Assembly (NCBI GenBank): GCA_011109175.1
Contig: RDEW01000005.1
Coordinates: 248,001-312,000, forward strand
Direction of reading: 5' to 3'
DNA from: Dicyema japonicum
Lineage: Eukaryota > Dicyemida > Rhombozoa > Dicyemidae
Length of the DNA: 64,000 bases
The translations under genes were made by a program, and so were the position numbers. Each line of letters opens with the position of its first letter. Positions within the stretch are counted from its first letter, which is position 1. This document shows positions 1-64,000 of this stretch, piece by piece. Under the pieces are notes generated by a model, which was not told where the DNA came from, made no database searches, and was given only the letters and a program-made list of their open reading frames with translations.

Positions 1-183
1 AAGAAATTCGAGAAAACGCAGAATTTTGCTTTGAAGCTTGCTTACGGGAAAAATCCTTATGCCGATTCTCTAGTGGTTAAAGAAAAATGTGATAGGTTAC
101 GGAACTATAGAAAATATTATTCGAGATTTCAAAACGGCAAAAGTATCTGGGACTTATCTTCAAAGATTACTCGGTGTATATAG
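1..183 (+). mobile_element. Partial ORF, probable C-terminal end of a LINE reverse transcriptase
   Basis: An open frame enters from the left edge and stops at a TAG at 181-183. The visible 60 residues contain KTQNFALKLAYGK followed by basic, Arg/Tyr-rich sequence. This resembles the region downstream of the RT thumb in Jockey/CR1-type LINEs, where a 'VQ.FALKL..G' segment is common. No start codon is visible because the window cuts it. It could also be the end of a host gene; the call rests on one short motif. Confidence 0.35.
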
Positions 184-929
184 GGAAGACTCTCTGGGTA
201 GAAATTGGTTGGCAAGCCTACCGTTTTGTATTACCTCTCCTTTACCAGTGTAATAACTTATAAGCAAAAATAATAGAGAACAGAAACTTTATTTAAGCAT
301 AAAATAGGAGATATATTAGAGAGTTGTTTTTAATTATTCCTGCCTCTATGGCTGGACACTTCACGGTCCCTCATCTCCATTCTTTTCTCAGTCTTGATTG
401 TGGTCTAAACGGGTGGTCCTGGGGGTCAACAAATCGATGAACACGGAAGTCCAACGGGGGCCCCGGGGTGTCAACAAGCCGTTACAAGTGGCTGAACCCG
501 TGAGACAAGAATAATTGAATTTCTTTGAAACTATAGAATTTTCGCAAAATATATAAAAAGAATCGGCAATTTTTGTGAAAAAGGAGGAAGATTCGAGAAT
601 TAGTGTATTGGTTTAGGAGAATTGACCTTCTTATCTGGTATTGGAATTACGTCCAATTTCATAATAAATCGATATTAAGATCTTGAATTGTTTATCCTGA
701 TAACTGTTTAACTGATTTAGCAAATTATTTAAAAGTGTAGTGCAGTTCGCATTTGGATAAATTTCACAATTAAAGATTTCTGATTCATTTTATCACGAAT
801 ACATGTTTAATTAACTTAATAAAAATCATAATTTTTAGAAATGGGATTTTACGGATTTTTTTTTCAAATTGATGAATTCGGGAATTTTTTTACGGATTTT
901 TTCATTTTATTATTATGAACATAAGCAGC
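184..929. other. Intergenic; no gene seen
   Basis: AT-rich non-coding sequence without a supported frame. A GC-rich patch lies at about 340-510, and T-rich runs at about 840-910. I see no repeat, promoter or RNA gene that I can defend. Confidence 0.5.
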
Positions 930-1250
930 TTTTGACTAGCGACGCCGTCATCACTGCGGAACCGGATCGTCTATAAAAGGACTCACATGCAACAAAAAGA
1001 AAAAAAAAGTTAAGAGCATTCCTTGGTTTTCTCGACTATTAGTTATGACAACTAAATAAAGGGTGTTGGAGGAGCTATAGCTAATATGGCTCTTCGTAAA
1101 GTGCAGTAATTTATTATACGCAGCATAAAGAGTTATCGTCGCTTGTTGAGCGCCACAATTTTTAGTGAGACGCCTCAACAATCGAGGATTAGATTTTGCA
1201 GAGAGGATCATCCGGAGACCATCATCTATGAAGAATCTAAGCTTCATTTG
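930..1250 (+). repeat. Dispersed repeat S1, copy 1
   Basis: The block contains CGGAACCGGATCGTCTA, then AAAAGGACTCAC, then a stretch ending with a GGAGCTATAG and ATATGGCT core. The same ordered blocks recur at 54,150-54,385 in the same orientation and at 28,225-28,420 inverted; shorter pieces are at 26,940-27,030 and 44,800-44,880. It has no coding potential. The size (about 200-300 bp) and dispersal suit a SINE or MITE, but I found neither clear terminal inverted repeats nor a tail, so the class is open. Confidence 0.6.
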
Positions 1251-1489
1251 TGAAAATTATATGTTTTGATCTAATCTTGGCTTTATGACGGATCCGATAG
1301 GTCTTAGTTTATTTTATTTATCTCTGAAATTGAAAGTATTTATAAATTTAAAAAATTATAAATAAGACGATTTTTAATTCCTAGTTTTGAATGTTTTTAG
1401 AAATATTGATTAAAATTATTCCAATCAATTAGCTGTTTACGTTAATTGGGCTTTGTTATAACCTAAATATAAAATTATCGTTCATTTGA

Positions 1490-2560
1490 ATGGACAAAAT
1501 TTTAGAATTAGCGAAAATTAATATTACGAAAAATATCGTTCATCTTAGTCATAAAGAGCATAGAGACTTAACTAAGAATTCAAAAGTACGTGTTTTCTCA
1601 ACTCAGGCAAAATTTTACTTCAAAACAGTAACGAAAAATGGACATGTGATCGATGACTACAAGAAAATGAGTAATCAACCATTTGAGATTATAATTGGTA
1701 AACAGTTTCAGTTTGAATATTGGGAGACGTGCATTAAATCTATGCGAGTTGGGGAAATGGCAGAGTTCACGGTCCCATCCCCGGTAGGCAAATTTATTAA
1801 ACTCAGATTTCGATTGGATACGCATTTTTCTCAGCAAACATAAGAAATATCCTTTCTGGAAAAAAGAGGAAGAGGTCTTGTTGTTCGAAAATGTTTGATC
1901 AGTCTACGGGATACGAAGACCTCGACCAACTCAGAGATCACCCACAGGAATTGACTTTTATATTTGGTTCTGGATTATTTTTAAAGTTCAGATTTTGTCG
2001 ATTTAATTTTCAACGATGAGTGCTCTCATGAAATAATGTCATTGGAAGAAAAACTCGAAAATATCCCAAAAATTAAAAAAGACGTCGAAAAATTGTTTTT
2101 ATCCGGAAATATCAGCAAAGTATTGGACAAATGCAGACATGCCAATAATATCCTCGACAGTTTGATGTTAAGGTTTTGTTCTTCAAAATATTTAGGGAAA
2201 AGACGGGGTCGCAGGCATACAACGAATATAAAACTCAAAAAATCTCTTATTTACTTTTACATAGGGAGATGCCTCCTCATAGACCAAAAATATCATGCTG
2301 CAATAAATAACTGCAATGAAGTATTACAGATTGACACGGGTTGGATTAAATACAATTTTCTAGACAATCTAGAAGCTCTGTTCATTCGAGGATCTGCTCA
2401 CTGTCACGTGTGTAACGATATAGAGGCTTTGGAAGACTTCAAACGTGTTAAATGTATTGATAATACGTACATGGAAGAAAATATTGAAAAAGAATTAAAT
2501 GTACTAAAAATAAAACAGAAGGAATATAAGAATCATTTAAAATCATTTTCATTTAAATAA
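1490..2560 (+). CDS. AIP: AIP-like FKBP/TPR co-chaperone (aryl hydrocarbon receptor-interacting protein), 4 exons
   Basis: Exons are 1490-1783, 1807-1966, 1992-2339 and 2364-2560; introns are 23, 25 and 24 nt, all GT-AG. Splicing gives 332 residues, close to the roughly 330 of animal AIP. Residues about 25-150 match the FKBP-like domain: VIDDYKK, PFEIIIGKQF, WET, MRVGEMAEF, then after intron 1 an NIRNILSGK and a YEDLDQLRDHPQELTF block that aligns with AIP. The C-terminal half is a three-motif TPR region containing YIGRCLLIDQKYHAAINNCN and DNLEALFIRGSAH. AIP proteins hold client receptors with HSP90 in the cytosol through the TPR. Intron 3 is a multiple of three without a stop, so a naive translation reads through it; removing it joins IDT to DNLEALF as in the family. 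The start ATG is the first in frame and precedes the conserved N-terminus. Gene and frame look intact. Confidence 0.9.
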
Positions 2561-2561
2561 C

Positions 2562-2567
2562 AATAAA
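2562..2567 (+). promoter_or_regulatory. Poly(A) signal AATAAA directly after the AIP stop
   Basis: AATAAA begins two bases after the TAA at 2558-2560. If used, the 3' UTR would be only about 15-25 nt, in keeping with the compact gene. Confidence 0.5.
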
Positions 2568-2625
2568 ATTGTGACAATTTGTATTAGTAATTAATTATTT
2601 AAATTTTGATTTCTTGTGTGTCATT

Positions 2626-5575
2626 TAGTATTATTATTATTATAAGAACTTATCGCTATGTAATAGTACTTGACAAAGCGTGTGCGACACGAGTTAGCAA
2701 ATCACTGGTTAGTTTCATCCACTTCCTCCTATTCAAAGCCGCAGTGCGCAACCAGTCAAGATCCTCTCCACTTGTAAGATGCCGTCCCATTTCTTTGAGG
2801 TCCTCGTCGAGAACGACTGCCAGTGTCGTCCTTGGGCGACCACGGAAACGGGGGGCCTCCAACATGAAGTAATCCTCCATGGCTACGTTCGCGGGCATCT
2901 AGGTCCAGTCGCAGAATATGGCCGAAAAGCCTCCATCGTGTATCCAGAATCTCATTAGAAATTTCTGAGGTCTTCGTCTTCTTATAAAGAAGATTAGATG
3001 ACATCCTCGTATCACTTCTATCGAACATCATATGCTGTAGTTGGTCTCTATGAAACGCATTAAGCCTCTTCAGTTCATTTCTTGAGCAGGCCCAGGTACC
3101 AGCGTTATACAGTAGTATAGGTTTCACTAGCGAGTTGTATAATCGAGTTTTTGTTATAATGTCAAGGCCCTTTTTGTGAAGCCAGGTGTTCTTCAGTCTT
3201 GAGAGGGCAGTTTGTGCTAGGGTTTTCCTTCTTGTAATTTCTTCATAGTCTCCTAGGAGGGAGCTAAACTTTTTGCACTCGCGCCAGTACTCCTCCGTCC
3301 TTGTTTCTTCTCTCTTGAGTTCAGTTACCTTAGTCTTGTCCGGATTTACTGTTAGGAACCATTCGGCTAGTCTTCCAGGCACTTCTTCCATCAAGCAGGA
3401 AAGCGGTATTTTGTCGTTTGAAATAAAGTCTACGTCGTCAGCATACGCAATAATGTTTGTTTTTTCACCCATTTCGGTTTTGACTCCCGTAAAGCAGCTT
3501 CAAGTATATGACAAAAAGTATAGGTGATAATGGGTCTCCCTGTGGAGTGCAACAGTCGTCTCAAATCGGCGAGACAAGGCTCCCTCGACTCTTACAGTGA
3601 GCCAAGTATCAGCTAGGAGGGTGGTGGCCATTCTGACAGTGGAAGCGTCTAGGAAACTTTCCAAAACCAGTATTAGCCTCCGTCTGTCGACAGAGTCGAA
3701 GGCCCTCGAAATGTCGATTCCGATTAGATCTTTTGAACGGCCGCAGATCTCCATTTGTGGACCACAAAACATCGGAAGTAGATCTTCCTTTTCGGAATCC
3801 GCTGTGGTATAGCGACAGAAAAGTATCTAGGCGTCCTTCCATCCTTTGTAGTGTTATGTTGGCCAGAAATTTCCGAAGTGAATTCATTAATATGACTGGA
3901 CGGAGGTTCTCCACCTTAGATCTTGGTTTATTCGCCTTCTGTACAGGTATCAAGATACCCTCTCTCAGGGTCAGCGTGTGACCATAATAGTACATTTCAT
4001 TCAGGATCCAGCTTTTGGGTTCCATATTTGAAGAATTCACCACCGAGTCCGTCGGGGCCAGGAGTCTGTTGTTTTTCAACTTGGAACTGCAAGTTCAACT
4101 TCATATGGTGTGATTTCTTCGTACAATTTTCTTCGTTCTAGATGATAGTGTCGTTCTTGGATTGAAAAGTTTTCCAAAGTGGCCAGCTATAATTTCCGCC
4201 ACTTCCCTTTGGTCCACAATCTGCGTTCTTTGTCATCTCTTATCATTATCGGTTGATGGGGTCTCTCTTTTTATCTTTTAACAGCCTCGTAGAATTTAGC
4301 GTTGACCTTGAGAGATTCTATCTTCTTTGAATCTGGTCCAGTGCTATATTTCTGTTATGCTGGCGTATAGTTTTTCTTTCTAACCGCAATTTTGATTTTA
4401 CGTTCAAATCGTCAGTATTTTGATATAGCATCAATATGGTCTTCTGTTTATTTGGAAGGTCCTTCACCGTGTAAATTTCATTGTGCGAAGGGATTTTTCA
4501 TTTTTTTTCAATAGATGCAGATTGGCTCCTCTATGTATTGAGTCCTTTACAAAATCCCAGGATTTTCCGGGCGGCAAATCAATATGGATATTTTCTAGCT
4601 CTTCATCCAGATATTCTTTGAATGATAGGGCCCCTTCTGATTGACTTATTAAGATTCCAAGTTATAACGTCTAGAATTGGGTTCTGTGGTTTCAATGTTC
4701 TTCCATTTCATTCTTTGTATACCATAAATCTCTTTAGAGAAAGTCTAGCAATAACCATTTTGTGGTCGCTGTGATAATCGATCCACCATAAGCTCGTGCA
4801 TCAAGTATAACCCTCGATCTTTTTGCCTGCATATGATATAGTCGATCTGGTTGTACATATTTATCACTCGTCCTTCGGGATTTGTTCTGTGTCCCGACCA
4901 CGTAGATTTATGTCTGGCTGGATGCATGAAGGCTGTATTGCATAAAAATAGGTTGTTCGTTTGACAGAAGTTAGCTAGTAGAGTTCCCGGGAGATTTTTT
5001 TCTCCCTACCATGCCTTCCCATGAATGTCTCATCGGTCGTAACCTGGGTGGTAGCTTTCGCATTTAGGTCTCCTGATCATTAGTAATGTTGAGAGAGCAT
5101 ACTTGGAGAAGACGGCAGAAAGACTGGTGTAAAAGTCATCAATCTCCTCAGGGTTTTTATTAAGCCATCCACTGTGAGGGGCGTACACGTTTATTATAGT
5201 TAGATATTTCTTCGACGGGTTGAGGTCATTCAGTTTCAATTGCAACACCCCGATTCTATCATTCACACTGTAATATCGGTAGACTCTCTTGGATAGATCA
5301 TTCCTGACGGCAAATCCTAGCCCATAGTGCTTGTTTCCACCTGGAAGAAGATTAGTCGAAAGTTCCCATGTTGTTCTTCGATCCCGTTGATTAGTTTGGT
5401 CTCCTGAAGGCAGGCGATTGAAATCTTGTATTTTGAAAGATCCTCGACCAGTTCCTTCCGTTTCCAAACGCTAGAGAGTCTCCTGACGTTAAACATGAGA
5501 AGGGAGAAGTCCAATGGCTTGATGCTGTGTTTTCCAGACATTGAGTTCAAGAGCCACGTCACCAATTCAACCAAA
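2626..5575 (-). mobile_element. Near full-length LINE with APE-type endonuclease and RT, frameshifted (family I)
   Basis: Read on the minus strand. The endonuclease starts near 5574 with LLMFNVRRLSSVW and ACLQETK, followed by NVYAPHSGWLNKNPEE and NQIDYIICR. RT follows: RSKVENLRPVILMNSL, HSGFRKGRSTSDVLW, DISRAFDSVDRRRL, then YADDVDFIS at about 3,430. A long C-terminal region follows with VKPILLYNAGTWACS and DTRWRLFGHILRLD. The frame breaks several times, so the copy is dead. The 3' end carries an ATA/TAA simple repeat at about 2,626-2,641, a tail it shares with the copy at 49,517-50,189. Microsatellite tails and a single EN-RT reading frame suggest an RTE-like clade, but the clade was not tested. 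The 3' end converges on AIP, about 65 bp from its stop. Confidence 0.85.
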
Positions 5576-7213
5576 AATTAATTTAGTAATTTTAGTTTAT
5601 TTTTTACTCCCTGTCTCTTCAAGTGAAGGAAACAGGTTTTTAACAGAAAAGTAACTACCAAAAGCGTACGCTCACAGAGATCCCTTAGATATATCTGGTG
5701 TGGCGCAGAAGTTGAATGGAGACCGGATAAGAGATGGCCCGTTTACAAGATAGAAGGCACAGCGACGAAGCCTGTGCTTCAGAATCACTTTTCACGAGGA
5801 CCTTCAGTGTGATACTTCCACTCCTACAATGGGGATACAGTATATCGCTTGATGGAATTGAAGTCTGAAATCTTTCGCATATCTTGGACCACCAGGACTC
5901 ACGAGAATGTGACGCATCTCTAGGATCGACCTGTTTTGGTGGCTCGTTTCCTAACGGTCGCTACCCTTCTACATGTTAATAATTTTAATACTAATAATTT
6001 TACTTTTTAGGTAATACGGCCTCGGGAGACAGCAAAGCCCTAGTTTTTTAGCAACGACACACTAAAATTTGTAGCAATGGTCAGAACAGCTCGTAAGTGT
6101 CAAAAGCGAAGAAATGGTTTTTCTAAATATTTTTCTCAGATTTTGAATTGTAACTGTAAATTGGTTAATTGAGTAAGATTTAGATTTCGACATCGCTTTA
6201 TTCCATGAAATGTTTACTTCACTCAATAATGGAAGAAAGTCGTTGTCTTCCTCCTGGCAGTGAGTATGGTTGGGGTTACAGGATAAATCGAAAACCCGAA
6301 GTTCTGTTCAAAAGAAGGAAATGTCGAAGTATCCGGTTTTAAATCCTGTCCGGGTAAGATTAAAGAACAGTCAGAAGCAGTAGATGTTCCACCCTCACTA
6401 TAAATAAACGGTCTTCAAGTTTTCAGTTGCATAAATTTTTCAAAGAGAGCGGGAGTCCAAGTCAGAGAAAAAATTTTCAAGAAGAGCAGTACCTTGGTTA
6501 GAACAGGTGATTCGTAAATCTGAATTTTTTACTTTAAAATATCTGTAGCGAATATGGGAAAGGGATCAGTATAGTTCCCTTCCTAAGATAGTTTCAGACA
6601 AGCTAAGCAACGGAAGACTAGAGTCATGTATTGTGGTCTGAAAACTGAATGCAAAAGTGATGATTTGATTGTAAATAGCTTTTGATCTTTCAATACCTGT
6701 GATCTGAGTTCGATGAAGGAATTTGAGTCTACTTCATCGGTGCAAGGATGGGAAGAGACATAGTACGTCCAGGAACCGAAGACAGTGCATTCAAGTGAGA
6801 TTGTACAGACGTGCAATCACAATGAAAATGATTGGTGGAGTGTGGAGGGCAAAATCAGTGATAATTGTTAACCCACAGTTTAATAATATTTGAGTGAAAA
6901 AAGAAGGATATCCAAAAGAAGTCCCTGAGAATACTGGAGAGGGATGAGTTTACGTCTTATTTCAACAATCAGTTTTTTCGTATGTTGAGAAAATAAGATA
7001 TATTGACCAAACACAACTCCAAGAATCTTGGACAATATGCATAGTTTCATCGAGCATATTTCCAACGGACAAAGAGTATCTCAGGGAGTAACAAAGTAAC
7101 CTATCTCTGCAAGAGAGGGGAATGGCTGAGTAGGTGATCATTCAGTTTTTCGAACTTTGAACTTTTTTGTTTAAATTGTTCGATCGTAATCAATTGCGAA
7201 AATTTAAAGAACA
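5576..7213. other. Intergenic; one weak small-gene candidate at about 6,231-6,512 (+)
   Basis: No recognised gene. At about 6,231 an ATG opens a short basic frame (MEESRCLPPG...) interrupted by a good candidate mini-intron of about 22 nt with a GTGAGT donor and ACAG acceptor. A second open stretch, rich in Ser, Arg and Lys, runs to a TAG near 6,512. I could not join these confidently into one product and recognise no family. The rest is AT-rich, without repeats that I can match elsewhere in the window. Confidence 0.25.
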
Positions 7214-7303
7214 TACAGTCAAACCTCTTGAATTCGCTGCTTTTTGAATCCGTAGATTTTTTGACCGGTTCTAAAATCGGCGGATTCGAGGGGGTTTACT
7301 GTA
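7214..7303. mobile_element. Tiny inverted-repeat element (MITE), pogo/Tigger-like ends
   Basis: The left end reads TACAGTCAAACCTCTTGAAT. The right end is its imperfect reverse complement, TACAGTAAACCCCCTCGAAT on the other strand. Only about 40 bp lie between the arms. A TA at each edge fits the TA target preference of Tc1/mariner/pogo transposases. It has no coding capacity, so it would need a transposase in trans. Confidence 0.6.
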
Positions 7304-8292
7304 TTTTTAAAAAACTACAAGTGACGGGGATTCTAATAAGTCTTCCACCATCTTCGAAAATGTAATGTAAGTTTTGCCTCGATTGAACAGGCTATTTCGC
7401 CAATATCTAAATTCCCACATAAAATTTAAATTTTAAAACCGAAAATATCAATGATGATTGGATTTCGTTCAAAATAAATAATTTTTATAAACGCATATCA
7501 CTTAGGAATGATAGAAAACAGCCAATGGGATGTCCATCTTTCCGTTTGAAACGGAAGAATCAGGTTCTCGGAAGTCACATGGAAGAATTCCTTTGACAAG
7601 CAACATTCGCTAGAGCGTATCCAAAACCTGTTCGACCGATACATAAACCGAAATGTTGAAAAAATATACTGACTTATGTGATTGAGTGATATTTATTCCT
7701 CTCATTGTTGAGACTTTTGGTGCCATTGAAATCTCAATGCTAAAATTTATGAATCAACTTGAGAGACAGATTTTTGCGCGTTTTAGTAATCTTGTGACCC
7801 CCACTGGGTATTCAAGCGAGTTTCGCCCGCAATGTTGAGGCGGAATAAGGGTTTGAGTTATTCTGTCGATAATAAAATTACTTTCATCAATTTTAAACGT
7901 GAAAATAAAAAAATCATATTTTTTGCTATTTTTAAATTTTCTATTTTCCGATTGTCATTTATTATCGGAGAACACATAAAAAAGTCAATTAAGGTTCCCT
8001 TGTGCCGCACCAGTCACCTTTTGTACCAGTATCATCCCAGGTCCCCTCTTTTCGCAAGTTCTCTTAGTTCATAAGATCTTTGGCTTTACTTTTCCACCGA
8101 TCTTTCTACCCGAGTGCCAAATTTTTATCTTTTTGATAGGACCAGAGACAAGAATTCTTCGGCTGAGAACATCTTCCACATCCCAAGAGCGATCCGAAAA
8201 TCTAATATCGTCTCCACATATCATGATTAATGTTCGTGATATTAAAAAGGATAATCATGTTTTTAAATCATACAAAATAAAAAATTAGAAAT
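7304..8292. other. Intergenic; no gene seen
   Basis: AT-rich sequence between the small inverted-repeat element and the EXOSC9 stop codon. Open frames here are short, lysine/isoleucine-rich and without family features. I see no repeat shared with the rest of the window. Confidence 0.45.
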
Positions 8293-9237
8293 TCAAATCT
8301 CTTCAACATTGAGATCAACTCTCTTCCATTTTTCACCCTCATCCCCTTTAACGTCTTCTACAATTTCCTCAGTGACAACTTCACTGACTGGATCACAAGC
8401 AGGGGGTTCCTCCCTACCATTCCAGAACAAATATGGCTCTCCCATTAGAGACTGGCCACCATTGTGCTGATTCAACACATCTCCAATTTCTGAGAAAGAA
8501 GAGTAGACAAACCGATAGATTTCTCCACGAGACTTGCCAGCTGAAGTGACGGGGGCAGACTCCCGTCGATGTGGCAGCCACATACTTCCCCCAATTTATT
8601 AGTAGCAATAAAGAGTCTGCCCAGACATAGCTCCTCCTCGCAAGTGGTAGGGTCCATCAGAAACACATCCCCTAATAAAAGACCAGTTATACCCGTTAAA
8701 TACGAATGTTGTGAAAAAGGGCATATGGATGACAGGCAGCGGGTGTCCAGAGTGAACTGAGAAGTCGACATACTCACCGGTAGCGGACAAATGGGGCCTT
8801 TTATAAAGACGAACGGCGGTCAGGACGGCCAAGTGGGCAATATCAAGAATATTCCCACCATTGCAGATAATGTTGATACGAATGTTAATGTTCCAGACCT
8901 ATAGTGAGCAAGATGACAACTTTTTCCCCAGAAATATAGCAAAGTGATTCTAAATCGATACAGTCGCTAATACAAGTCTCCAATAGTTTAGAGATCAGTG
9001 GATCTGCAACGTGCAATGATACAATTCCCATATTGTGCTTGAATGGGGCCACCAATTCAGCCGACACTGTAACGAGCAACCTGATTGATTAAATGAAATA
9101 TACATTGTTTCTCCTGCCTTAACCTTGACAGTACTACCATTTATCCATATGTATAGTTCCCTAAATTGATTTAATCCACGCCCGTCAGTTCGACTACGAT
9201 TACAGATGAGTTTCAATATTAACTCACGTGAAAGCAT
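8293..9237 (-). CDS. EXOSC9: Exosome complex component RRP45 (EXOSC9), 5 exons
   Basis: Exons on the minus strand are 9237-9104, 9080-8921, 8898-8693, 8671-8513 and 8489-8293. The introns are 23, 22, 21 and 23 nt, all GT-AG. The product is about 284 residues with an RNase PH-like fold. Matching blocks are RTDGRGLNQFREL near the start, TVSAELVAPF, CIDLESLCYISGEKVW, then NGGNILDIAHLAVLTAVRLY, PLPVIHMPF and MDPTTCEEELCLGRLFIATN. RRP45 is a catalytically inert subunit of the six-member ring of the RNA exosome, which degrades and trims RNA in nucleus and cytosol. The tail is acidic and shorter than in vertebrates. One oddity: exon 3 to exon 4 (8693/8671) is out by one base with canonical sites, suggesting a 1-nt indel, a sequence error or an unusual site. 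A further in-frame 21-nt GTGAGT...CAG stretch at about 8,780-8,760 could be an optional intron, but the unspliced version fits the family better. Confidence 0.88.
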
Positions 9238-9739
9238 TGCTATTTAAATTAATTAATTTAAATTTATTTATTTGTATGATGTTTGAAGAAAAGTTATTAA
9301 TTAATAAAACAGTTATTTGCTCAATAATTAAAAAAATATAATTCCAATACATCTCCAAATTGGTGCATCTAACGAATCTACTTGCCGATCTTTTTCCCCC
9401 AATGCTTGACCACACTTCAATCGAAAACAACGGCTCCGGTTTCATCGGTCTGTGTGGTCATGAAACAAGTCGTTTCTTCCATTTAAGACTAGAAGCCTCA
9501 AATATACGTAAATTGGAAAAAACCCACCCCTCTTCAAATCTTAATGAAAGATGATCGTCGTCGATACATGAAAGCAGCGGGTACTCTGGAGGAACATAAG
9601 AAATTCCTCTCGATACTTTTGAGGTGTACCGGGATCACTTAATTAGTTGGTTTACTCTTTCTTTCTTGGGGTTATTAAATAAATAATACATCTCAACACA
9701 ACTACAATCACTAATAAATGATAGGACTACAAAATATCT
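9238..9739. other. Spacer upstream of EXOSC9; weak small + strand gene candidate
   Basis: The first 100 bp are AT-rich and include the likely EXOSC9 promoter. On the + strand an ATG at about 9,402 opens a frame of about 50 codons. A 43-nt GT-AG stretch would join it to a downstream frame (DRRRYMKAAGTLEEHKKFL) ending near 9,641. I do not recognise the product. If real, the two genes would share a divergent promoter. Confidence 0.25.
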
Positions 9740-10560
9740 AGAATTTTCATTACAAGGGGATTTGGAACGTTCAGCATTGCAAACATTTACGTCCCCTCTC
9801 CATCTTCTTGCCCAAGAGAATTCTCGTTAAACCTATCAAAGCTAAACACCCTACCTGGATAAATTCAAACAAAAACTCTCAATGATGAAATATCAAAAAG
9901 GATTAGAAGAGCTAAAGCCTCTAATTTAAGAAATCCGCTCGACGGTCTGGAGAGCAATCAAACAATTTGGTCCAAAAGGAAATTTTAACTCAAGGCAACA
10001 GACAGATCAACACAAGGCAAACGGAAGAGAACCCAGCCGATCAACTTTATCTCACATTCAGATGTCAGTGATGGTTTGAAGAGGATGAATTCTTCCCGCT
10101 CATGTGGGCCTGATTCTATCCCTGGTATCTTAATAAAACACTTTGGACTCATTGCAATATGCAATCACATTGATTTGAACTATTCAATAAACATGAATAC
10201 CATTCTAAATATCTGGAAACTGTCCTATATGCGCCCAATCCTTAACCCTGGGAAGCCTAAGGACAAACCTGCATAATTTCGACCAATCTCCTTACTATGT
10301 ACATTATCAAAATTATTGGAAAAACTGATTCTATAACCCTGTCCCTTCCTTTTTCATCTTCACAACATGGATTCAGAAGTGATTATTCAACCTCTACACA
10401 CCTCACTCCCTCAACCAATTTTCCTTGAAGGCTTTAACATAAATCATCACCAACTCAAAACCATCGTTTGCTGGTCGATTTACAAATGGACTTTGACTCT
10501 CTCTCCAGGAAAATTTGAACCCGAAAATTGTTTGGCATCTCTGTCAACCCCAATATAAAA
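9740..10560 (+). mobile_element. LINE remnant (endonuclease end plus N-terminal RT), Jockey/CR1-like
   Basis: A degraded + strand copy: NIYVPSPSSCPREF (endonuclease), then SRSCGPDSIPGILIKHFG, ILNIWKLSYMRPILNPGKP and FRPISLLCTLSKLLEKLIL. These are the usual region just before RT and RT motifs 0-2. Stop codons and frameshifts interrupt it, and the palm with its catalytic aspartates is missing. Confidence 0.7.
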
Positions 10561-13506
10561 CTCTGGCTTGCTAACTTCATCAATGGAAAAAATGCCCGGA
10601 TGGGGCCAAATCATTGAGTAAGGAAAGGATGTATTCGCCGCGACTGCCGGCTAATTGTGACCGAAGCCAGAGTAGATGTTTGCCATTTAGGTCGCCGCAT
10701 AATACCAGATCTTTCAGTTTTTTTTAATGTAACGAATTTTATTAAACAATAGAAGTCAGGTAGTTGCCGCCCTCACTGCGTGGCTGTTCCCTCTCAAAAT
10801 TGCGAGCAAATTCGCTCAAACAGCCAGCGGCGTTCACGGAGATCCCCAGTGCATGACGTGATCCGGTTTCCAAGACGTCCGAAAAACTCGAGTGTAGAGG
10901 GGGAGTAGGATCCGGAAGTCTCCATAGCAAGGGGAACAAATTTGACATCGTCGGGAAGGTCGACGTATTTAACGAGTTTGGCCTTCTCCGCTTTTACGGA
11001 TGCTGAACAGGCCCTTGTAGCACTCTCGTGAAGATTTTTCTGGGCGAACGTGTCTGTACATGTCACATTCCAAACCAGTGGTTTCCCGGCCTCAAATGGA
11101 AATATGGTCATCCCGTCCGGTCGTTTCCCGTCCCTTCTGCATAACCCGACCGGTTCAAGAATGGCCGAGTATCCAGCAGCATCCATAGCTCGCCTGACAA
11201 TTTCATTCAGAGCCTTGTGTCTTGGGGATCTGCCAGCGCTCCTCCTGCAGGCGAGAGGGTGCAGGCCATAGCAGTCTATCAGGATGCCACATCGGCACGG
11301 GTGAGGTACACATACTTTTAGTCCCAGCCGCAGAGAGATACCAGTTCTAACGCATTCATCATCCAGAAAAGTGCCCAAAGCTCCATTGGGGATGGCGTTT
11401 AGCCAAGCTCCGCTCTCAGGGGAAGCCCCGAAAGCAAACAAGCGCGTCGGTGCTGATTGGCAGATTCAGTAGGAGTCCAAATGATTTCCAGCATAATAAG
11501 TTGTCCAGGTTTCGCTGGCGATCTTGGGAAGGAGGCAGGGGGAGGTTGGTGGCATTCCAGGCTTCTCGTGCGTGGATTATCTCTTGGTCAGTTGAGAATT
11601 CGGGTGGGGAGTGTAGAATCCTCCTGACCAAAGGTTCGCAGGCCGTGAGTGATGATAAATGAGCGGGAAGTGAGACGTCCAAAGTTCGACGGATTCCAAG
11701 ACCCCCGAATCTAACTGGGAGTGTAGCCTGCATCCATGTATCATCGTCGAATCGGACATTAAATATTTGCTCCGTCGAGCTGAGGAGAGACAAATCAAAA
11801 TTCTCGAGCAGCTCCAGTTGAGAATAATATGGAGCTGTCCTTAGTAGATAGGAGATTCTCTGGATGTTGAGACTTCTTTTCAATAGGAATAGTGCTGTGT
11901 GCAAGTCCAGCAGCTGTAATCTTTCCAGCGAATCGCATAGGAGTCGTTTTTTGTCAAGGAGGACATGCTTCATCGCATTACTAGTGATCGGGGATCCAAG
12001 AAAAATCAATTCATTTTCAGGGGTCGAAATCCCACCGGGAAACAAGGAGTAAAATTTTTGAACAATTGAAGAGAAGTCATCGTCAGCAAGACCACAGTTT
12101 GTTATTTCACATTTCGTTATATTCAACTGAAGACCCACCTCGGACAGCGCGGGGTGAGTACTTCTAAGTCCTGGAAGACCGTTTCCGGGGGACCTCCTAA
12201 GACAGCGTCATCGAAGTACCAGATGTCGAGTGGGCATCTAGAGAGCTTCGTGATCCTCTCAATGCCGAGGGAGAACAGCAGTGGTCCGAGGGGGTCGCCC
12301 TGTTGAACACCTGAGGACGATGGAACTATGAAATCCCCGTGCAATAGTGATGAAGGTTTTCCGTATGAATAATTGACCAGTTCAAATATGTACGGACATC
12401 TTTCCTTGCAGGCCTCCAGAATGCAGTCTCTTCTTAAGCTGTTAAAAGCGTTCTTGATGTCCAGTTTTACCATAATGTGCCTTTTAAAGTCTTGAATGCT
12501 GCTGTTCCTGAATCTTCTGACGGAGTGAACGGCTGCCTCACATCCAAGACGAACTCCGACTTGACTGGGAAGTAAGGATTTTGACAAGATTGACATAGAA
12601 AATCTCGAAGCAATCTTGGCTGCTAGTCTCCTGAAGGTGAATCCGACCGCGATCGGACGGATTCCACCTCCATTCTTGTCGACTGTAATCAGACTAGCCG
12701 AAAACAAGATATGACGTATCAAATCAGGCAAATGTCCGGATAATATCCTGTTCATAAGAGAAGTGAGAGAGTATGAAAGACGACTTGCTTGGTCTCCAAT
12801 AGTCGGTGAAATAAGGTCTTTAAGATGGCCGGGCCTTAATCCATCGAGACCTCCACAGCTACTTGGTGCAAAGTTCCATAACGCCGTGATGACATCCTCA
12901 GGTTACGTGGTCAAAGGGGTCACTTCTGAAGGGGGCGAGCAATGGCGTAGGTCATTCGGAGAGGGTGGATGTTTCCCCAATAGAGTCTTGTAAGAATCAA
13001 TGGTTGGGTTGCGTGGTCCATCTGAGAGTGAGAGGGCCTTCAATGCGGATCGGGTTCCTCCTTCAAGCAACTTCGATCGTACGATCTTTCTTAGGCGAAG
13101 AATCTCCGTTTCCCGAGTTGAACTCCGAGTCTCAGTTGAACGGATGCAGAAGACGTGAGGTCCGTAAAGTGAGTTTTATCCATAAATGCGCGGATGTTGT
13201 TCTTCATCTCAATCGAGAGAGACTCCTTCCCATTGCGATCTCTAGAGGAGCCAAGAGCGAAAGGAGCAAAATTAAACAAACGTATCCAGTCGTTTATAGA
13301 GTCGGAGCGGAGTGCATCGTCGATTGCTTTGGTTAAGGCTTCGGCAGCTAGGGGGCGGGCTGCTTTAGGGATCTTCACCGGGATACTCCTCGATAACCGG
13401 CGTTCATTGATAATTTTGAGCAGCGAATCTGGATCCAAATGGGAAAGGTCTGCCCCGGAGGTACATGCACTCGCGTGACCATTAGGAAACCCCGAACCAA
13501 TTCCAA

Positions 13507-13644
13507 GCACGAGCGGCAGTGCCATACCCCAAGAGCACGGATAGAGGCCTGAGAGAGCTTCAAACACCCAAGGTGAAAGAAGACTCCACAGGCAGAACAA
13601 GAAATTCCAAACTTTCTCAAATTGCTCATGTTGCAGGCAGAACA
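13507..13644 (-). other. PHD-type zinc finger inside the family III retroelement
   Basis: Spacing is C-x2-C, about 14 residues, C-x2-C, x4-H-x2-C, about 14 residues, C-x2-C (for example SCSACGVFFHLGC ... WHCRSC). That is the C4HC3 arrangement of PHD fingers, which commonly bind histone tails. It is in frame only in short pieces. Confidence 0.75.
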
Positions 13645-13684
13645 ATTAGACGATGACTTTTCGAGTAAAATTCCACTGAATCAA

Positions 13685-13765
13685 CAATAGGCGAAAATCA
13701 AGAATAGGGGAATAATCTCAATAGGCGAAAATCAAGAATAGGAGAATAATCTCAATAGGCAAAAA
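13685..13765. repeat. 34-bp tandem repeat, 2.4 copies
   Basis: Units starting CAATAGGCGAAAATC begin at 13,685, 13,719 and 13,753. The second differs from the first by one base and the third is partial. It lies between the 5' segment and the PHD region of the retroelement. Confidence 0.9.
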
Positions 13766-14244
13766 TAGTCAGTATTAAATTATAGTATTAATTAAATTCT
13801 TTTAGTAATAAAACCCCTCTTTCAGTTCAAAAATTTTCAATAAGTTTGGAAATATACTTTGTAATAAGGGAAGTCGACGAACTCTGAGGTGGAATATAAA
13901 CATTAACAGTGTAAAACGTCTTGAATGCGAGAAAGTAACTTTAATAGAGATTTGCTCCAAAATAGGGTCTCCTTCGCAAAGAGAAGATACAAACGGCGGG
14001 TGACATCAGTGAATAAGAAACCCTTCCTAAAAAGCGTCAATAATCCTCCATCGAAACTTCTTGTCCGGTCCTTTCGAAAAATATTGTAGCCAGGGAAACG
14101 TGGGTGGCGGATGACCTGGGGAGTTTAGACTCCTGAATAATGCAATGTCTACTTTCAAACGGGCCAAGGGGGAACGTAGCTCCAGCACTTTATTTCGGAT
14201 TCCATTGACATTGAATTGGAGAATGAGCAGCGTGGAATCAGGAC

Positions 14245-14265
14245 CGGGTTAGGTTTGATGTCTCC
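14245..14265 (-). other. 2A-like peptide motif remnant in retroelement 5' segment
   Basis: The translation LLLQAGDIKPNPVL resembles the ribosome-skipping 2A consensus D-[VI]-E-x-N-P-G-P, which is documented at the N-termini of some non-LTR retrotransposon proteins. Here E is replaced by K and the final GP by VL, so skipping is unlikely in this copy. Confidence 0.5.
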
Positions 14266-14637
14266 AGCCTGGAGTAGCAAACTAGGAACGACGAAATTGG
14301 TAGGCCATCTTCCAAAAAACGTAGAGAGGTGGAGAAGTTCAAACGGTTCTTTTTCATGTAAAACTTGCGCCGGGCGCCACCACGACAGGTGAACCGCATG
14401 CCGCCACACTAAAATTAACCATTTTAAAATTAAAATTAATTCCAAATACCACTGTTAAACCGAAAAAATACTAAACTAAGTGATCCCGACGAATTGGATA
14501 AAGGCTCTCATCTTTGCTCGGTGTTGATCTCTTGAGCCTACACAAATTCGTTGCGAGTGAGCACTTCCTTTTTAGCATTGGTGTCATTTTTGTTTTTTTC
14601 GATTAGTTTCTCCATGGGCGTCGGTGATTTAATGTTT

Positions 14638-15440
14638 TCATGTATACCATCTCTCGGTTAGTTTGAAGGCCTTTTTCTGGGTTGCTGAGGTTTTCTGGAT
14701 GTTCGTATAAGAGACCAGTGGTCCCCATGAAGTACGCGCATATGAAATGCATGGTTCGATGTACTGTGAGTAGAGCGTTTTAAGTATAGGGTGATGTCCA
14801 ATTTTCCATAGACCTGTAGGCATTTCAGAAGGTTGATTTTTCTCACATTTGTTCAGCACGTTAGTGACATGTCTCGAAAAGTCAGACCCAATATTTTTTT
14901 GCATTTGCTGAGCGGCAATGCTCTTCCTTATGCAGTAACTTCTATTGTCCTGTTTGACGATCTTTTGTCCGAGGTATAGAGAGTTGTAACAGATTTTTCG
15001 GTATTGATTGACATCCGATTTTCATTAAACCACTCGAGTAGTCGATCCATGTGGTGTTGTAATCTTTCCGTTCTGATCCCGTTAGGCTAAGACGATATCG
15101 TCTGCATAAGCCAGAAGCAGGTCGTCTTCTTCATTCGGCGTCGGAATGTCAGTAAATAGGTTGAATAGGAATGGTGATAGCGGAGAGCCCTGGGTACTCC
15201 AATTAGGAATAAACGGGAGACAGAATGGATGTTTCCAATGCACACTCTACCTCTTCGTCCGCTAAGGAAGTTCATCTGCCACCGTTTGAGGTTTTCAGGG
15301 ATATCTGATTGGTAGATCTTTTCGGCACAGAGTCGAAAACCTTGTGGACGTCTAGTGAGCATAACACAGTTTTCTGGTGTCTTGGCTAATGGTCCAGCAG
15401 GAGATTGAGCGGACTGTGAAGTTGTCATGCGTGAGACAGT
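14638..15440 (-). mobile_element. LINE RT remnant, heavily frameshifted
   Basis: Minus-strand pieces: KRWQMNFLSGRRGRVCIGN (RT region after motif A), a YADD-like box broken by frameshifts near 15,100, and downstream TGLWKIGHHPILKTLYSQYI with EPCISYARTSWGPLVSYT. The latter block is shared with the element at 45.6-47.6 kb (TGLWKIQKHSVLSTVYKQFI), placing it in the same Jockey/CR1-like family II. Confidence 0.75.
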
Positions 15441-15689
15441 TTAACAGATAAGGTAAGATTATTGGGAGGTAACCAATCATGCTGTCAGATGAACCTTGGA
15501 AATTAAAAAGTCCCGCCTACAGAGAAGCTGGACTCCAGAAGCCGCACAGAGGAAATTAGAATTCTGATTGAGACTTAAGTAAATTAATTTAAATAATTAA
15601 ATTTATCAGATCTGATGAGAAAGTTCTTGGGTTAATAAAAATAATAATTGTCAAGCTCTAAATCACTTCATTCCCCTTTCGTCCACGTG

Positions 15690-15865
15690 ATGCTGTGTGG
15701 CTAATTGGTTGAAGTTTTCTGTTTGTTTCGTCTGTTTTTCCTCTTCCCCTTACTAATAGAGTGCCTTCATATGATCCACCTTTCTCAGGTAGGGCCCACT
15801 GCGAAAAAGGATCATATGCTCTTCCTAATCACTGGAGAGGTTTCCACATCTGAAAAGAATAAGCG
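15690..15865 (+). repeat. Dispersed repeat S2, copy 1
   Basis: Contains GGCTAATTGGTTGAAGTTTT, a pyrimidine tract, GATCCACCTTTCTCAGGTA, AAAAAGGATCATATGCTCTT and a final GGAGAGGTTTCCAC. The same blocks occur reverse-complemented at 34,105-34,285. The second copy, at 16,020, is in the same orientation. Confidence 0.7.
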
Positions 15866-16019
15866 TTGTTAACCTTTTATCCTATTTCCTGATGGACTTG
15901 TGTAACGTTGAAGAATCATAAGAAATAAATTCATGATTATACGAAATCCCCTCCACTTTAAAAAGTTGGCTTGAGACTGTCGAATATTATTTTAAAAATT
16001 ATGTGAAAATTAAATAAGG

Positions 16020-16155
16020 CCGCCATGTGGTTATTTGATTGAGATTTCTCTTTCTATCCTTACTGGAGCTATAGGATCCACTTAACTCAAGAGACACCCA
16101 ATGTCTGGCTGGCATTCAAAAGGATCAATTTCTTTATTCCACCTGTAAACTGTTA
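16020..16155 (+). repeat. Dispersed repeat S2, copy 2
   Basis: Begins with CCGCCATGTGGTTA and contains GGATCCACTTAACTCAAGAG, CCCAATGTCTGGCTGGCAT and AAAAGGATCA. It is shorter than copy 1 but has the same order of blocks. Confidence 0.6.
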
Positions 16156-17047
16156 ACGAGTTCCTGGTTCGACCAGGGCTTCCTGGATAATGTCTTCTGG
16201 ATACTGTACATGGATAAGGGTCCACTGCAAATCGTCAGGATCGGGATTAGTTAATTTGGTTTTGCCCTTGATCTTTGGAATAATTTTATTCTGAGAAATA
16301 AATTAAAATAAATAAAATATTATTTTATTAAACTTCCAAAGTTATAAATTAGTAATCAACTATATGACTGAAATGGCATTCCACATTACGATTTATATGA
16401 AAATGTGATCTTCGTCCTAAATAATGGCCGCTGGTCTCCTACAAGTAAAAAAGGGCGGGGTTAACAAACCAACCAACTAAATGAAATGTTATCACATAAG
16501 AGACTTCCAAACTCATATATATCTACGCTTTTTTTATCAATAACAATGAGATAACAAAAAATGTCTTGATACGCAAGGTTTCAGCTGTAAGAATCAGCCT
16601 TTAAAAGTAAAGTATTTTTCAGTGAGGCTCATCCCAAAGACAATAGTAGGTAAATAGTTAAAAATATTTTTATCATTAAAATGTTAGCTAAAATAAATGA
16701 AGGAAAATGATAGAAAGTGAGGTGTTATATTTCATGTTTAGAAGGGGTGAGAGTGTCTAGTCAAAGTTAATAAAACACATACTGTGAGTGTTGGAAGATA
16801 AAGGGCCAGATTTAAAATGTGTAGAAGATTTGGAAATCACTGAAGATAGAGTTTCACTATTAGTAACTTTCTTTTGATTCACTAAAGTAAATAAGAAAAA
16901 TGAACAATTTGAAGTCGGTTCTATATGGGAAGTTGAGAAAAAGTCAGTTTGAGGAAATAAATCGTCGACAAATTTATCTTATAATAGATGATTAAAATAT
17001 ACAATATTTTACAGAATGAGCAATTTGCAATCCTATTAATTGGTTTC

Positions 17048-20000
17048 TCAAACAGTTAATAGTGTATGAATAGTTAGGTATCTAAAAATAAGTATTATAG
17101 TACGGAATCGTATGATTTTTTAGATAAAGTTCCATAAATTGGGAAATGCTGGCAAATTTAATTGGAAGGTTATAGTTCTTGTCAATAAATTTAGAATTTG
17201 GTTCTTATAAAAAAATAAACAAAACCTTTATTAATTATTACTTCTCCAATTTCATCTTTCTCATCAGTATCTGATAAAGCTTTATAATCGATGTCAATTT
17301 CTATATCTTTAGGATTTTCAGAATAATCCCCAATGTCTAAAATATGTTTTTATTATTTACCTCTTGCTTTCTTAATTAAGTCTTCAGAGTCTATTTCATG
17401 AGTCAATTAAAATGTTTACCTATTAATTTATCACTGTCGATGTCGAAGAATTCTGTATCACCAATCAAAATTTCAACTTCTTTACTTGGAATCTTATCAT
17501 ACTCGTCAATATATTCTGCTTTTGGTTCTTAAAATCATAAATAACAAAACCTTTATTAATTATTACTTCTCCAATTTCATCTTTCTCATCAGTATCTGAT
17601 AAAGCTTTATAATCGATGTCAATTTCTATATCTTTAGGATTTTCAGAATAATCCCCAATGTCTAAAATATGTTTTTATTATTTACCTCTTTTTCTTAATT
17701 AAGTCTTCAGAGTCTATTTCATGAGTCAATTAAAATGTTTACCTATTAATTTATCACTGTCGATGTCGAAGAATTCTGTATCACCAATCAAAATTTCAAC
17801 TTCTTTACTTGGAATCTTATCATACTCGTCAATATATTCTGCTTTTGGTTCTTAAAATCATAAATAACAAAACCTTTATTAATTATTACTTCTCCAATTT
17901 CATCTTTCTCATCAGTATCTGATAAAGCTTTATAATCGATGTCAATTTCTATATCTTTAGGATTTTCAGAATAATCCCCAATGTCTAAAATATGTTTTTA
18001 TTATTTACCTCTTGCTTTCTTAATTAAGTCTTCAGAGTCTATTTCATGAGTCAATTAAAATGTTTACCTATTAATTTATCACTGTCGATGTCGAAGAATT
18101 CTGTATCACCAATCAAAATTTCAACTTCTTTACTTGGAATCTTATCATACTCGTCAATATATTCTGCTTTTGGTTCTTAAAATCATAAATAACAAAACCT
18201 TTATTAATTATTACTTCTCCAATTTCATCTTTCTCATCAGTATCTGATAAAGCTTTATAATCGATGTCAATTTCTATATCTTTAGGATTTTCAGAATAAT
18301 CCCCAATGTCTAAAATATGTTTTTATTATTTACCTCTTGCTTTCTTAATTAAGTCTTCAGAGTCTATTTCATGAGTCAATTAAAATGTTTACCTATTAAT
18401 TTATCACTGTCGATGTCGAAGAATTCTGTATCACCAATCAAAATTTCAACTTCTTTACTTGGAATCTTATCATACTCGTCAATATATTCTGCTTTTGGTT
18501 CTTAAAATCATAAATAACAAAACCTTTATTAATTATTACTTCTCCAATTTCATCTTTCTCATCAGTATCTGATAAAGCTTTATAATCGATGTCAATTTCT
18601 ATATCTTTAGGATTTTCAGAATAATCCCCAATGTCTAAAATATGTTTTTATTATTTACCTCTTGCTTTCTTAATTAAGTCTTCAGAGTCTATTTCATGAG
18701 TCAATTAAAATGTTTACCTATTAATTTATCACTGTCGATGTCGAAGAATTCTGTATCACCAATCAAAATTTCAACTTCTTTACTTGGAATCTTATCATAC
18801 TCGTCAATATATTCTGCTTTTGGTTCTTAAAATCATAAATAACAAAACCTTTATTAATTATTACTTCTCCAATTTCATCTTTCTCATCAGTATCTGATAA
18901 AGCTTTATAATCGATGTCAATTTCTATATCTTTAGGATTTTCAGAATAATCCCCAATGTCTAAAATATGTTTTTATTATTTACCTCTTGCTTTCTTAATT
19001 AAGTCTTCAGAGTCTATTTCATGAGTCAATTAAAATGTTTACCTATTAATTTATCACTGTCGATGTCGAAGAATTCTGTATCACCAATCAAAATTTCAAC
19101 TTCTTTACTTGGAATCTTATCATACTCGTCAATATATTCTGCTTTTGGTTCTTAAAATCATAAATAACAAAACCTTTATTAATTATTACTTCTCCAATTT
19201 CATCTTTCTCATCAGTATCTGATAAAGCTTTATAATCGATGTCAATTTCTATATCTTTAGGATTTTCAGAATAATCCCCAATGTCTAAAATATGTTTTTA
19301 TTATTTACCTCTTGCTTTCTTAATTAAGTCTTCAGAGTCTATTTCATGAGTCAATTAAAATGTTTACCTATTAATTTATCACTGTCGATGTCGAAGAATT
19401 CTGTATCACCAATCAAAATTTCAACTTCTTTACTTGGAATCTTATCATACTCGTCAATATATTCTGCTTTTGGTTCTTAAAATCATAAATAACAAAACCT
19501 TTATTAATTATTACTTCTCCAATTTCATCTTTCTCATCAGTATCTGATAAAGCTTTATAATCGATGTCAATTTCTATATCTTTAGGATTTTCAGAATAAT
19601 CCCCAATGTCTAAAATATGTTTTTATTATTTACCTCTTGCTTTCTTAATTAAGTCTTCAGAGTCTATTTCATGAGTCAATTAAAATGTTTACCTATTAAT
19701 TTATCACTGTCGATGTCGAAGAATTCTGTATCACCAATCAAAATTTCAACTTCTTTACTTGGAATCTTATCATACTCGTCAATATATTCTGCTTTTGGTT
19801 CTTAAAATCATAAATAACAAAACCTTTATTAATTATTACTTCTCCAATTTCATCTTTCTCATCAGTATCTGATAAAGCTTTATAATCGATGTCAATTTCT
19901 ATATCTTTAGGATTTTCAGAATAATCCCCAATGTCTAAAATATGTTTTTATTATTTACCTCTTGCTTTCTTAATTAAGTCTTCAGAGTCTATTTCATGAG

Positions 20001-23000
20001 TCAATTAAAATGTTTACCTATTAATTTATCACTGTCGATGTCGAAGAATTCTGTATCACCAATCAAAATTTCAACTTCTTTACTTGGAATCTTATCATAC
20101 TCGTCAATATATTCTGCTTTTGGTTCTTAAAATCATAAATAACAAAACCTTTATTAATTATTACTTCTCCAATTTCATCTTTCTCATCAGTATCTGATAA
20201 AGCTTTATAATCGATGTCAATTTCTATATCTTTAGGATTTTCAGAATAATCCCCAATGTCTAAAATATGTTTTTATTATTTACCTCTTGCTTTCTTAATT
20301 AAGTCTTCAGAGTCTATTTCATGAGTCAATTAAAATGTTTACCTATTAATTTATCACTGTCGATGTCGAAGAATTCTGTATCACCAATCAAAATTTCAAC
20401 TTCTTTACTTGGAATCTTATCATACTCGTCAATATATTCTGCTTTTGGTTCTTAAAATCATAAATAACAAAACCTTTATTAATTATTACTTCTCCAATTT
20501 CATCTTTCTCATCAGTATCTGATAAAGCTTTATAATCGATGTCAATTTCTATATCTTTAGGATTTTCAGAATAATCCCCAATGTCTAAAATATGTTTTTA
20601 TTATTTACCTCTTGCTTTCTTAATTAAGTCTTCAGAGTCTATTTCATGAGTCAATTAAAATGTTTACCTATTAATTTATCACTGTCGATGTCGAAGAATT
20701 CTGTATCACCAATCAAAATTTCAACTTCTTTACTTGGAATCTTATCATACTCGTCAATATATTCTGCTTTTGGTTCTTAAAATCATAAATAACAAAACCT
20801 TTATTAATTATTACTTCTCCAATTTCATCTTTCTCATCAGTATCTGATAAAGCTTTATAATCGATGTCAATTTCTATATCTTTAGGATTTTCAGAATAAT
20901 CCCCAATGTCTAAAATATGTTTTTATTATTTACCTCTTGCTTTCTTAATTAAGTCTTCAGAGTCTATTTCATGAGTCAATTAAAATGTTTACCTATTAAT
21001 TTATCACTGTCGATGTCGAAGAATTCTGTATCACCAATCAAAATTTCAACTTCTTTACTTGGAATCTTATCATACTCGTCAATATATTCTGCTTTTGGTT
21101 CTTAAAATCATAAATAACAAAACCTTTATTAATTATTACTTCTCCAATTTCATCTTTCTCATCAGTATCTGATAAAGCTTTATAATCGATGTCAATTTCT
21201 ATATCTTTAGGATTTTCAGAATAATCCCCAATGTCTAAAATATGTTTTTATTATTTACCTCTTGCTTTCTTAATTAAGTCTTCAGAGTCTATTTCATGAG
21301 TCAATTAAAATGTTTACCTATTAATTTATCACTGTCGATGTCGAAGAATTCTGTATCACCAATCAAAATTTCAACTTCTTTACTTGGAATCTTATCATAC
21401 TCGTCAATATATTCTGCTTTTGGTTCTTAAAATCATAAATAACAAAACCTTTATTAATTATTACTTCTCCAATTTCATCTTTCTCATCAGTATCTGATAA
21501 AGCTTTATAATCGATGTCAATTTCTATATCTTTAGGATTTTCAGAATAATCCCCAATGTCTAAAATATGTTTTTATTATTTACCTCTTGCTTTCTTAATT
21601 AAGTCTTCAGAGTCTATTTCATGAGTCAATTAAAATGTTTACCTATTAATTTATCACTGTCGATGTCGAAGAATTCTGTATCACCAATCAAAATTTCAAC
21701 TTCTTTACTTGGAATCTTATCATACTCGTCAATATATTCTGCTTTTGGTTCTTAAAATCATAAATAACAAAACCTTTATTAATTATTACTTCTCCAATTT
21801 CATCTTTCTCATCAGTATCTGATAAAGCTTTATAATCGATGTCAATTTCTATATCTTTAGGATTTTCAGAATAATCCCCAATGTCTAAAATATGTTTTTA
21901 TTATTTACCTCTTGCTTTCTTAATTAAGTCTTCAGAGTCTATTTCATGAGTCAATTAAAATGTTTACCTATTAATTTATCACTGTCGATGTCGAAGAATT
22001 CTGTATCACCAATCAAAATTTCAACTTCTTTACTTGGAATCTTATCATACTCGTCAATATATTCTGCTTTTGGTTCTTAAAATCATAAATAACAAAACCT
22101 TTATTAATTATTACTTCTCCAATTTCATCTTTCTCATCAGTATCTGATAAAGCTTTATAATCGATGTCAATTTCTATATCTTTAGGATTTTCAGAATAAT
22201 CCCCAATGTCTAAAATATGTTTTTATTATTTACCTCTTGCTTTCTTAATTAAGTCTTCAGAGTCTATTTCATGAGTCAATTAAAATGTTTACCTATTAAT
22301 TTATCACTGTCGATGTCGAAGAATTCTGTATCACCAATCAAAATTTCAACTTCTTTACTTGGAATCTTATCATACTCGTCAATATATTCTGCTTTTGGTT
22401 CTTAAAATCATAAATAACAAAACCTTTATTAATTATTACTTCTCCAATTTCATCTTTCTCATCAGTATCTGATAAAGCTTTATAATCGATGTCAATTTCT
22501 ATATCTTTAGGATTTTCAGAATAATCCCCAATGTCTAAAATATGTTTTTATTATTTACCTCTTGCTTTCTTAATTAAGTCTTCAGAGTCTATTTCATGAG
22601 TCAATTAAAATGTTTACCTATTAATTTATCACTGTCGATGTCGAAGAATTCTGTATCACCAATCAAAATTTCAACTTCTTTACTTGGAATCTTATCATAC
22701 TCGTCAATATATTCTGCTTTTGGTTCTTAAAATCATAAATAACAAAACCTTTATTAATTATTACTTCTCCAATTTCATCTTTCTCATCAGTATCTGATAA
22801 AGCTTTATAATCGATGTCAATTTCTATATCTTTAGGATTTTCAGAATAATCCCCAATGTCTAAAATATGTTTTTATTATTTACCTCTTGCTTTCTTAATT
22901 AAGTCTTCAGAGTCTATTTCATGAGTCAATTAAAATGTTTACCTATTAATTTATCACTGTCGATGTCGAAGAATTCTGTATCACCAATCAAAATTTCAAC

Positions 23001-26000
23001 TTCTTTACTTGGAATCTTATCATACTCGTCAATATATTCTGCTTTTGGTTCTTAAAATCATAAATAACAAAACCTTTATTAATTATTACTTCTCCAATTT
23101 CATCTTTCTCATCAGTATCTGATAAAGCTTTATAATCGATGTCAATTTCTATATCTTTAGGATTTTCAGAATAATCCCCAATGTCTAAAATATGTTTTTA
23201 TTATTTACCTCTTGCTTTCTTAATTAAGTCTTCAGAGTCTATTTCATGAGTCAATTAAAATGTTTACCTATTAATTTATCACTGTCGATGTCGAAGAATT
23301 CTGTATCACCAATCAAAATTTCAACTTCTTTACTTGGAATCTTATCATACTCGTCAATATATTCTGCTTTTGGTTCTTAAAATCATAAATAACAAAACCT
23401 TTATTAATTATTACTTCTCCAATTTCATCTTTCTCATCAGTATCTGATAAAGCTTTATAATCGATGTCAATTTCTATATCTTTAGGATTTTCAGAATAAT
23501 CCCCAATGTCTAAAATATGTTTTTATTATTTACCTCTTGCTTTCTTAATTAAGTCTTCAGAGTCTATTTCATGAGTCAATTAAAATGTTTACCTATTAAT
23601 TTATCACTGTCGATGTCGAAGAATTCTGTATCACCAATCAAAATTTCAACTTCTTTACTTGGAATCTTATCATACTCGTCAATATATTCTGCTTTTGGTT
23701 CTTAAAATCATAAATAACAAAACCTTTATTAATTATTACTTCTCCAATTTCATCTTTCTCATCAGTATCTGATAAAGCTTTATAATCGATGTCAATTTCT
23801 ATATCTTTAGGATTTTCAGAATAATCCCCAATGTCTAAAATATGTTTTTATTATTTACCTCTTGCTTTCTTAATTAAGTCTTCAGAGTCTATTTCATGAG
23901 TCAATTAAAATGTTTACCTATTAATTTATCACTGTCGATGTCGAAGAATTCTGTATCACCAATCAAAATTTCAACTTCTTTACTTGGAATCTTATCATAC
24001 TCGTCAATATATTCTGCTTTTGGTTCTTAAAATCATAAATAACAAAACCTTTATTAATTATTACTTCTCCAATTTCATCTTTCTCATCAATTTTATGATA
24101 AATGTAAATTTCTACATCTTTAGGATATTCATCATAATCTTCAATTAACATAGGAGGAATTTGTTTATCTCTTCTTTTTTCTATTAAGTCAACTTCCTCG
24201 TCGTAAATAAGTATTTCTATATCTTTAGTATTCTTCAATGGTTCTTTGAATTTTTCATTTTCTATTTTATGATTCACTAATTTATTTACCATTTATTTTT
24301 TCAATGACATTATCTGAGAATATTTCTATTAACATTAATTTTACGAATATTACTTGATTCGTATATATTTACTTCAATGTCTTTTAAAACTCTATCCTTT
24401 TCATAAATATTTTCCCATGACTAAATGTTAAATAAACGATCTTACAGCGCAAACAAGCAAATTTAATGCTAATTGATGTTCATCTTTTGCAAAATTTGGC
24501 AGATTTTTTTAATTTGTCCCTAAAAAATCAGAATAATTACTTTATCGCTAAAGTTCCCACTTAAAAATTCGTTATACATTTTAGTTTAATTATATCATGT
24601 AAAACTGATATTTCGTTGAGATGTGTCATTATTAGTTTAAAATATTTATATTTTCTTGTTTTCCGGTTTCAGCAGTTTTTAATTTATATTCAATCCGCGC
24701 AGTTTATCCTTGTTTTCTACATAATTATCATGATTATGCCTATTAGGTATTTGAAGTTTTCCAAAAATCTATCTTCATCGAATCGCTCAGTTTTATTTGA
24801 ATATCGAAATTTTCGACCTTGGAATCATATTACAATATACATTAATCTCTTCTAAATTCACATGTGATGACTTTGGTCGACTAATATCCTTCTCTCTGTT
24901 CCAATTTTTCTCTAGTTGATCAATGATTTTATTTTTTCTTCAATAATTTTCCTTATTTTCATTGCTCTCTTCGTTAGATTGTTTATTAGACTTAACTATC
25001 CGAAACGTCATAAGTATGATATCTTTTTCTTTTAGTCTTACATCTCGAAGACTTCCAGGGTTGTTTAACCTTTAATTTCACTAATCCACATGGGCTAACT
25101 TATCACTTAGGAGTAAAATAATGTCATTTTTCTTTAAATCTTCTTCATTAAGATCTTCATTTAACTTTTGTAACTTGAAATTGGTTTCCTTCTCTTTGGC
25201 TATTTGATCTTTTAGGTTTTCTATTAATAAATCTTTCTCATTTAGAGAATCCGACAAAGTTTTATTAGAAATATCGCATTCTTGATCGATAGCTTGAATT
25301 TCAACTCCACTTATTAGATTTTCGATGTTCGAAATGAGATCGCTCTTTAATAATGTACCATAGAGCTAACCTTGTCCTCAGTCACTTTTTGACTTTTTAT
25401 AAAATGCTCCAATTCATTTTTCTAGATTATAAAACCCAATACTATTTTTGAGCAGTGCAAGCAGTAGAACGATTTTGAGGACAAAATTTGAATCTGAAAT
25501 AAATATATAATTCAACAATATTTTGAAGGTATTTATTGTGGGATCTTGCCGATTCTAGCTCATTTAAAATTATGCTATATTTGTTTTCAAAATCATTATT
25601 AAAATTCTAATTTAATACTTCAACTATACCATAAACAGATCTTCCAGCAATGCTCTAATAGTTTTGTTCAACTCAAACATTTCTGTTGTAATCCAATATT
25701 TATTGTTTGCCAACTTATTTATATTACATAACAACTCATCCTCATTGCTGCTTTCAGATGCGTATAAGCCTGTTATTCAGATTTTACTCTTACATTTAAA
25801 ATCCTCAATGTGACTTAAAAAGGCATCAATTCTTTTTCTCAGTATGTTATTTTGGATTGTCATATCCACAAGAATCTTTATTTGCGAGCTTTTGGGTTTT
25901 TCCCAAAATAAATTTAGAGATGTTGGAGGACATAGTTCACCCAAGTTCATAAATTCAGAGACGACTTCTTTACCGTATTTATCGCAAACGTATAAAAACT

Positions 26001-26668
26001 TATCTTTTTTCGCTTCATTTTTGAGTTGGACTTCTTCATTAGCCGACTAAACTAAGATAACTAGGAATACAAAAATCAGCTTCTTCATTGCTTCGTTGTC
26101 CAAAAGCAGAATCTCGTTGTCAATTTGAGACCAATTCAAATCTGTTTCTAGCTCAACAATCTAAATGAACACACATTGAAACTTTTTTTTGTTGTTTTAG
26201 GCACGTGGTTTCGTATTTTTTTATGATAGTTCCGATCATTTGTTGCTGCATGTGATTATAACGGTTTATCAAGGGTTCTGTGAAAGAACCTATTTCCGAA
26301 ATATTTTGCTTTAAATTATTGACCCAATTACGTTGTCATGAAACAATTTTTTTATGTAATTTTCAAACCGATGACTGATGTCTGAATAATCCACATCTTC
26401 TTCATACTTCAATCCAATAATTTGTTCGATCATTTCTATGCACTCTGAGGCGATCTCATTCATTTTCATTCTAATTTAAAAATTTATAGAACCTCATTTC
26501 ATCACTTTTTATTTTTCTTCGGGCGAAATTCTCTGCATATATTTTTCTGGAATAAATATAATTATTTAGAAGCTCTTTGAAGTCTCTGTGAAGCTCGTCA
26601 AACTGGATTATTAAACTCTTTGATGCTTCATCGTAGATTTCCTCTGAATCGATGAGTGATCGCTGCAA
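17048..26668 (-). CDS. Coiled-coil protein with a 21-fold acidic 83-residue C-terminal repeat; multi-intron gene, probably decaying
   Basis: Read from about 26,668 downward. At least ten exons joined by 21-30 nt introns give a long helical, Glu/Lys/Leu/Ile-rich region: KSLIIQFDELHRDFKELLNN, NEIASECIEMIEQIIGLKY, LRKRIDAFLSHIEDFKC, LSDSLNEKDLLIENLKDQIA. Then come a diverged first repeat (about 24,270-24,026), 21 tandem repeats, and a short tail ending at the TGA at 17,048-17,050. The repeats are strongly acidic (about 28 D/E against 11 K/R per 83). I recognise no family and no enzyme motif; a structural or scaffold role would be a guess. The start codon is unresolved. Lesions relative to copy B or to the expected frame: 1-nt deletions near 25,017, 24,915 and 24,730, and a 2-nt deletion in the array unit at 17,528-17,850. 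Either the locus is a young pseudogene or these are sequence errors. Confidence 0.6.
17204..24025 (-). repeat. Tandem array of 21 units of 325 bp, each a three-exon coding cassette with three mini-introns
   Basis: Unit boundaries, taken at CTTAAAATCA on the + strand, fall at 17,851 and then every 325 bp to 24,026, giving 19 equal units. A 323-bp unit (17,528-17,850) and a slightly diverged 324-bp unit (17,204-17,527) precede them. I see no substitutions among the 19 units. On the minus strand each unit carries GT-AG introns of 29, 24 and 23 nt; what remains is 249 nt, or 83 codons: exon a (36 codons, from EPKAEYIDEYDKIPSKEVEI), exon b (10 codons, DSEDLIKKAR), exon c (37 codons, DIGDYSENPKDIEIDIDY to GEVIINK). 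All three introns are phase 1, so adding or losing a unit keeps the frame. Exons a and c look related to each other (Y-x3-P-x-K-[DE]-[VI]-E-I). Confidence 0.92.
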
Positions 26669-26939
26669 TATTAATAAAACTCATAGTTTTAATAAGTCCG
26701 AATAAACAGCAAATCATTAATTTTTAATAAAAAATAAAACTACTAAGAACCATTAATCGAATTGTCTCAATTTACGGCCTATTTTATTTTTATAACATTA
26801 ATTAGATCGTCAATTGAATTACTTTTTATTTTGTTATAAATTTTGACCACTTGATAATTATTCCTCCAGGGATGGAAGTGTCATGAATCCCGGAAAAAAA
26901 TCAGATGTTTAATTTCGCTGATGTCCATTCCGGCTAAAG

Positions 26940-27245
26940 GTTCCATGATCTATAATGCTTCCTGGCTTGAAGAGTGATGCCGTCATCATTGATACCTCAC
27001 AGCGTATCCGAATTGTCTACAAGGACTCACTTGTAACCTTATTTTTTGTTGCCCTTTAGGATTAATTAGCATCACTGTTCTTATCCATCAAACTTAGACG
27101 CACACACAATGTCTGGCCTACATATGAATAATTAGCATAACTTTACTTGGATCCACTTAACTCATGAGACGCCCAATACCCAGCCTGCATCCAAAAAGGA
27201 TCATTTTCTTCACTACTCCATTGGACCTATGACTCGTGAGAATGC
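26940..27245 (+). repeat. Adjacent pieces of dispersed repeats S1 and S2
   Basis: The first half has GAGTGATGCCGTCATCATTG and CTACAAGGACTCAC (S1). The second has TGGATCCACTTAACTCATGA, CAGCCTGCATCCAAAAAGGA and ACTCCATTGGACC (S2). The same S1-S2 pairing occurs at 44,800-45,020 because both lie in the segmental duplication. Confidence 0.6.
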
Positions 27246-27539
27246 TAATATTATTATAGTTAATTTATCTAACTCTACTCTTGAATAAGTGAGATATTGA
27301 GATTCTCCAGTCATTTTTATTTCAAGTTTCAATTGCTGTTTAAATATTGAAATCGAGTCAACTAATGGAAATCAAATCTTTTATCACATTACATCACGGT
27401 AAGTTCTTTTTTATACGTCCCAGGTCAATTATTGTAAATTTGTAATTGGCTTTATTTTTTCAAGAGATGAGGTTTCAGATAAAAGCCCTTTTCCTGGTGA
27501 AACTAAATTTCTTGCATTAAACTAATTTTGAATTTCATG

Positions 27540-27760
27540 TGGAATAACGAATTATGGATTCATCTCTTGAATCAAAACAAGTTGGATTAAGGCACCATAA
27601 TGAGATTTGAGAATTAACTCTTCCTTTTTTATTGGACCGACATATTTTTGAAAATTGTTTCCAAAAATTTGGATTATTCCGGGAGAGTTTAGAATATTCT
27701 CTTATCCAATTTTTCTTCAAATAGATGCCCTGGCTTAAGCCCATCAACTCCTCCACTCTT
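27540..27760 (-). mobile_element. Family III retroelement fragment (pre-RT region)
   Basis: Minus-strand translation contains GVDGLKPGHLFEEKL, like the 'GLDGLRPGHLKDL' segment that precedes RT in PHD/REL-type elements. It is followed by stops. It abuts an opposite-strand fragment of the same family. Confidence 0.5.
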
Positions 27761-27849
27761 TTCCTTCAGAAAGATCGGAGAGCATCAAGAAGATTGGCGG
27801 AAGAAACGTCCTCCAGAAAAGACAGACGGGCGCACAAGTATCATCGGCA

Positions 27850-28110
27850 TAGGAAAATGTTTTGCTTTCAGAAGTCGAGACAATGGCAAGCGCCCCAACC
27901 GGATTACAATATTCCCTTTTGCTAATGAACCTGGTTTGGGACCCTACGTGTATGGATACGTACTCTCCAAAAAATTTTACTGCTTCAGTATCGGACCAAA
28001 GTAATGCTACTAAGCAAGTCGAGGATCAGAAGAGAAGAAAGTTCCTAAGAATTTTGGAGGATCACTTGTTTGTTTTATTTGCTGTTGAGTCGCAGGAATC
28101 CTTGACCTTT
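27850..28110 (+). mobile_element. Family III retroelement fragment (restriction-like endonuclease region)
   Basis: The + strand encodes SRDNGKRPNRITIFPFANEP and then, after a 1-nt slip, LVWDPTCMDTYSPKNF and ILEDHLFVLFAVES. This aligns with KRPDGMTIFPFEAGKP and LVWNVTCTDTFAQKN of the element at 10.7 kb. Here the catalytic-type D in VWD is present. Confidence 0.7.
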
Positions 28111-28224
28111 AGTCCGTCAGATCGGCTCAATAATCCTAAGGGTCACCAAGTATCTGCGCTAGATGGATGGCTTCGAGGGCGTATTTCGATTGCTATTGTC
28201 AAAGGAAACAGCCTGGCGATTCAA

Positions 28225-28420
28225 GCCCCCTACTTCACTTTAACGCAGAGCCATATTAGCTATAGCTCCGCAGAGGCAGGACACACACTTTATTTAAGTA
28301 AAAAACAGTTATGATGACTAATCCAGAACCAACGAATTCTCTTCATTGCTTTTTCTTTTTGTTGGGTGTATGCCGTTTATAGACGATTTGGTTCCGTAGT
28401 GATATGCTTACTGATGACGA
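28225..28420 (-). repeat. Dispersed repeat S1, inverted copy
   Basis: On the + strand this reads AGAGCCATATTAGCTATAGC, then ACACACTTTATTTAAG, then TATAGACGATTTGGTTCCG: the reverse complement, block by block, of the copies at 930 and 54,150. Confidence 0.65.
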
Positions 28421-28873
28421 CGTTATTTCTCCAAGTCAAAGCATCTTAGATGAGTGGAACCTTCAACTGAAATGTACAGCAGTGGTATTTGAACTAGGAA
28501 CCACCAGGCCTCGAACTAAGTACGCTGTTAGTAACAAATGTCAAGATGTTATATTTTTCATAGTTCTAAAGGATACTTTTTCAAAGATATTATCTTCATT
28601 TAACGAATGACGGAAATAAGTCACTTAAGGACATTTTAACACAGAATCATTAAATATTTTCTATTTTTACCAAATATGACTCACGAATTTCAATGTTTAA
28701 AACAATAGCATCTGGCCACAATTAAGACCATGAAGTTCGCAAACTAATGCCCCTCCAGTTGATCTCGAAATATTGTGAGATATTGTGTGGCCCTGATAAA
28801 AATTAGAACTTAATACATTTTTCATTTGTGAATGCTGATGCGATATATCAATTAAAAAGGAGACATGAACACG

Positions 28874-29206
28874 CTAAAAATCGTGGCAACAGGAGCACTT
28901 GTATATCCCTTTCCACGTAACCAGATAAACAAGTAAAAACGGAAGAACAAACTGCGGAAATGGACAAACATCAACGTAGTCTGTGATATCCTTGTAGGGG
29001 ATTCCGTTGAGTATAGTAGTCAGTAAGACACCTCGGAGCTTTCCTTCTTTGTCAATTACCGAATAGTCAGAGAACTTTGGTACTCTCCTCGAAATTGCAC
29101 TAAAAGTTATAACGAATTATTTGTTAATAATTATTTTTATTAAAAAATAGTAATTCAAATTTAAAATATAAATTCACGTTTTGTCGGTTTTTTCTTGTTG
29201 TGCCAT
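28874..29206 (-). CDS. Small membrane protein of unknown function, 84 residues, two exons
   Basis: ATG at 29,206-29,204; exon 1 is 29,206-29,178, a 78-nt GT-AG intron spans 29,177-29,100, and exon 2 runs to a TAG at 28,876-28,874. The product starts MAQQEKTDKTAISRRVPKF, continues with KEGKLRGVLLTTILNGIPYK and DYVDVCPFP, has one hydrophobic segment (QFVLPFLLVYLVTW), and ends with a Cys-rich KCSCCHDF. I do not recognise it. Support for coding comes from a duplicated copy at 51,880-52,130, where the same frame of the second exon (ISRR.SKF..YSV) is conserved although that copy has a stop right after its ATG. The intron is much longer than others here, so the model needs transcript support. Confidence 0.45.
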
Positions 29207-29569
29207 CTGAGTCAACTTTCTAACTTTTTGTTAGAAAGCGTTACAATGATGGGAAAATATTGCATTTCTGTTATTGAAAATGCTACATATTACGCTCAAT
29301 TTTATTCGGTAGTAAGAATATTAGTAGCAAATCATGATCCAACTGCCAAGAGAAAGTGGTCACTGCTACGGATGATTACCATACCAAGGCGTCGTTAAAA
29401 CCATGTTTGTTTTTTTCCGTTAAAAACCGATGGCTATTTTGGGAGGTAATCTCAACTCCACGTTCTTTGTTTGCAAACTCTTACAAGTTGGTAAACTCCT
29501 TACATCGAAAGATGATTATCTAAACTGGCATCACTATAGAATTTTTTTGCAAATGAGTTAATGTTATGG

Positions 29570-30108
29570 CATAGTGAGCCCTTTAAGTGGATACCAGGAA
29601 TTGTACTGCCACTACCAACTGACTCTCCAGCCAATTGGCTAAATGCAGACTAGTTAATGCAATCGTGTTCCTGGTTTTTCTATACGGCGCAGAATCATGG
29701 ATATTGAAAAAGGCGGATAGACGAAAAATTGATGCTTTTGAGCTGTGGTGCTGGAGGAGGTTACTAAGAATCCCTTGGACTTCCAAAATAACAAACATCG
29801 ATGTACTCAGACGGGTAGAGACTGACATTTCGCTAGAAGGAAGAATCGTAAAACACAGATTGGCGTTCTTTGGGCATGTTGTCCGCTCTGATTCACTGGA
29901 AAGAACCATTATGCTGAGCAATATTACTGAGAAGAGAAGATTTGGCCGACCAAAGACTCGGTGGCTATCCACGGTGGAAGACGTCACGGGAATGCCTATA
30001 TCAAGGCTACTCCAAATTGCAACGGATCGGGGAGAGTGGAGGAAACTCGTTCATGAGATCTCCAAGGGTCGGACACGACTTAATTGGACAAGATAACATA
30101 GTGAGCCC
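29570..30108 (+). mobile_element. 5'-truncated LINE insertion with 12-bp target-site duplication
   Basis: CATAGTGAGCCC flanks the insert at 29,570-29,581 and 30,097-30,108. The insert holds one open frame of about 150 residues, the C-terminal region after RT: FLYGAESWILKKADRRKIDA, FELWCWRRLLRIPWT, VKHRLAFFGHVVRSDSLER, KRRFGRPKTRW and RGEWRKLVHEISKGRTRLN. This is typical of a widespread animal endonuclease-RT LINE group. The 3' boundary coincides with the TAA stop codon. Confidence 0.85.
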
Positions 30109-30554
30109 AATACTCGTTTGGAAATTGGTAAAACAAGTAAGCGAATAACGGATCTGATTTTGCTAGAGAAATATACTCAAGAGACGATATGTTGTCTCTA
30201 TCCCCTGGCACATCAAGAAGATTGTGTTGAAAGGAAATAATCTAAGAACTAATCAGAGGAGATGCATAGATCCACTTGATTGCTAACCTTGTCTCACAAA
30301 ATCGGCGACCTACAAAAGCAATTGTCTGAACGGTTCAGAAGTTGGAATGAGAATAAGTTGAACTCCAACTACGAAAGGTAAATAAGCACAATCATTCTTT
30401 CTGGAAGCTATACCGATGAGTGAGGCGCCCAGAGTCAATCGCAAGTAAGAAACCGGATGGCTCCTACTATGCTGAAGAAGTAATACCTCTAGTTTTTGAT
30501 AAAACAACTTAAAAAAATATTTTAAGTAGGCCATGATGTCATCGCTGAGAATCT
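30109..30554. other. Intergenic; one unassigned minus-strand frame
   Basis: A minus-strand frame at 30,534-30,310 gives about 74 residues with a hydrophobic middle (GASLIGIAS) and C-terminal VVGVQLILIP. It has no family features that I know. I list it only so the stretch is not blank. Confidence 0.2.
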
Positions 30555-31920
30555 CTGTTATGAACCCTTGTCAGAAAAAACACCATTTATAGAGATCTCT
30601 CTAGAAGAGTTGAAAATGTCAATGAATAATGTAAACAATTAAGCCCCGGGCAGTGATTTCACCAAAGCCAGGATGTTTAAAGAAGGCCCAGAAATTCTAT
30701 TCAGAGTTCTAAAGGACTTGTTCAATGCAAGTATTAAGATGGTCATGTTCCACATGGGTGGAAGAAAACGATTTTAAGGATGGTAGCGAAGACAGGAAAA
30801 CCAAAGAAGGGTCAATCTAGCTACCGTCCGATAAGTCTGCTTCGATTAATTTAAAAAATTGTGGAAAAAATTGTCTTCTGGAGGCTTTTAAATCTGCTGG
30901 AAAAAAAGACTATTTCATAAAAGATAAATTTGGGTTTCGTCCGGGACGATCATGGGGTGATTGCTTATTTCATCTAAACTCCAGGTTATGCACAGCCAGA
31001 TGATCCAAATGTTTCTTGAATTTCATTGTTAACCACAGAGTTATAATCGGCCAGTTAACTCGGAAGGGAAGTCTTAAGGAACTAGTGAATTGGGTGAAAG
31101 TGTACCTAGAAGGAACAAACTCCTATGTTAGATGCGGACGCTATTTTTCAAATATGATATTATTGAAGAGAGGAGTCCCACAAGGATCAATTTTGAACCC
31201 TCTATTATTTAATGTTTAATGGCCGGTTTCCCGTCTTCGAGGTCACCAAGTACGAGATCTCTGATATATGCAGACGACGTCCTACTGTCTGATGTCGAGA
31301 TCGAGTATGATATCGGAGGGGAGACTCAATGTGTATATGGAGGAGATCAAAGACTGGTGGGGTCTCCAAAGATTAAAACTGTCAGAAGAAAAGTCGAAAT
31401 GGAAAAGGAAATCAGCAAGGCTCCCTATGCAGAATCAATACTGTGAGATCTCTGAAGCATCTAGAAACAGCTATTGAGAAAACTGGGAGTACATTATGTG
31501 GCTTTAAACTCCGAAGGAAGAAAGCATATTGTGTATTAGGAAATTGAGACTCGAAACGGATATGCTTTTATTTATCTTTTCACGTGCGATCATTCCATCG
31601 CTCCTCGATGCACTAGAAAGATGGTATTACACTGAAGACAAGGAGCGTATTATCTAGATTTGAAAATTCGAGAAGAGCAGGGATCAAGATTTCCTGCGCA
31701 AAAGGCTCGACGAGAAGTTAGATGATATGTTAGTAATGTCGATCAGAGATGCAGCAGAGAAGAGGATGGCAAACTTCCTAAAAAGAGATGCTCAAAGGAT
31801 CACTGGAGGAGTTTTGTTAATGTTAATTAGGCTCAAAGGATCACTGGAGGAAGCGCTTTTTTGTTGGTTCTCTTCGGCAAAATTTAGTCCGAGCGATGTT
31901 CTGACCTGCTTTCTATGAAA
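30555..31920 (+). mobile_element. LINE RT remnant with many frame breaks
   Basis: The + strand shows VAKTGKPKKGQSSYRPISLL, KDKFGFRPGRSWGDCLFHLN, VYLEGTNSYVRCGRYFS, LLKRGVPQGSILNPLLFNV and LIYADDVLLSD, in the RT motif order. Downstream, RAIIPSLLDALERWYY is the connection region. A short duplication (GGATCACTGGAGGA at about 31,797 and 31,838) lies near the 3' end. Confidence 0.8.
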
Positions 31921-32230
31921 CGAGTCTATCCCGAGTTCTTCAGCCTTGAACATCACCAACGTTAACAAATTGTACCATAGGACTGGTTTAACAAAGGCAT
32001 CGTAGTCGGAATGATATACTCGATCGTCTGCTGTTAATTCCAGTTCTTATTAACTTTATTTAACGCGGCCGTAGCAATGATCTTGTTTTCCAACAATGGC
32101 CTCACTCTCTCCAAGTCAAGACCTAAGCTGATTGGACTTCATCCGTGGTTCATTAATTTTTTCCTTTTTTCTGGTTTCCACGACTTCCGATTTAGGATTT
32201 GTTGTGAACATTTCTATGTTCATTAGGATC
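31855..32230 (-). mobile_element. Family I LINE fragment (RT thumb and connection)
   Basis: A single minus-strand frame reads NPKSEVVETRKKEKI, LENKIIATAALNKVNKNWN, YDAFVKPVLWYNLLTLV and GIDSFHRKQVRTSLGL. This aligns with the thumb/connection of the element at 2.6-5.6 kb (LYNSLVKPILLYNAGTW, FHRDQL). Confidence 0.75.
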
Positions 32231-32451
32231 CACTTTCAATATGCGACTTGATGCGATATAGACGTCCACTAGATCCCTGATTTGGATAAATCTAACCAAC
32301 ACCAAGACTTTCTTAAAGGACTAAGCAAGATTATCGAGCTAAATTGTCCTGAAGAATTGAGTGGCTGTTTCCTTTGACAATTCTTTGGAACAGCCATTCC
32401 CAGACGCCCATTGGTCACTTTCGAATTATTGACCAAGCGATCTTGAAAACC

Positions 32452-33739
32452 GACCCCGAATTGGGGCACCAAGTGCCCCAAAAACAGGGGTTTTATAAAA
32501 CAGAGATTTTAAACATCAAAAATCAATTTTTAGAAAAATAATTAGTTAATTTATCCCCAGTTATCCTTTTACTTCTTACATTTTTCATAAAATTAAGTCG
32601 AAATTTCAGGAGATATGTAAAAAATTTTCTTCTCTAACTGATCAAGAGAATCTTGCGTTTCTCTTAGAATTGTTTCCATGTTATTTTTCTTTTTTTCGTT
32701 GTAAATATTATCAACGAATTCGTCACTTTCCCAATTCAATGTTTCGTCTACGGCATTGTTGATAATTTCTTCTGTAATGGTATCTTCAATTTTTACGAAA
32801 TCAGGAATCTTTTCAATTTGATTCCAACAATTAAATATTAAACTGGATCAAGTTTTTCCCAGCTTTTAGAAATTAGCAGAATTACATGACGAAGGTTTAT
32901 TTTGTTTATCAACCGTTTGAATTCATCATCATCCTCCTCAAAACACAAATACTGAATCAGATAATTTGAGTAATAATCTTTAAAGGTCTTGATAATTCCC
33001 ATATCCAATGGTTGCAAATACGGTGTTGTATTTTTTGGCAAAAATAAAAACTCAATATTTGAGCATTCAATAGTTTTATGACATCCCACATTAATCAAGC
33101 AATATTAATACTTTTCTGTTGATTGTATAAAATCTTTCATTTTATTCGAGTCAACCAGCTCATAAAAATATTTCCAGTCATCCAGCATTTTAAATCTGTC
33201 AAGCCAGCCGTTTGAAAGCTTTGAAAGTATCAAATCCAATTTTGAAGGCGTATATAAGGCAATTTTCTTTATGAAAGGACCTGATATTGGAACCTTATCT
33301 TCGCGTACTTTATGAAATATTTCAAAAACTTGATCATCGAATTTAGATTTCTCACAATAAGGCAGTTTCCTCATTCGTGTTTACAGTACCTTGTTTCAAG
33401 AAAAGGTACAATTGTTTTTTTTATTCGCGAAATCATGCCTTTACTAATTTTGTATTTTTTAATTATCTGTCTTTTAGATAATTTGTTCTTCAATATCAAT
33501 TTAGCAATCGTTAATATATAATTAAAATTATATATTTATTAATAAAATATAATTTTATTTACTTATAATTCCATTCCCCACAATTTTATAGTGCCCCAAA
33601 ATTTCCATATTTTTATCGATTTTCCATTTTAGTCTGCCAAAATGTTGGCCAATAAAAAAATGCCCCAAAATGCGGGGGTGCCCCAAAATCCGAGGGTGCC
33701 CCACCCCTGGGGTCTGCCCCAATTCGGGGTCTGACTGTA
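32452..33739 (-). mobile_element. pogo/Tigger-type DNA transposon with CENP-B-like and DDE remnants
   Basis: Terminal inverted repeats: GACCCCGAATTGGGGCA at 32,452-32,468 and its reverse complement within 33,715-33,739, where the outer end reads TACAGTCAGACCCCGAA on the minus strand. Two minus-strand frames remain. One (33,374-33,105), with VFEIFHKVREDKVPISGPF and LSNGWLDRFK, matches the CENP-B-type DNA-binding domain. The other (33,098-32,838), with FLFLPKNTTPYLQPLDMGII and KTFKDYYS, matches the C-terminal part of the DDE domain. The middle, including the first catalytic aspartates, is missing, so the copy is non-autonomous. Confidence 0.85.
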
Positions 33740-34104
33740 TTTGATTTGACATTGATTCTAATGTCAAAGCAATAAGCATATTCAATTGATGTTAGATTTG
33801 CTGGTATTACTTCACTTTGAATGGATTTTGTACCCAATCGTCATCAAATTTATCCCGAAAATATTTTGCAATGTCATCCTAAATAACCAAATGATTTTTA
33901 AATTTTGCGGAACCCAGGTTTGGAACCACTGTTTTAAACCAAACACGGACGATAACCCTGGATTTATTCAACCTGGAATATTCCAATTAATTAAATCTTT
34001 TTTAGCGGTAATATCAATTTATTTATTAACCCCGGATAAACCGAGAAAGAAGTCCATCCGGAATCAGCATAAAAGGTAAAAGACGTCAATTATTTGCAGT
34101 TGTG
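33740..34104. other. Intergenic with a hAT-like terminus
   Basis: GGAACCCAGGTTTGGAACCA at about 33,909-33,928 looks like the ends of hAT/Charlie-type elements (reverse: CAGTGGTTCCAAACCTGGG). I did not find the partner terminus. No gene seen. Confidence 0.3.
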
Positions 34105-34285
34105 GAAACCCCTCCAGTGGAGTGGGGGAGAGCAAATGATCCTTTTTCGTGCCTGTCTGACACTGGGCACCACCTAGAAAGGTGGATCACACGACGTCAC
34201 TTTAATAGGAAGGAAAAGAGCAGGAACGGAGAAAACAAACAAAACTTTAACCAATTAGCCACGTAGCACCACATGGCGGCACGCG
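34105..34285 (-). repeat. Dispersed repeat S2, inverted copy
   Basis: GTGGAAACCCCTCCAGTGGA, AAATGATCCTTTTTCGTGCC, GGTGGATCACAC, then AACAAACAAAACTTTAACCA and ATTAGCCACGT. It is the reverse complement of the copy at 15,690-15,865 over about 180 bp. Others: 16,020, 27,110, 44,930, 54,935 and 61,105. Confidence 0.75.
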
Positions 34286-34689
34286 GCGATTCCAAAAAAA
34301 GACATCAAAAGGTTGCACGCTACATTATTTAAATTATTTAAAAATTTACTTATAAATATAACATAATTAAAAAAAATCACCTACTGAAAGAAAAATATCG
34401 TACCTCGTTGAGAAACACTGAATTATATGACCCCAGTCTCCAATAGTCTTCAATAGCCTCCAAACTTTCCTTGAATATTCCACCAGCGACCAACTGCTCT
34501 CCGGAAGTGCCTTCTTTTGAACATTATAATTAGCGCGCGTCATGTGGTTCGCTGTTCCAACTTTGGAATTAGTCACACAGTGTAAAGGATCATTTGCTCA
34601 CTTCAACCCAAAAGAATGTCTTTCTTGGACAGCTCTCTCTGTAATACTCATTTGACTTTTTAAGAACGCTCTTAATCATCTCTGGAGAC

Positions 34690-36520
34690 ATTAAACTTAA
34701 TCCGGGACCAGCAAAATCTTTACATCTTTCAACTCAACATAAATGGATTGAGAGGAAAGATAACCGTGCTTAGAACTTTCCTATGAAATACGACTTCGAC
34801 GTGTGCCTTCTACAGGAGACGAAACTGACACACTCTTCCCCAATCAAACACTTCAGGATACACTGTTATCAGGAAGGATCGCCAGTTTGGCCGTGGAGGA
34901 GGAGTCATTACTCTCGTTAAAGTGAAATAGGGCACACAATAACGCCTTTGTATTATGATCCTCCATCTCCCGTGGAATACATTGGGATCTCAATTTGAAC
35001 AAACATGGGAAATTTTACAATTGTGAACATGTACATTCCCCTACCAGGTCCTGCTCAAAGGTGTTTACCCTCTCCCTGGAGGTGTTACATCAACACCATC
35101 ATTTGTTGATATGTGGCGACCTCAACGTGAAACACCGTCCTGGTACTAATGCCAAATCTCCTCTCTCTACTGGATAATTTCATAATCCTTAACGACTATC
35201 GGATGATCACAAGAACACATTATAGAGCTTTGCCTGAATTGACCCTTGCCACCCTTAACATTGCTTCTCTTGCCAATGTTTAGTGATTTATGACTTCCGG
35301 TGCGACCACAATCCTATTTTTATTCGGATGAAGAGTACGCTCATCTCTGAAATAAGACGAAACACTTTGTTGGATTACAGAAACGTTAATTGGAAAAATT
35401 TTGCTCAATATGTAGACATAAACTTTGCTCAATATGTGGCAAATTTCGACGCAGTACGTTTCAAGTCACTTGATAATACAGTTTCCTATGTTAACAGAAA
35501 TATCCAGAAGGCAGTGAATTTATTTATCAGAGAAAGATCAATCAAATCCCACATTAAACGTTTTGACCACAAAAGGAAGATTATAAATGAACGTAATCGA
35601 CTCAAAAGCATTTAAAGGCCACCATCAGAAGTTAGATAACGAATTCGAGTGCTGGATAGCGAAATAAAGAAAATTTCTAAAAAAGGAAGTAAATGAATGG
35701 AGAAAAATCACTTCCGTGTTTAACAAACATAGATCCCTTTCAGTCACGTGGAAGACTTTTCAAGATCAAAAACCCTGAGCGACCAATATCCCTATATGCG
35801 CATTGTCAAAAATTTTTGAAAAAATGGTCTTGGACCGCATCTTCCCATATTTACCTAAAGAATCCTTGAGAAAGATCTATCTACAAGTACGCACTTGCAA
35901 ACCCTCACAAACTTTACTATGGCGGGACTTGAGTCAAAGCATAAGCACCTCAAAACTTTATTGTGTTTGGTTGACATCCGCAGGGCTTTTGATTCGGTCC
36001 CCAGAAAAATCTCAACGAGGAAAATGTACTGCTCAGTAATCCCCAATATTTTTAAAAAATGACTCTGGAACTTTCTCACTGGTAGAAGAGAAAATTCGTA
36101 ACAAAACCGGTCTCAAAAATTTCTTCTAAACGGGGTGCCTCAGGGTTCCCCTTGTCACCGTCGCTTTTTAACTTATTCTTGCACGATACTCTAATTGATT
36201 CGGACGAAAATTCGATAACCCTTGCGTATGCAGATGACATAATTTATGCTTGCAAGGATATATGTGCTACGACAGCTACGAACAAATTGTAAACTATTCT
36301 GGACAGATTTCATGGTTGAAAAGAAATTAAATGTCAACGTCCACAAAAATCCTCGACCTCTCTTTTACGTCAGCCAGAAGGCTAAAAGTTATTCCGCCGA
36401 ACTATTTTGGATGATAAACTATTCCAACCAAGAGACAAGCTAAGATTCTGGGAGTAGCACTAGTCAATCGCACACCTGGTTGAAATGCGACTGAACCACA
36501 GCCACGGAGAGAGATCCTCT
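34690..36520 (+). mobile_element. LINE with endonuclease and RT, frameshifted (Jockey/CR1-like)
   Basis: Endonuclease: FVDMWRPQRETPSW is the frameshifted form of a GDLN block, and YDFRCDHNPIFIRMKS is a 'SDHNPI' motif. Then RT: MSKIFEKMVLDRIFPYLP, RAFDSVPRKI, NGVPQGSP and TLAYADDIIYACKD. A tandem duplication at about 35,399-35,440 repeats NFAQYV twice. There is no intact frame. Confidence 0.8.
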
Positions 36521-36559
36521 ATTTTAAGGAACTTTCACGAAAGCCATAATGTTTATAGC

Positions 36560-39290
36560 TCCGCATGTGCAACATTCATATAAACAATATTTATAGTCAA
36601 TCTCTTCCATCTTCCTCTGTCGAATGCTAGTGATCACAATTCGTTCAGGTCCCCGTCTTTAGATTTTTTCTTTCACGATTTAGATCTTTGTTTAAGGCAG
36701 TCGGAAGTGTCGATCTAGGTCGTCCGCGAAAGGGTTTGTCGCAACTGTCAAAGTAATCTTCCACCGCTTTGTTAGCGGGTGCGTCTGGGTTCATTCTTAA
36801 TAGATGCTCAAATAGCCTCCACCGGGCATCTAACACATCCTTGCTGATGTACGAACACATACACTTGTTATAAATACCAGTGATTGAAATTCTACGTGGC
36901 CACTCCATTCCGTGTAAGCTTCTTAGTTGCCTTCTATGGAACGAATCCAGTTTCGATAGTTCGTTGAAGGAACTTCCCTAGGTCCCAGCGTTGTAAAGTA
37001 GAATCGGTTTCACAAAGGCGTTGTAAAACCTGCATCTGATATCATTTCCAAGTCTTTTGGCTTTTAACCATCCTTTCCTCAGTTTAGCCATTGTCGCATT
37101 TGCCAGTGTTTTCCTCTTTAGTACATCTTTAACGTCTCCTAGTAGAGATCCGAATTTATTAGTACATCTCTATCTTTCATGAGTAATATCGTCCTCTCTT
37201 TTGATTTCCGTAATTTCAGTTTTGTTAACATTTACGCTTAGAAATTATTTCTCAAGCTCCGCAGGTGCATTTTCTAGTAGGTGTTGAGAGCGGTCACGTC
37301 CCGTGATACGAAATTCACATCATCCGCATAAAATGTCTCTTCTATGTCTCCTATATAGCATTTACAAAGATCGTGAAGTGCAGATTCAAGGTATATGGTG
37401 AATAGTAAAAGGGAGAGGGAATCACCCTGGGGTGTCCCAATCGTTGTTTTGAAACTGCGGGAAGTTTCTCCTTCTGTCCTCACAGATAATCTTGTGTTCG
37501 CAAGTAGTAGTCTGATTATCCTAACCGACGATTCATCCAATATTCGCTCAAGTACATTCATCAGTTTCTGTCTGTTTATTGAGTCAAAAGCTCTGGAGAG
37601 ATCTATTCTCAACACGGTCTTTGAGCTCTTAAATCTTTGGTGCGTTGCCAGCGCCATCTATGGCTTTATACAATGTCTGCCGTAGACCTCCCTTCTTGGA
37701 ACCCACTTTGACTTGCTGGTAGGTATAGATCCGCCACACCTTTTATCCACTTAGTGCAATCTTTGCCAGCACCTTGCGTATCGAGTTCAGAAGTATGATC
37801 GGCGGAGATTTTCTACTGGTCCTTTTGCTTTGTTCGGTTTTTGTATGGGTATTAATAATCAATTTCCAAGTCCTAGATCGGTATTGGTTACAAAGATGTC
37901 ATTTAAGGTTTTTGCAATTGTCTCGCTAAGTTTTTTTAACCCATATCTATATCTTAAAAGCTTAGGGCTTATGTTGTCTGGCCCAGCACTCTTGTTATTC
38001 TTTAATTTATTTAGAGCTGATTCCACTTCTTCCATCGTGATTAAATTTTTTAGTGCCCTCGGATCTTCCTGAAAAAAGGGAAAGTCTTTATTTTCTGTAT
38101 TCAACAATATTTCAAGGTGTCGTGCAATCAATTCGGCTTTTTCTTCTGGAATACCCACGAATTTTTTTCTTTGTATTTGATGTGAAGGACTTTTCGTCCT
38201 TTCTTTGTCCGCATCAGCCGCAAACATCCTTGAATTGTCCTTTAGGCATTCCACATATTTTAATAGGGATGTGATAATTTCCCGTGAATGTTGTCTGTTC
38301 ATCTTTTTGATTTTTTTCATTTTAGTTCCCTTTTTTGGATTTTAAGCTCTTTTTATACTCTCGTCTGACGTGTTTGCCGCTTTTATCCCTAGCTCTTTGC
38401 AATGCTTTGCCATATCTGGCACGTTCGGGTGGTAATCCAATTTTAGGGCGTGATGATTTCGAACTCCAAGGCATATATAGGCAGACTTAAAGATTACCTG
38501 TTCTGTTTGATCCCACATAATTCGTACTAATGATTCCGGTGGGTTTTCTCCATGAGAGTCTCGATTTGTTCGTGATATTTAGCCCTACAGGTGGGCTCTA
38601 ACCACAATTTTCTGTTTGAAAGTATATATTGGGCTATTGTCTTCGCGTTTTCAATATATTTTTCCGTCAGATGTTTTTTGCAAACAGTTTTGGAATAACG
38701 ATCCTATAGTCGCTGTCAGTTGTTGTCCCCTGGTAGGTGTTATCAGACTTTTGTACATCATTTAGTAGGTGTTTATCAGACTTTCGGCAGATAATGTAGT
38801 CGATTTGATTATATATTCACAGTCTCCTCGAGAGAGTTTTTTCTTTGTCTGTGCCATGTCGTCTTGTGTCGAGCTGAGTGCGTGGAGGCCGTGTTGCACA
38901 GGAATAGGCAATTTGCCTCGCAGAAGTTCATTAGAGAGGCTCCAGATGCATTTCTCCTTCCGCGCCCGTGTCTTTTAATAGAGGATTCTTCGGGTCCCAT
39001 TCGTTTTTCGGCCTTTGTATTCATATCTCCCGCAACAAAGACAAGGGACGAGGAAGCATTATTAGAGTATGTGCTCGATAGTTCTGAGTAGAATTCCTCG
39101 AGCTAACCGGGGTCCATTTTCGATTTTTGTCTTTTGTAGGCAACCAATGAATATTTTGTATTTCTCAAAATCTTCACAAAGTACTTTCCTTGTCCAATCT
39201 TTCGAGATTCCACGTACGTTAAACGTCATTAGCCTGAGTTCTCGATTGTATAATAAGTTTTTTTTAAACATGTGTAACAGAGCCACGTCA
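36560..39290 (-). mobile_element. Near full-length family I LINE (endonuclease plus RT), frameshifted
   Basis: Minus-strand order: RLMTFNVRGISKDWTRKVLC and GCLQKTKI (endonuclease start, about 39,240), CNTASTHSARHKTTW, then RT with KNNKSAGPDNISPKLLR, RIDLSRAFDSINRQKLMNVL, GTPQGDSLSLLLFTIYLESA and TFYADDVNFVS, and a C-terminal region with RWRLFEHLLRMNPDAPANKA and FRGRPRSTLP. It is the same family as the copy at 2.6-5.6 kb (RAFDSVDRRRL, YADDVDFIS, RWRLFGHILRLD). Several frameshifts are present. Confidence 0.85.
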
Positions 39291-39329
39291 CCAGCTCAAC
39301 CGATAAGAGATCCCTTGTGTAGATAATTA

Positions 39330-39610
39330 AAGTCTGCGTAAGGTAAAACATAGTGTCCTGATCTATGGTAGTAGGCAAGTCGTGTAGAAATAAGTTAAAT
39401 AGGAACGGAGATAAAGGGGAACCTTTTGTGACCCCGTGTGGGAGTATCCTTAATTTTGAAAAAGTCTTATTGATCCGGACTCTTCTTCCTCCACCAGTTA
39501 AAAAAACTTTTCACCCATAGCATGATGTTCGGATGTAAATTTGAATTTAAGATCTTCTTCGTTAAGTGTCCCCAGAGTCGATAGCCTTCTGTATATCGAT
39601 CGATGCCAAA
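39330..39610 (-). mobile_element. LINE RT fragment
   Basis: The minus strand has a motif A-like ASIDIQKAIDS near 39,590 and GVTKGSPLSPFLFNLFLHDL near 39,410. It is cut off before the catalytic YADD box. Confidence 0.65.
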
Positions 39611-39930
39611 GCCGTTGAGTCATTGCTTAAATGAACGGTTTGAGCAAATATCAGTTCATTGTGAGGATGTTTGTTTCAGTACAAATTACCTTCTTTTTAT
39701 TGATAACCTGAATATGTATGCTCGACTGTTATGGGCATCATTCCATTTCTTGCAGAAGAAGTGCAGGACGATTCCAAGACATAAGGCAATTAACGGAATT
39801 GTTAAGCGAGTCCTGAAATCTGCTGGATATCTCTTAATACCTGAACCATTTGGAATCTGCTGGATATCCCTTTATACCTGAACCAGTTGACCCGGAAAGT
39901 GGAGACGGAAAACGTATTTTAATTACGTTA
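39600..39930 (+). mobile_element. Composite of family IV RT piece and family III C-terminal piece
   Basis: 39,640-39,740 is nearly the same DNA as 50,770-50,865 (GGTTTGAGCAAATA, CAGTTCATTGTGAGG), the catalytic region of the family IV element. From about 39,765 the frame PRHKAINGIVKRVLKSAGYL matches PRHKALNEIVRRAMDAAGYS of the element at 10.7 kb. A 35-bp piece (CTGCTGGATATC...) is then duplicated in tandem. Confidence 0.65.
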
Positions 39931-39939
39931 ACAATCCAC

Positions 39940-41530
39940 AATTGACATCAAAGAGAAAATCATGGTTACTGAGTCGAAAGCCTTTTTAACGTCAATCCAT
40001 GCTGCATAAAGTCCAAATCTGTTGACTGTTAAATGACTAATTCACCAGAGCCTGTTCCTTAGCACCTTGGCATCTCCTCCTAGTGCCGATTTGATTTTCA
40101 GTAAGTAGATCAAATGCTTCCGCATAGTTAGCTTCATATTAATGCATTTCATCATGAGTTTATATAAAGATGCATGTAATCGGGCGGAAATCTTTTGGAG
40201 ACTCAGGGGCAGTGCATTTTGGGATCAAATAAGTGAGTCCACTGAAAAACCACTTTCCAGGCACACATTTTCCTTCCACAACTCTACTCATCACATTAAA
40301 TATTGAGTCATGCAAAGACGTGAACTTCTTAACAAAAAAGTTGAAAACTCCATCGCAGCCTGGGGCTTTCCAGTTAGGCAGATATTTAATTGTTTTATTA
40401 AACTCATTTCTATTAAATCCAACAAATACATTCTCGACGCCGGTTATTCTTTTTTCAAAATTGACCCTCTCTAAACATACATTTTTTTTTCAAACGTCTT
40501 TCCAAAAGTCTGCACATTTTTCATTATCAATAGACGCAGTAACATTATTTGCCGTAGGGATTAGGTTTCTGTAAAATGATCTTAGATTTAATTCGAAGTT
40601 TAGATTATCAAGGCGGAATTTTTCGCGGGACTCAGATACACACAATTTCTTTTCGAGAATTTTAATTTTATCTTCAATGTACGAAATAATCCTCCCTCTT
40701 TCACCTTGATTTTTAGTATCTTACTAAGGATAATGCGTGGTAGGCCATAGGTTTTTCCTCTGATGACAAAGTCTTTATAAAATTTTTTTTAATTAGCAAA
40801 AAAAAGGATTTCCACTTTTCGATTTTTCTACTTATATTCTCATTTTATTTTGATGGCTCATTTTTTCACTGAAATAATCTGACATGTAGCTTGACCAGCA
40901 TAAATAAGAGTAGAAATTTGATCCATAGAAATTATAGAGTTCTTTTAACCCATTGGCTAATGACACAGTTTAAACACTCCAATAAGTTTTTGTCAATCTT
41001 GATATAAGGAATCTTTTTGGTTCGGGGTCTCGAGCTTTGTTCAATTTGCAATTATCAATTGTTCCATAAATGTGCGTCGGCAGTGATCGTAAAATTTAGG
41101 ATCCAGGGACGGTGAAGACATATCAGGCTTAGAATCTGGGGTCACCTTCGAATTTTATTTCTTCTCCAAACTTAGTCTTGAACCCCTCCAAGAGAATAGC
41201 TTATCTACCTCTGGGGACACGACCCAGTCTAGAGCGCGTGCTTTCAATAACTGAGGCAGCCATTGTTTTCGACATTAGCTGTTGAGGAAAATATTATTGC
41301 TCGTAGAACCTGAAATTTCATGTTTGTTTCGCTGAGGACGAATCCTAGAAGCATCCACGTCGGAAACATGTCGGACAAGCTAGGTGGCCGTTCGATTTGG
41401 GTTTTCTTTTACTCAATTCGGCACAGAAGTCCGCATAATCCGATGAATTTAGATGGTTCTTATAAACATCAACAACAACCATTAGCCAGCAACGTGCATT
41501 ATCATTTAAAGAGAATAAATTAATAACTAG
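39940..41530 (-). mobile_element. LINE remnant with endonuclease and RT
   Basis: Minus strand: an endonuclease-like VVVDVYKNHLNSSDYADFCA near 41,470, then RT pieces FRPITCM (about 40,170) and AAWIDVKKAFDSVTM (about 39,990). Stops throughout. The order runs from the right end leftwards. Confidence 0.65.
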
Positions 41531-41990
41531 TTCTCGAAAGTGAGGTGTTAGATAGTATTTCTTTCATTGATTTGGAAGCGGTCAGAGGTATGCTAATATC
41601 GAATTAATAATCCTACCGTCAGTGATTAAAGATGAACTTCTAAATTTTGATTGTTTTGATGACTTTGAGATAACAGACGATTGGGTTTGGCTACTAGTTT
41701 CTATCGTTTGATTCACTAAAGTATTTTTTATGAAAAATGAATAATTCGAAGTTGCGTCTAATTGGGAAGTTCGTCGGTTTCAAGAAACAAATCTTGGACA
41801 AATTTTATCTTAACTTAGTTGATCATGAATTTACAATATTTAAAAGAATGAGCTGTTTGCAATACTATTAACTGGCTTCTCAGGCAGTTAACGTGTTTAA
41901 ATAGTCCGGAATCTAAAATGCATTTTATAGTATACGGAATCGTGCGATTTATGCGATAATTTTCCATAAATTAAAAATCGCTCATAAATA

Positions 41991-44772
41991 TTAATATGGA
42001 ATCTTATAGTTCTTGTCGACCTCAATAATTTTTGCATTTGGCTCTAAAATTATAAAAATATGAAAACCATAATTCATTATTACTTCCCCAAATAAATCTT
42101 TCTCAGGGATATCTGATAATTTTTTATAATCGATGTCAATTTCTATATCTTTAGGATTTTCAGAATAATCCCCAATGTCTAAAATATGTTTTTATTATTT
42201 ACCTCTTGCTTTCTTAATTAAGTCTTCAGAGTCTATTTCATGAGTCAATTAAAATGTTTACCTATTAATTTATCACTGTCGATGTCGAAGAATTCTGTAT
42301 CACCAATCAAAATTTCAACTTCTTTACTTGGAATCTTATCATACTTGTCAATATATTCTCCTTTTGGTTCTTAAAATCATAAATAACAAAACCTTTATTA
42401 ATTATTACTTCTCCAATTTCATCTTTCCCATCAGTATCTGATAATGCTTTATAATCAATGTCAATTTCTACATCTTTAGGATATTCATCATAATCTTCAT
42501 CTAACATAGGAGGAATTTGTTTATCTCTTCTTTTTTCTATTAAGTCAACTTTTTCGTCGTAAATAAGTATTTCTATATCTTTAGTATTCTTCAATGTTCT
42601 TTGAATTTTTCATTTTCTATTTTACGATTCACTAATTTATTTACCATTTATTTTTTCAATAACATTATCTGAGAATATTTCTATTAACATTAATTTTACG
42701 AATATTACTTGATTCGTATATATTTACTTCAATGTCCTTTAAAACTCTATCCTCTCATAAATATTTTCCCATGACTAAATGTTGGATAAACGATCATATA
42801 TCGCAAGTAAGCAAATTTAGTGCTAATTGATGTTCATTTTTCTGCAAAATTTGGCAGATTTTTATAATTTGTCCCTAAAAAATATGAATAATTACTTTAT
42901 CGCTAAAGTCCCCATTCAAAATTTCGTTATACATTTTTTAGTTTAATTATATCATGGATAACTGATATTTCGTCGAGATGTTTCATTATTAAGTTTAAAA
43001 TATTTATATTTCCTTGTTTTTCTGTTTCAGAAGTATTTAAGTTTATATTCAATCCGCGCAGTTTATCCCCGTTTTCTGCAAAATTATCAATGATTATGCC
43101 TATTCGGTAATTGAAATTTTCCAAAAATCTATTTTCAACGGAATCAGTCACTTTACTTGAATATCGAAATTTTCGACCTTGGAATCATATTACAATATAC
43201 ATTAATCTTTTCTAAAATCACATGTGATGACTTTGGTCTGCTAATATCTTCTCTCTGTTCCAATTTTTTTCATAGTTGATCAATGATTTTATTATTTTCT
43301 TCAATAATTTTGTCCTTATTTTTATTGCACTCTTCGTTAGCTGTGTTTATTAGACTTTAATAACTATCCGAAACGTCATAAGTATCGATGTCTTTTTCTT
43401 TGATAGTCCTTACATCTGAAGACTGTCCGGGATCACTTAACCTTAAGTTAATTCAACCACGTGGACTAACTTATCACTTAGGAATAAAATAATGTCATTT
43501 TTCTTTGAATCTTCTTTATTAAGATCAGCATTTAGGGTTTGTAACTTTAAAATTGTTTCCTTCTTCATGGCTATTTGATCTTTCAGGTATTCAATTAATA
43601 AATCTTTCACATTTAGAGAATCCGACAAGTTTTATTAGAAATTATCTTTTTGTTGGTCGATGGCTTGAATTTTAACTTCACTTATCAGATTTTCAATGTT
43701 CAAAATGAGATCATGCTTTTTATAACGAACCAAAACTAACCTTTTCCGCATTATCTTGCTGACTTTCTACAAAATGCATCAATTCATTTTTCTATGTTAT
43801 ATAATCTAATACTATTTTCGAGCAGTGCAAGCAGTAGAACGATTTTGAGGACAAAATTTGAATCTGAAATAAATATATAATTCAACGATTTTTTGAAGGT
43901 ATTTATTGTGGGATCTTGCCGATTCGAGTTCATTTAGAATTATTCGATATTTATTCTCGAAGTCATAATTAAAATTCTAATTTACTACTACAACTATACC
44001 AGAAACTTTTCTTCAAACAGTACTCTAATAGTTTTGTTTAGCTCAAACATTTCTGTTGTAATCCAATATTTATTGTTGGCCATCACATTTATATTGCATA
44101 ACAACTCATCCTTGTGGGTGCTTTCGGAGGTACAAATGCCTGCTATTCAAATTTATACTTGTACATTTAAAGTCATCAATATGCCTTAAAAAGGCCTCGA
44201 TTCTTTTTCTCAGAAAGTCATTTTGGATTTTCATATCTATGAGAATTTTTAGTTGCGAGCTATTGGATTTTTCCCAAAATGAATTTAGAGATATCTGAGA
44301 ATGTAATTCTTCCAATGTCGTAAATTCTGATATAACTTCATAGTATTTCTGACTAACTGATGTAAACTCTTCTTTTTTCTCTTCATTTTTAAGTTGGACT
44401 TCTTCATTTGCTGACTAAACTAAGATAACTAGGAATACAAAAATCAGCTTCTTCATTGCTTCGTTGTCCAAAAGTAGAATCTCGTTGTCAATTTGAGACC
44501 AATTCAAATCCTTTTCTAGCTCAACAATCTAAATAAACACAAATTTATACTTTTTTTTCTGTTGTTTTAGGCACGTGGTTTCGTATTTTTTGATAATAGT
44601 TTCAATCATTTGTTGCTGTGTGTGATTATTAGTGATTAATTAAGTTTTTTGTGCTATAATCTTCTGAAATATTTTTCTTTAAATTATTGACCCAATTACG
44701 CTTTCGTGAAACACATGTTTAATGTAATTTTCAAATTGGCGACTGATGTCTGAATAATCACATCCTCTTCAT
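41991..44772 (-). pseudogene. 5'-truncated paralog of the 17-27 kb coiled-coil/repeat gene
   Basis: Exons match copy A one for one (SFWEKSNSSQLKILIDMKIQ, LRKRIEAFLRHIDDFKC, LIEYLKDQIAMKKETILKLQ), again with 21-30 nt introns. The repeat part has a first unit (42,594-42,385, DYDEYPKDVEIDIDYKALSD), one complete EPKGEYIDKYDK unit, and a last partial unit ending in a TAA at 41,991-41,993. Lesions: the first exons are absent, replaced by a dispersed repeat at about 44,780, and an in-frame TGA stands at 43,270-43,272 where copy A implies GAG. Copy B keeps frames that copy A has lost, so the two decayed independently. Confidence 0.7.
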
Positions 44773-44799
44773 ACTTCAATTGATCCAAAATGCTTGGTG

Positions 44800-45020
44800 G
44801 CTTGACGAGTGATGCTGTCATCATTAATACCTCACTTTGGAACTTGATTATTCATAAGGACTCACACGCAGCATATAGAAAAATCCATATAACTCAGGAA
44901 ATGGCTAATGTCTGGCTTACATATGATTAATAAGCATAACTTTTCTTAATCCACATGACACACAATACCAGCCTGTATCAAAAAATGATTTCTCTCTTCG
45001 CTAATCCAGTGGGGTTATAA
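44800..45020 (+). repeat. Dispersed repeats S1 and S2, partial
   Basis: GACGAGTGATGCTGTCATCA with CATAAGGACTCACACGCAGC (S1), then CCAGCCTGTATC and ATCCAGTGGGG (S2). The arrangement is as at 26,940-27,245. Confidence 0.55.
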
Positions 45021-45239
45021 TGACCCTTGTGAAAGTGCTGACATTATTGTAATTAATTTATTTAACTCTACTCTTGAATAAGGGAAATATTACCACGTGT
45101 TGTAGTCATCGAGTTTCTCGGACAATTTTATATTTCAAACGTCAATTTCTGATCCTTACTAAAATCATTATACTATTCGTTACGATCATCTGTCAATTGA
45201 GTTTCTTTTTTAACAGTTGTAACTTCCGTCTTTTGTTCG

Positions 45240-45460
45240 TTCATTTCAAAAACCATTCCGCGAATACTCCGGGAGCATGATTTATAATAGTCTTGATCTT
45301 TTTTATCTCCTCCGAAACAAAGTCTACGTCATCCGCGTAAATTAGTTCTGAGATCGAAGTCGGCCCAGTTTTGTCTCGTAGGTCCCGAAGGGCGGCTTCC
45401 AGATAGACAACAAATAGTAGTAAAAATCGCATTGAGGAGTGCCAATATGTGTCTCAAATT
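45240..45460 (-). mobile_element. Family I LINE RT fragment (catalytic box)
   Basis: Minus strand: LLLFVVYLEAALRDLRDKTG, ELIYADDVDFVSEEIKK and APGVFAEWFLK, followed by NEQKTEVTTVKKE. The closest match in the window is the element at 2.6-5.6 kb. Confidence 0.8.
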
Positions 45461-45559
45461 TACAAGATCACTCTGAACCTAACCAGACCAAAATTAATAG
45501 CTGCCTAATAATCCTCTTGTTCGGATTAATAACACCAGAGACCACGATTACACAAACTA

Positions 45560-47640
45560 ACTATCACGTGATCTCAGCACGCTTTAACAGGTATTTCATC
45601 TTGGCTCGATGCTCCTCCCTCGACCCCACACAAGCACGTATCGGTCGAGTGACTGGGTCTTCGCAGTCACGACAGCGCGTTCCAAGGTTCATTCGTATCA
45701 AGGCTTCAAGTGGCATTGGTGGCTGAAACTCTCCAGAAATCCAGCGTTCCGTGATTTTGGAGGCTCTTTTCCAACTAGCCTCGATCTTCAAAACATTCGT
45801 CAAGAGATGAGTGGGCCCCATATACCACATGTATAAGATATGCATGGTTCAATGAATTGTTTATATACAGTGCTCAAAACAGAATGCTTTTGGATCTTCC
45901 ATAAGCCTGTGAGGTATTTCAGAACATTAGTTTTCTTTTCGCATTTCGTAATTACGTTTTCAACATGGGGCAAGAATGACATATGCATGTCAAAAGTCAC
46001 CCCAAAAAATCCTTTGGGATTTTCTGAAAGGAATAGCTCCATTGCCTTTAGTTCGACCATCCGTCTTCCCAGTCTCTTCTCTGAAGTAAATAGGGTTGTG
46101 ACGGACTTTTCACTGCTGGCAGTCGATATCCATTTGTCAAGACGATCCATGTTTTCTTGCAATTTCGAAGTAGCAATTTGGATAGCATGAATAGATTGAA
46201 TAAAACTGGAGACAAAGGGGATCCTTGGAACCCCGTTAGGGAGAAGCCGTGAAATAGACCTTGACTGACCAATGCAGACGCGTCCCCTCCGACCACTAAG
46301 GAAGTTAGCTAGCTAGAGTTGAGCTTTCCAGGAATCTTAGTTTGGTAAATTTTCCAATTAAGAATCCTCCTTGACACAGAGTCAAAACTTTGTGGACGTC
46401 TATAAAGCAAAGTACAGTCTTCATTTGTCCCGGACTGTGTGAGAAACCATATCGTATAAAGTTAGTCAATGCAGATAAATGAATTGAAGTAGACCTCTCC
46501 TTTTTAAAACCATGTTGAATTGACAAATCCGGGAGGAAATTTTTAATTTTCGCAAGAACCAGCCTTTCCAGAATTTTCAACACCGAACACAATAACGCGA
46601 CCGGTCTGTACGAAGCTAATTCCTTCTGCACTTTTCCGAGTTTTAAAATTGGACGTAGGTGGGTAAGCTTCCATAAGGCTGGAATATAATTTTTGTTAAT
46701 AGAGTGGTTGAATATCCTCGTTAATGCAGTGATTCTATAGTCCTCAAGGTTTTTTAAGAGGATCATTTGGATCTTATCCGGTCCGTTAGATAAGTTGTTT
46801 TAATGGCTTTCAATGCATATCTCACGTCGTTTGTAGTAAAGTGAATCATTTCCGGTTCATTTTTCGGTTTAATGAGATATTTCGGGGATACATCCGACTT
46901 CTTATGGTCTTTATGGGATATTTTCATATAGTATTTTATTAGGTTGTTTGACTGTGATTGGCTGTGATCCACCTCGGACGATCTTTCATCCTCTCTTGAG
47001 ACGTCTCGGATGGTCTTCCAAATTTCAGTAGTGGGTCTATTTCTATTCAACGAGAACATATGCTTTCATCTTGATATTTGTGCTTTTACCTCCCTATTTA
47101 TAGTTCATTGTTCAAAGCCTTCAGTCTTAGCTTATCCTCAGTAGTTAATCGGTCAGACTTTTTGAGTTCGTTTCTTTCCTTGGTTAATGCCGACCTGCCA
47201 TATCCCCTGGTGTAGTTAAGGTGGTGTTTAGGTACAGATAGTGCGGTTTACATAAGCGACTACTTTATCCATTGAAGTAATGCCATCCAGGAACTGTAAG
47301 TGTACGGTAAAATCTCCAGTCTGCGCGTTTGTAGTTGAATTGTTCTGGGGACCTCCTCCTAGTTGACGTTTCTCTCTTGATCTTCAAAAGGATGGCATTA
47401 TGGTCACTTCTTGAGTTGTAAGTGACTGACCAAGTCGATATCAGTGATGTCCACACATTTAAGATCTTTCCGATATAAAATGGATAGACCACCACCCCGC
47501 TTCCTCTTCCGGTCAGATTATTATTGAACCAGAAAACCTTCTGCAAGGAAGAGAACCATTCGAATTTCCCTACCCTTCTAAAAGGGTGGCCTACCAACGC
47601 ATCATTATTATTATTGAACCAGAAAACCACCATCATATCC
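45560..47640 (-). mobile_element. Jockey/CR1-like LINE (family II), frameshifted
   Basis: Endonuclease end NSRSDHNAILLKIKRE near 47,400. Then MIHFTTNDVRYALKAIKT, IPALWKLTHLRPILKLGKVQ, ASYRPVALLCSVLKILERLV, SIQHGFKKERSTS and VLCFIDVHKVLT (RT to motif A), GFQGSPLSPVLFNLFML, then TGLWKIQKHSVLSTVYKQFI and EPCISYTCGIWGPLI. The tail has CRDCEDPVTRPIRAC and REEHRAKMKYLLKRAEIT. The YADD box is lost in a frameshifted stretch. Confidence 0.8.
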
Positions 47641-47900
47641 AAAATAAACAAATTTCAGGTAATCCCAGCCTCCCTCAACAGTCTCCGCATCTTTTCTCGG
47701 TGTTCCGACTGCGTTCCTGTGCATTTCCGATATGGACGGGGTCCGCATACTCGATTCTTTCGCAGGGGCACTGTTCCAGTCGCCTCTATCATATTTTCTA
47801 GGTTTCTGGGCAGGATTTCCACACGGGAATATTACCTTAGTAGGTTTTTTGCCTTCACTTGAATGTTGCAGATACTCTTCGGAATTCCTCCACAATTTTG
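47641..47900 (-). mobile_element. Family II LINE 3' tail, second copy
   Basis: With one frame change the minus strand gives RPYRKCTGTQSEHREKMRRL and LREAGIT, matching RPIRACVGSREEHRAKMKYL and LKRAEIT of the adjacent element. A 21-bp block (ATTATTATTGAACCAGAAAA) occurs at both 47,519 and 47,611, marking the boundary of the two copies. Confidence 0.65.
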
Positions 47901-47994
47901 ATTCGGATATAATTTTAATCTTATTTTTTTAAATAAATCGATTTTTTAATTTTAATGTTATTTTAAAATAAAAACCACAATTTTACTCAAATAA

Positions 47995-48637
47995 ATGAAT
48001 ATACTTTTGGCTTCCGCGTCGTCAGTCATAAACAAGTCAGTCTGTGCTCTCATCAACGAAGGAATTATAGCCATCCCTACTGACACCATTTATGGAATAG
48101 CAGGATCCCTCACTAGTTCTAGGGCATTCGATAAAATATATGATATCAAAGGAAGAGACTACACTAAGCCTTTGTCGATAGCCATCAGTTCAGTTGATCA
48201 AATATCAGAGTTTCATTCAAAAATAAATTTTAGTTTTGCAAAAGTTACGGTTTCCTCTGAATTATTGAAAAAACTGCTTCCGGGACCAGTGACCCTTCTT
48301 TTTGAAAGAACTGTGACTGATTTTTCTCATCTGAATGTTGGAAGTTTACTCATAGGCTTCAGAATCCCTGATTACCCGTTGGTGGTTCAAATTGTGAAAC
48401 AACTAGGGAGTCCTATTTTGCTGACGAGTGCTAATATAAGTGGTGATATGAGTCCCTTATGCAAAGAGGTAGTTGAGTTGCTCATTTGAGGACTTTGAAA
48501 TCTTGTGGCCTCGACTTGACCTCATAGTTGATGGAGGAAGATTGCACTGTACCGAGGAAATGCGAGCCGGGTCCACAGTGGTTGATCTAAGTCGTCCAAA
48601 TATGTTCAAAATTATTCGAAATGGGAGGTTTGGTTAA
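47995..48637 (+). CDS. YRDC: YrdC-domain tRNA threonylcarbamoyladenylate synthase, 2 exons
   Basis: Exon 1 is 47,995-48,468 and exon 2 is 48,491-48,637, with a 22-nt GT-AG intron. Product: 206 residues. Conserved blocks are IIAIPTDTIYGIAG (substrate pocket), YDIKGRDYTKPLSIAI with the KGR..KPL motif, LLPGPVTLLFERT, IGFRIPDYP and ILLTSANISGDMSP. After splicing come DLIVDGGRLHC and GSTVVDLS. The family makes threonylcarbamoyl-AMP from threonine, bicarbonate and ATP, the first step of the t6A modification at position 37 of ANN-decoding tRNAs. The C-terminal SUA5 domain is absent, as in animal YRDC. The N-terminus is short and lacks an obvious mitochondrial presequence. The start is the first ATG, directly before the family's conserved helix. 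The gene appears intact. Confidence 0.92.
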
Positions 48638-48859
48638 TTTTATACTTTCAGTGCCTTGGAGAGAACTAAGCTTATTCTACTTGAATTTGGACTTTGTGAA
48701 ATTTTCTAGTGACATATTGGTTTTTCTGAGCACATTGGTCGTTAAACTAAACTTTCATTAGGTTTCAGCTGCCTAGAGATATTAAGCATTGCCGCAGATG
48801 ATGGCGATTCAGAGGAGTTCTCTGTTAACGATAGTCATAGAATTCCTTCGTAGCTGCAT

Positions 48860-49205
48860 CTCAAATTTCATTGATGATCACGTTAGAAACGTCTTACCAG
48901 TCCAAAAGTAACATAGTCGTGATTAACTATCCATGAGTCACAAGAATTAGACATAGAACCGGGAATACGGTAGCTTCCAGTCCCCACAAGATAACTCTGT
49001 TGATGACTATGTTCCTTAGACTCCTTTCTACCTCTTCCGGGAGGGAAATGTGAATCCCATTAACGTATACCATTCCTCCACGTCTACATTAGTGATCGCA
49101 CAAACATCCACTTGAAAGAAATCAAAAACCCATATTCTCGCGATTTCGTCCTCCAGTAGCGTCCAGGAAGGTGCATGGGGATGATCTGAGCCATGCACAA
49201 CTCTC
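48860..49205 (-). pseudogene. Possible MTO1/GidA-like remnant
   Basis: Minus-strand pieces HAPSWTLLEDEIARI, then after a frame change MVYVNGIHISLPEEVERSL and WGLEATVFP. The order and spacing resemble the MnmG/MTO1 region 'RYCPSIE..V.RF ... IYPNGISTSLPEDVQ ... RPGY'. Frames break and no mini-intron rescues all of them, so this is at best a decayed fragment. The alternative is chance similarity. Confidence 0.35.
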
Positions 49206-49505
49206 GTCTTTGATACATGAAAAATGACTATAAACTAAATGTTTAATTTTATCAGCGCATCATAAACTAAATTCATCAGGAATTAAGTCGGGGAAAAAAG
49301 TAATCATATGCGCAACAATAATGATAAAAAACGCTGGACTAGACTAAAGACGTCACAAAATTAAATGCAACGTGAAAATAATAATTGGTTAACCAACGAT
49401 TAAATATTTTAATTATATTTTTTAGAAATATAAAAGAATTATTGAAAATTATTTATAGTTTCGAAAGTTTGAAATATGGGTTATGTTTTATTAAATAACT
49501 CCTGT
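49206..49505. other. Intergenic; no gene seen
   Basis: AT-rich spacer before the young LINE insertion. No repeat or frame supported. Confidence 0.4.
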
Positions 49506-50200
49506 TATATAGATTTACATCCTTAATGAACGTTGGCGACATGTTAATAAGCTTGGATCCCTGCTGGGGGACACAGAAGACATCATCAAAAGGAAAACAC
49601 TTGCAGGAGTAGCAATGCGAAAACTCAAAAAGGAATGGCTGAAAGGACTAGATGTCAATCTGCGGATACGCATGTACAATGCATTTGTGAAACCGATACT
49701 GACATACAATGCTGGTACTTGGGCCTGTACAGGTGCGGAATCAATGGCTCTCGATGGGTTCCACAGAAAACAGCTTAGAGTATTATTTGGCATGCAGTGG
49801 CCAGCCAGAATCTCGAATACCGGTATTTACAAAAAATGCAAGAGTAGGCCTCTAAGCCTGGAAATCACTGACGCCCGGTGGAGACTGTTTGGTCACGTAC
49901 TACGCATGGATCTTGCTGCCCCGGCTAATGTGGCGATGGAGGACCATTTCATGTTCGAGGGCAAATGCTTCCGTGGCAGACCAAGGATGACCCTACCTAT
50001 CATGCTGCACAAAGACCTCCAAAGGATGAAGAAATGCCTAAAGACGGGAGACGATCTGGACATGCTGAGATCGACTGCGTGCAACCGTGGAGGATGGAAG
50101 AGGCTAACTAATAACATTGTTTCTTGTATTGCACATGCTTTGCTATAACTATTATAGCAAGGCGATAAGTGCTGTAATAATAATAATAATATATAGATTT
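49506..50200 (+). mobile_element. Young 5'-truncated family I LINE insertion with 11-bp target-site duplication and (TAA)n tail
   Basis: TATATAGATTT occurs at 49,506-49,516 and 50,190-50,200. The insert (49,517-50,189) starts inside the RT connection and is open from its first base to the stop at 50,146-50,148: GSLLGDTEDIIKRKTLAGVA, MYNAFVKPILTYNAGTWACT, DARWRLFGHVLRMDLAAPAN, FRGRPRMTLP and AHALL. It ends in TAATAATAATAATAAT. The unbroken frame and perfect target-site duplication make it the most recent LINE insertion in the window. The tail confirms the 3' end of the copy at 2,626. Confidence 0.92.
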
Positions 50201-50204
50201 TAAC

Positions 50205-51315
50205 AAAAGATGCACTTCATTGCACGAGTCTATGTGTCGTGTATTACAGAAAAGCATCACTTACCCGGAAACGATTCCTGATTGGGCCTGCACCGAGACA
50301 ACTTATTTGATCCCAAAGCTGAACAACCCTCAATCTGCTGCAGATTATCGACCGATAACCTGCATGCCAACCCTGTATAAACTGATGACCAAATTGGTGG
50401 CTAGTGAGGTCAGGAGCCTTGTAGAAGCAAATGGGATTTTCTCTGAGAATCAGTTGGGTACTGTGCGAAATTGTAGGGGGCAAAAGAGCAGGCTTTGATC
50501 AACAAGTTAAAAGCGTGTCTCACGGAAACTCACTTTTGTCCATGTGGATGGATGTGATTCAGTTGATCATTCTTACCTTGTCGAGTGCCTACACAGTCTG
50601 TGTATGTCTGTGTGGTTCATCAGCTTTGTAGTGGCTGTGATGAATAGGTGGAGTATTCACCTCAGCTATAATAGGCACCGGATAGGCGAGGTAAAACTCA
50701 AGAGGGGGATCCTTCAGGAGGATAGCATGTCTCCGCTGCTCTTTGTTCTCTGTTCGCCCTCAATTACTGGTTTGAGCAAATACCAGTTCATTGTGAGGGG
50801 GTTTGTTTCAATACAAATCACCATCTTTTTATCGATGACCTGAAGATGCATGCTCGAACAGCCGAGGAGCTCTACTCCATGGGGGTCTGTGCCAGGGAAT
50901 TCTTTGAGAGTATAGGACTAGATTTGAATTATTTAAAGTCTGCGACTAACACGCAAGTATGTAGCGAGTTAGTAAGAGTCCTAGAGGAACACGAAGAATA
51001 TAAGTTTCTAGGTGTTACCGAAACTCCAAAGTCCCTTATAATACTTGAGACAAAGCGACAAATTACTGAAGACATTTGTAGAAGACCAGTGTTATTATTT
51101 GAAACGTCTCTAAATGCAAGGAATTTGTTCCTAGCATTAAATGATTATGCTGTCTCGCTGCTAAACTACTACATAGGTGTTGTGGAGTTTGAGCCCAAAG
51201 AGTATGATGAGATGGATGTTATGATCCGTGGAGTACTCAGAGAGAACCATGTCCATGTGGTGGCAGCCAATAAAAAGAGATTATATTTACGGATACTGCA
51301 CACAGACTTTTAATC
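50205..51315 (+). mobile_element. Non-LTR RT element with FIDD catalytic box (family IV), frameshifted
   Basis: + strand: ITYPETIPDWACTETTYLIP, NPQSAADYRPITCMPTLYKL, GIFSENQLGTVRNCRG, then a damaged motif A. The B block is LKRGILQEDSMSPLLFVLCS, and a frame change precedes HLFIDDLKMHARTAEELYSM, where FIDD stands for the usual YADD. A 155-residue open stretch follows with FFESIGLDLNYLKSATN, EYKFLGVTETP and RDVMIRGVLRENHV-like sequence. Its relatives are in the R4/NeSL-like part of non-LTR diversity as far as motifs go; the clade was not tested. Confidence 0.75.
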
Positions 51316-51354
51316 CGAGTCGTAATTAGATCCCAATAAGGACGCATCATCAGG

Positions 51355-51660
51355 AAAGGTACCCATTAGGAATGGCGTTGAGCGAGGCACTGCTCTCGGA
51401 AGACGCCTCCGATACAAACAAGCACGGCGATGTTGGTTAGATGACACCAGCAGATCTTCAAATGACTTCCGGAATCAACTAGGTTCCGCTGAGGGAACGT
51501 GGAAGGTTGAGAAAACTGATAGGTACGGCTCCAGGCTTTCCGTCTCCGAATTGAGGTGGAGAAGTAGGTCCGCGCTATTCCATTTCGTTGCAAGTCCTAC
51601 CGTCGCTAACATCATTTCATTTTTTAGCGGAATAGTTTTTTCATAATGTAATCTTAATCA
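51355..51660 (-). mobile_element. Family III retroelement fragment
   Basis: The minus strand includes SESSASLNAIPNGY, aligning with PESGAWLNAIPNGALGTF of the element at 10.7 kb, plus upstream Leu-rich sequence matching its thumb (LLLNLPISTD counterpart). Broken by stops. Confidence 0.6.
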
Positions 51661-51779
51661 GAGGATTTGGTCAGGAGAGAGGTAGGAAGATCCCTTTCAA
51701 CTACTGTGTCGTGCTAGAAAGACTCGTCGCCTCACGGGTAAGATTTTTTGACAAGAATTTACCTTCGCTGAAAAACTCC

Positions 51780-51860
51780 ATCTTTCGGATTCGAACGCAC
51801 GACCTTCAGATTCGATGTTATCAGACGTTACGTTCACGAAGGCCCCTGTAACATCTATTT
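51780..51860 (-). other. tRNA-like remnant or tRNA-derived SINE head
   Basis: The minus strand reads AACGTCTGATAACATCGAAT followed by CTGAAGGTCGTGCGTTCGAA. The order (D-stem end, TCTGA arm, TCGAA, CTGAAGGTC, GTTCGAAT) resembles a tRNA-Arg(UCG), but the anticodon loop has about five extra bases and the T-stem does not pair well. It is not a functional tRNA as it stands. Confidence 0.3.
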
Positions 51861-51879
51861 ACTGAGTAGCTCAGGAACT

Positions 51880-52130
51880 TCGATATTCTCCTCGAAATTT
51901 CATTAAAAATTATAATTAACTATTTGTTAAAAATTATTTTTATTAAAAATAATAATTTAAAATTTAAATTCACGTTTTGTCGTTCTTTCTTTGGTTAGGC
52001 CATCTGAGTCAACTTTCTAACTTTTTGTTAGAAAGCGTTACAATGATGGGAAAATATTGCATTTCTGTTATTGAAAATGCTACATACTACGTTGTATTTT
52101 AATTTTTATTAGTATCAAATCATGCTGAGA
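51880..52130 (-). pseudogene. Duplicated, broken copy of the 84-residue membrane-protein gene
   Basis: About 250 bp nearly identical in layout to 29,075-29,330, including the intron, so it arose by DNA duplication rather than retroposition. The ATG is followed two codons later by TAA, and similarity ends a few codons into exon 2. Confidence 0.6.
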
Positions 52131-52744
52131 AAGATGATTTCTATACTCAAGTGCTATGAACACCATATTTGCTTTGGAGGGTCTCATTGACACACTCGCT
52201 ACCCACTCTCCCGACCACTTCGGAGGTTTCGAAAGCGTCCGGTACTAAGCGGAAACGATCCCTATTATTAAAGCAACCTGCGTAGCTAAACCGGTTTGTC
52301 CTCGATACAATCAGACTAAGCGTTTCCCTCTTCTACGGTTATCTGCGATCTCTCTCAGTTTGTCTAGGTTTTTTTCTTATGCTCTGGGATCTGGATTAAG
52401 TACTCTAGGAAGTATGACTACTGGAATTTTACAGAAATGAGTTCCTGTACCAACTAACTTTTTCTCAGTCGCAATTTTAGTGAGTGTATTCGTGTGCGAA
52501 GAGCTTCAATCACAAATCAGTGATCTCGAGATTCGAAGGACTACTGGAGCGAACATATATAAAGCTTTCTTGTTTATTTTCTTTGGCTAATTTAGGTTTT
52601 AATTAATTTTTTTTATTTAGTCCTGAAACAGGGGGAGGATGGATTTAACTTATGCGCGTATCCTAGCATGGCAAAATTGGAATCTCAAATTAATTAACTT
52701 TTCTGGTTCCGCGGACAATGCTATTAATAATAATAAGTCAGTCC
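52131..52744. other. Intergenic; no gene seen
   Basis: No frame or repeat that I can support; a thymine-rich stretch at about 52,570-52,620. Confidence 0.4.
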
Positions 52745-53015
52745 TGAGTTGCCCTCGATGAAACGAGTCTATCCAGGGTTCTATAACCTTAGATATCCCC
52801 CCGCGGTGACGAGTTGTACAATAAAAATGGTTTAACTAAGGAATTTTGTATTCTAGCGGGCTGTAGCAAGGTTAATTCTTCGAACAATCCCTTGATGTCA
52901 AGTCGACGTATCAGCATAAATGAATTCAACCACGCTACCTTCTTAAAACTTTCGAAGGTCAATCTACCCAGAGGTAGTGGTATTGCCGCTGACGATGACA
53001 ACTCTCAGATGATGT
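52745..53015 (-). mobile_element. Family I LINE fragment
   Basis: The minus strand gives LTFESFKKVAWLNSFMLIRR, RIQNSLVKPFLLYNS and, after a slip, LDRLVSS, matching TRLYNSLVKPILLYNAGTW and the following helix of the element at 2.6 kb. Confidence 0.6.
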
Positions 53016-54149
53016 GAAAACTAGCCCAATTGGTAAGGACTTCTGAGTCGACTCTCTTACTAATTTTTCCAACCGCTCCTATAGGTTTTGAAGGCGATTA
53101 GGACGGAACGATCAGAAGGGTGAGTACTTGTTTAAGTACTTCTCCTTTCTGGAGAGTAGCAATAAAAAATGCACAACACGCGGATAATCAAACTCATGAA
53201 AACCTAAATTCCAGTGATCGATCTTAAGGCAAATTCTTTTAGGAGGAAGCCAATGGATTTAGTTGATTTGAGTGAATGGTTCACGGTAAATGAGGAATCC
53301 AAATATATTTTTAATAAGCGTATATTTCAAATTTTGTTAATGAAAAGCTCGCGTTTTAAAAGCGACAACGGATGAAAGCTCTTCCGTATAGTAGTGGGAA
53401 CAATCGAAGATCACAGACGTTAAATGGTGCAGTTGATAGCGGGAATTTCGGTCACTAACTGTTTTACGTTTTTTCTGACTTTATTTTTCGGTGATTCTAA
53501 GGTTATAAATAAAAGAAGCAAATGATATTTGTTCATTTTTTGTCCACAAATTCTACAATTGGATAAGGGAAGGAGTCTAAAAATCTAATACATTCTCAAT
53601 TCAGAGAATCTGACATTCATAAGTTTAGTTTTCTGAGGCATCCAAAGTCATAGAGCCAAGTGAGAAATGCAGCCAAACCTGGATTCGATGGCTTCAAAAG
53701 CATGTAGACTATCGAAATGTTCGAAATTAAGTCAAAGATTATTTTACTTACAAAAGAATGAGGTGGTGACGTACCTCCATTGCACGGAATGTCTACTCGA
53801 GGGAAAAGGTAACAGACTCAGGAAACATACAAAAAGGTGACGTGTGCACGTGGGATCCTAATTCGAATTTTGTCCAGTCCAAAATTGAAAAATAACCCCG
53901 GCAAACACCAGTAGGTGATCCCGTTCCCTTTATGGCCATTGCCATTTTCGTTCTGTGCTCTTTGAGGGACCCCATCGTTTCCCGGAAGTGTCTCCGCTTG
54001 TGCCTACATGCGAAGTTAGTTGGGAACTGATGTCTAAGGAAGGACTGTTCTTTTTAGATTACAATAACAATGGTCGGGAGACTTCAGTGTAACGAGTGCC
54101 GGACAAAAGGCCAAATCGAATGCTGTACTTTCCGGCTGAAGGTTCCACG
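53016..54149. other. Intergenic; no gene seen
   Basis: A minus-strand frame at 53,975-53,793 (about 60 residues) has no family features. No matching repeats found. Confidence 0.35.
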
Positions 54150-54385
54150 CATTTTCGATGCTTTGGCTTGACGAATGACGCCTTCATCAGTGAACATCTA
54201 ACTGCGGAACCGGATCGTCTACAAAAGGACTACCTAACAAAAGGAAAAAAGAAGTGAAGAGTATTCCTTGGTTCTCCCTCAACGATTAGTTATGATAACT
54301 ATTTTTTGCTTACAAATAAAGTGTGTGTCCTGCCTGTGAGGAGCTATAGATAATATGGCTATTCGTAAAGTCCATTATACCTATG
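54150..54385 (+). repeat. Dispersed repeat S1, copy 3
   Basis: CTGCGGAACCGGATCGTCTA, AAAAGGACTACC, TTCCTTGGTTCTC and GAGGAGCTATAGATAATATG: the same blocks and order as at 930-1,250, with about 80-90% agreement by eye. Confidence 0.65.
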
Positions 54386-54934
54386 AACATAGTGAATTTC
54401 CCGGTCTTAACAAAACTAGATGATTCAACAACCATTTCTTTATATCGACAACTCCGACTAAGGAGTGTCGACGGGAGGGTCTCCATAAGTGCATACCTCT
54501 ATGAGGCACATGTATATTCTATAGTAGGCACAATTCGTGTATACGGTTTTCTTCTGGGTAAAGGCTCTTGGAAAATTGCCTTGAGGACATTCAACTCTGG
54601 AGTATTTTCGCTAGAATTTGGTCGGCATGCCTTGTGAAGGTCATTTTAGGATTCTTTGAAACGACTATAAGCGCATATCTCAGGCAGACCTCGGAGGCAT
54701 TCTTGTAGCGACAATCTGGCTTGAATAGTGACACATTACACTCAATTTGTTTATAAATATTCTTATGGGGGACAACAAAATATGTCCGTATTTTGAGTGG
54801 AGATAGTCAGCAATAGCTATGCCTCAACAAATTTACTAATCCAGAAAATACCGGAGATTAAGAACTAATCAACGTTTACTCAGTTCCCAATGAAATGCAT
54901 CTTATCCAAAAAACAGTTCATCCACCTTCGCCAT

Positions 54935-55040
54935 TGTTGGAACCTTCCAGTGGAGTAGGGAAGAAATAAATCCTTTTGCATGTCGGCCAGGCACTGGGAG
55001 TCTCCTGAGTTAGGTGGATCCAAGATCCCTCAACGAATAG
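54935..55040 (-). repeat. Dispersed repeat S2, inverted copy
   Basis: GTTGGAACCTTCCAGTGGAG, AATCCTTTTGCATGTCGGCC and TCCTGAGTT with AGGTGGATCC. It matches 34,105-34,200 in orientation. Confidence 0.6.
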
Positions 55041-55099
55041 AAGTCAAAGAACAGAAAATAAATTTTTGAACAAAAAAATCCTCTCTTAATCGTTTCTCA

Positions 55100-55690
55100 A
55101 TTTTTTGGAGGTCCCTGTCGTGATGGTAGTCTTTGATCGTCGTCTGAATCGGAAAGCGTCAGAAGCGAGGAAGTCCTCGATAAGCTGGGGCATACAGGTC
55201 TATTCTCAGAACTGTCCAAAGACCTTCCATCTAGCTTCCGTGATTTCAATCGAGATTGGCGGACACTTCATCCTCTCGTACACAGTTCTGTTTGATATTT
55301 TGAAGCGCCCTCGGACGACTTGTTTGCCTTAATAACCTTCGGTGGAAAGAGTCCAACTTTTTGAGTCGGTCTCTGAGTAGGCCCATGTGCTCGCGTTGTA
55401 AAGTTGCATAACTTGGCCAACTCTTTGTACAAGCATAGTCTCGTTTTCGTATCAAACTCTTTTTGTACAAGCCAGGCAATTCTGCGTTTGCAATCGTCTT
55501 TAACTTCACAATGTCTTCCTGGTTTCCTAGGAAAGTGCCTAACTTTCTGGTCTTTCGCTAGATTTCGTTAGTCCTTGATTATTCTCTTTTGTTTTATCAG
55601 CGTGGACCGTAAGAAACCATTCAAATAGTCTTTCCCCATTAATTGGGCGAGGGTTTCCTTGTCTTCCGAGATAAAGTCACATCCTTCTAC
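55100..55690 (-). mobile_element. Family I LINE fragment (connection region)
   Basis: The minus strand has KLKTIANAELPGL, then after frame changes REHMGLLRDRLKKLDSFHRR. This parallels AQTALSRLKNTWLHKKGLD and NELKRLNAFHRDQL of the element at 2.6 kb. Confidence 0.65.
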
Positions 55691-55884
55691 AAGCAACTAC
55701 GTTTATTCTCCTTTAAGGACCTTGTGTGTCCACGATCATTCATATATGCTGATAGATATCATTCAGTTTTCTCCTATAATAACTGGCCTAATTTCAGAAC
55801 AGGAATCAGAATCCCCTGTCCCAGCTGAACGTCTTCCAATATCTAACCACGTCGTTCAATATTCGGGCAATATTCTCGAATAGT

Positions 55885-56140
55885 TTGTGTTACTATTAAA
55901 CCAGAAATCACCATGATAATTAAATAATTTAACGAAAAGGCCACCAGGTGATCCCAGCCTCTCTCTTTATCGACCCAAACTTTTCCCTGTATTTCTCCTG
56001 GAACCGACACAATCCATATAAGCTCGTATTATGGGTGATTTTTCACATTGGGCGAATTTGCCCCCGACTTTCTCACGAGGTCTTTAAAAAATGTTGCTTT
56101 TGTAATAACCCCTGAGAGTCGATAGATGGTCTCGACATCC
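55885..56140 (-). mobile_element. Family II LINE 3' tail, third copy
   Basis: + strand blocks TTAAACCAGAAATCACCATG and CCAGGTGATCCCAGCCTCTC recur in the tails at 47.6 kb (AACCAGAAAACCACCATCAT, AGGTAATCCCAGCCTCCCTC). It carries no RT. Confidence 0.6.
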
Positions 56141-56352
56141 CTGGACTGAGTACAATTAATCCTTTCAACGTTTGATTTGGCTAGGTTTGTTCCACAAAAG
56201 GCACAACCATAAATATACGTTCCGCGGATTCAATAATAATTCCTGTGGAATAAATTTTCTAAAAAAAATAAAAAAATTAACTTATTTACAAAGATTTAAT
56301 TTTTTATTATTTAAAATTGTTATAAAATTAAGTAATAAAAGGCTGGTTGGTT

Positions 56353-58008
56353 ATGGCACAGACTCCTTTGAATCGTACAGTAGCCTATTACTATGACGGT
56401 AACGATACTTCTTCATAAATAGAAAACGTTGGGAATTATTACTATGGACAAAATCACCCCATGAAACCCCAGCGAATTCGAATGGCTCACGCTCTTATCT
56501 TGAACTATGGGATGTACAGAATGATGGACATTTTTGTACAACTTGACATTAAATTCCATTTTAGAGGCCCAGAAGAGCAACCGCGGATGAAATGAAGTAT
56601 TTTCACTCCATAGAATACATTGACTTCCTAAACGCAATAAGGCCCGACAATACCTCAGAGTTCACCAAACAAATGTCAGTCTGTAATTAAATATGTTGAC
56701 ATTTTAAGTTTCTGTGGGTGAGGACTGTCCTTCGTTCTTCGGCCTTTTTGAATTCTGTCAAATTTCGGCTGGGGGGTCCATTGGTTGCTGGATTCGCTAA
56801 TTTAAGCTGCCGCTGCCAAGCTCAACTGTAAGAAATGTGATATTGCCATAAACTGGAGTGGGGGACTTCACCATGCCAAGAAAAGCGAGGCTGCTGGGTT
56901 TTGCTACGTGAACGACATTGTTCTGGGAATACTAGAACTTCTAAAGTTTTCTCAAATTTAAAATTAGACATCATAAGCGGGTTTTGTACATAGATATTGA
57001 TATTCATCATGGAGATGGGGTCGAAGAAGCTTTCTTCACCACTGATAGAGTCATGACTGTGTCCTTTCACAAATATGGGGAGTACTTTCCTGGAACTGGG
57101 GACCTAAAGGTATTGGTAGGCCACTTATTGTGTGTAGGACATTGGTGCTGGACCGGGACGGTATTACGCGCTGAATTTTCCGTTAAGGGATGGAATCGAC
57201 GACGAAACGTACGAGACAATATTCCAACCTGTTTTGCTGAATTGTGACGTATTTTAGGTGGTGACTGAAGTTATTAAGTTCTATCAACCGGAGGTTATCG
57301 TCCTGCAGTGTGGGGCTGATTCTCTCACTGGTGACAGACTTGGATGCTTTAATTTGACTCTCAAAGGCTTCACTATTCTGTTATTTCTAAGGTCACGGAA
57401 AGTCAGTTGAATTCGTCCGCACATTTAACATCCCGATGCTAATTCTTGGCGGGGGAGGGTATACCGTCAGAAACGTAGCCCGTGCATGGACATTTGAGAC
57501 AGCTGTGGCTTTGAACCATCAACTTCCTAATGGTTTGGTGTGGTATCATTAAAGAACTCCCTTATAATGATTACTATGAGTACTACGGACCTGACTTTCG
57601 ACTCAACATAACTCCCTCTAACATGCAGAATCATAACACTAAGGATTACCTCGACGGAATAAAGTTCGTTCTTGTGTGAATTGTAGAGAAACAATTTTTG
57701 AAAATATTCGTAAAATTCCCAGTTGTCCTTCAGTGCCGATGTCGAGTTAGCAACTTGAAATAGTGTTTCTAGATATCCCTGAGACGTTCATGGGAGATCT
57801 CGAAATTGATGAAGATTCTCAAAACCCTGACGTTCGAGTGTCCAGTATATTTGGTGTCTTATTTCCAGTAATGCAAAGTGACAAAATGATATCGAACAAA
57901 GGAGAGTACTATGATGAGGAAATAAGCTCTCAACATAGGGATATTAGCTCGTTTGTAGATACTCAACCCAAGAGGCCTCGTCTTGACAACGAAGGTATGT
58001 GGAAGTGA
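56353..58008 (+). CDS. HDAC1: Class I histone deacetylase (HDAC1/2-like), 13 exons
   Basis: Exons: 56353-56398, 56423-56535, 56565-56682, 56709-56783, 56807-56945, 56968-57109, 57138-57230, 57258-57366, 57392-57532, 57555-57663, 57687-57745, 57773-57844, 57869-58008. The twelve introns are 24, 29, 26, 23, 22, 28, 27, 25, 22, 23, 27 and 24 nt. All are GT-AG except the 25-nt one at 57,367-57,391, which is GC-AG. The 420-residue product aligns almost throughout with HDAC1/2. The catalytic set is present: GGLHHAKK (tandem His, about 139-140), [14 protein letters not shown] (zinc Asp and His), [16 protein letters not shown] (zinc Asp) and [14 protein letters not shown] (Tyr). It removes acetyl groups from histone lysines in nuclear corepressor complexes. 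The tail is acidic then basic (PKRPRLD, a likely nuclear signal). The last exon may instead splice at 57,995 across a longer intron to about 58,150; the short version is preferred. Frame intact. Confidence 0.93.
57367..57391 (+). other. 25-nt GC-AG intron in the HDAC gene
   Basis: The junction must restore Lys-Gly-His-Gly ([12 protein letters not shown]). Only a donor at AAAG|GCTTCA with acceptor CTAAG|GTCAC does so, giving a GC donor. The neighbouring eleven introns all use GT. Confidence 0.8.
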
Positions 58009-58149
58009 TCTGATGTTCTTTGTTATTTTGATTATTTGGTGTTTTATTTTCACGAGTTTAAATCTGATATATTGATTTCCTTTCGCAGAGGAAATGTCAA
58101 AATGCTGTAATTTCACTTTACATGCTATGGCACCTAACCAAGGTGTTTG

Positions 58150-59460
58150 ATTGAACATCAAGGCGGGGACTAAGTAACAAAATTCTTGCATCTCGAATTC
58201 CTCCACGTCTTCAGAATTGGCAAACAAACTTCCTCTCTGGAAGAATTGGTCAAGCTGAAATTATATCTTGTCTATCTCACTACCGAATCCTTCCAATGGA
58301 GTTCCCAAGGCTCCGTTTTGTCACTTACCTTATTCAACTTACACCTAGGCGACATTCCAATCAATTCCAGGACACTTATACTATTCTATGCGGATGACAT
58401 GATTATTGCCTCTAAAGACATAAACGTTAACGAAGGATGTTCAGAACCATTTGAACACTCTCGAAGAGTGGCTTGGAGCAAACCACCTATCCCCCTTTCC
58501 ATCGAAATCCACCGTCACTGTATTCAGTTCCAACCGACGCCAACTAAATTTTCAACCAATTTTAACAATTCATAGACAAACACTCCCCGTTACGAAACAT
58601 CCCAAAATACTTGGAGTTATTTATGACCAACTACTAACTTTCTCTAAACATGTGGAGGAACAATGTAAAAAAGCCTCTCACAGATCAACATACTTAAAGC
58701 TATGTCAGTCCATTCCTTCGGCCAAAGCAAAGAAGCCCTAACCATCATAAACAATTCATTCGAACAATTATTACTTATGCAAGTCCTTGCTGGTCAACCT
58801 CTTCCTCTCTTACTTCTATTGACAAACTACAAAAAGTACAAAACATCGCGCCCAAAGACAATTACTGGATGTCTCAGATCAACTCTTGTTGATCATCTAC
58901 ATTGGGAGTCAAAGATCTTCCCAATTGGAGACTATCTGGAAATGAGAGCCCTCTAGTTCCTCTCCCATGCCTACAGCATATAACATCCCTGCCACTTTCT
59001 ATGCAAACCGCAAAACAAAAAAATATTATTATGACAACCAGTGACCTGTCTCGAATGTTATCATTCATCCCTTCCAGCCCCAATGACAGGAGTCATCTGA
59101 TACAGATACACGATTTTGTTTCTACAAAAAGCATCCGAAGACTCGGAGACAATAAAATACTACAGCGACCCCCTCCTTCAATAGACTAATCAGAATTCTC
59201 TCTTCCGAGGGACGTCCGAGTAAACCTGGCTCGTCTACGATGTGGGCACAACCCATATCTACCAACATATGATATACTCTGCCCCTTTTGCAACCTCCAC
59301 ATGTTGACAAAAATCACCTATTTCAATGTCATGAATTGTCACAACGTTTCTCCACAATGCCGGAACTGACCGATCTATGGGAGCGACCAACATCTGCTGC
59401 GTCCTACTTAAAAGTTGCTGGCCTCCTACAAGTTAGTGAGGCTAAGTTACTTAACTAACT
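58150..59460 (+). mobile_element. Jockey-like LINE, RT to C-terminus, frameshifted
   Basis: The + strand has RLQNWQTNFLSGRIGQAEI, LILFYADDMIIASKDIN, TKHPKILGVIYDQLLTFSKH, IINNSFEQLLLMQ and KTITGCLRSTLVDHLHWESK. The end has PFCNLHMLTKI near a GHNPYLPTYD block, the remnant of the Jockey-clade C-terminal zinc motif. The copy starts just after the HDAC gene. Confidence 0.75.
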
Positions 59461-59929
59461 AACATGCTATGGGCGTTTTTCGTCTAATCTCATTTAATCG
59501 GATCTAAAGCGGGGGAGTTAATATCTGACTCGTAGTCATAGTGGCTTTAATTGTTCCATAATGGTTCCATAGCGGATATAGAATGGTTCCATAGATGGCA
59601 TTGTGCTACTTGGAAAAATTTCATCGTCCGCGGTGATCCTTGGTGTAGATCATCAGGCGTTCGATATTTTACGTCACGGAAGGCTTATTGAGGTTATCGA
59701 AGGCTTTCAGGATCGAGACTCGGTGAGTACTACTTTCTAAATCAGAGCTGAGAGTGGGAAATCCCATATCCAGGAGTTTCCTGACAACAGTGGTTACGTC
59801 TCTGGAGTTTTCCTTTCCAATTGATATTCGTGGTATCTACCGGCAAAAAGTTATTGGCTTGTAACAAAGGGGTGGATGGAAGAGATGGATTGAGGATGTA
59901 TATAAAATCAAAAAAATTCAATGACCAGA
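59461..59929. other. Intergenic; no gene seen
   Basis: Contains a local near-duplicate (ATGGTTCCATAG repeated at about 59,560 and 59,585). Nothing else supported. Confidence 0.4.
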
Positions 59930-60140
59930 TTAACACCAAAATATCTACTCACATGATCCCGGAACGCTTTAACCGAGACCTCAACTTGGTCCGATGCTCC
60001 TCCCTAGAGCTCACACAAGCCCGTATCTACCATATAACTGGATAGCCGTAGTCGCACGATCACGTTCCTTTTTACGGATTAAAGAGTTCAGATGCATTGG
60101 AGAGGGGCTAATAATACACTGGAAGGACTTTTCTCTGGTT
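59930..60140 (-). mobile_element. Family II LINE 3' tail, fourth copy
   Basis: + strand CACATGATCCCGGAACGCTT, CGATGCTCCTCCCTAGAGCT and CACACAAGCCCGTATC match 45,565-45,645 nearly base for base. Confidence 0.7.
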
Positions 60141-60517
60141 CTCTCCAAAGGATCGTATCAACCCTCGGGTAAAAAATCGTGGTTCCAGTTTTTTTCTTGA
60201 AACTAGAAGCTAAGCCTAGGTTTCTACTAATGTTTTCAAAATCCAAGAGCTTCTGCGGCGTCTCACATCGAAAATTGATGGAAACAAATTTTCTCAACCA
60301 CGGAAGTTCGTGTACATTTCGGTGATCACTATACGGCTGAGTAGACGCCGCTAAAACTCTTTGATACTAAGAAATTGTGCATTCTGCTTCGTCTTCACGG
60401 CCTCCTGCATTCTTGGGGTCTAAAGGCTGAAGCATATATTATTTTAAGGATGAGACATATATTTAAAACCAAACTAACTAATACCGTGAACGTGAACGTT
60501 CCATCAGAGGAAAAAAG

Positions 60518-60690
60518 GGTCAAGCGGAAAAAAAGTCAAGTCGTTTTTTTAGTTTATATCGTATTTTTATAGCATTAATAGCATTTTTTAATTTTTAACA
60601 TTTTTTCAACACTTGACTTTTTTTCCAATTCCAATTATCTTAAAAAGTCCGTGATTTCGTTAGCGGACTTGACTTTTTTTCCGCTTTGGT
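60518..60690. mobile_element. Short inverted-repeat element (MITE-like) of about 173 bp
   Basis: AAGCGGAAAAAAAGTCAAGT on the left (about 60,522-60,541) and its exact reverse complement on the right (ending about 60,686). The interior is T-rich with no coding capacity. A second copy of the right end plus its flank (GCTTTGGTTTAATC, GATTTCAAGGTTATAA) lies at about 60,865-60,935. Confidence 0.7.
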
Positions 60691-61849
60691 ATAATCGCTT
60701 TGACTAAATCAATTTATGAATTTCAAGGTCATAATAAAATTTTTAATTAAAATTTTTTTTTAACAATTAAACAAATATCAGTTAAGGAGGCCTGCTGCGT
60801 GGATTGCGAACGAGTTCCCTCGGAGTATGGCTATTCCAATCTTTTGTAATAAAATTGAATTGACTTTTTTCGCTTTGGTTTAATCTTTTTGACTTAATCA
60901 ATATACGGATTTCAAGGTTATAATTAAGCGTATCTTATAAGTGACAAAATGGAGATAATATCAACTAACAAAGGAGGAAAGAAAATTTGTTTTAAGGGTT
61001 ATATCATCAGAACCCTCATCCAAGCGCAGTGATCAAGAGGACAATGCCCTGGAAGTTGAGGTCGATGCAAGAACTCGTCACTTGTGAGCGAAAAAGTTTC
61101 TTTGTAGAATGAATAGATTCTTCTGAATGCCGGCCAGGCAATAGGGCGTCTCCTGAGTAAGGTAGATTCAATGACACCGCCAGAGGAAGTTGAGAAATCT
61201 TAATCAAGTAGCCAGATGGCACCACTTTGACAAAATCGCATCAAATCGCAAAGAATTAATTGAGGGTACCATATGGGAGGCGGCAGATAAAGCGGGGGTT
61301 GGGAAAATCCTAAGGTACGAATCACTAAGCGATAACTACCATTTAACTCATTTGAGATGGAGACTTCCGGGGTCGTAGGAGAGAAGACCCAGTAGGAGAA
61401 AGAGTGGGGGTCTTTTAGATTATACATAACATTCGTTCCTTGCACGAGGAGGTGACCCAGGTCTTACAAGCTAATCGTACGTTCGAAAAGAGAAAATCAC
61501 GTGACACACGAAAATAAGCAACAGATAAAAGAACCCATTTTTTACTTTTAAATTGCCGATTCTCTGTTCGCGCTTTCAGAATAGACCCAGGATTAGGATA
61601 AGGTCTCTGTTGAAACAGGGGGCCTCTTACTGTATGATCTACCCCCGTTTTTGGGTCCATCTTAATAAGTCCACTACCTTGAAAATAGAATATACAAAAA
61701 CCTTTCTACCTCCGAGTAGGCAGCCGAGTCCATTGGATCCAACGTGACATCATTATTTAAATATCCAGAGCTTTTTGAAGGATAAATATCCGGTTTTCTT
61801 AATCTGGTCCGTGATGTCAACTTGCGCTGACAACATTATCCACACAAGT
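60691..61849. other. Intergenic with a partial S2 repeat at 61,105-61,185
   Basis: CTGAATGCCGGCCAGGCAAT and TCTCCTGAGTAAGGTAGAT belong to S2 (inverted). No gene recognised in the rest. Confidence 0.45.
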
Positions 61850-62300
61850 GCTTAATGTCACAGCGCGTCTAAAGTTTGTCCAAGGATATTGACTGTGTTC
61901 TTGCATGGGATTTCTTTGCCGTTTAGGACCAGTTCTGGGACATAGTTAGTCAACCTTCTATTGGATGGGAAAAACGTTGTGGATGGTTTCTCTGCACACG
62001 CGGTCATTGAATTGTGTTCAGCCATTCATTCAGCCGGTCAATCGTATGTAGGCATTTTCGGTAGCTGTCAACATATTTTTTTCTTATGCAAGGATGATAT
62101 CGCCGTAAAGAAAGTTGATTAATTCGAGTCGGGTGTGATCGATAAGATGAAATTAAACAGCGAGGGAGAGAAGAGGATCCCCGTGGTACTTCATTGGGAA
62201 GGAATTTTGAAAAAGAACGACATGATCTCATTACCACTCTTCCTCTTCGTCTGCTTAGAAAATTGGCGGGCCATCCTTTAAATTTATAGTAGAGATATCG
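61850..62300 (-). mobile_element. Jockey-like LINE RT fragment
   Basis: The minus strand has WPANFLSRRRGRVVMRSC, FLPNEVPRGSSSLP, TIDRLNEWLNTIQ and PELVLNGKEIPC with NTVNILGQTLDAL. These are the RT region around the B motif and the post-catalytic segment, with frameshifts. Confidence 0.7.
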
Positions 62301-62779
62301 GTTTGTACGAAGATGGAAACTCTTTTAGTATCCCAGTTTCAGGATAGGGTGGATGTTGTGGGAATTGTTTCAATTGATCGAGAGGTTATATATCTGACTG
62401 AGTAAGAGCTATGATGGCATGGGGGACAATTTCTCCACAACAATTGTTGATGTTGAGTAAACATCTCTCTGAGTTTTAATAACACTTTAAGGAGAGATCG
62501 CGACAATATCTTGGCTTCAGGGGGCCTTCCGTAAATAATCGTGTCCTTTCAGAATAAGGATGGGTATGTGGGTCACTCTGGAACTCGTAAAACACGTTAG
62601 TTAATTAGTTAGTTAAATCCACTTCCTCGTTACCCATAGGCATATGAATATTAAGGGTTCAACATGACGTCGTCTTCAGTATCCGTTCTACCAGTTTTCT
62701 CATGCAACTTTCCTCCTCATATGTCTCCGCGGTTATTTTACAATTATAAAACAGGTAGAATAAACAAACTCTATTTTTC
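62301..62779. other. Intergenic; no gene seen
   Basis: No supported frame; probable degraded retroelement sequence between two fragments. Confidence 0.35.
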
Positions 62780-63425
62780 GAAAAAATGTTTCTACTTTCT
62801 GCCATGGCATGGGGGCGTCTACTCATTTTTACCTCTTCTGCCCTAGGACTTTCTCGGGATTGTAACGGAAAGGGGACTCTTGCTGTCACCACAAAGAACA
62901 ACATCAATTCTTTTGTGGAAGGAATTCATTTTCCCACTATCATTTTTTTAACCAAATATAGGAGAATCAGAGTTCAAAAAAGGAAGGTGAGGTTCTCTAC
63001 CTTAAGAGAACTGTTCGAAGCTGGTATCTGTGATACCATCAAGGCACTTTCTTCTTCAAGAGGACCGCGCAAAATGACTATCGATACCTACAACATTCTG
63101 TCAGACAACCATCACCTCACAGTCAGGGCCCTGTAACTCGTCCTTTCAAAGTGAGTTCTCTGACCCCATCAAGTGACGAGATACTTCTTTTAATATGGAA
63201 TTTTGCCCCATGATGTTCTTGATGGATTGAGACTGTCGTCTGAGAGACCTGATTCTCTGTCCATTACAGATCCATGACTTGGCCTTACAAACTCAATTAT
63301 CTTACTAACAGTTGTCTGTGGACTTTCCAAAATGCTCCAACACGGCCTGTTCTTTACTAATCTGTTGGCTGTGGATAAGAAAGGAGGCGGAGTGGGCCTC
63401 TAAGGGCTCATAAGCAAATCTTCAA
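62780..63425 (+). mobile_element. Family III retroelement fragment (linker and pre-RT)
   Basis: The frame LGLSRDCNGKGTLAVTTKNN, INSFVEGIHFP matches LGSSRDRNGKESLSIEMKNN, IRAFMDKTHF of the element at 10.7 kb. Further on, LLAVDKKGGGV matches LITVDKNGGGIRP, the start of RT. Stops separate the pieces. Confidence 0.7.
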
Positions 63426-63439
63426 TGGAGCATAGACAT

Positions 63440-64000
63440 AACAGCAAACCAAAATTAAGAAATTCTCAGAAAGCAAAAAATATAAAGCAAAGTAAAATCA
63501 GTGAGAAAAAAAAGTGACAACTCCCCAATGATCGCTTGGAAACAGTTGCGTGGCCGGCACGACCTCCATCCAGTCAACCCAAAGTAAGTGGGCATGAAAA
63601 AATTACTCTTCAGGTAAATTCGATCCATTCTCTTCATAGAAACAAAACTGCATCCGAGATTATGGTTTCTTTTAGTATACCACGTGTACTCAACCTCTTT
63701 TCGTGATCCCATAGCCTCCCAGACATCCACAACTCTACATGGTAATCCTCCAATGTCCGCAAGCTTCAATAAAAGGACAAAAAACTTCTTTATCGTTCAA
63801 ATTCAGGTCTCCCCCCGAAATAACACAATCCCACTCCCTCAGGATGTCGAGTGAATCTTTCTCTTTAACTGAATCTTTCGTTCCTTAGAAAACTGCCGAC
63901 AGCATTCCAGGTGAGTGTTCATTATCATAAGTTGTTTCTAACAAGTCCTCGTCCCATTCGGCTTCCTTTGAAGTCCTCAAGCTTAAAATGATCGACTTTG
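63440..64000 (-). mobile_element. LINE endonuclease fragment, continues past the window edge
   Basis: Minus-strand pieces: ISGGDLNLNDKEVF near 63,800, MKRMDRIYLKSNFF near 63,630 and PSDHWGV near 63,520. These are the GDLN, RxDRIY and SDH blocks of APE-type endonucleases, in the right order. Frameshifts separate them. Confidence 0.65.

Follow-up and report, generated by a model that had tools for sequence, protein, structure and literature searches.

A tandem array of 21 units with predicted mini-introns, derived from coding exons, in Dicyema japonicum

The window analysed here, a 64,000-nucleotide stretch of contig RDEW01000005.1 from Dicyema japonicum, holds 21 tandem copies of a 325-bp unit on the minus strand (17226-24048). 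Dicyemids are tiny animals that live as parasites in octopus and squid. Upstream of these lie the 5' exons of an intron-rich gene, gene A, and about 18 kb from the array is a paralogue, B, which carries one unit. Array copy number is given as assembled, and splicing and expression are predicted. The array comprises the following features:

17197-24089, minus strand: tandem array according to TRF (period 325, 21.2 copies, 99% matches), the sole such array reported
24026-24048, minus strand: predicted 23-nt intron of the first unit, one example of 21
23889-23917, minus strand: predicted 29-nt intron of the first unit, one example of 21
23835-23858, minus strand: predicted 24-nt intron of the first unit, one example of 21
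17874-24048, minus strand: 19 identical 325-bp units in the register 23-nt intron to 23-nt intron (6175 bp, 0 substitutions)
17551-17873, minus strand: unit 20 of 21, numbered from the 5' side; 323 bp, exon 2 without 2 nt, frameshifted
17226-17550, minus strand: unit 21, 325 bp
17204-17225, minus strand: 22-nt terminal version of the 23-nt intron; the next exon reads EPNSKFIDKNYNLPIK... with a stop at about 17081

The initial annotation had described a 21-fold repeat with a 325-bp period, and both TRF and the spacing from intron to intron agree with it. Nineteen of the 20 spacings between consecutive 23-nt introns are identical 325-mers, the remaining one being 2 bases short (323 bp), and the near-perfect homogeneity claimed for 19 units likewise holds over 6175 bp. 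For each of the three intron sequences (23, 24 and 29 nt) the window contains 22 occurrences, of which 21 lie in the array and one in the paralogue (42.2-42.4 kb). Rfam, searched at gathering scores, gives 0 matches within the window.

Removal of the predicted GT-AG introns (29, 24 and 23 nt) reduces the unit to 249 nt, a length divisible by three in all units except unit 20, and leaves one open frame that continues into the next unit. The three mini-introns per unit and the open 83-codon frame joining unit to unit had both been proposed earlier and are upheld, with 21 occurrences of each intron in the array and with unit 20 frameshifted; by our own reading, the spliced frame closes within unit 20, following its frameshift. 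When the unit was shuffled with dinucleotides preserved, 15 of 1000 shuffles could be read without stops using GT-AG introns of 20-31 nt, and four of 1000 were as good as the real unit (three introns at most in each). On its plus strand the real unit gave no stop-free reading with introns of this kind. Within a single unit, an alternative path that keeps the 23-nt intron as coding sequence and splices out GTATGATAAGATTCCAAGTAAAG instead is equally open, and is disfavoured solely through comparison with the terminal copies. About 10% of shuffles (482 and 501 of 5000, respectively) match the 23-nt intron as well as the terminal introns of 22 and 24 nt do, so that the homology of these two rests on the flanking exon. 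The predicted 83-residue repeat is acidic, with a net charge of -17 per 83 aa.

Introns of such length are normal in this genome, since eight actin loci of the same 64.7-Mb genome contain 26 predicted introns, mostly at three common positions, of which 23 (one of these doubtful) measure 22-28 nt. The published Dicyema genes Pax6, Zic and actin likewise have mini-introns (26.2 +/- 1.9 nt, n = 16), and the relevant sections of that source mention no tandem exon repetition (PMC2222250). The mean intron of D. japonicum is given elsewhere as 38.2 bp (PMC6736024).

Upstream of the array, and in the paralogue, the following features were identified:

25085-26679, minus strand: 5' exons of gene A, ten in number and separated by nine predicted GT-AG introns (21-26 nt), with no internal frame break
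24480-25040, minus strand: frame-broken middle part, with 12 gaps in gene A versus 1 in paralogue B
24218-24383, minus strand: unit-like segment that is older again; its predicted 28-nt intron, at 24262-24289, is homologous to the 29-nt intron
24049-24240, minus strand: unit 0, an older diverged unit, 49% identical in protein; its tail is identical to that of the array unit
41664-44780, minus strand: paralogue B, 84-88% identical, with a single unit and frame breaks of its own
42393-42546, minus strand: the upstream of B's two exon-3-like copies, 325 bp ahead of the downstream one, the pair being the proposed seed of the expansion
42068-42392, minus strand: sole 325-bp unit of paralogue B
42044-42067, minus strand: 24-nt terminal version of the 23-nt intron in paralogue B

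The 5' exons of gene A have a DP cost of 14, against 71.8 +/- 10.3 for shuffles (minimum 52 of 30), and, as judged by a dN/dS of 0.30 (dS 0.41) relative to B over 309 codons in seven exons, they are under purifying selection. The middle part reads near chance (DP cost 40 against 54.0 +/- 10.6, minimum 39). Here dN/dS between A and B is 1.36, and beside the array it is 1.18, a value based on about seven substitutions; the array side thus looks unconstrained, with no purifying selection relative to the paralogue in either the middle part or the array flank. The best path from the conserved 5' exons to the array meets five frame breaks between 24.94 and 24.48 kb, and in the assembly the array is not in frame with the rest of gene A when introns of 18-31 nt are tried; one longer intron spanning the broken part would escape a search with introns of 31 nt or less. 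On the array side, the frame is open from about 24508 through to unit 20. The idea that the array continues the gene in frame is therefore unsupported as stated, given these five breaks, the lack of purifying selection there and in the array flank, and the frameshift of unit 20. The 12:1 cluster of short gaps in A (24.48-25.04 kb) may consist of residual consensus errors, in which case gene A might be intact; the ratio of gaps to mismatches between A and B, 13 to 48, falls within what other pairs of repeats in the window show. As for the 63 splicing events and roughly 1,740 acidic residues put forward earlier, the former figure is correct as arithmetic (21 x 3), every event being predicted, and the latter is right about the acidic repeat, whereas its coding claim is weakened by the upstream breaks, the unit 20 frameshift and the apparent lack of constraint on the array side.

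The repeat has older relatives next to it. Unit 0 aligns with residues 15-83 of the array unit at 49% identity (E 2e-12), with a DNA score of 71 against a shuffle maximum of 27, and the sequence in it that aligns with the 24-nt intron is exonic. The segment further upstream scores 34 against the same maximum of 27 (0 of 1000 shuffles as good), and its 28-nt intron resembles the 29-nt intron of the array to a degree reached by four of 5000 shuffles. Going by these alignments, the region already consisted of related, older units before the expansion, and one of these has a homologous intron. Comparing the two halves of the 83-aa unit gives no support for a sub-repeat (E 0.87).

In its predicted structure the unit contains whole exons and introns of its host gene, and the same set is present once in paralogue B, where the 474-bp segment that includes the unit has a DP cost of 3 against a shuffle mean of 33.1 (minimum 24 of 30). 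The array sequence derives from coding exons. A comparison with the two exon-3 copies of B locates a join within it: positions 214-269 of the unit show 0 differences to the downstream copy and 11 to the upstream copy, whereas positions 270-324 show 14 differences to the downstream copy and two to the upstream copy. Two positions depart from this pattern, position 289 matching the downstream and not the upstream copy, and position 272 matching neither. On this base-by-base evidence the array unit is a chimera of B's two exon-3 copies, with the switch at a common 9-bp tract, GATTATAAA. Such a join is the mark that would be expected of unequal exchange or slippage carrying whole introns along.

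A genome search with the unit and its flank returned A and B only, among the matches listed; these amount to one array and one single-unit paralogue, not the multiple loci of a satellite. No protein homologue at E <= 0.001 was found for the 5' exons of A (7994 candidates sharing most words), for three array units (7996 such candidates) or for the alignment of A, B and the C25 paralogue described below (7994). Nor did Pfam yield a family at E <= 1 for the gene A 5' exons or unit 0; nine families reach that level for the array (best E 0.0029), every one below its cut-off. One 28-base piece of the unit, scanned for exact matches, had 0 occurrences in bacterial and archaeal contigs and 0 in viral contigs. 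A distant paralogue at C25:32836-32976 initially matched at 38% over 47 aa (E 0.03), and the extended pieces of this locus align with gene A at 33% identity over 152 aligned positions (E 6e-17, single comparison). Two tandem duplications, of 110 and 129 bp and each consisting of two perfect copies, are also present at the C25 locus. That these are the same C-terminal repeat as the array is unsupported by direct protein comparison (E 24).

We propose that the array probably arose recently, through runaway tandem expansion at the 3' end of an intron-rich orphan gene. Because the frame breaks cut it off from the conserved part of gene A, it is now more probably an acidic tail that is decaying or optional, a satellite emerging from exons and introns, with ongoing translation a possibility. 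Unequal recombination between two exon-3 copies 325 bp apart, or slippage, would have produced a duplication joined inside an in-frame exon. As the duplicated stretch would have included the three introns between the copies in full, the 249-nt spliced frame was kept, even though 325 is not divisible by 3. Repeated unequal exchange or slippage could then have raised the copy number to about 21 and held the units identical.

Two other accounts differ from this one in the present state of the array and not in its origin, so that their chances and those of the proposal are not mutually exclusive. In the first, to which we give an even chance, the 3' part of gene A is dead, and what expanded there was non-coding tandem DNA with no more than the appearance of its coding ancestor. 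The frame breaks upstream and the relaxed dN/dS on the array side fit this account; against it stand the conserved 5' exons, the confinement of the array to a single locus among the matches listed, unlike a typical satellite, and a spliced frame intact in 20 of 21 units, although these units are not independent. The second account, possible but on the whole not favoured, is that the array is translated now as a giant acidic tail after removal of about 60 mini-introns, whether as the C-terminal part of gene A or from a start of its own. Twenty-one whole units would amount to 1,743 residues, and a reading that starts near 24150 and closes in unit 20 to about 1,660. This account would explain why ordinary introns leave the unit and about 450 nt upstream open and why the spliced length is divisible by 3, and it accords with the old repeat region and its homologous intron, with purifying selection on the 5' exons and with the chance that the short gaps in A are consensus errors. 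It has to contend with the five best-path breaks between the array and the conserved exons, a dN/dS of 1.2-1.4 on the array side and the frameshift of unit 20, and the identical copies amount to just one independent test of openness. That the assembler or polisher multiplied or homogenised a few true units is improbable: perfect identity over 6175 bp and the clustering of short gaps beside the array would suit it, but unit 20 and both array ends differ from the other units, the flanks are distinct, and the assembly, with 191 contigs of which at least six exceed 1 Mb, was presumably made from long reads.

Returning to the proposed expansion, we consider it unlikely that the array is transcribed with some 60 mini-introns (23-29 nt) removed per transcript to yield an acidic tail of up to about 200 kDa. 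Such a tail would vary in length by whole 83-residue, three-exon cassettes, and introns would be gained or lost between unit generations, since the 24-nt intron aligns with exonic sequence in unit 0.

The KIV-2 array of LPA grows by unequal exchange. In its 5.6-kb unit a 4-kb intron accompanies two exons of 160 and 182 bp, and an allele carries 1 to >40 copies, as described in PMC6314250, which contradicts the earlier statement that no multi-exon coding cassette was known at this copy number. KIV-2 and the present array are both tandem units within a gene, with more than one exon, introns and many nearly identical copies (PMC6314250); LPA encodes a known protein, whereas the array described here has a 325-bp unit, three predicted introns of 23-29 nt, a predicted translation and no known fold. 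The triplicate region of the muscle gene nebulin (eight exons, three copies; PMC9109913) is similarly a multi-exon cassette repeated inside one gene and prone to copy-number change. With satellite DNA the array shares a long, homogeneous head-to-tail arrangement of one fixed period, but it lies at one locus among the matches listed, its unit is a spliceable open frame, and a single-copy relative is still present. It is either an unusually compact intragenic multi-exon array or a satellite born from a gene.

If transcribed, the array would put the recognition of mini-introns to a natural stress test, presenting the same 23-, 24- and 29-nt introns 21 times, and its sequence holds no obstacle to skipping from one unit to another. 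The locus appears to show a multi-exon protein repeat, or a satellite, just as it arises. Since the single-unit paralogue, the chimera join and the young array all lie within about 28 kb, one can trace base by base how a pair of diverged exon copies led to 21 identical cassettes.

The strict 325-bp period and 21-fold repetition described in the initial annotation are borne out. TRF returns one array (17197-24089, period 325, 21.2 copies) and, in a register running from 23-nt intron to 23-nt intron, 21 units lie on the minus strand at 17226-24048. Identical 325-mers account for 19 of the 20 successive intervals, the remaining one being 323 bp (17551-17873), and substitutions are absent across the 6175 bp of 19 units. 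This means that the array is either very young relative to the split between its host gene (gene A) and the paralogue 18 kb away (paralogue B), or else constantly homogenised. The window holds 22 copies of each of the three predicted intron sequences (i23, i24 and i29, named for their lengths); 21 of them lie in the array and one in the paralogue. The features are as follows.

17226-17550, minus strand: last array unit, measuring 325 bp when counted to the terminal intron
26679-25085, minus strand: 5' exons of gene A, ten exons separated by nine predicted GT-AG introns (21-26 nt), with no internal break
41664-44780: paralogue B
42068-42392: single unit of paralogue B, with a second exon-3-like copy 325 bp upstream

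The two exon-3 copies of paralogue B provide a likely founding state for the array. When the array unit and both copies are compared in one register, array exon 3 is identical to the downstream copy at unit positions 214-269, where it has 11 differences from the upstream copy, while positions 270-324 show 14 differences to the downstream copy and two to the upstream copy; of these two, position 289 agrees with the downstream copy and position 272 with neither. The switch is located in the shared tract GATTATAAA. Such a downstream-to-upstream join is the pattern expected if the two copies had undergone unequal exchange or slippage to give the duplication, and we regard this mechanism of origin as well supported. 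The spliced frame would have been kept, though 325 is not divisible by 3, because both copies are presumably in the same frame with the introns between them whole.

The predicted array introns (23, 24 and 29 nt) are in keeping with the host genome (64.67 Mb, 191 contigs), 29 nt being at the edge. Eight actin loci of this genome, aligned to human actin with a splice-aware script, yield 26 predicted introns; 23 of these measure 22-28 nt and sit mostly at three positions common to the loci. Loci L023 and L013 account for the three outliers (34, 17 and 17 nt), and among the usual-size introns one (25 nt, L017) is doubtful, as it takes out conserved codons. Two published accounts give 26.2 +/- 1.9 nt (n = 16) for Dicyema genes (PMC2222250) and a mean intron of 38.2 bp for the D. 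japonicum genome of 67.5 Mb and 36.7% GC (PMC6736024). Among dinucleotide shuffles of the unit, 15 of 1000 can be read stop-free with introns of 20-31 nt, the chance level for one unit, and 4 of 1000 with at most three introns per unit; the plus strand of the real unit has no stop-free reading with introns of 20-31 nt.

For 25000-26683 in the 5' part of gene A, the cost of the best reading-frame path (DP cost) is 14, as against 71.8 +/- 10.3 in 30 shuffles (lowest 52) and 82 on the opposite strand. Over seven exons and 309 aligned codons, A and B differ by dS 0.41 and dN 0.12, and this ratio of 0.30 points to purifying selection on these exons during most of their separate history; exon by exon the ratio ranges from 0 to 1.08, with stops of B in one of the seven. 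Neither Pfam nor the candidates scored in protein searches yield an above-threshold relative of the predicted protein. Within the genome it matches only B and, at 33% identity in 152 aligned positions, a distant locus on contig C25. At the latter (L047, about 2777-3507), two perfect two-copy tandem duplications of 129 and 110 bp sit downstream of the exons matching gene A.

In this assembly no unbroken frame links the array to the 5' exons of gene A: with introns limited to 18-31 nt, the best path has to accept a stop or frameshift near each of positions 24939, 24768, 24683, 24668 and 24508. The DP cost for 24100-25000 is 40, near that of its shuffles (54.0 +/- 10.6, lowest 39). The A-B alignment has 48 mismatches with 12 gaps in A and one in B at 25040-24480 (12 of 13 in A, two-sided binomial p 0.003), as compared with 114 mismatches and one gap in each at 26160-25372. 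Either a coding role has been lost in the 3' part of A or short deletion errors are present there in the assembly; since gap-to-mismatch ratios are similar in other repeat pairs of the window, such errors are not required. Paralogue B also has frame breaks, its own. Read in B's open frame, 25040-24480 gives dN/dS 1.36 (dS 0.12, 68 codons), and the stretch adjoining the array 1.18 (dS 0.04, 55 codons, about seven substitutions). Towards the array dS drops from 0.41 (5' exons) to 0.12 and 0.04 (16829-26413 versus 41664-44780), which suggests an exchange of sequence between A and B in this area, as by gene conversion near the repeat.

Outside the array, TRF finds no array of period >37 bp in the window. 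Applied to a sample of eight 10-kb stretches (80 kb), TRF (periods 30-500) gives rows in three: two have short repeats in two copies (33 and 43 bp), and the third, L055, has repeats mainly of 93-99 bp and multiples thereof; no row of at least 300 bp with more than three copies occurs in the sample. L055 (C123:100001-110000) holds all 5329 masked bases, with imperfect ~93-bp tandem repeats of some 23 copies per row at about 5770-9354. The window also contains an open frame matching the Sua5/YciO/YrdC family (47995-48489; PF01300, E 1.8e-32) and reverse-transcriptase fragments (PF00078), one above cut-off (12123-12902) and two below (2756-3499 and 50726-51313).

Protein-coding arrays of multi-exon cassettes have precedents in LPA KIV-2 (5.6-kb unit with two exons, 160 and 182 bp long, and a 4-kb intron; 1 to >40 copies on each allele; PMC6314250) and in nebulin, where eight exons are present three times (PMC9109913). 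In contrast to these, the Dicyema array is more compact, with three predicted introns inside 325 bp, and its likely founding state is still next door. We class the array as one that arose in the LPA manner but, given the broken link to gene A in this assembly, not as a functional coding array of that kind; its translation at present is conceivable, though we lean against it.

Older units precede the array. Directly upstream, unit 0 (24049-24240) is 49% identical to unit residues 15-83 (E 2e-12), and its DNA scores 71 against the unit (shuffle maximum 27, n=1000), a score raised by its tail, which is the same as that of the unit. A still older segment precedes it (score 34, reached by 0 of 1000 shuffles), with a 28-nt intron matched to i29 as well by only 4 of 5000 shuffles. 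The part of the unit that holds i24 can be aligned with 67 nt of unit 0, with 0 of 2000 shuffles as good when the whole stretch, flanks included, is scored. Since the counterpart of i24 is exonic in unit 0, either gain or loss of an intron seems to have occurred between generations of units. Repeat formation is an old habit of this region.
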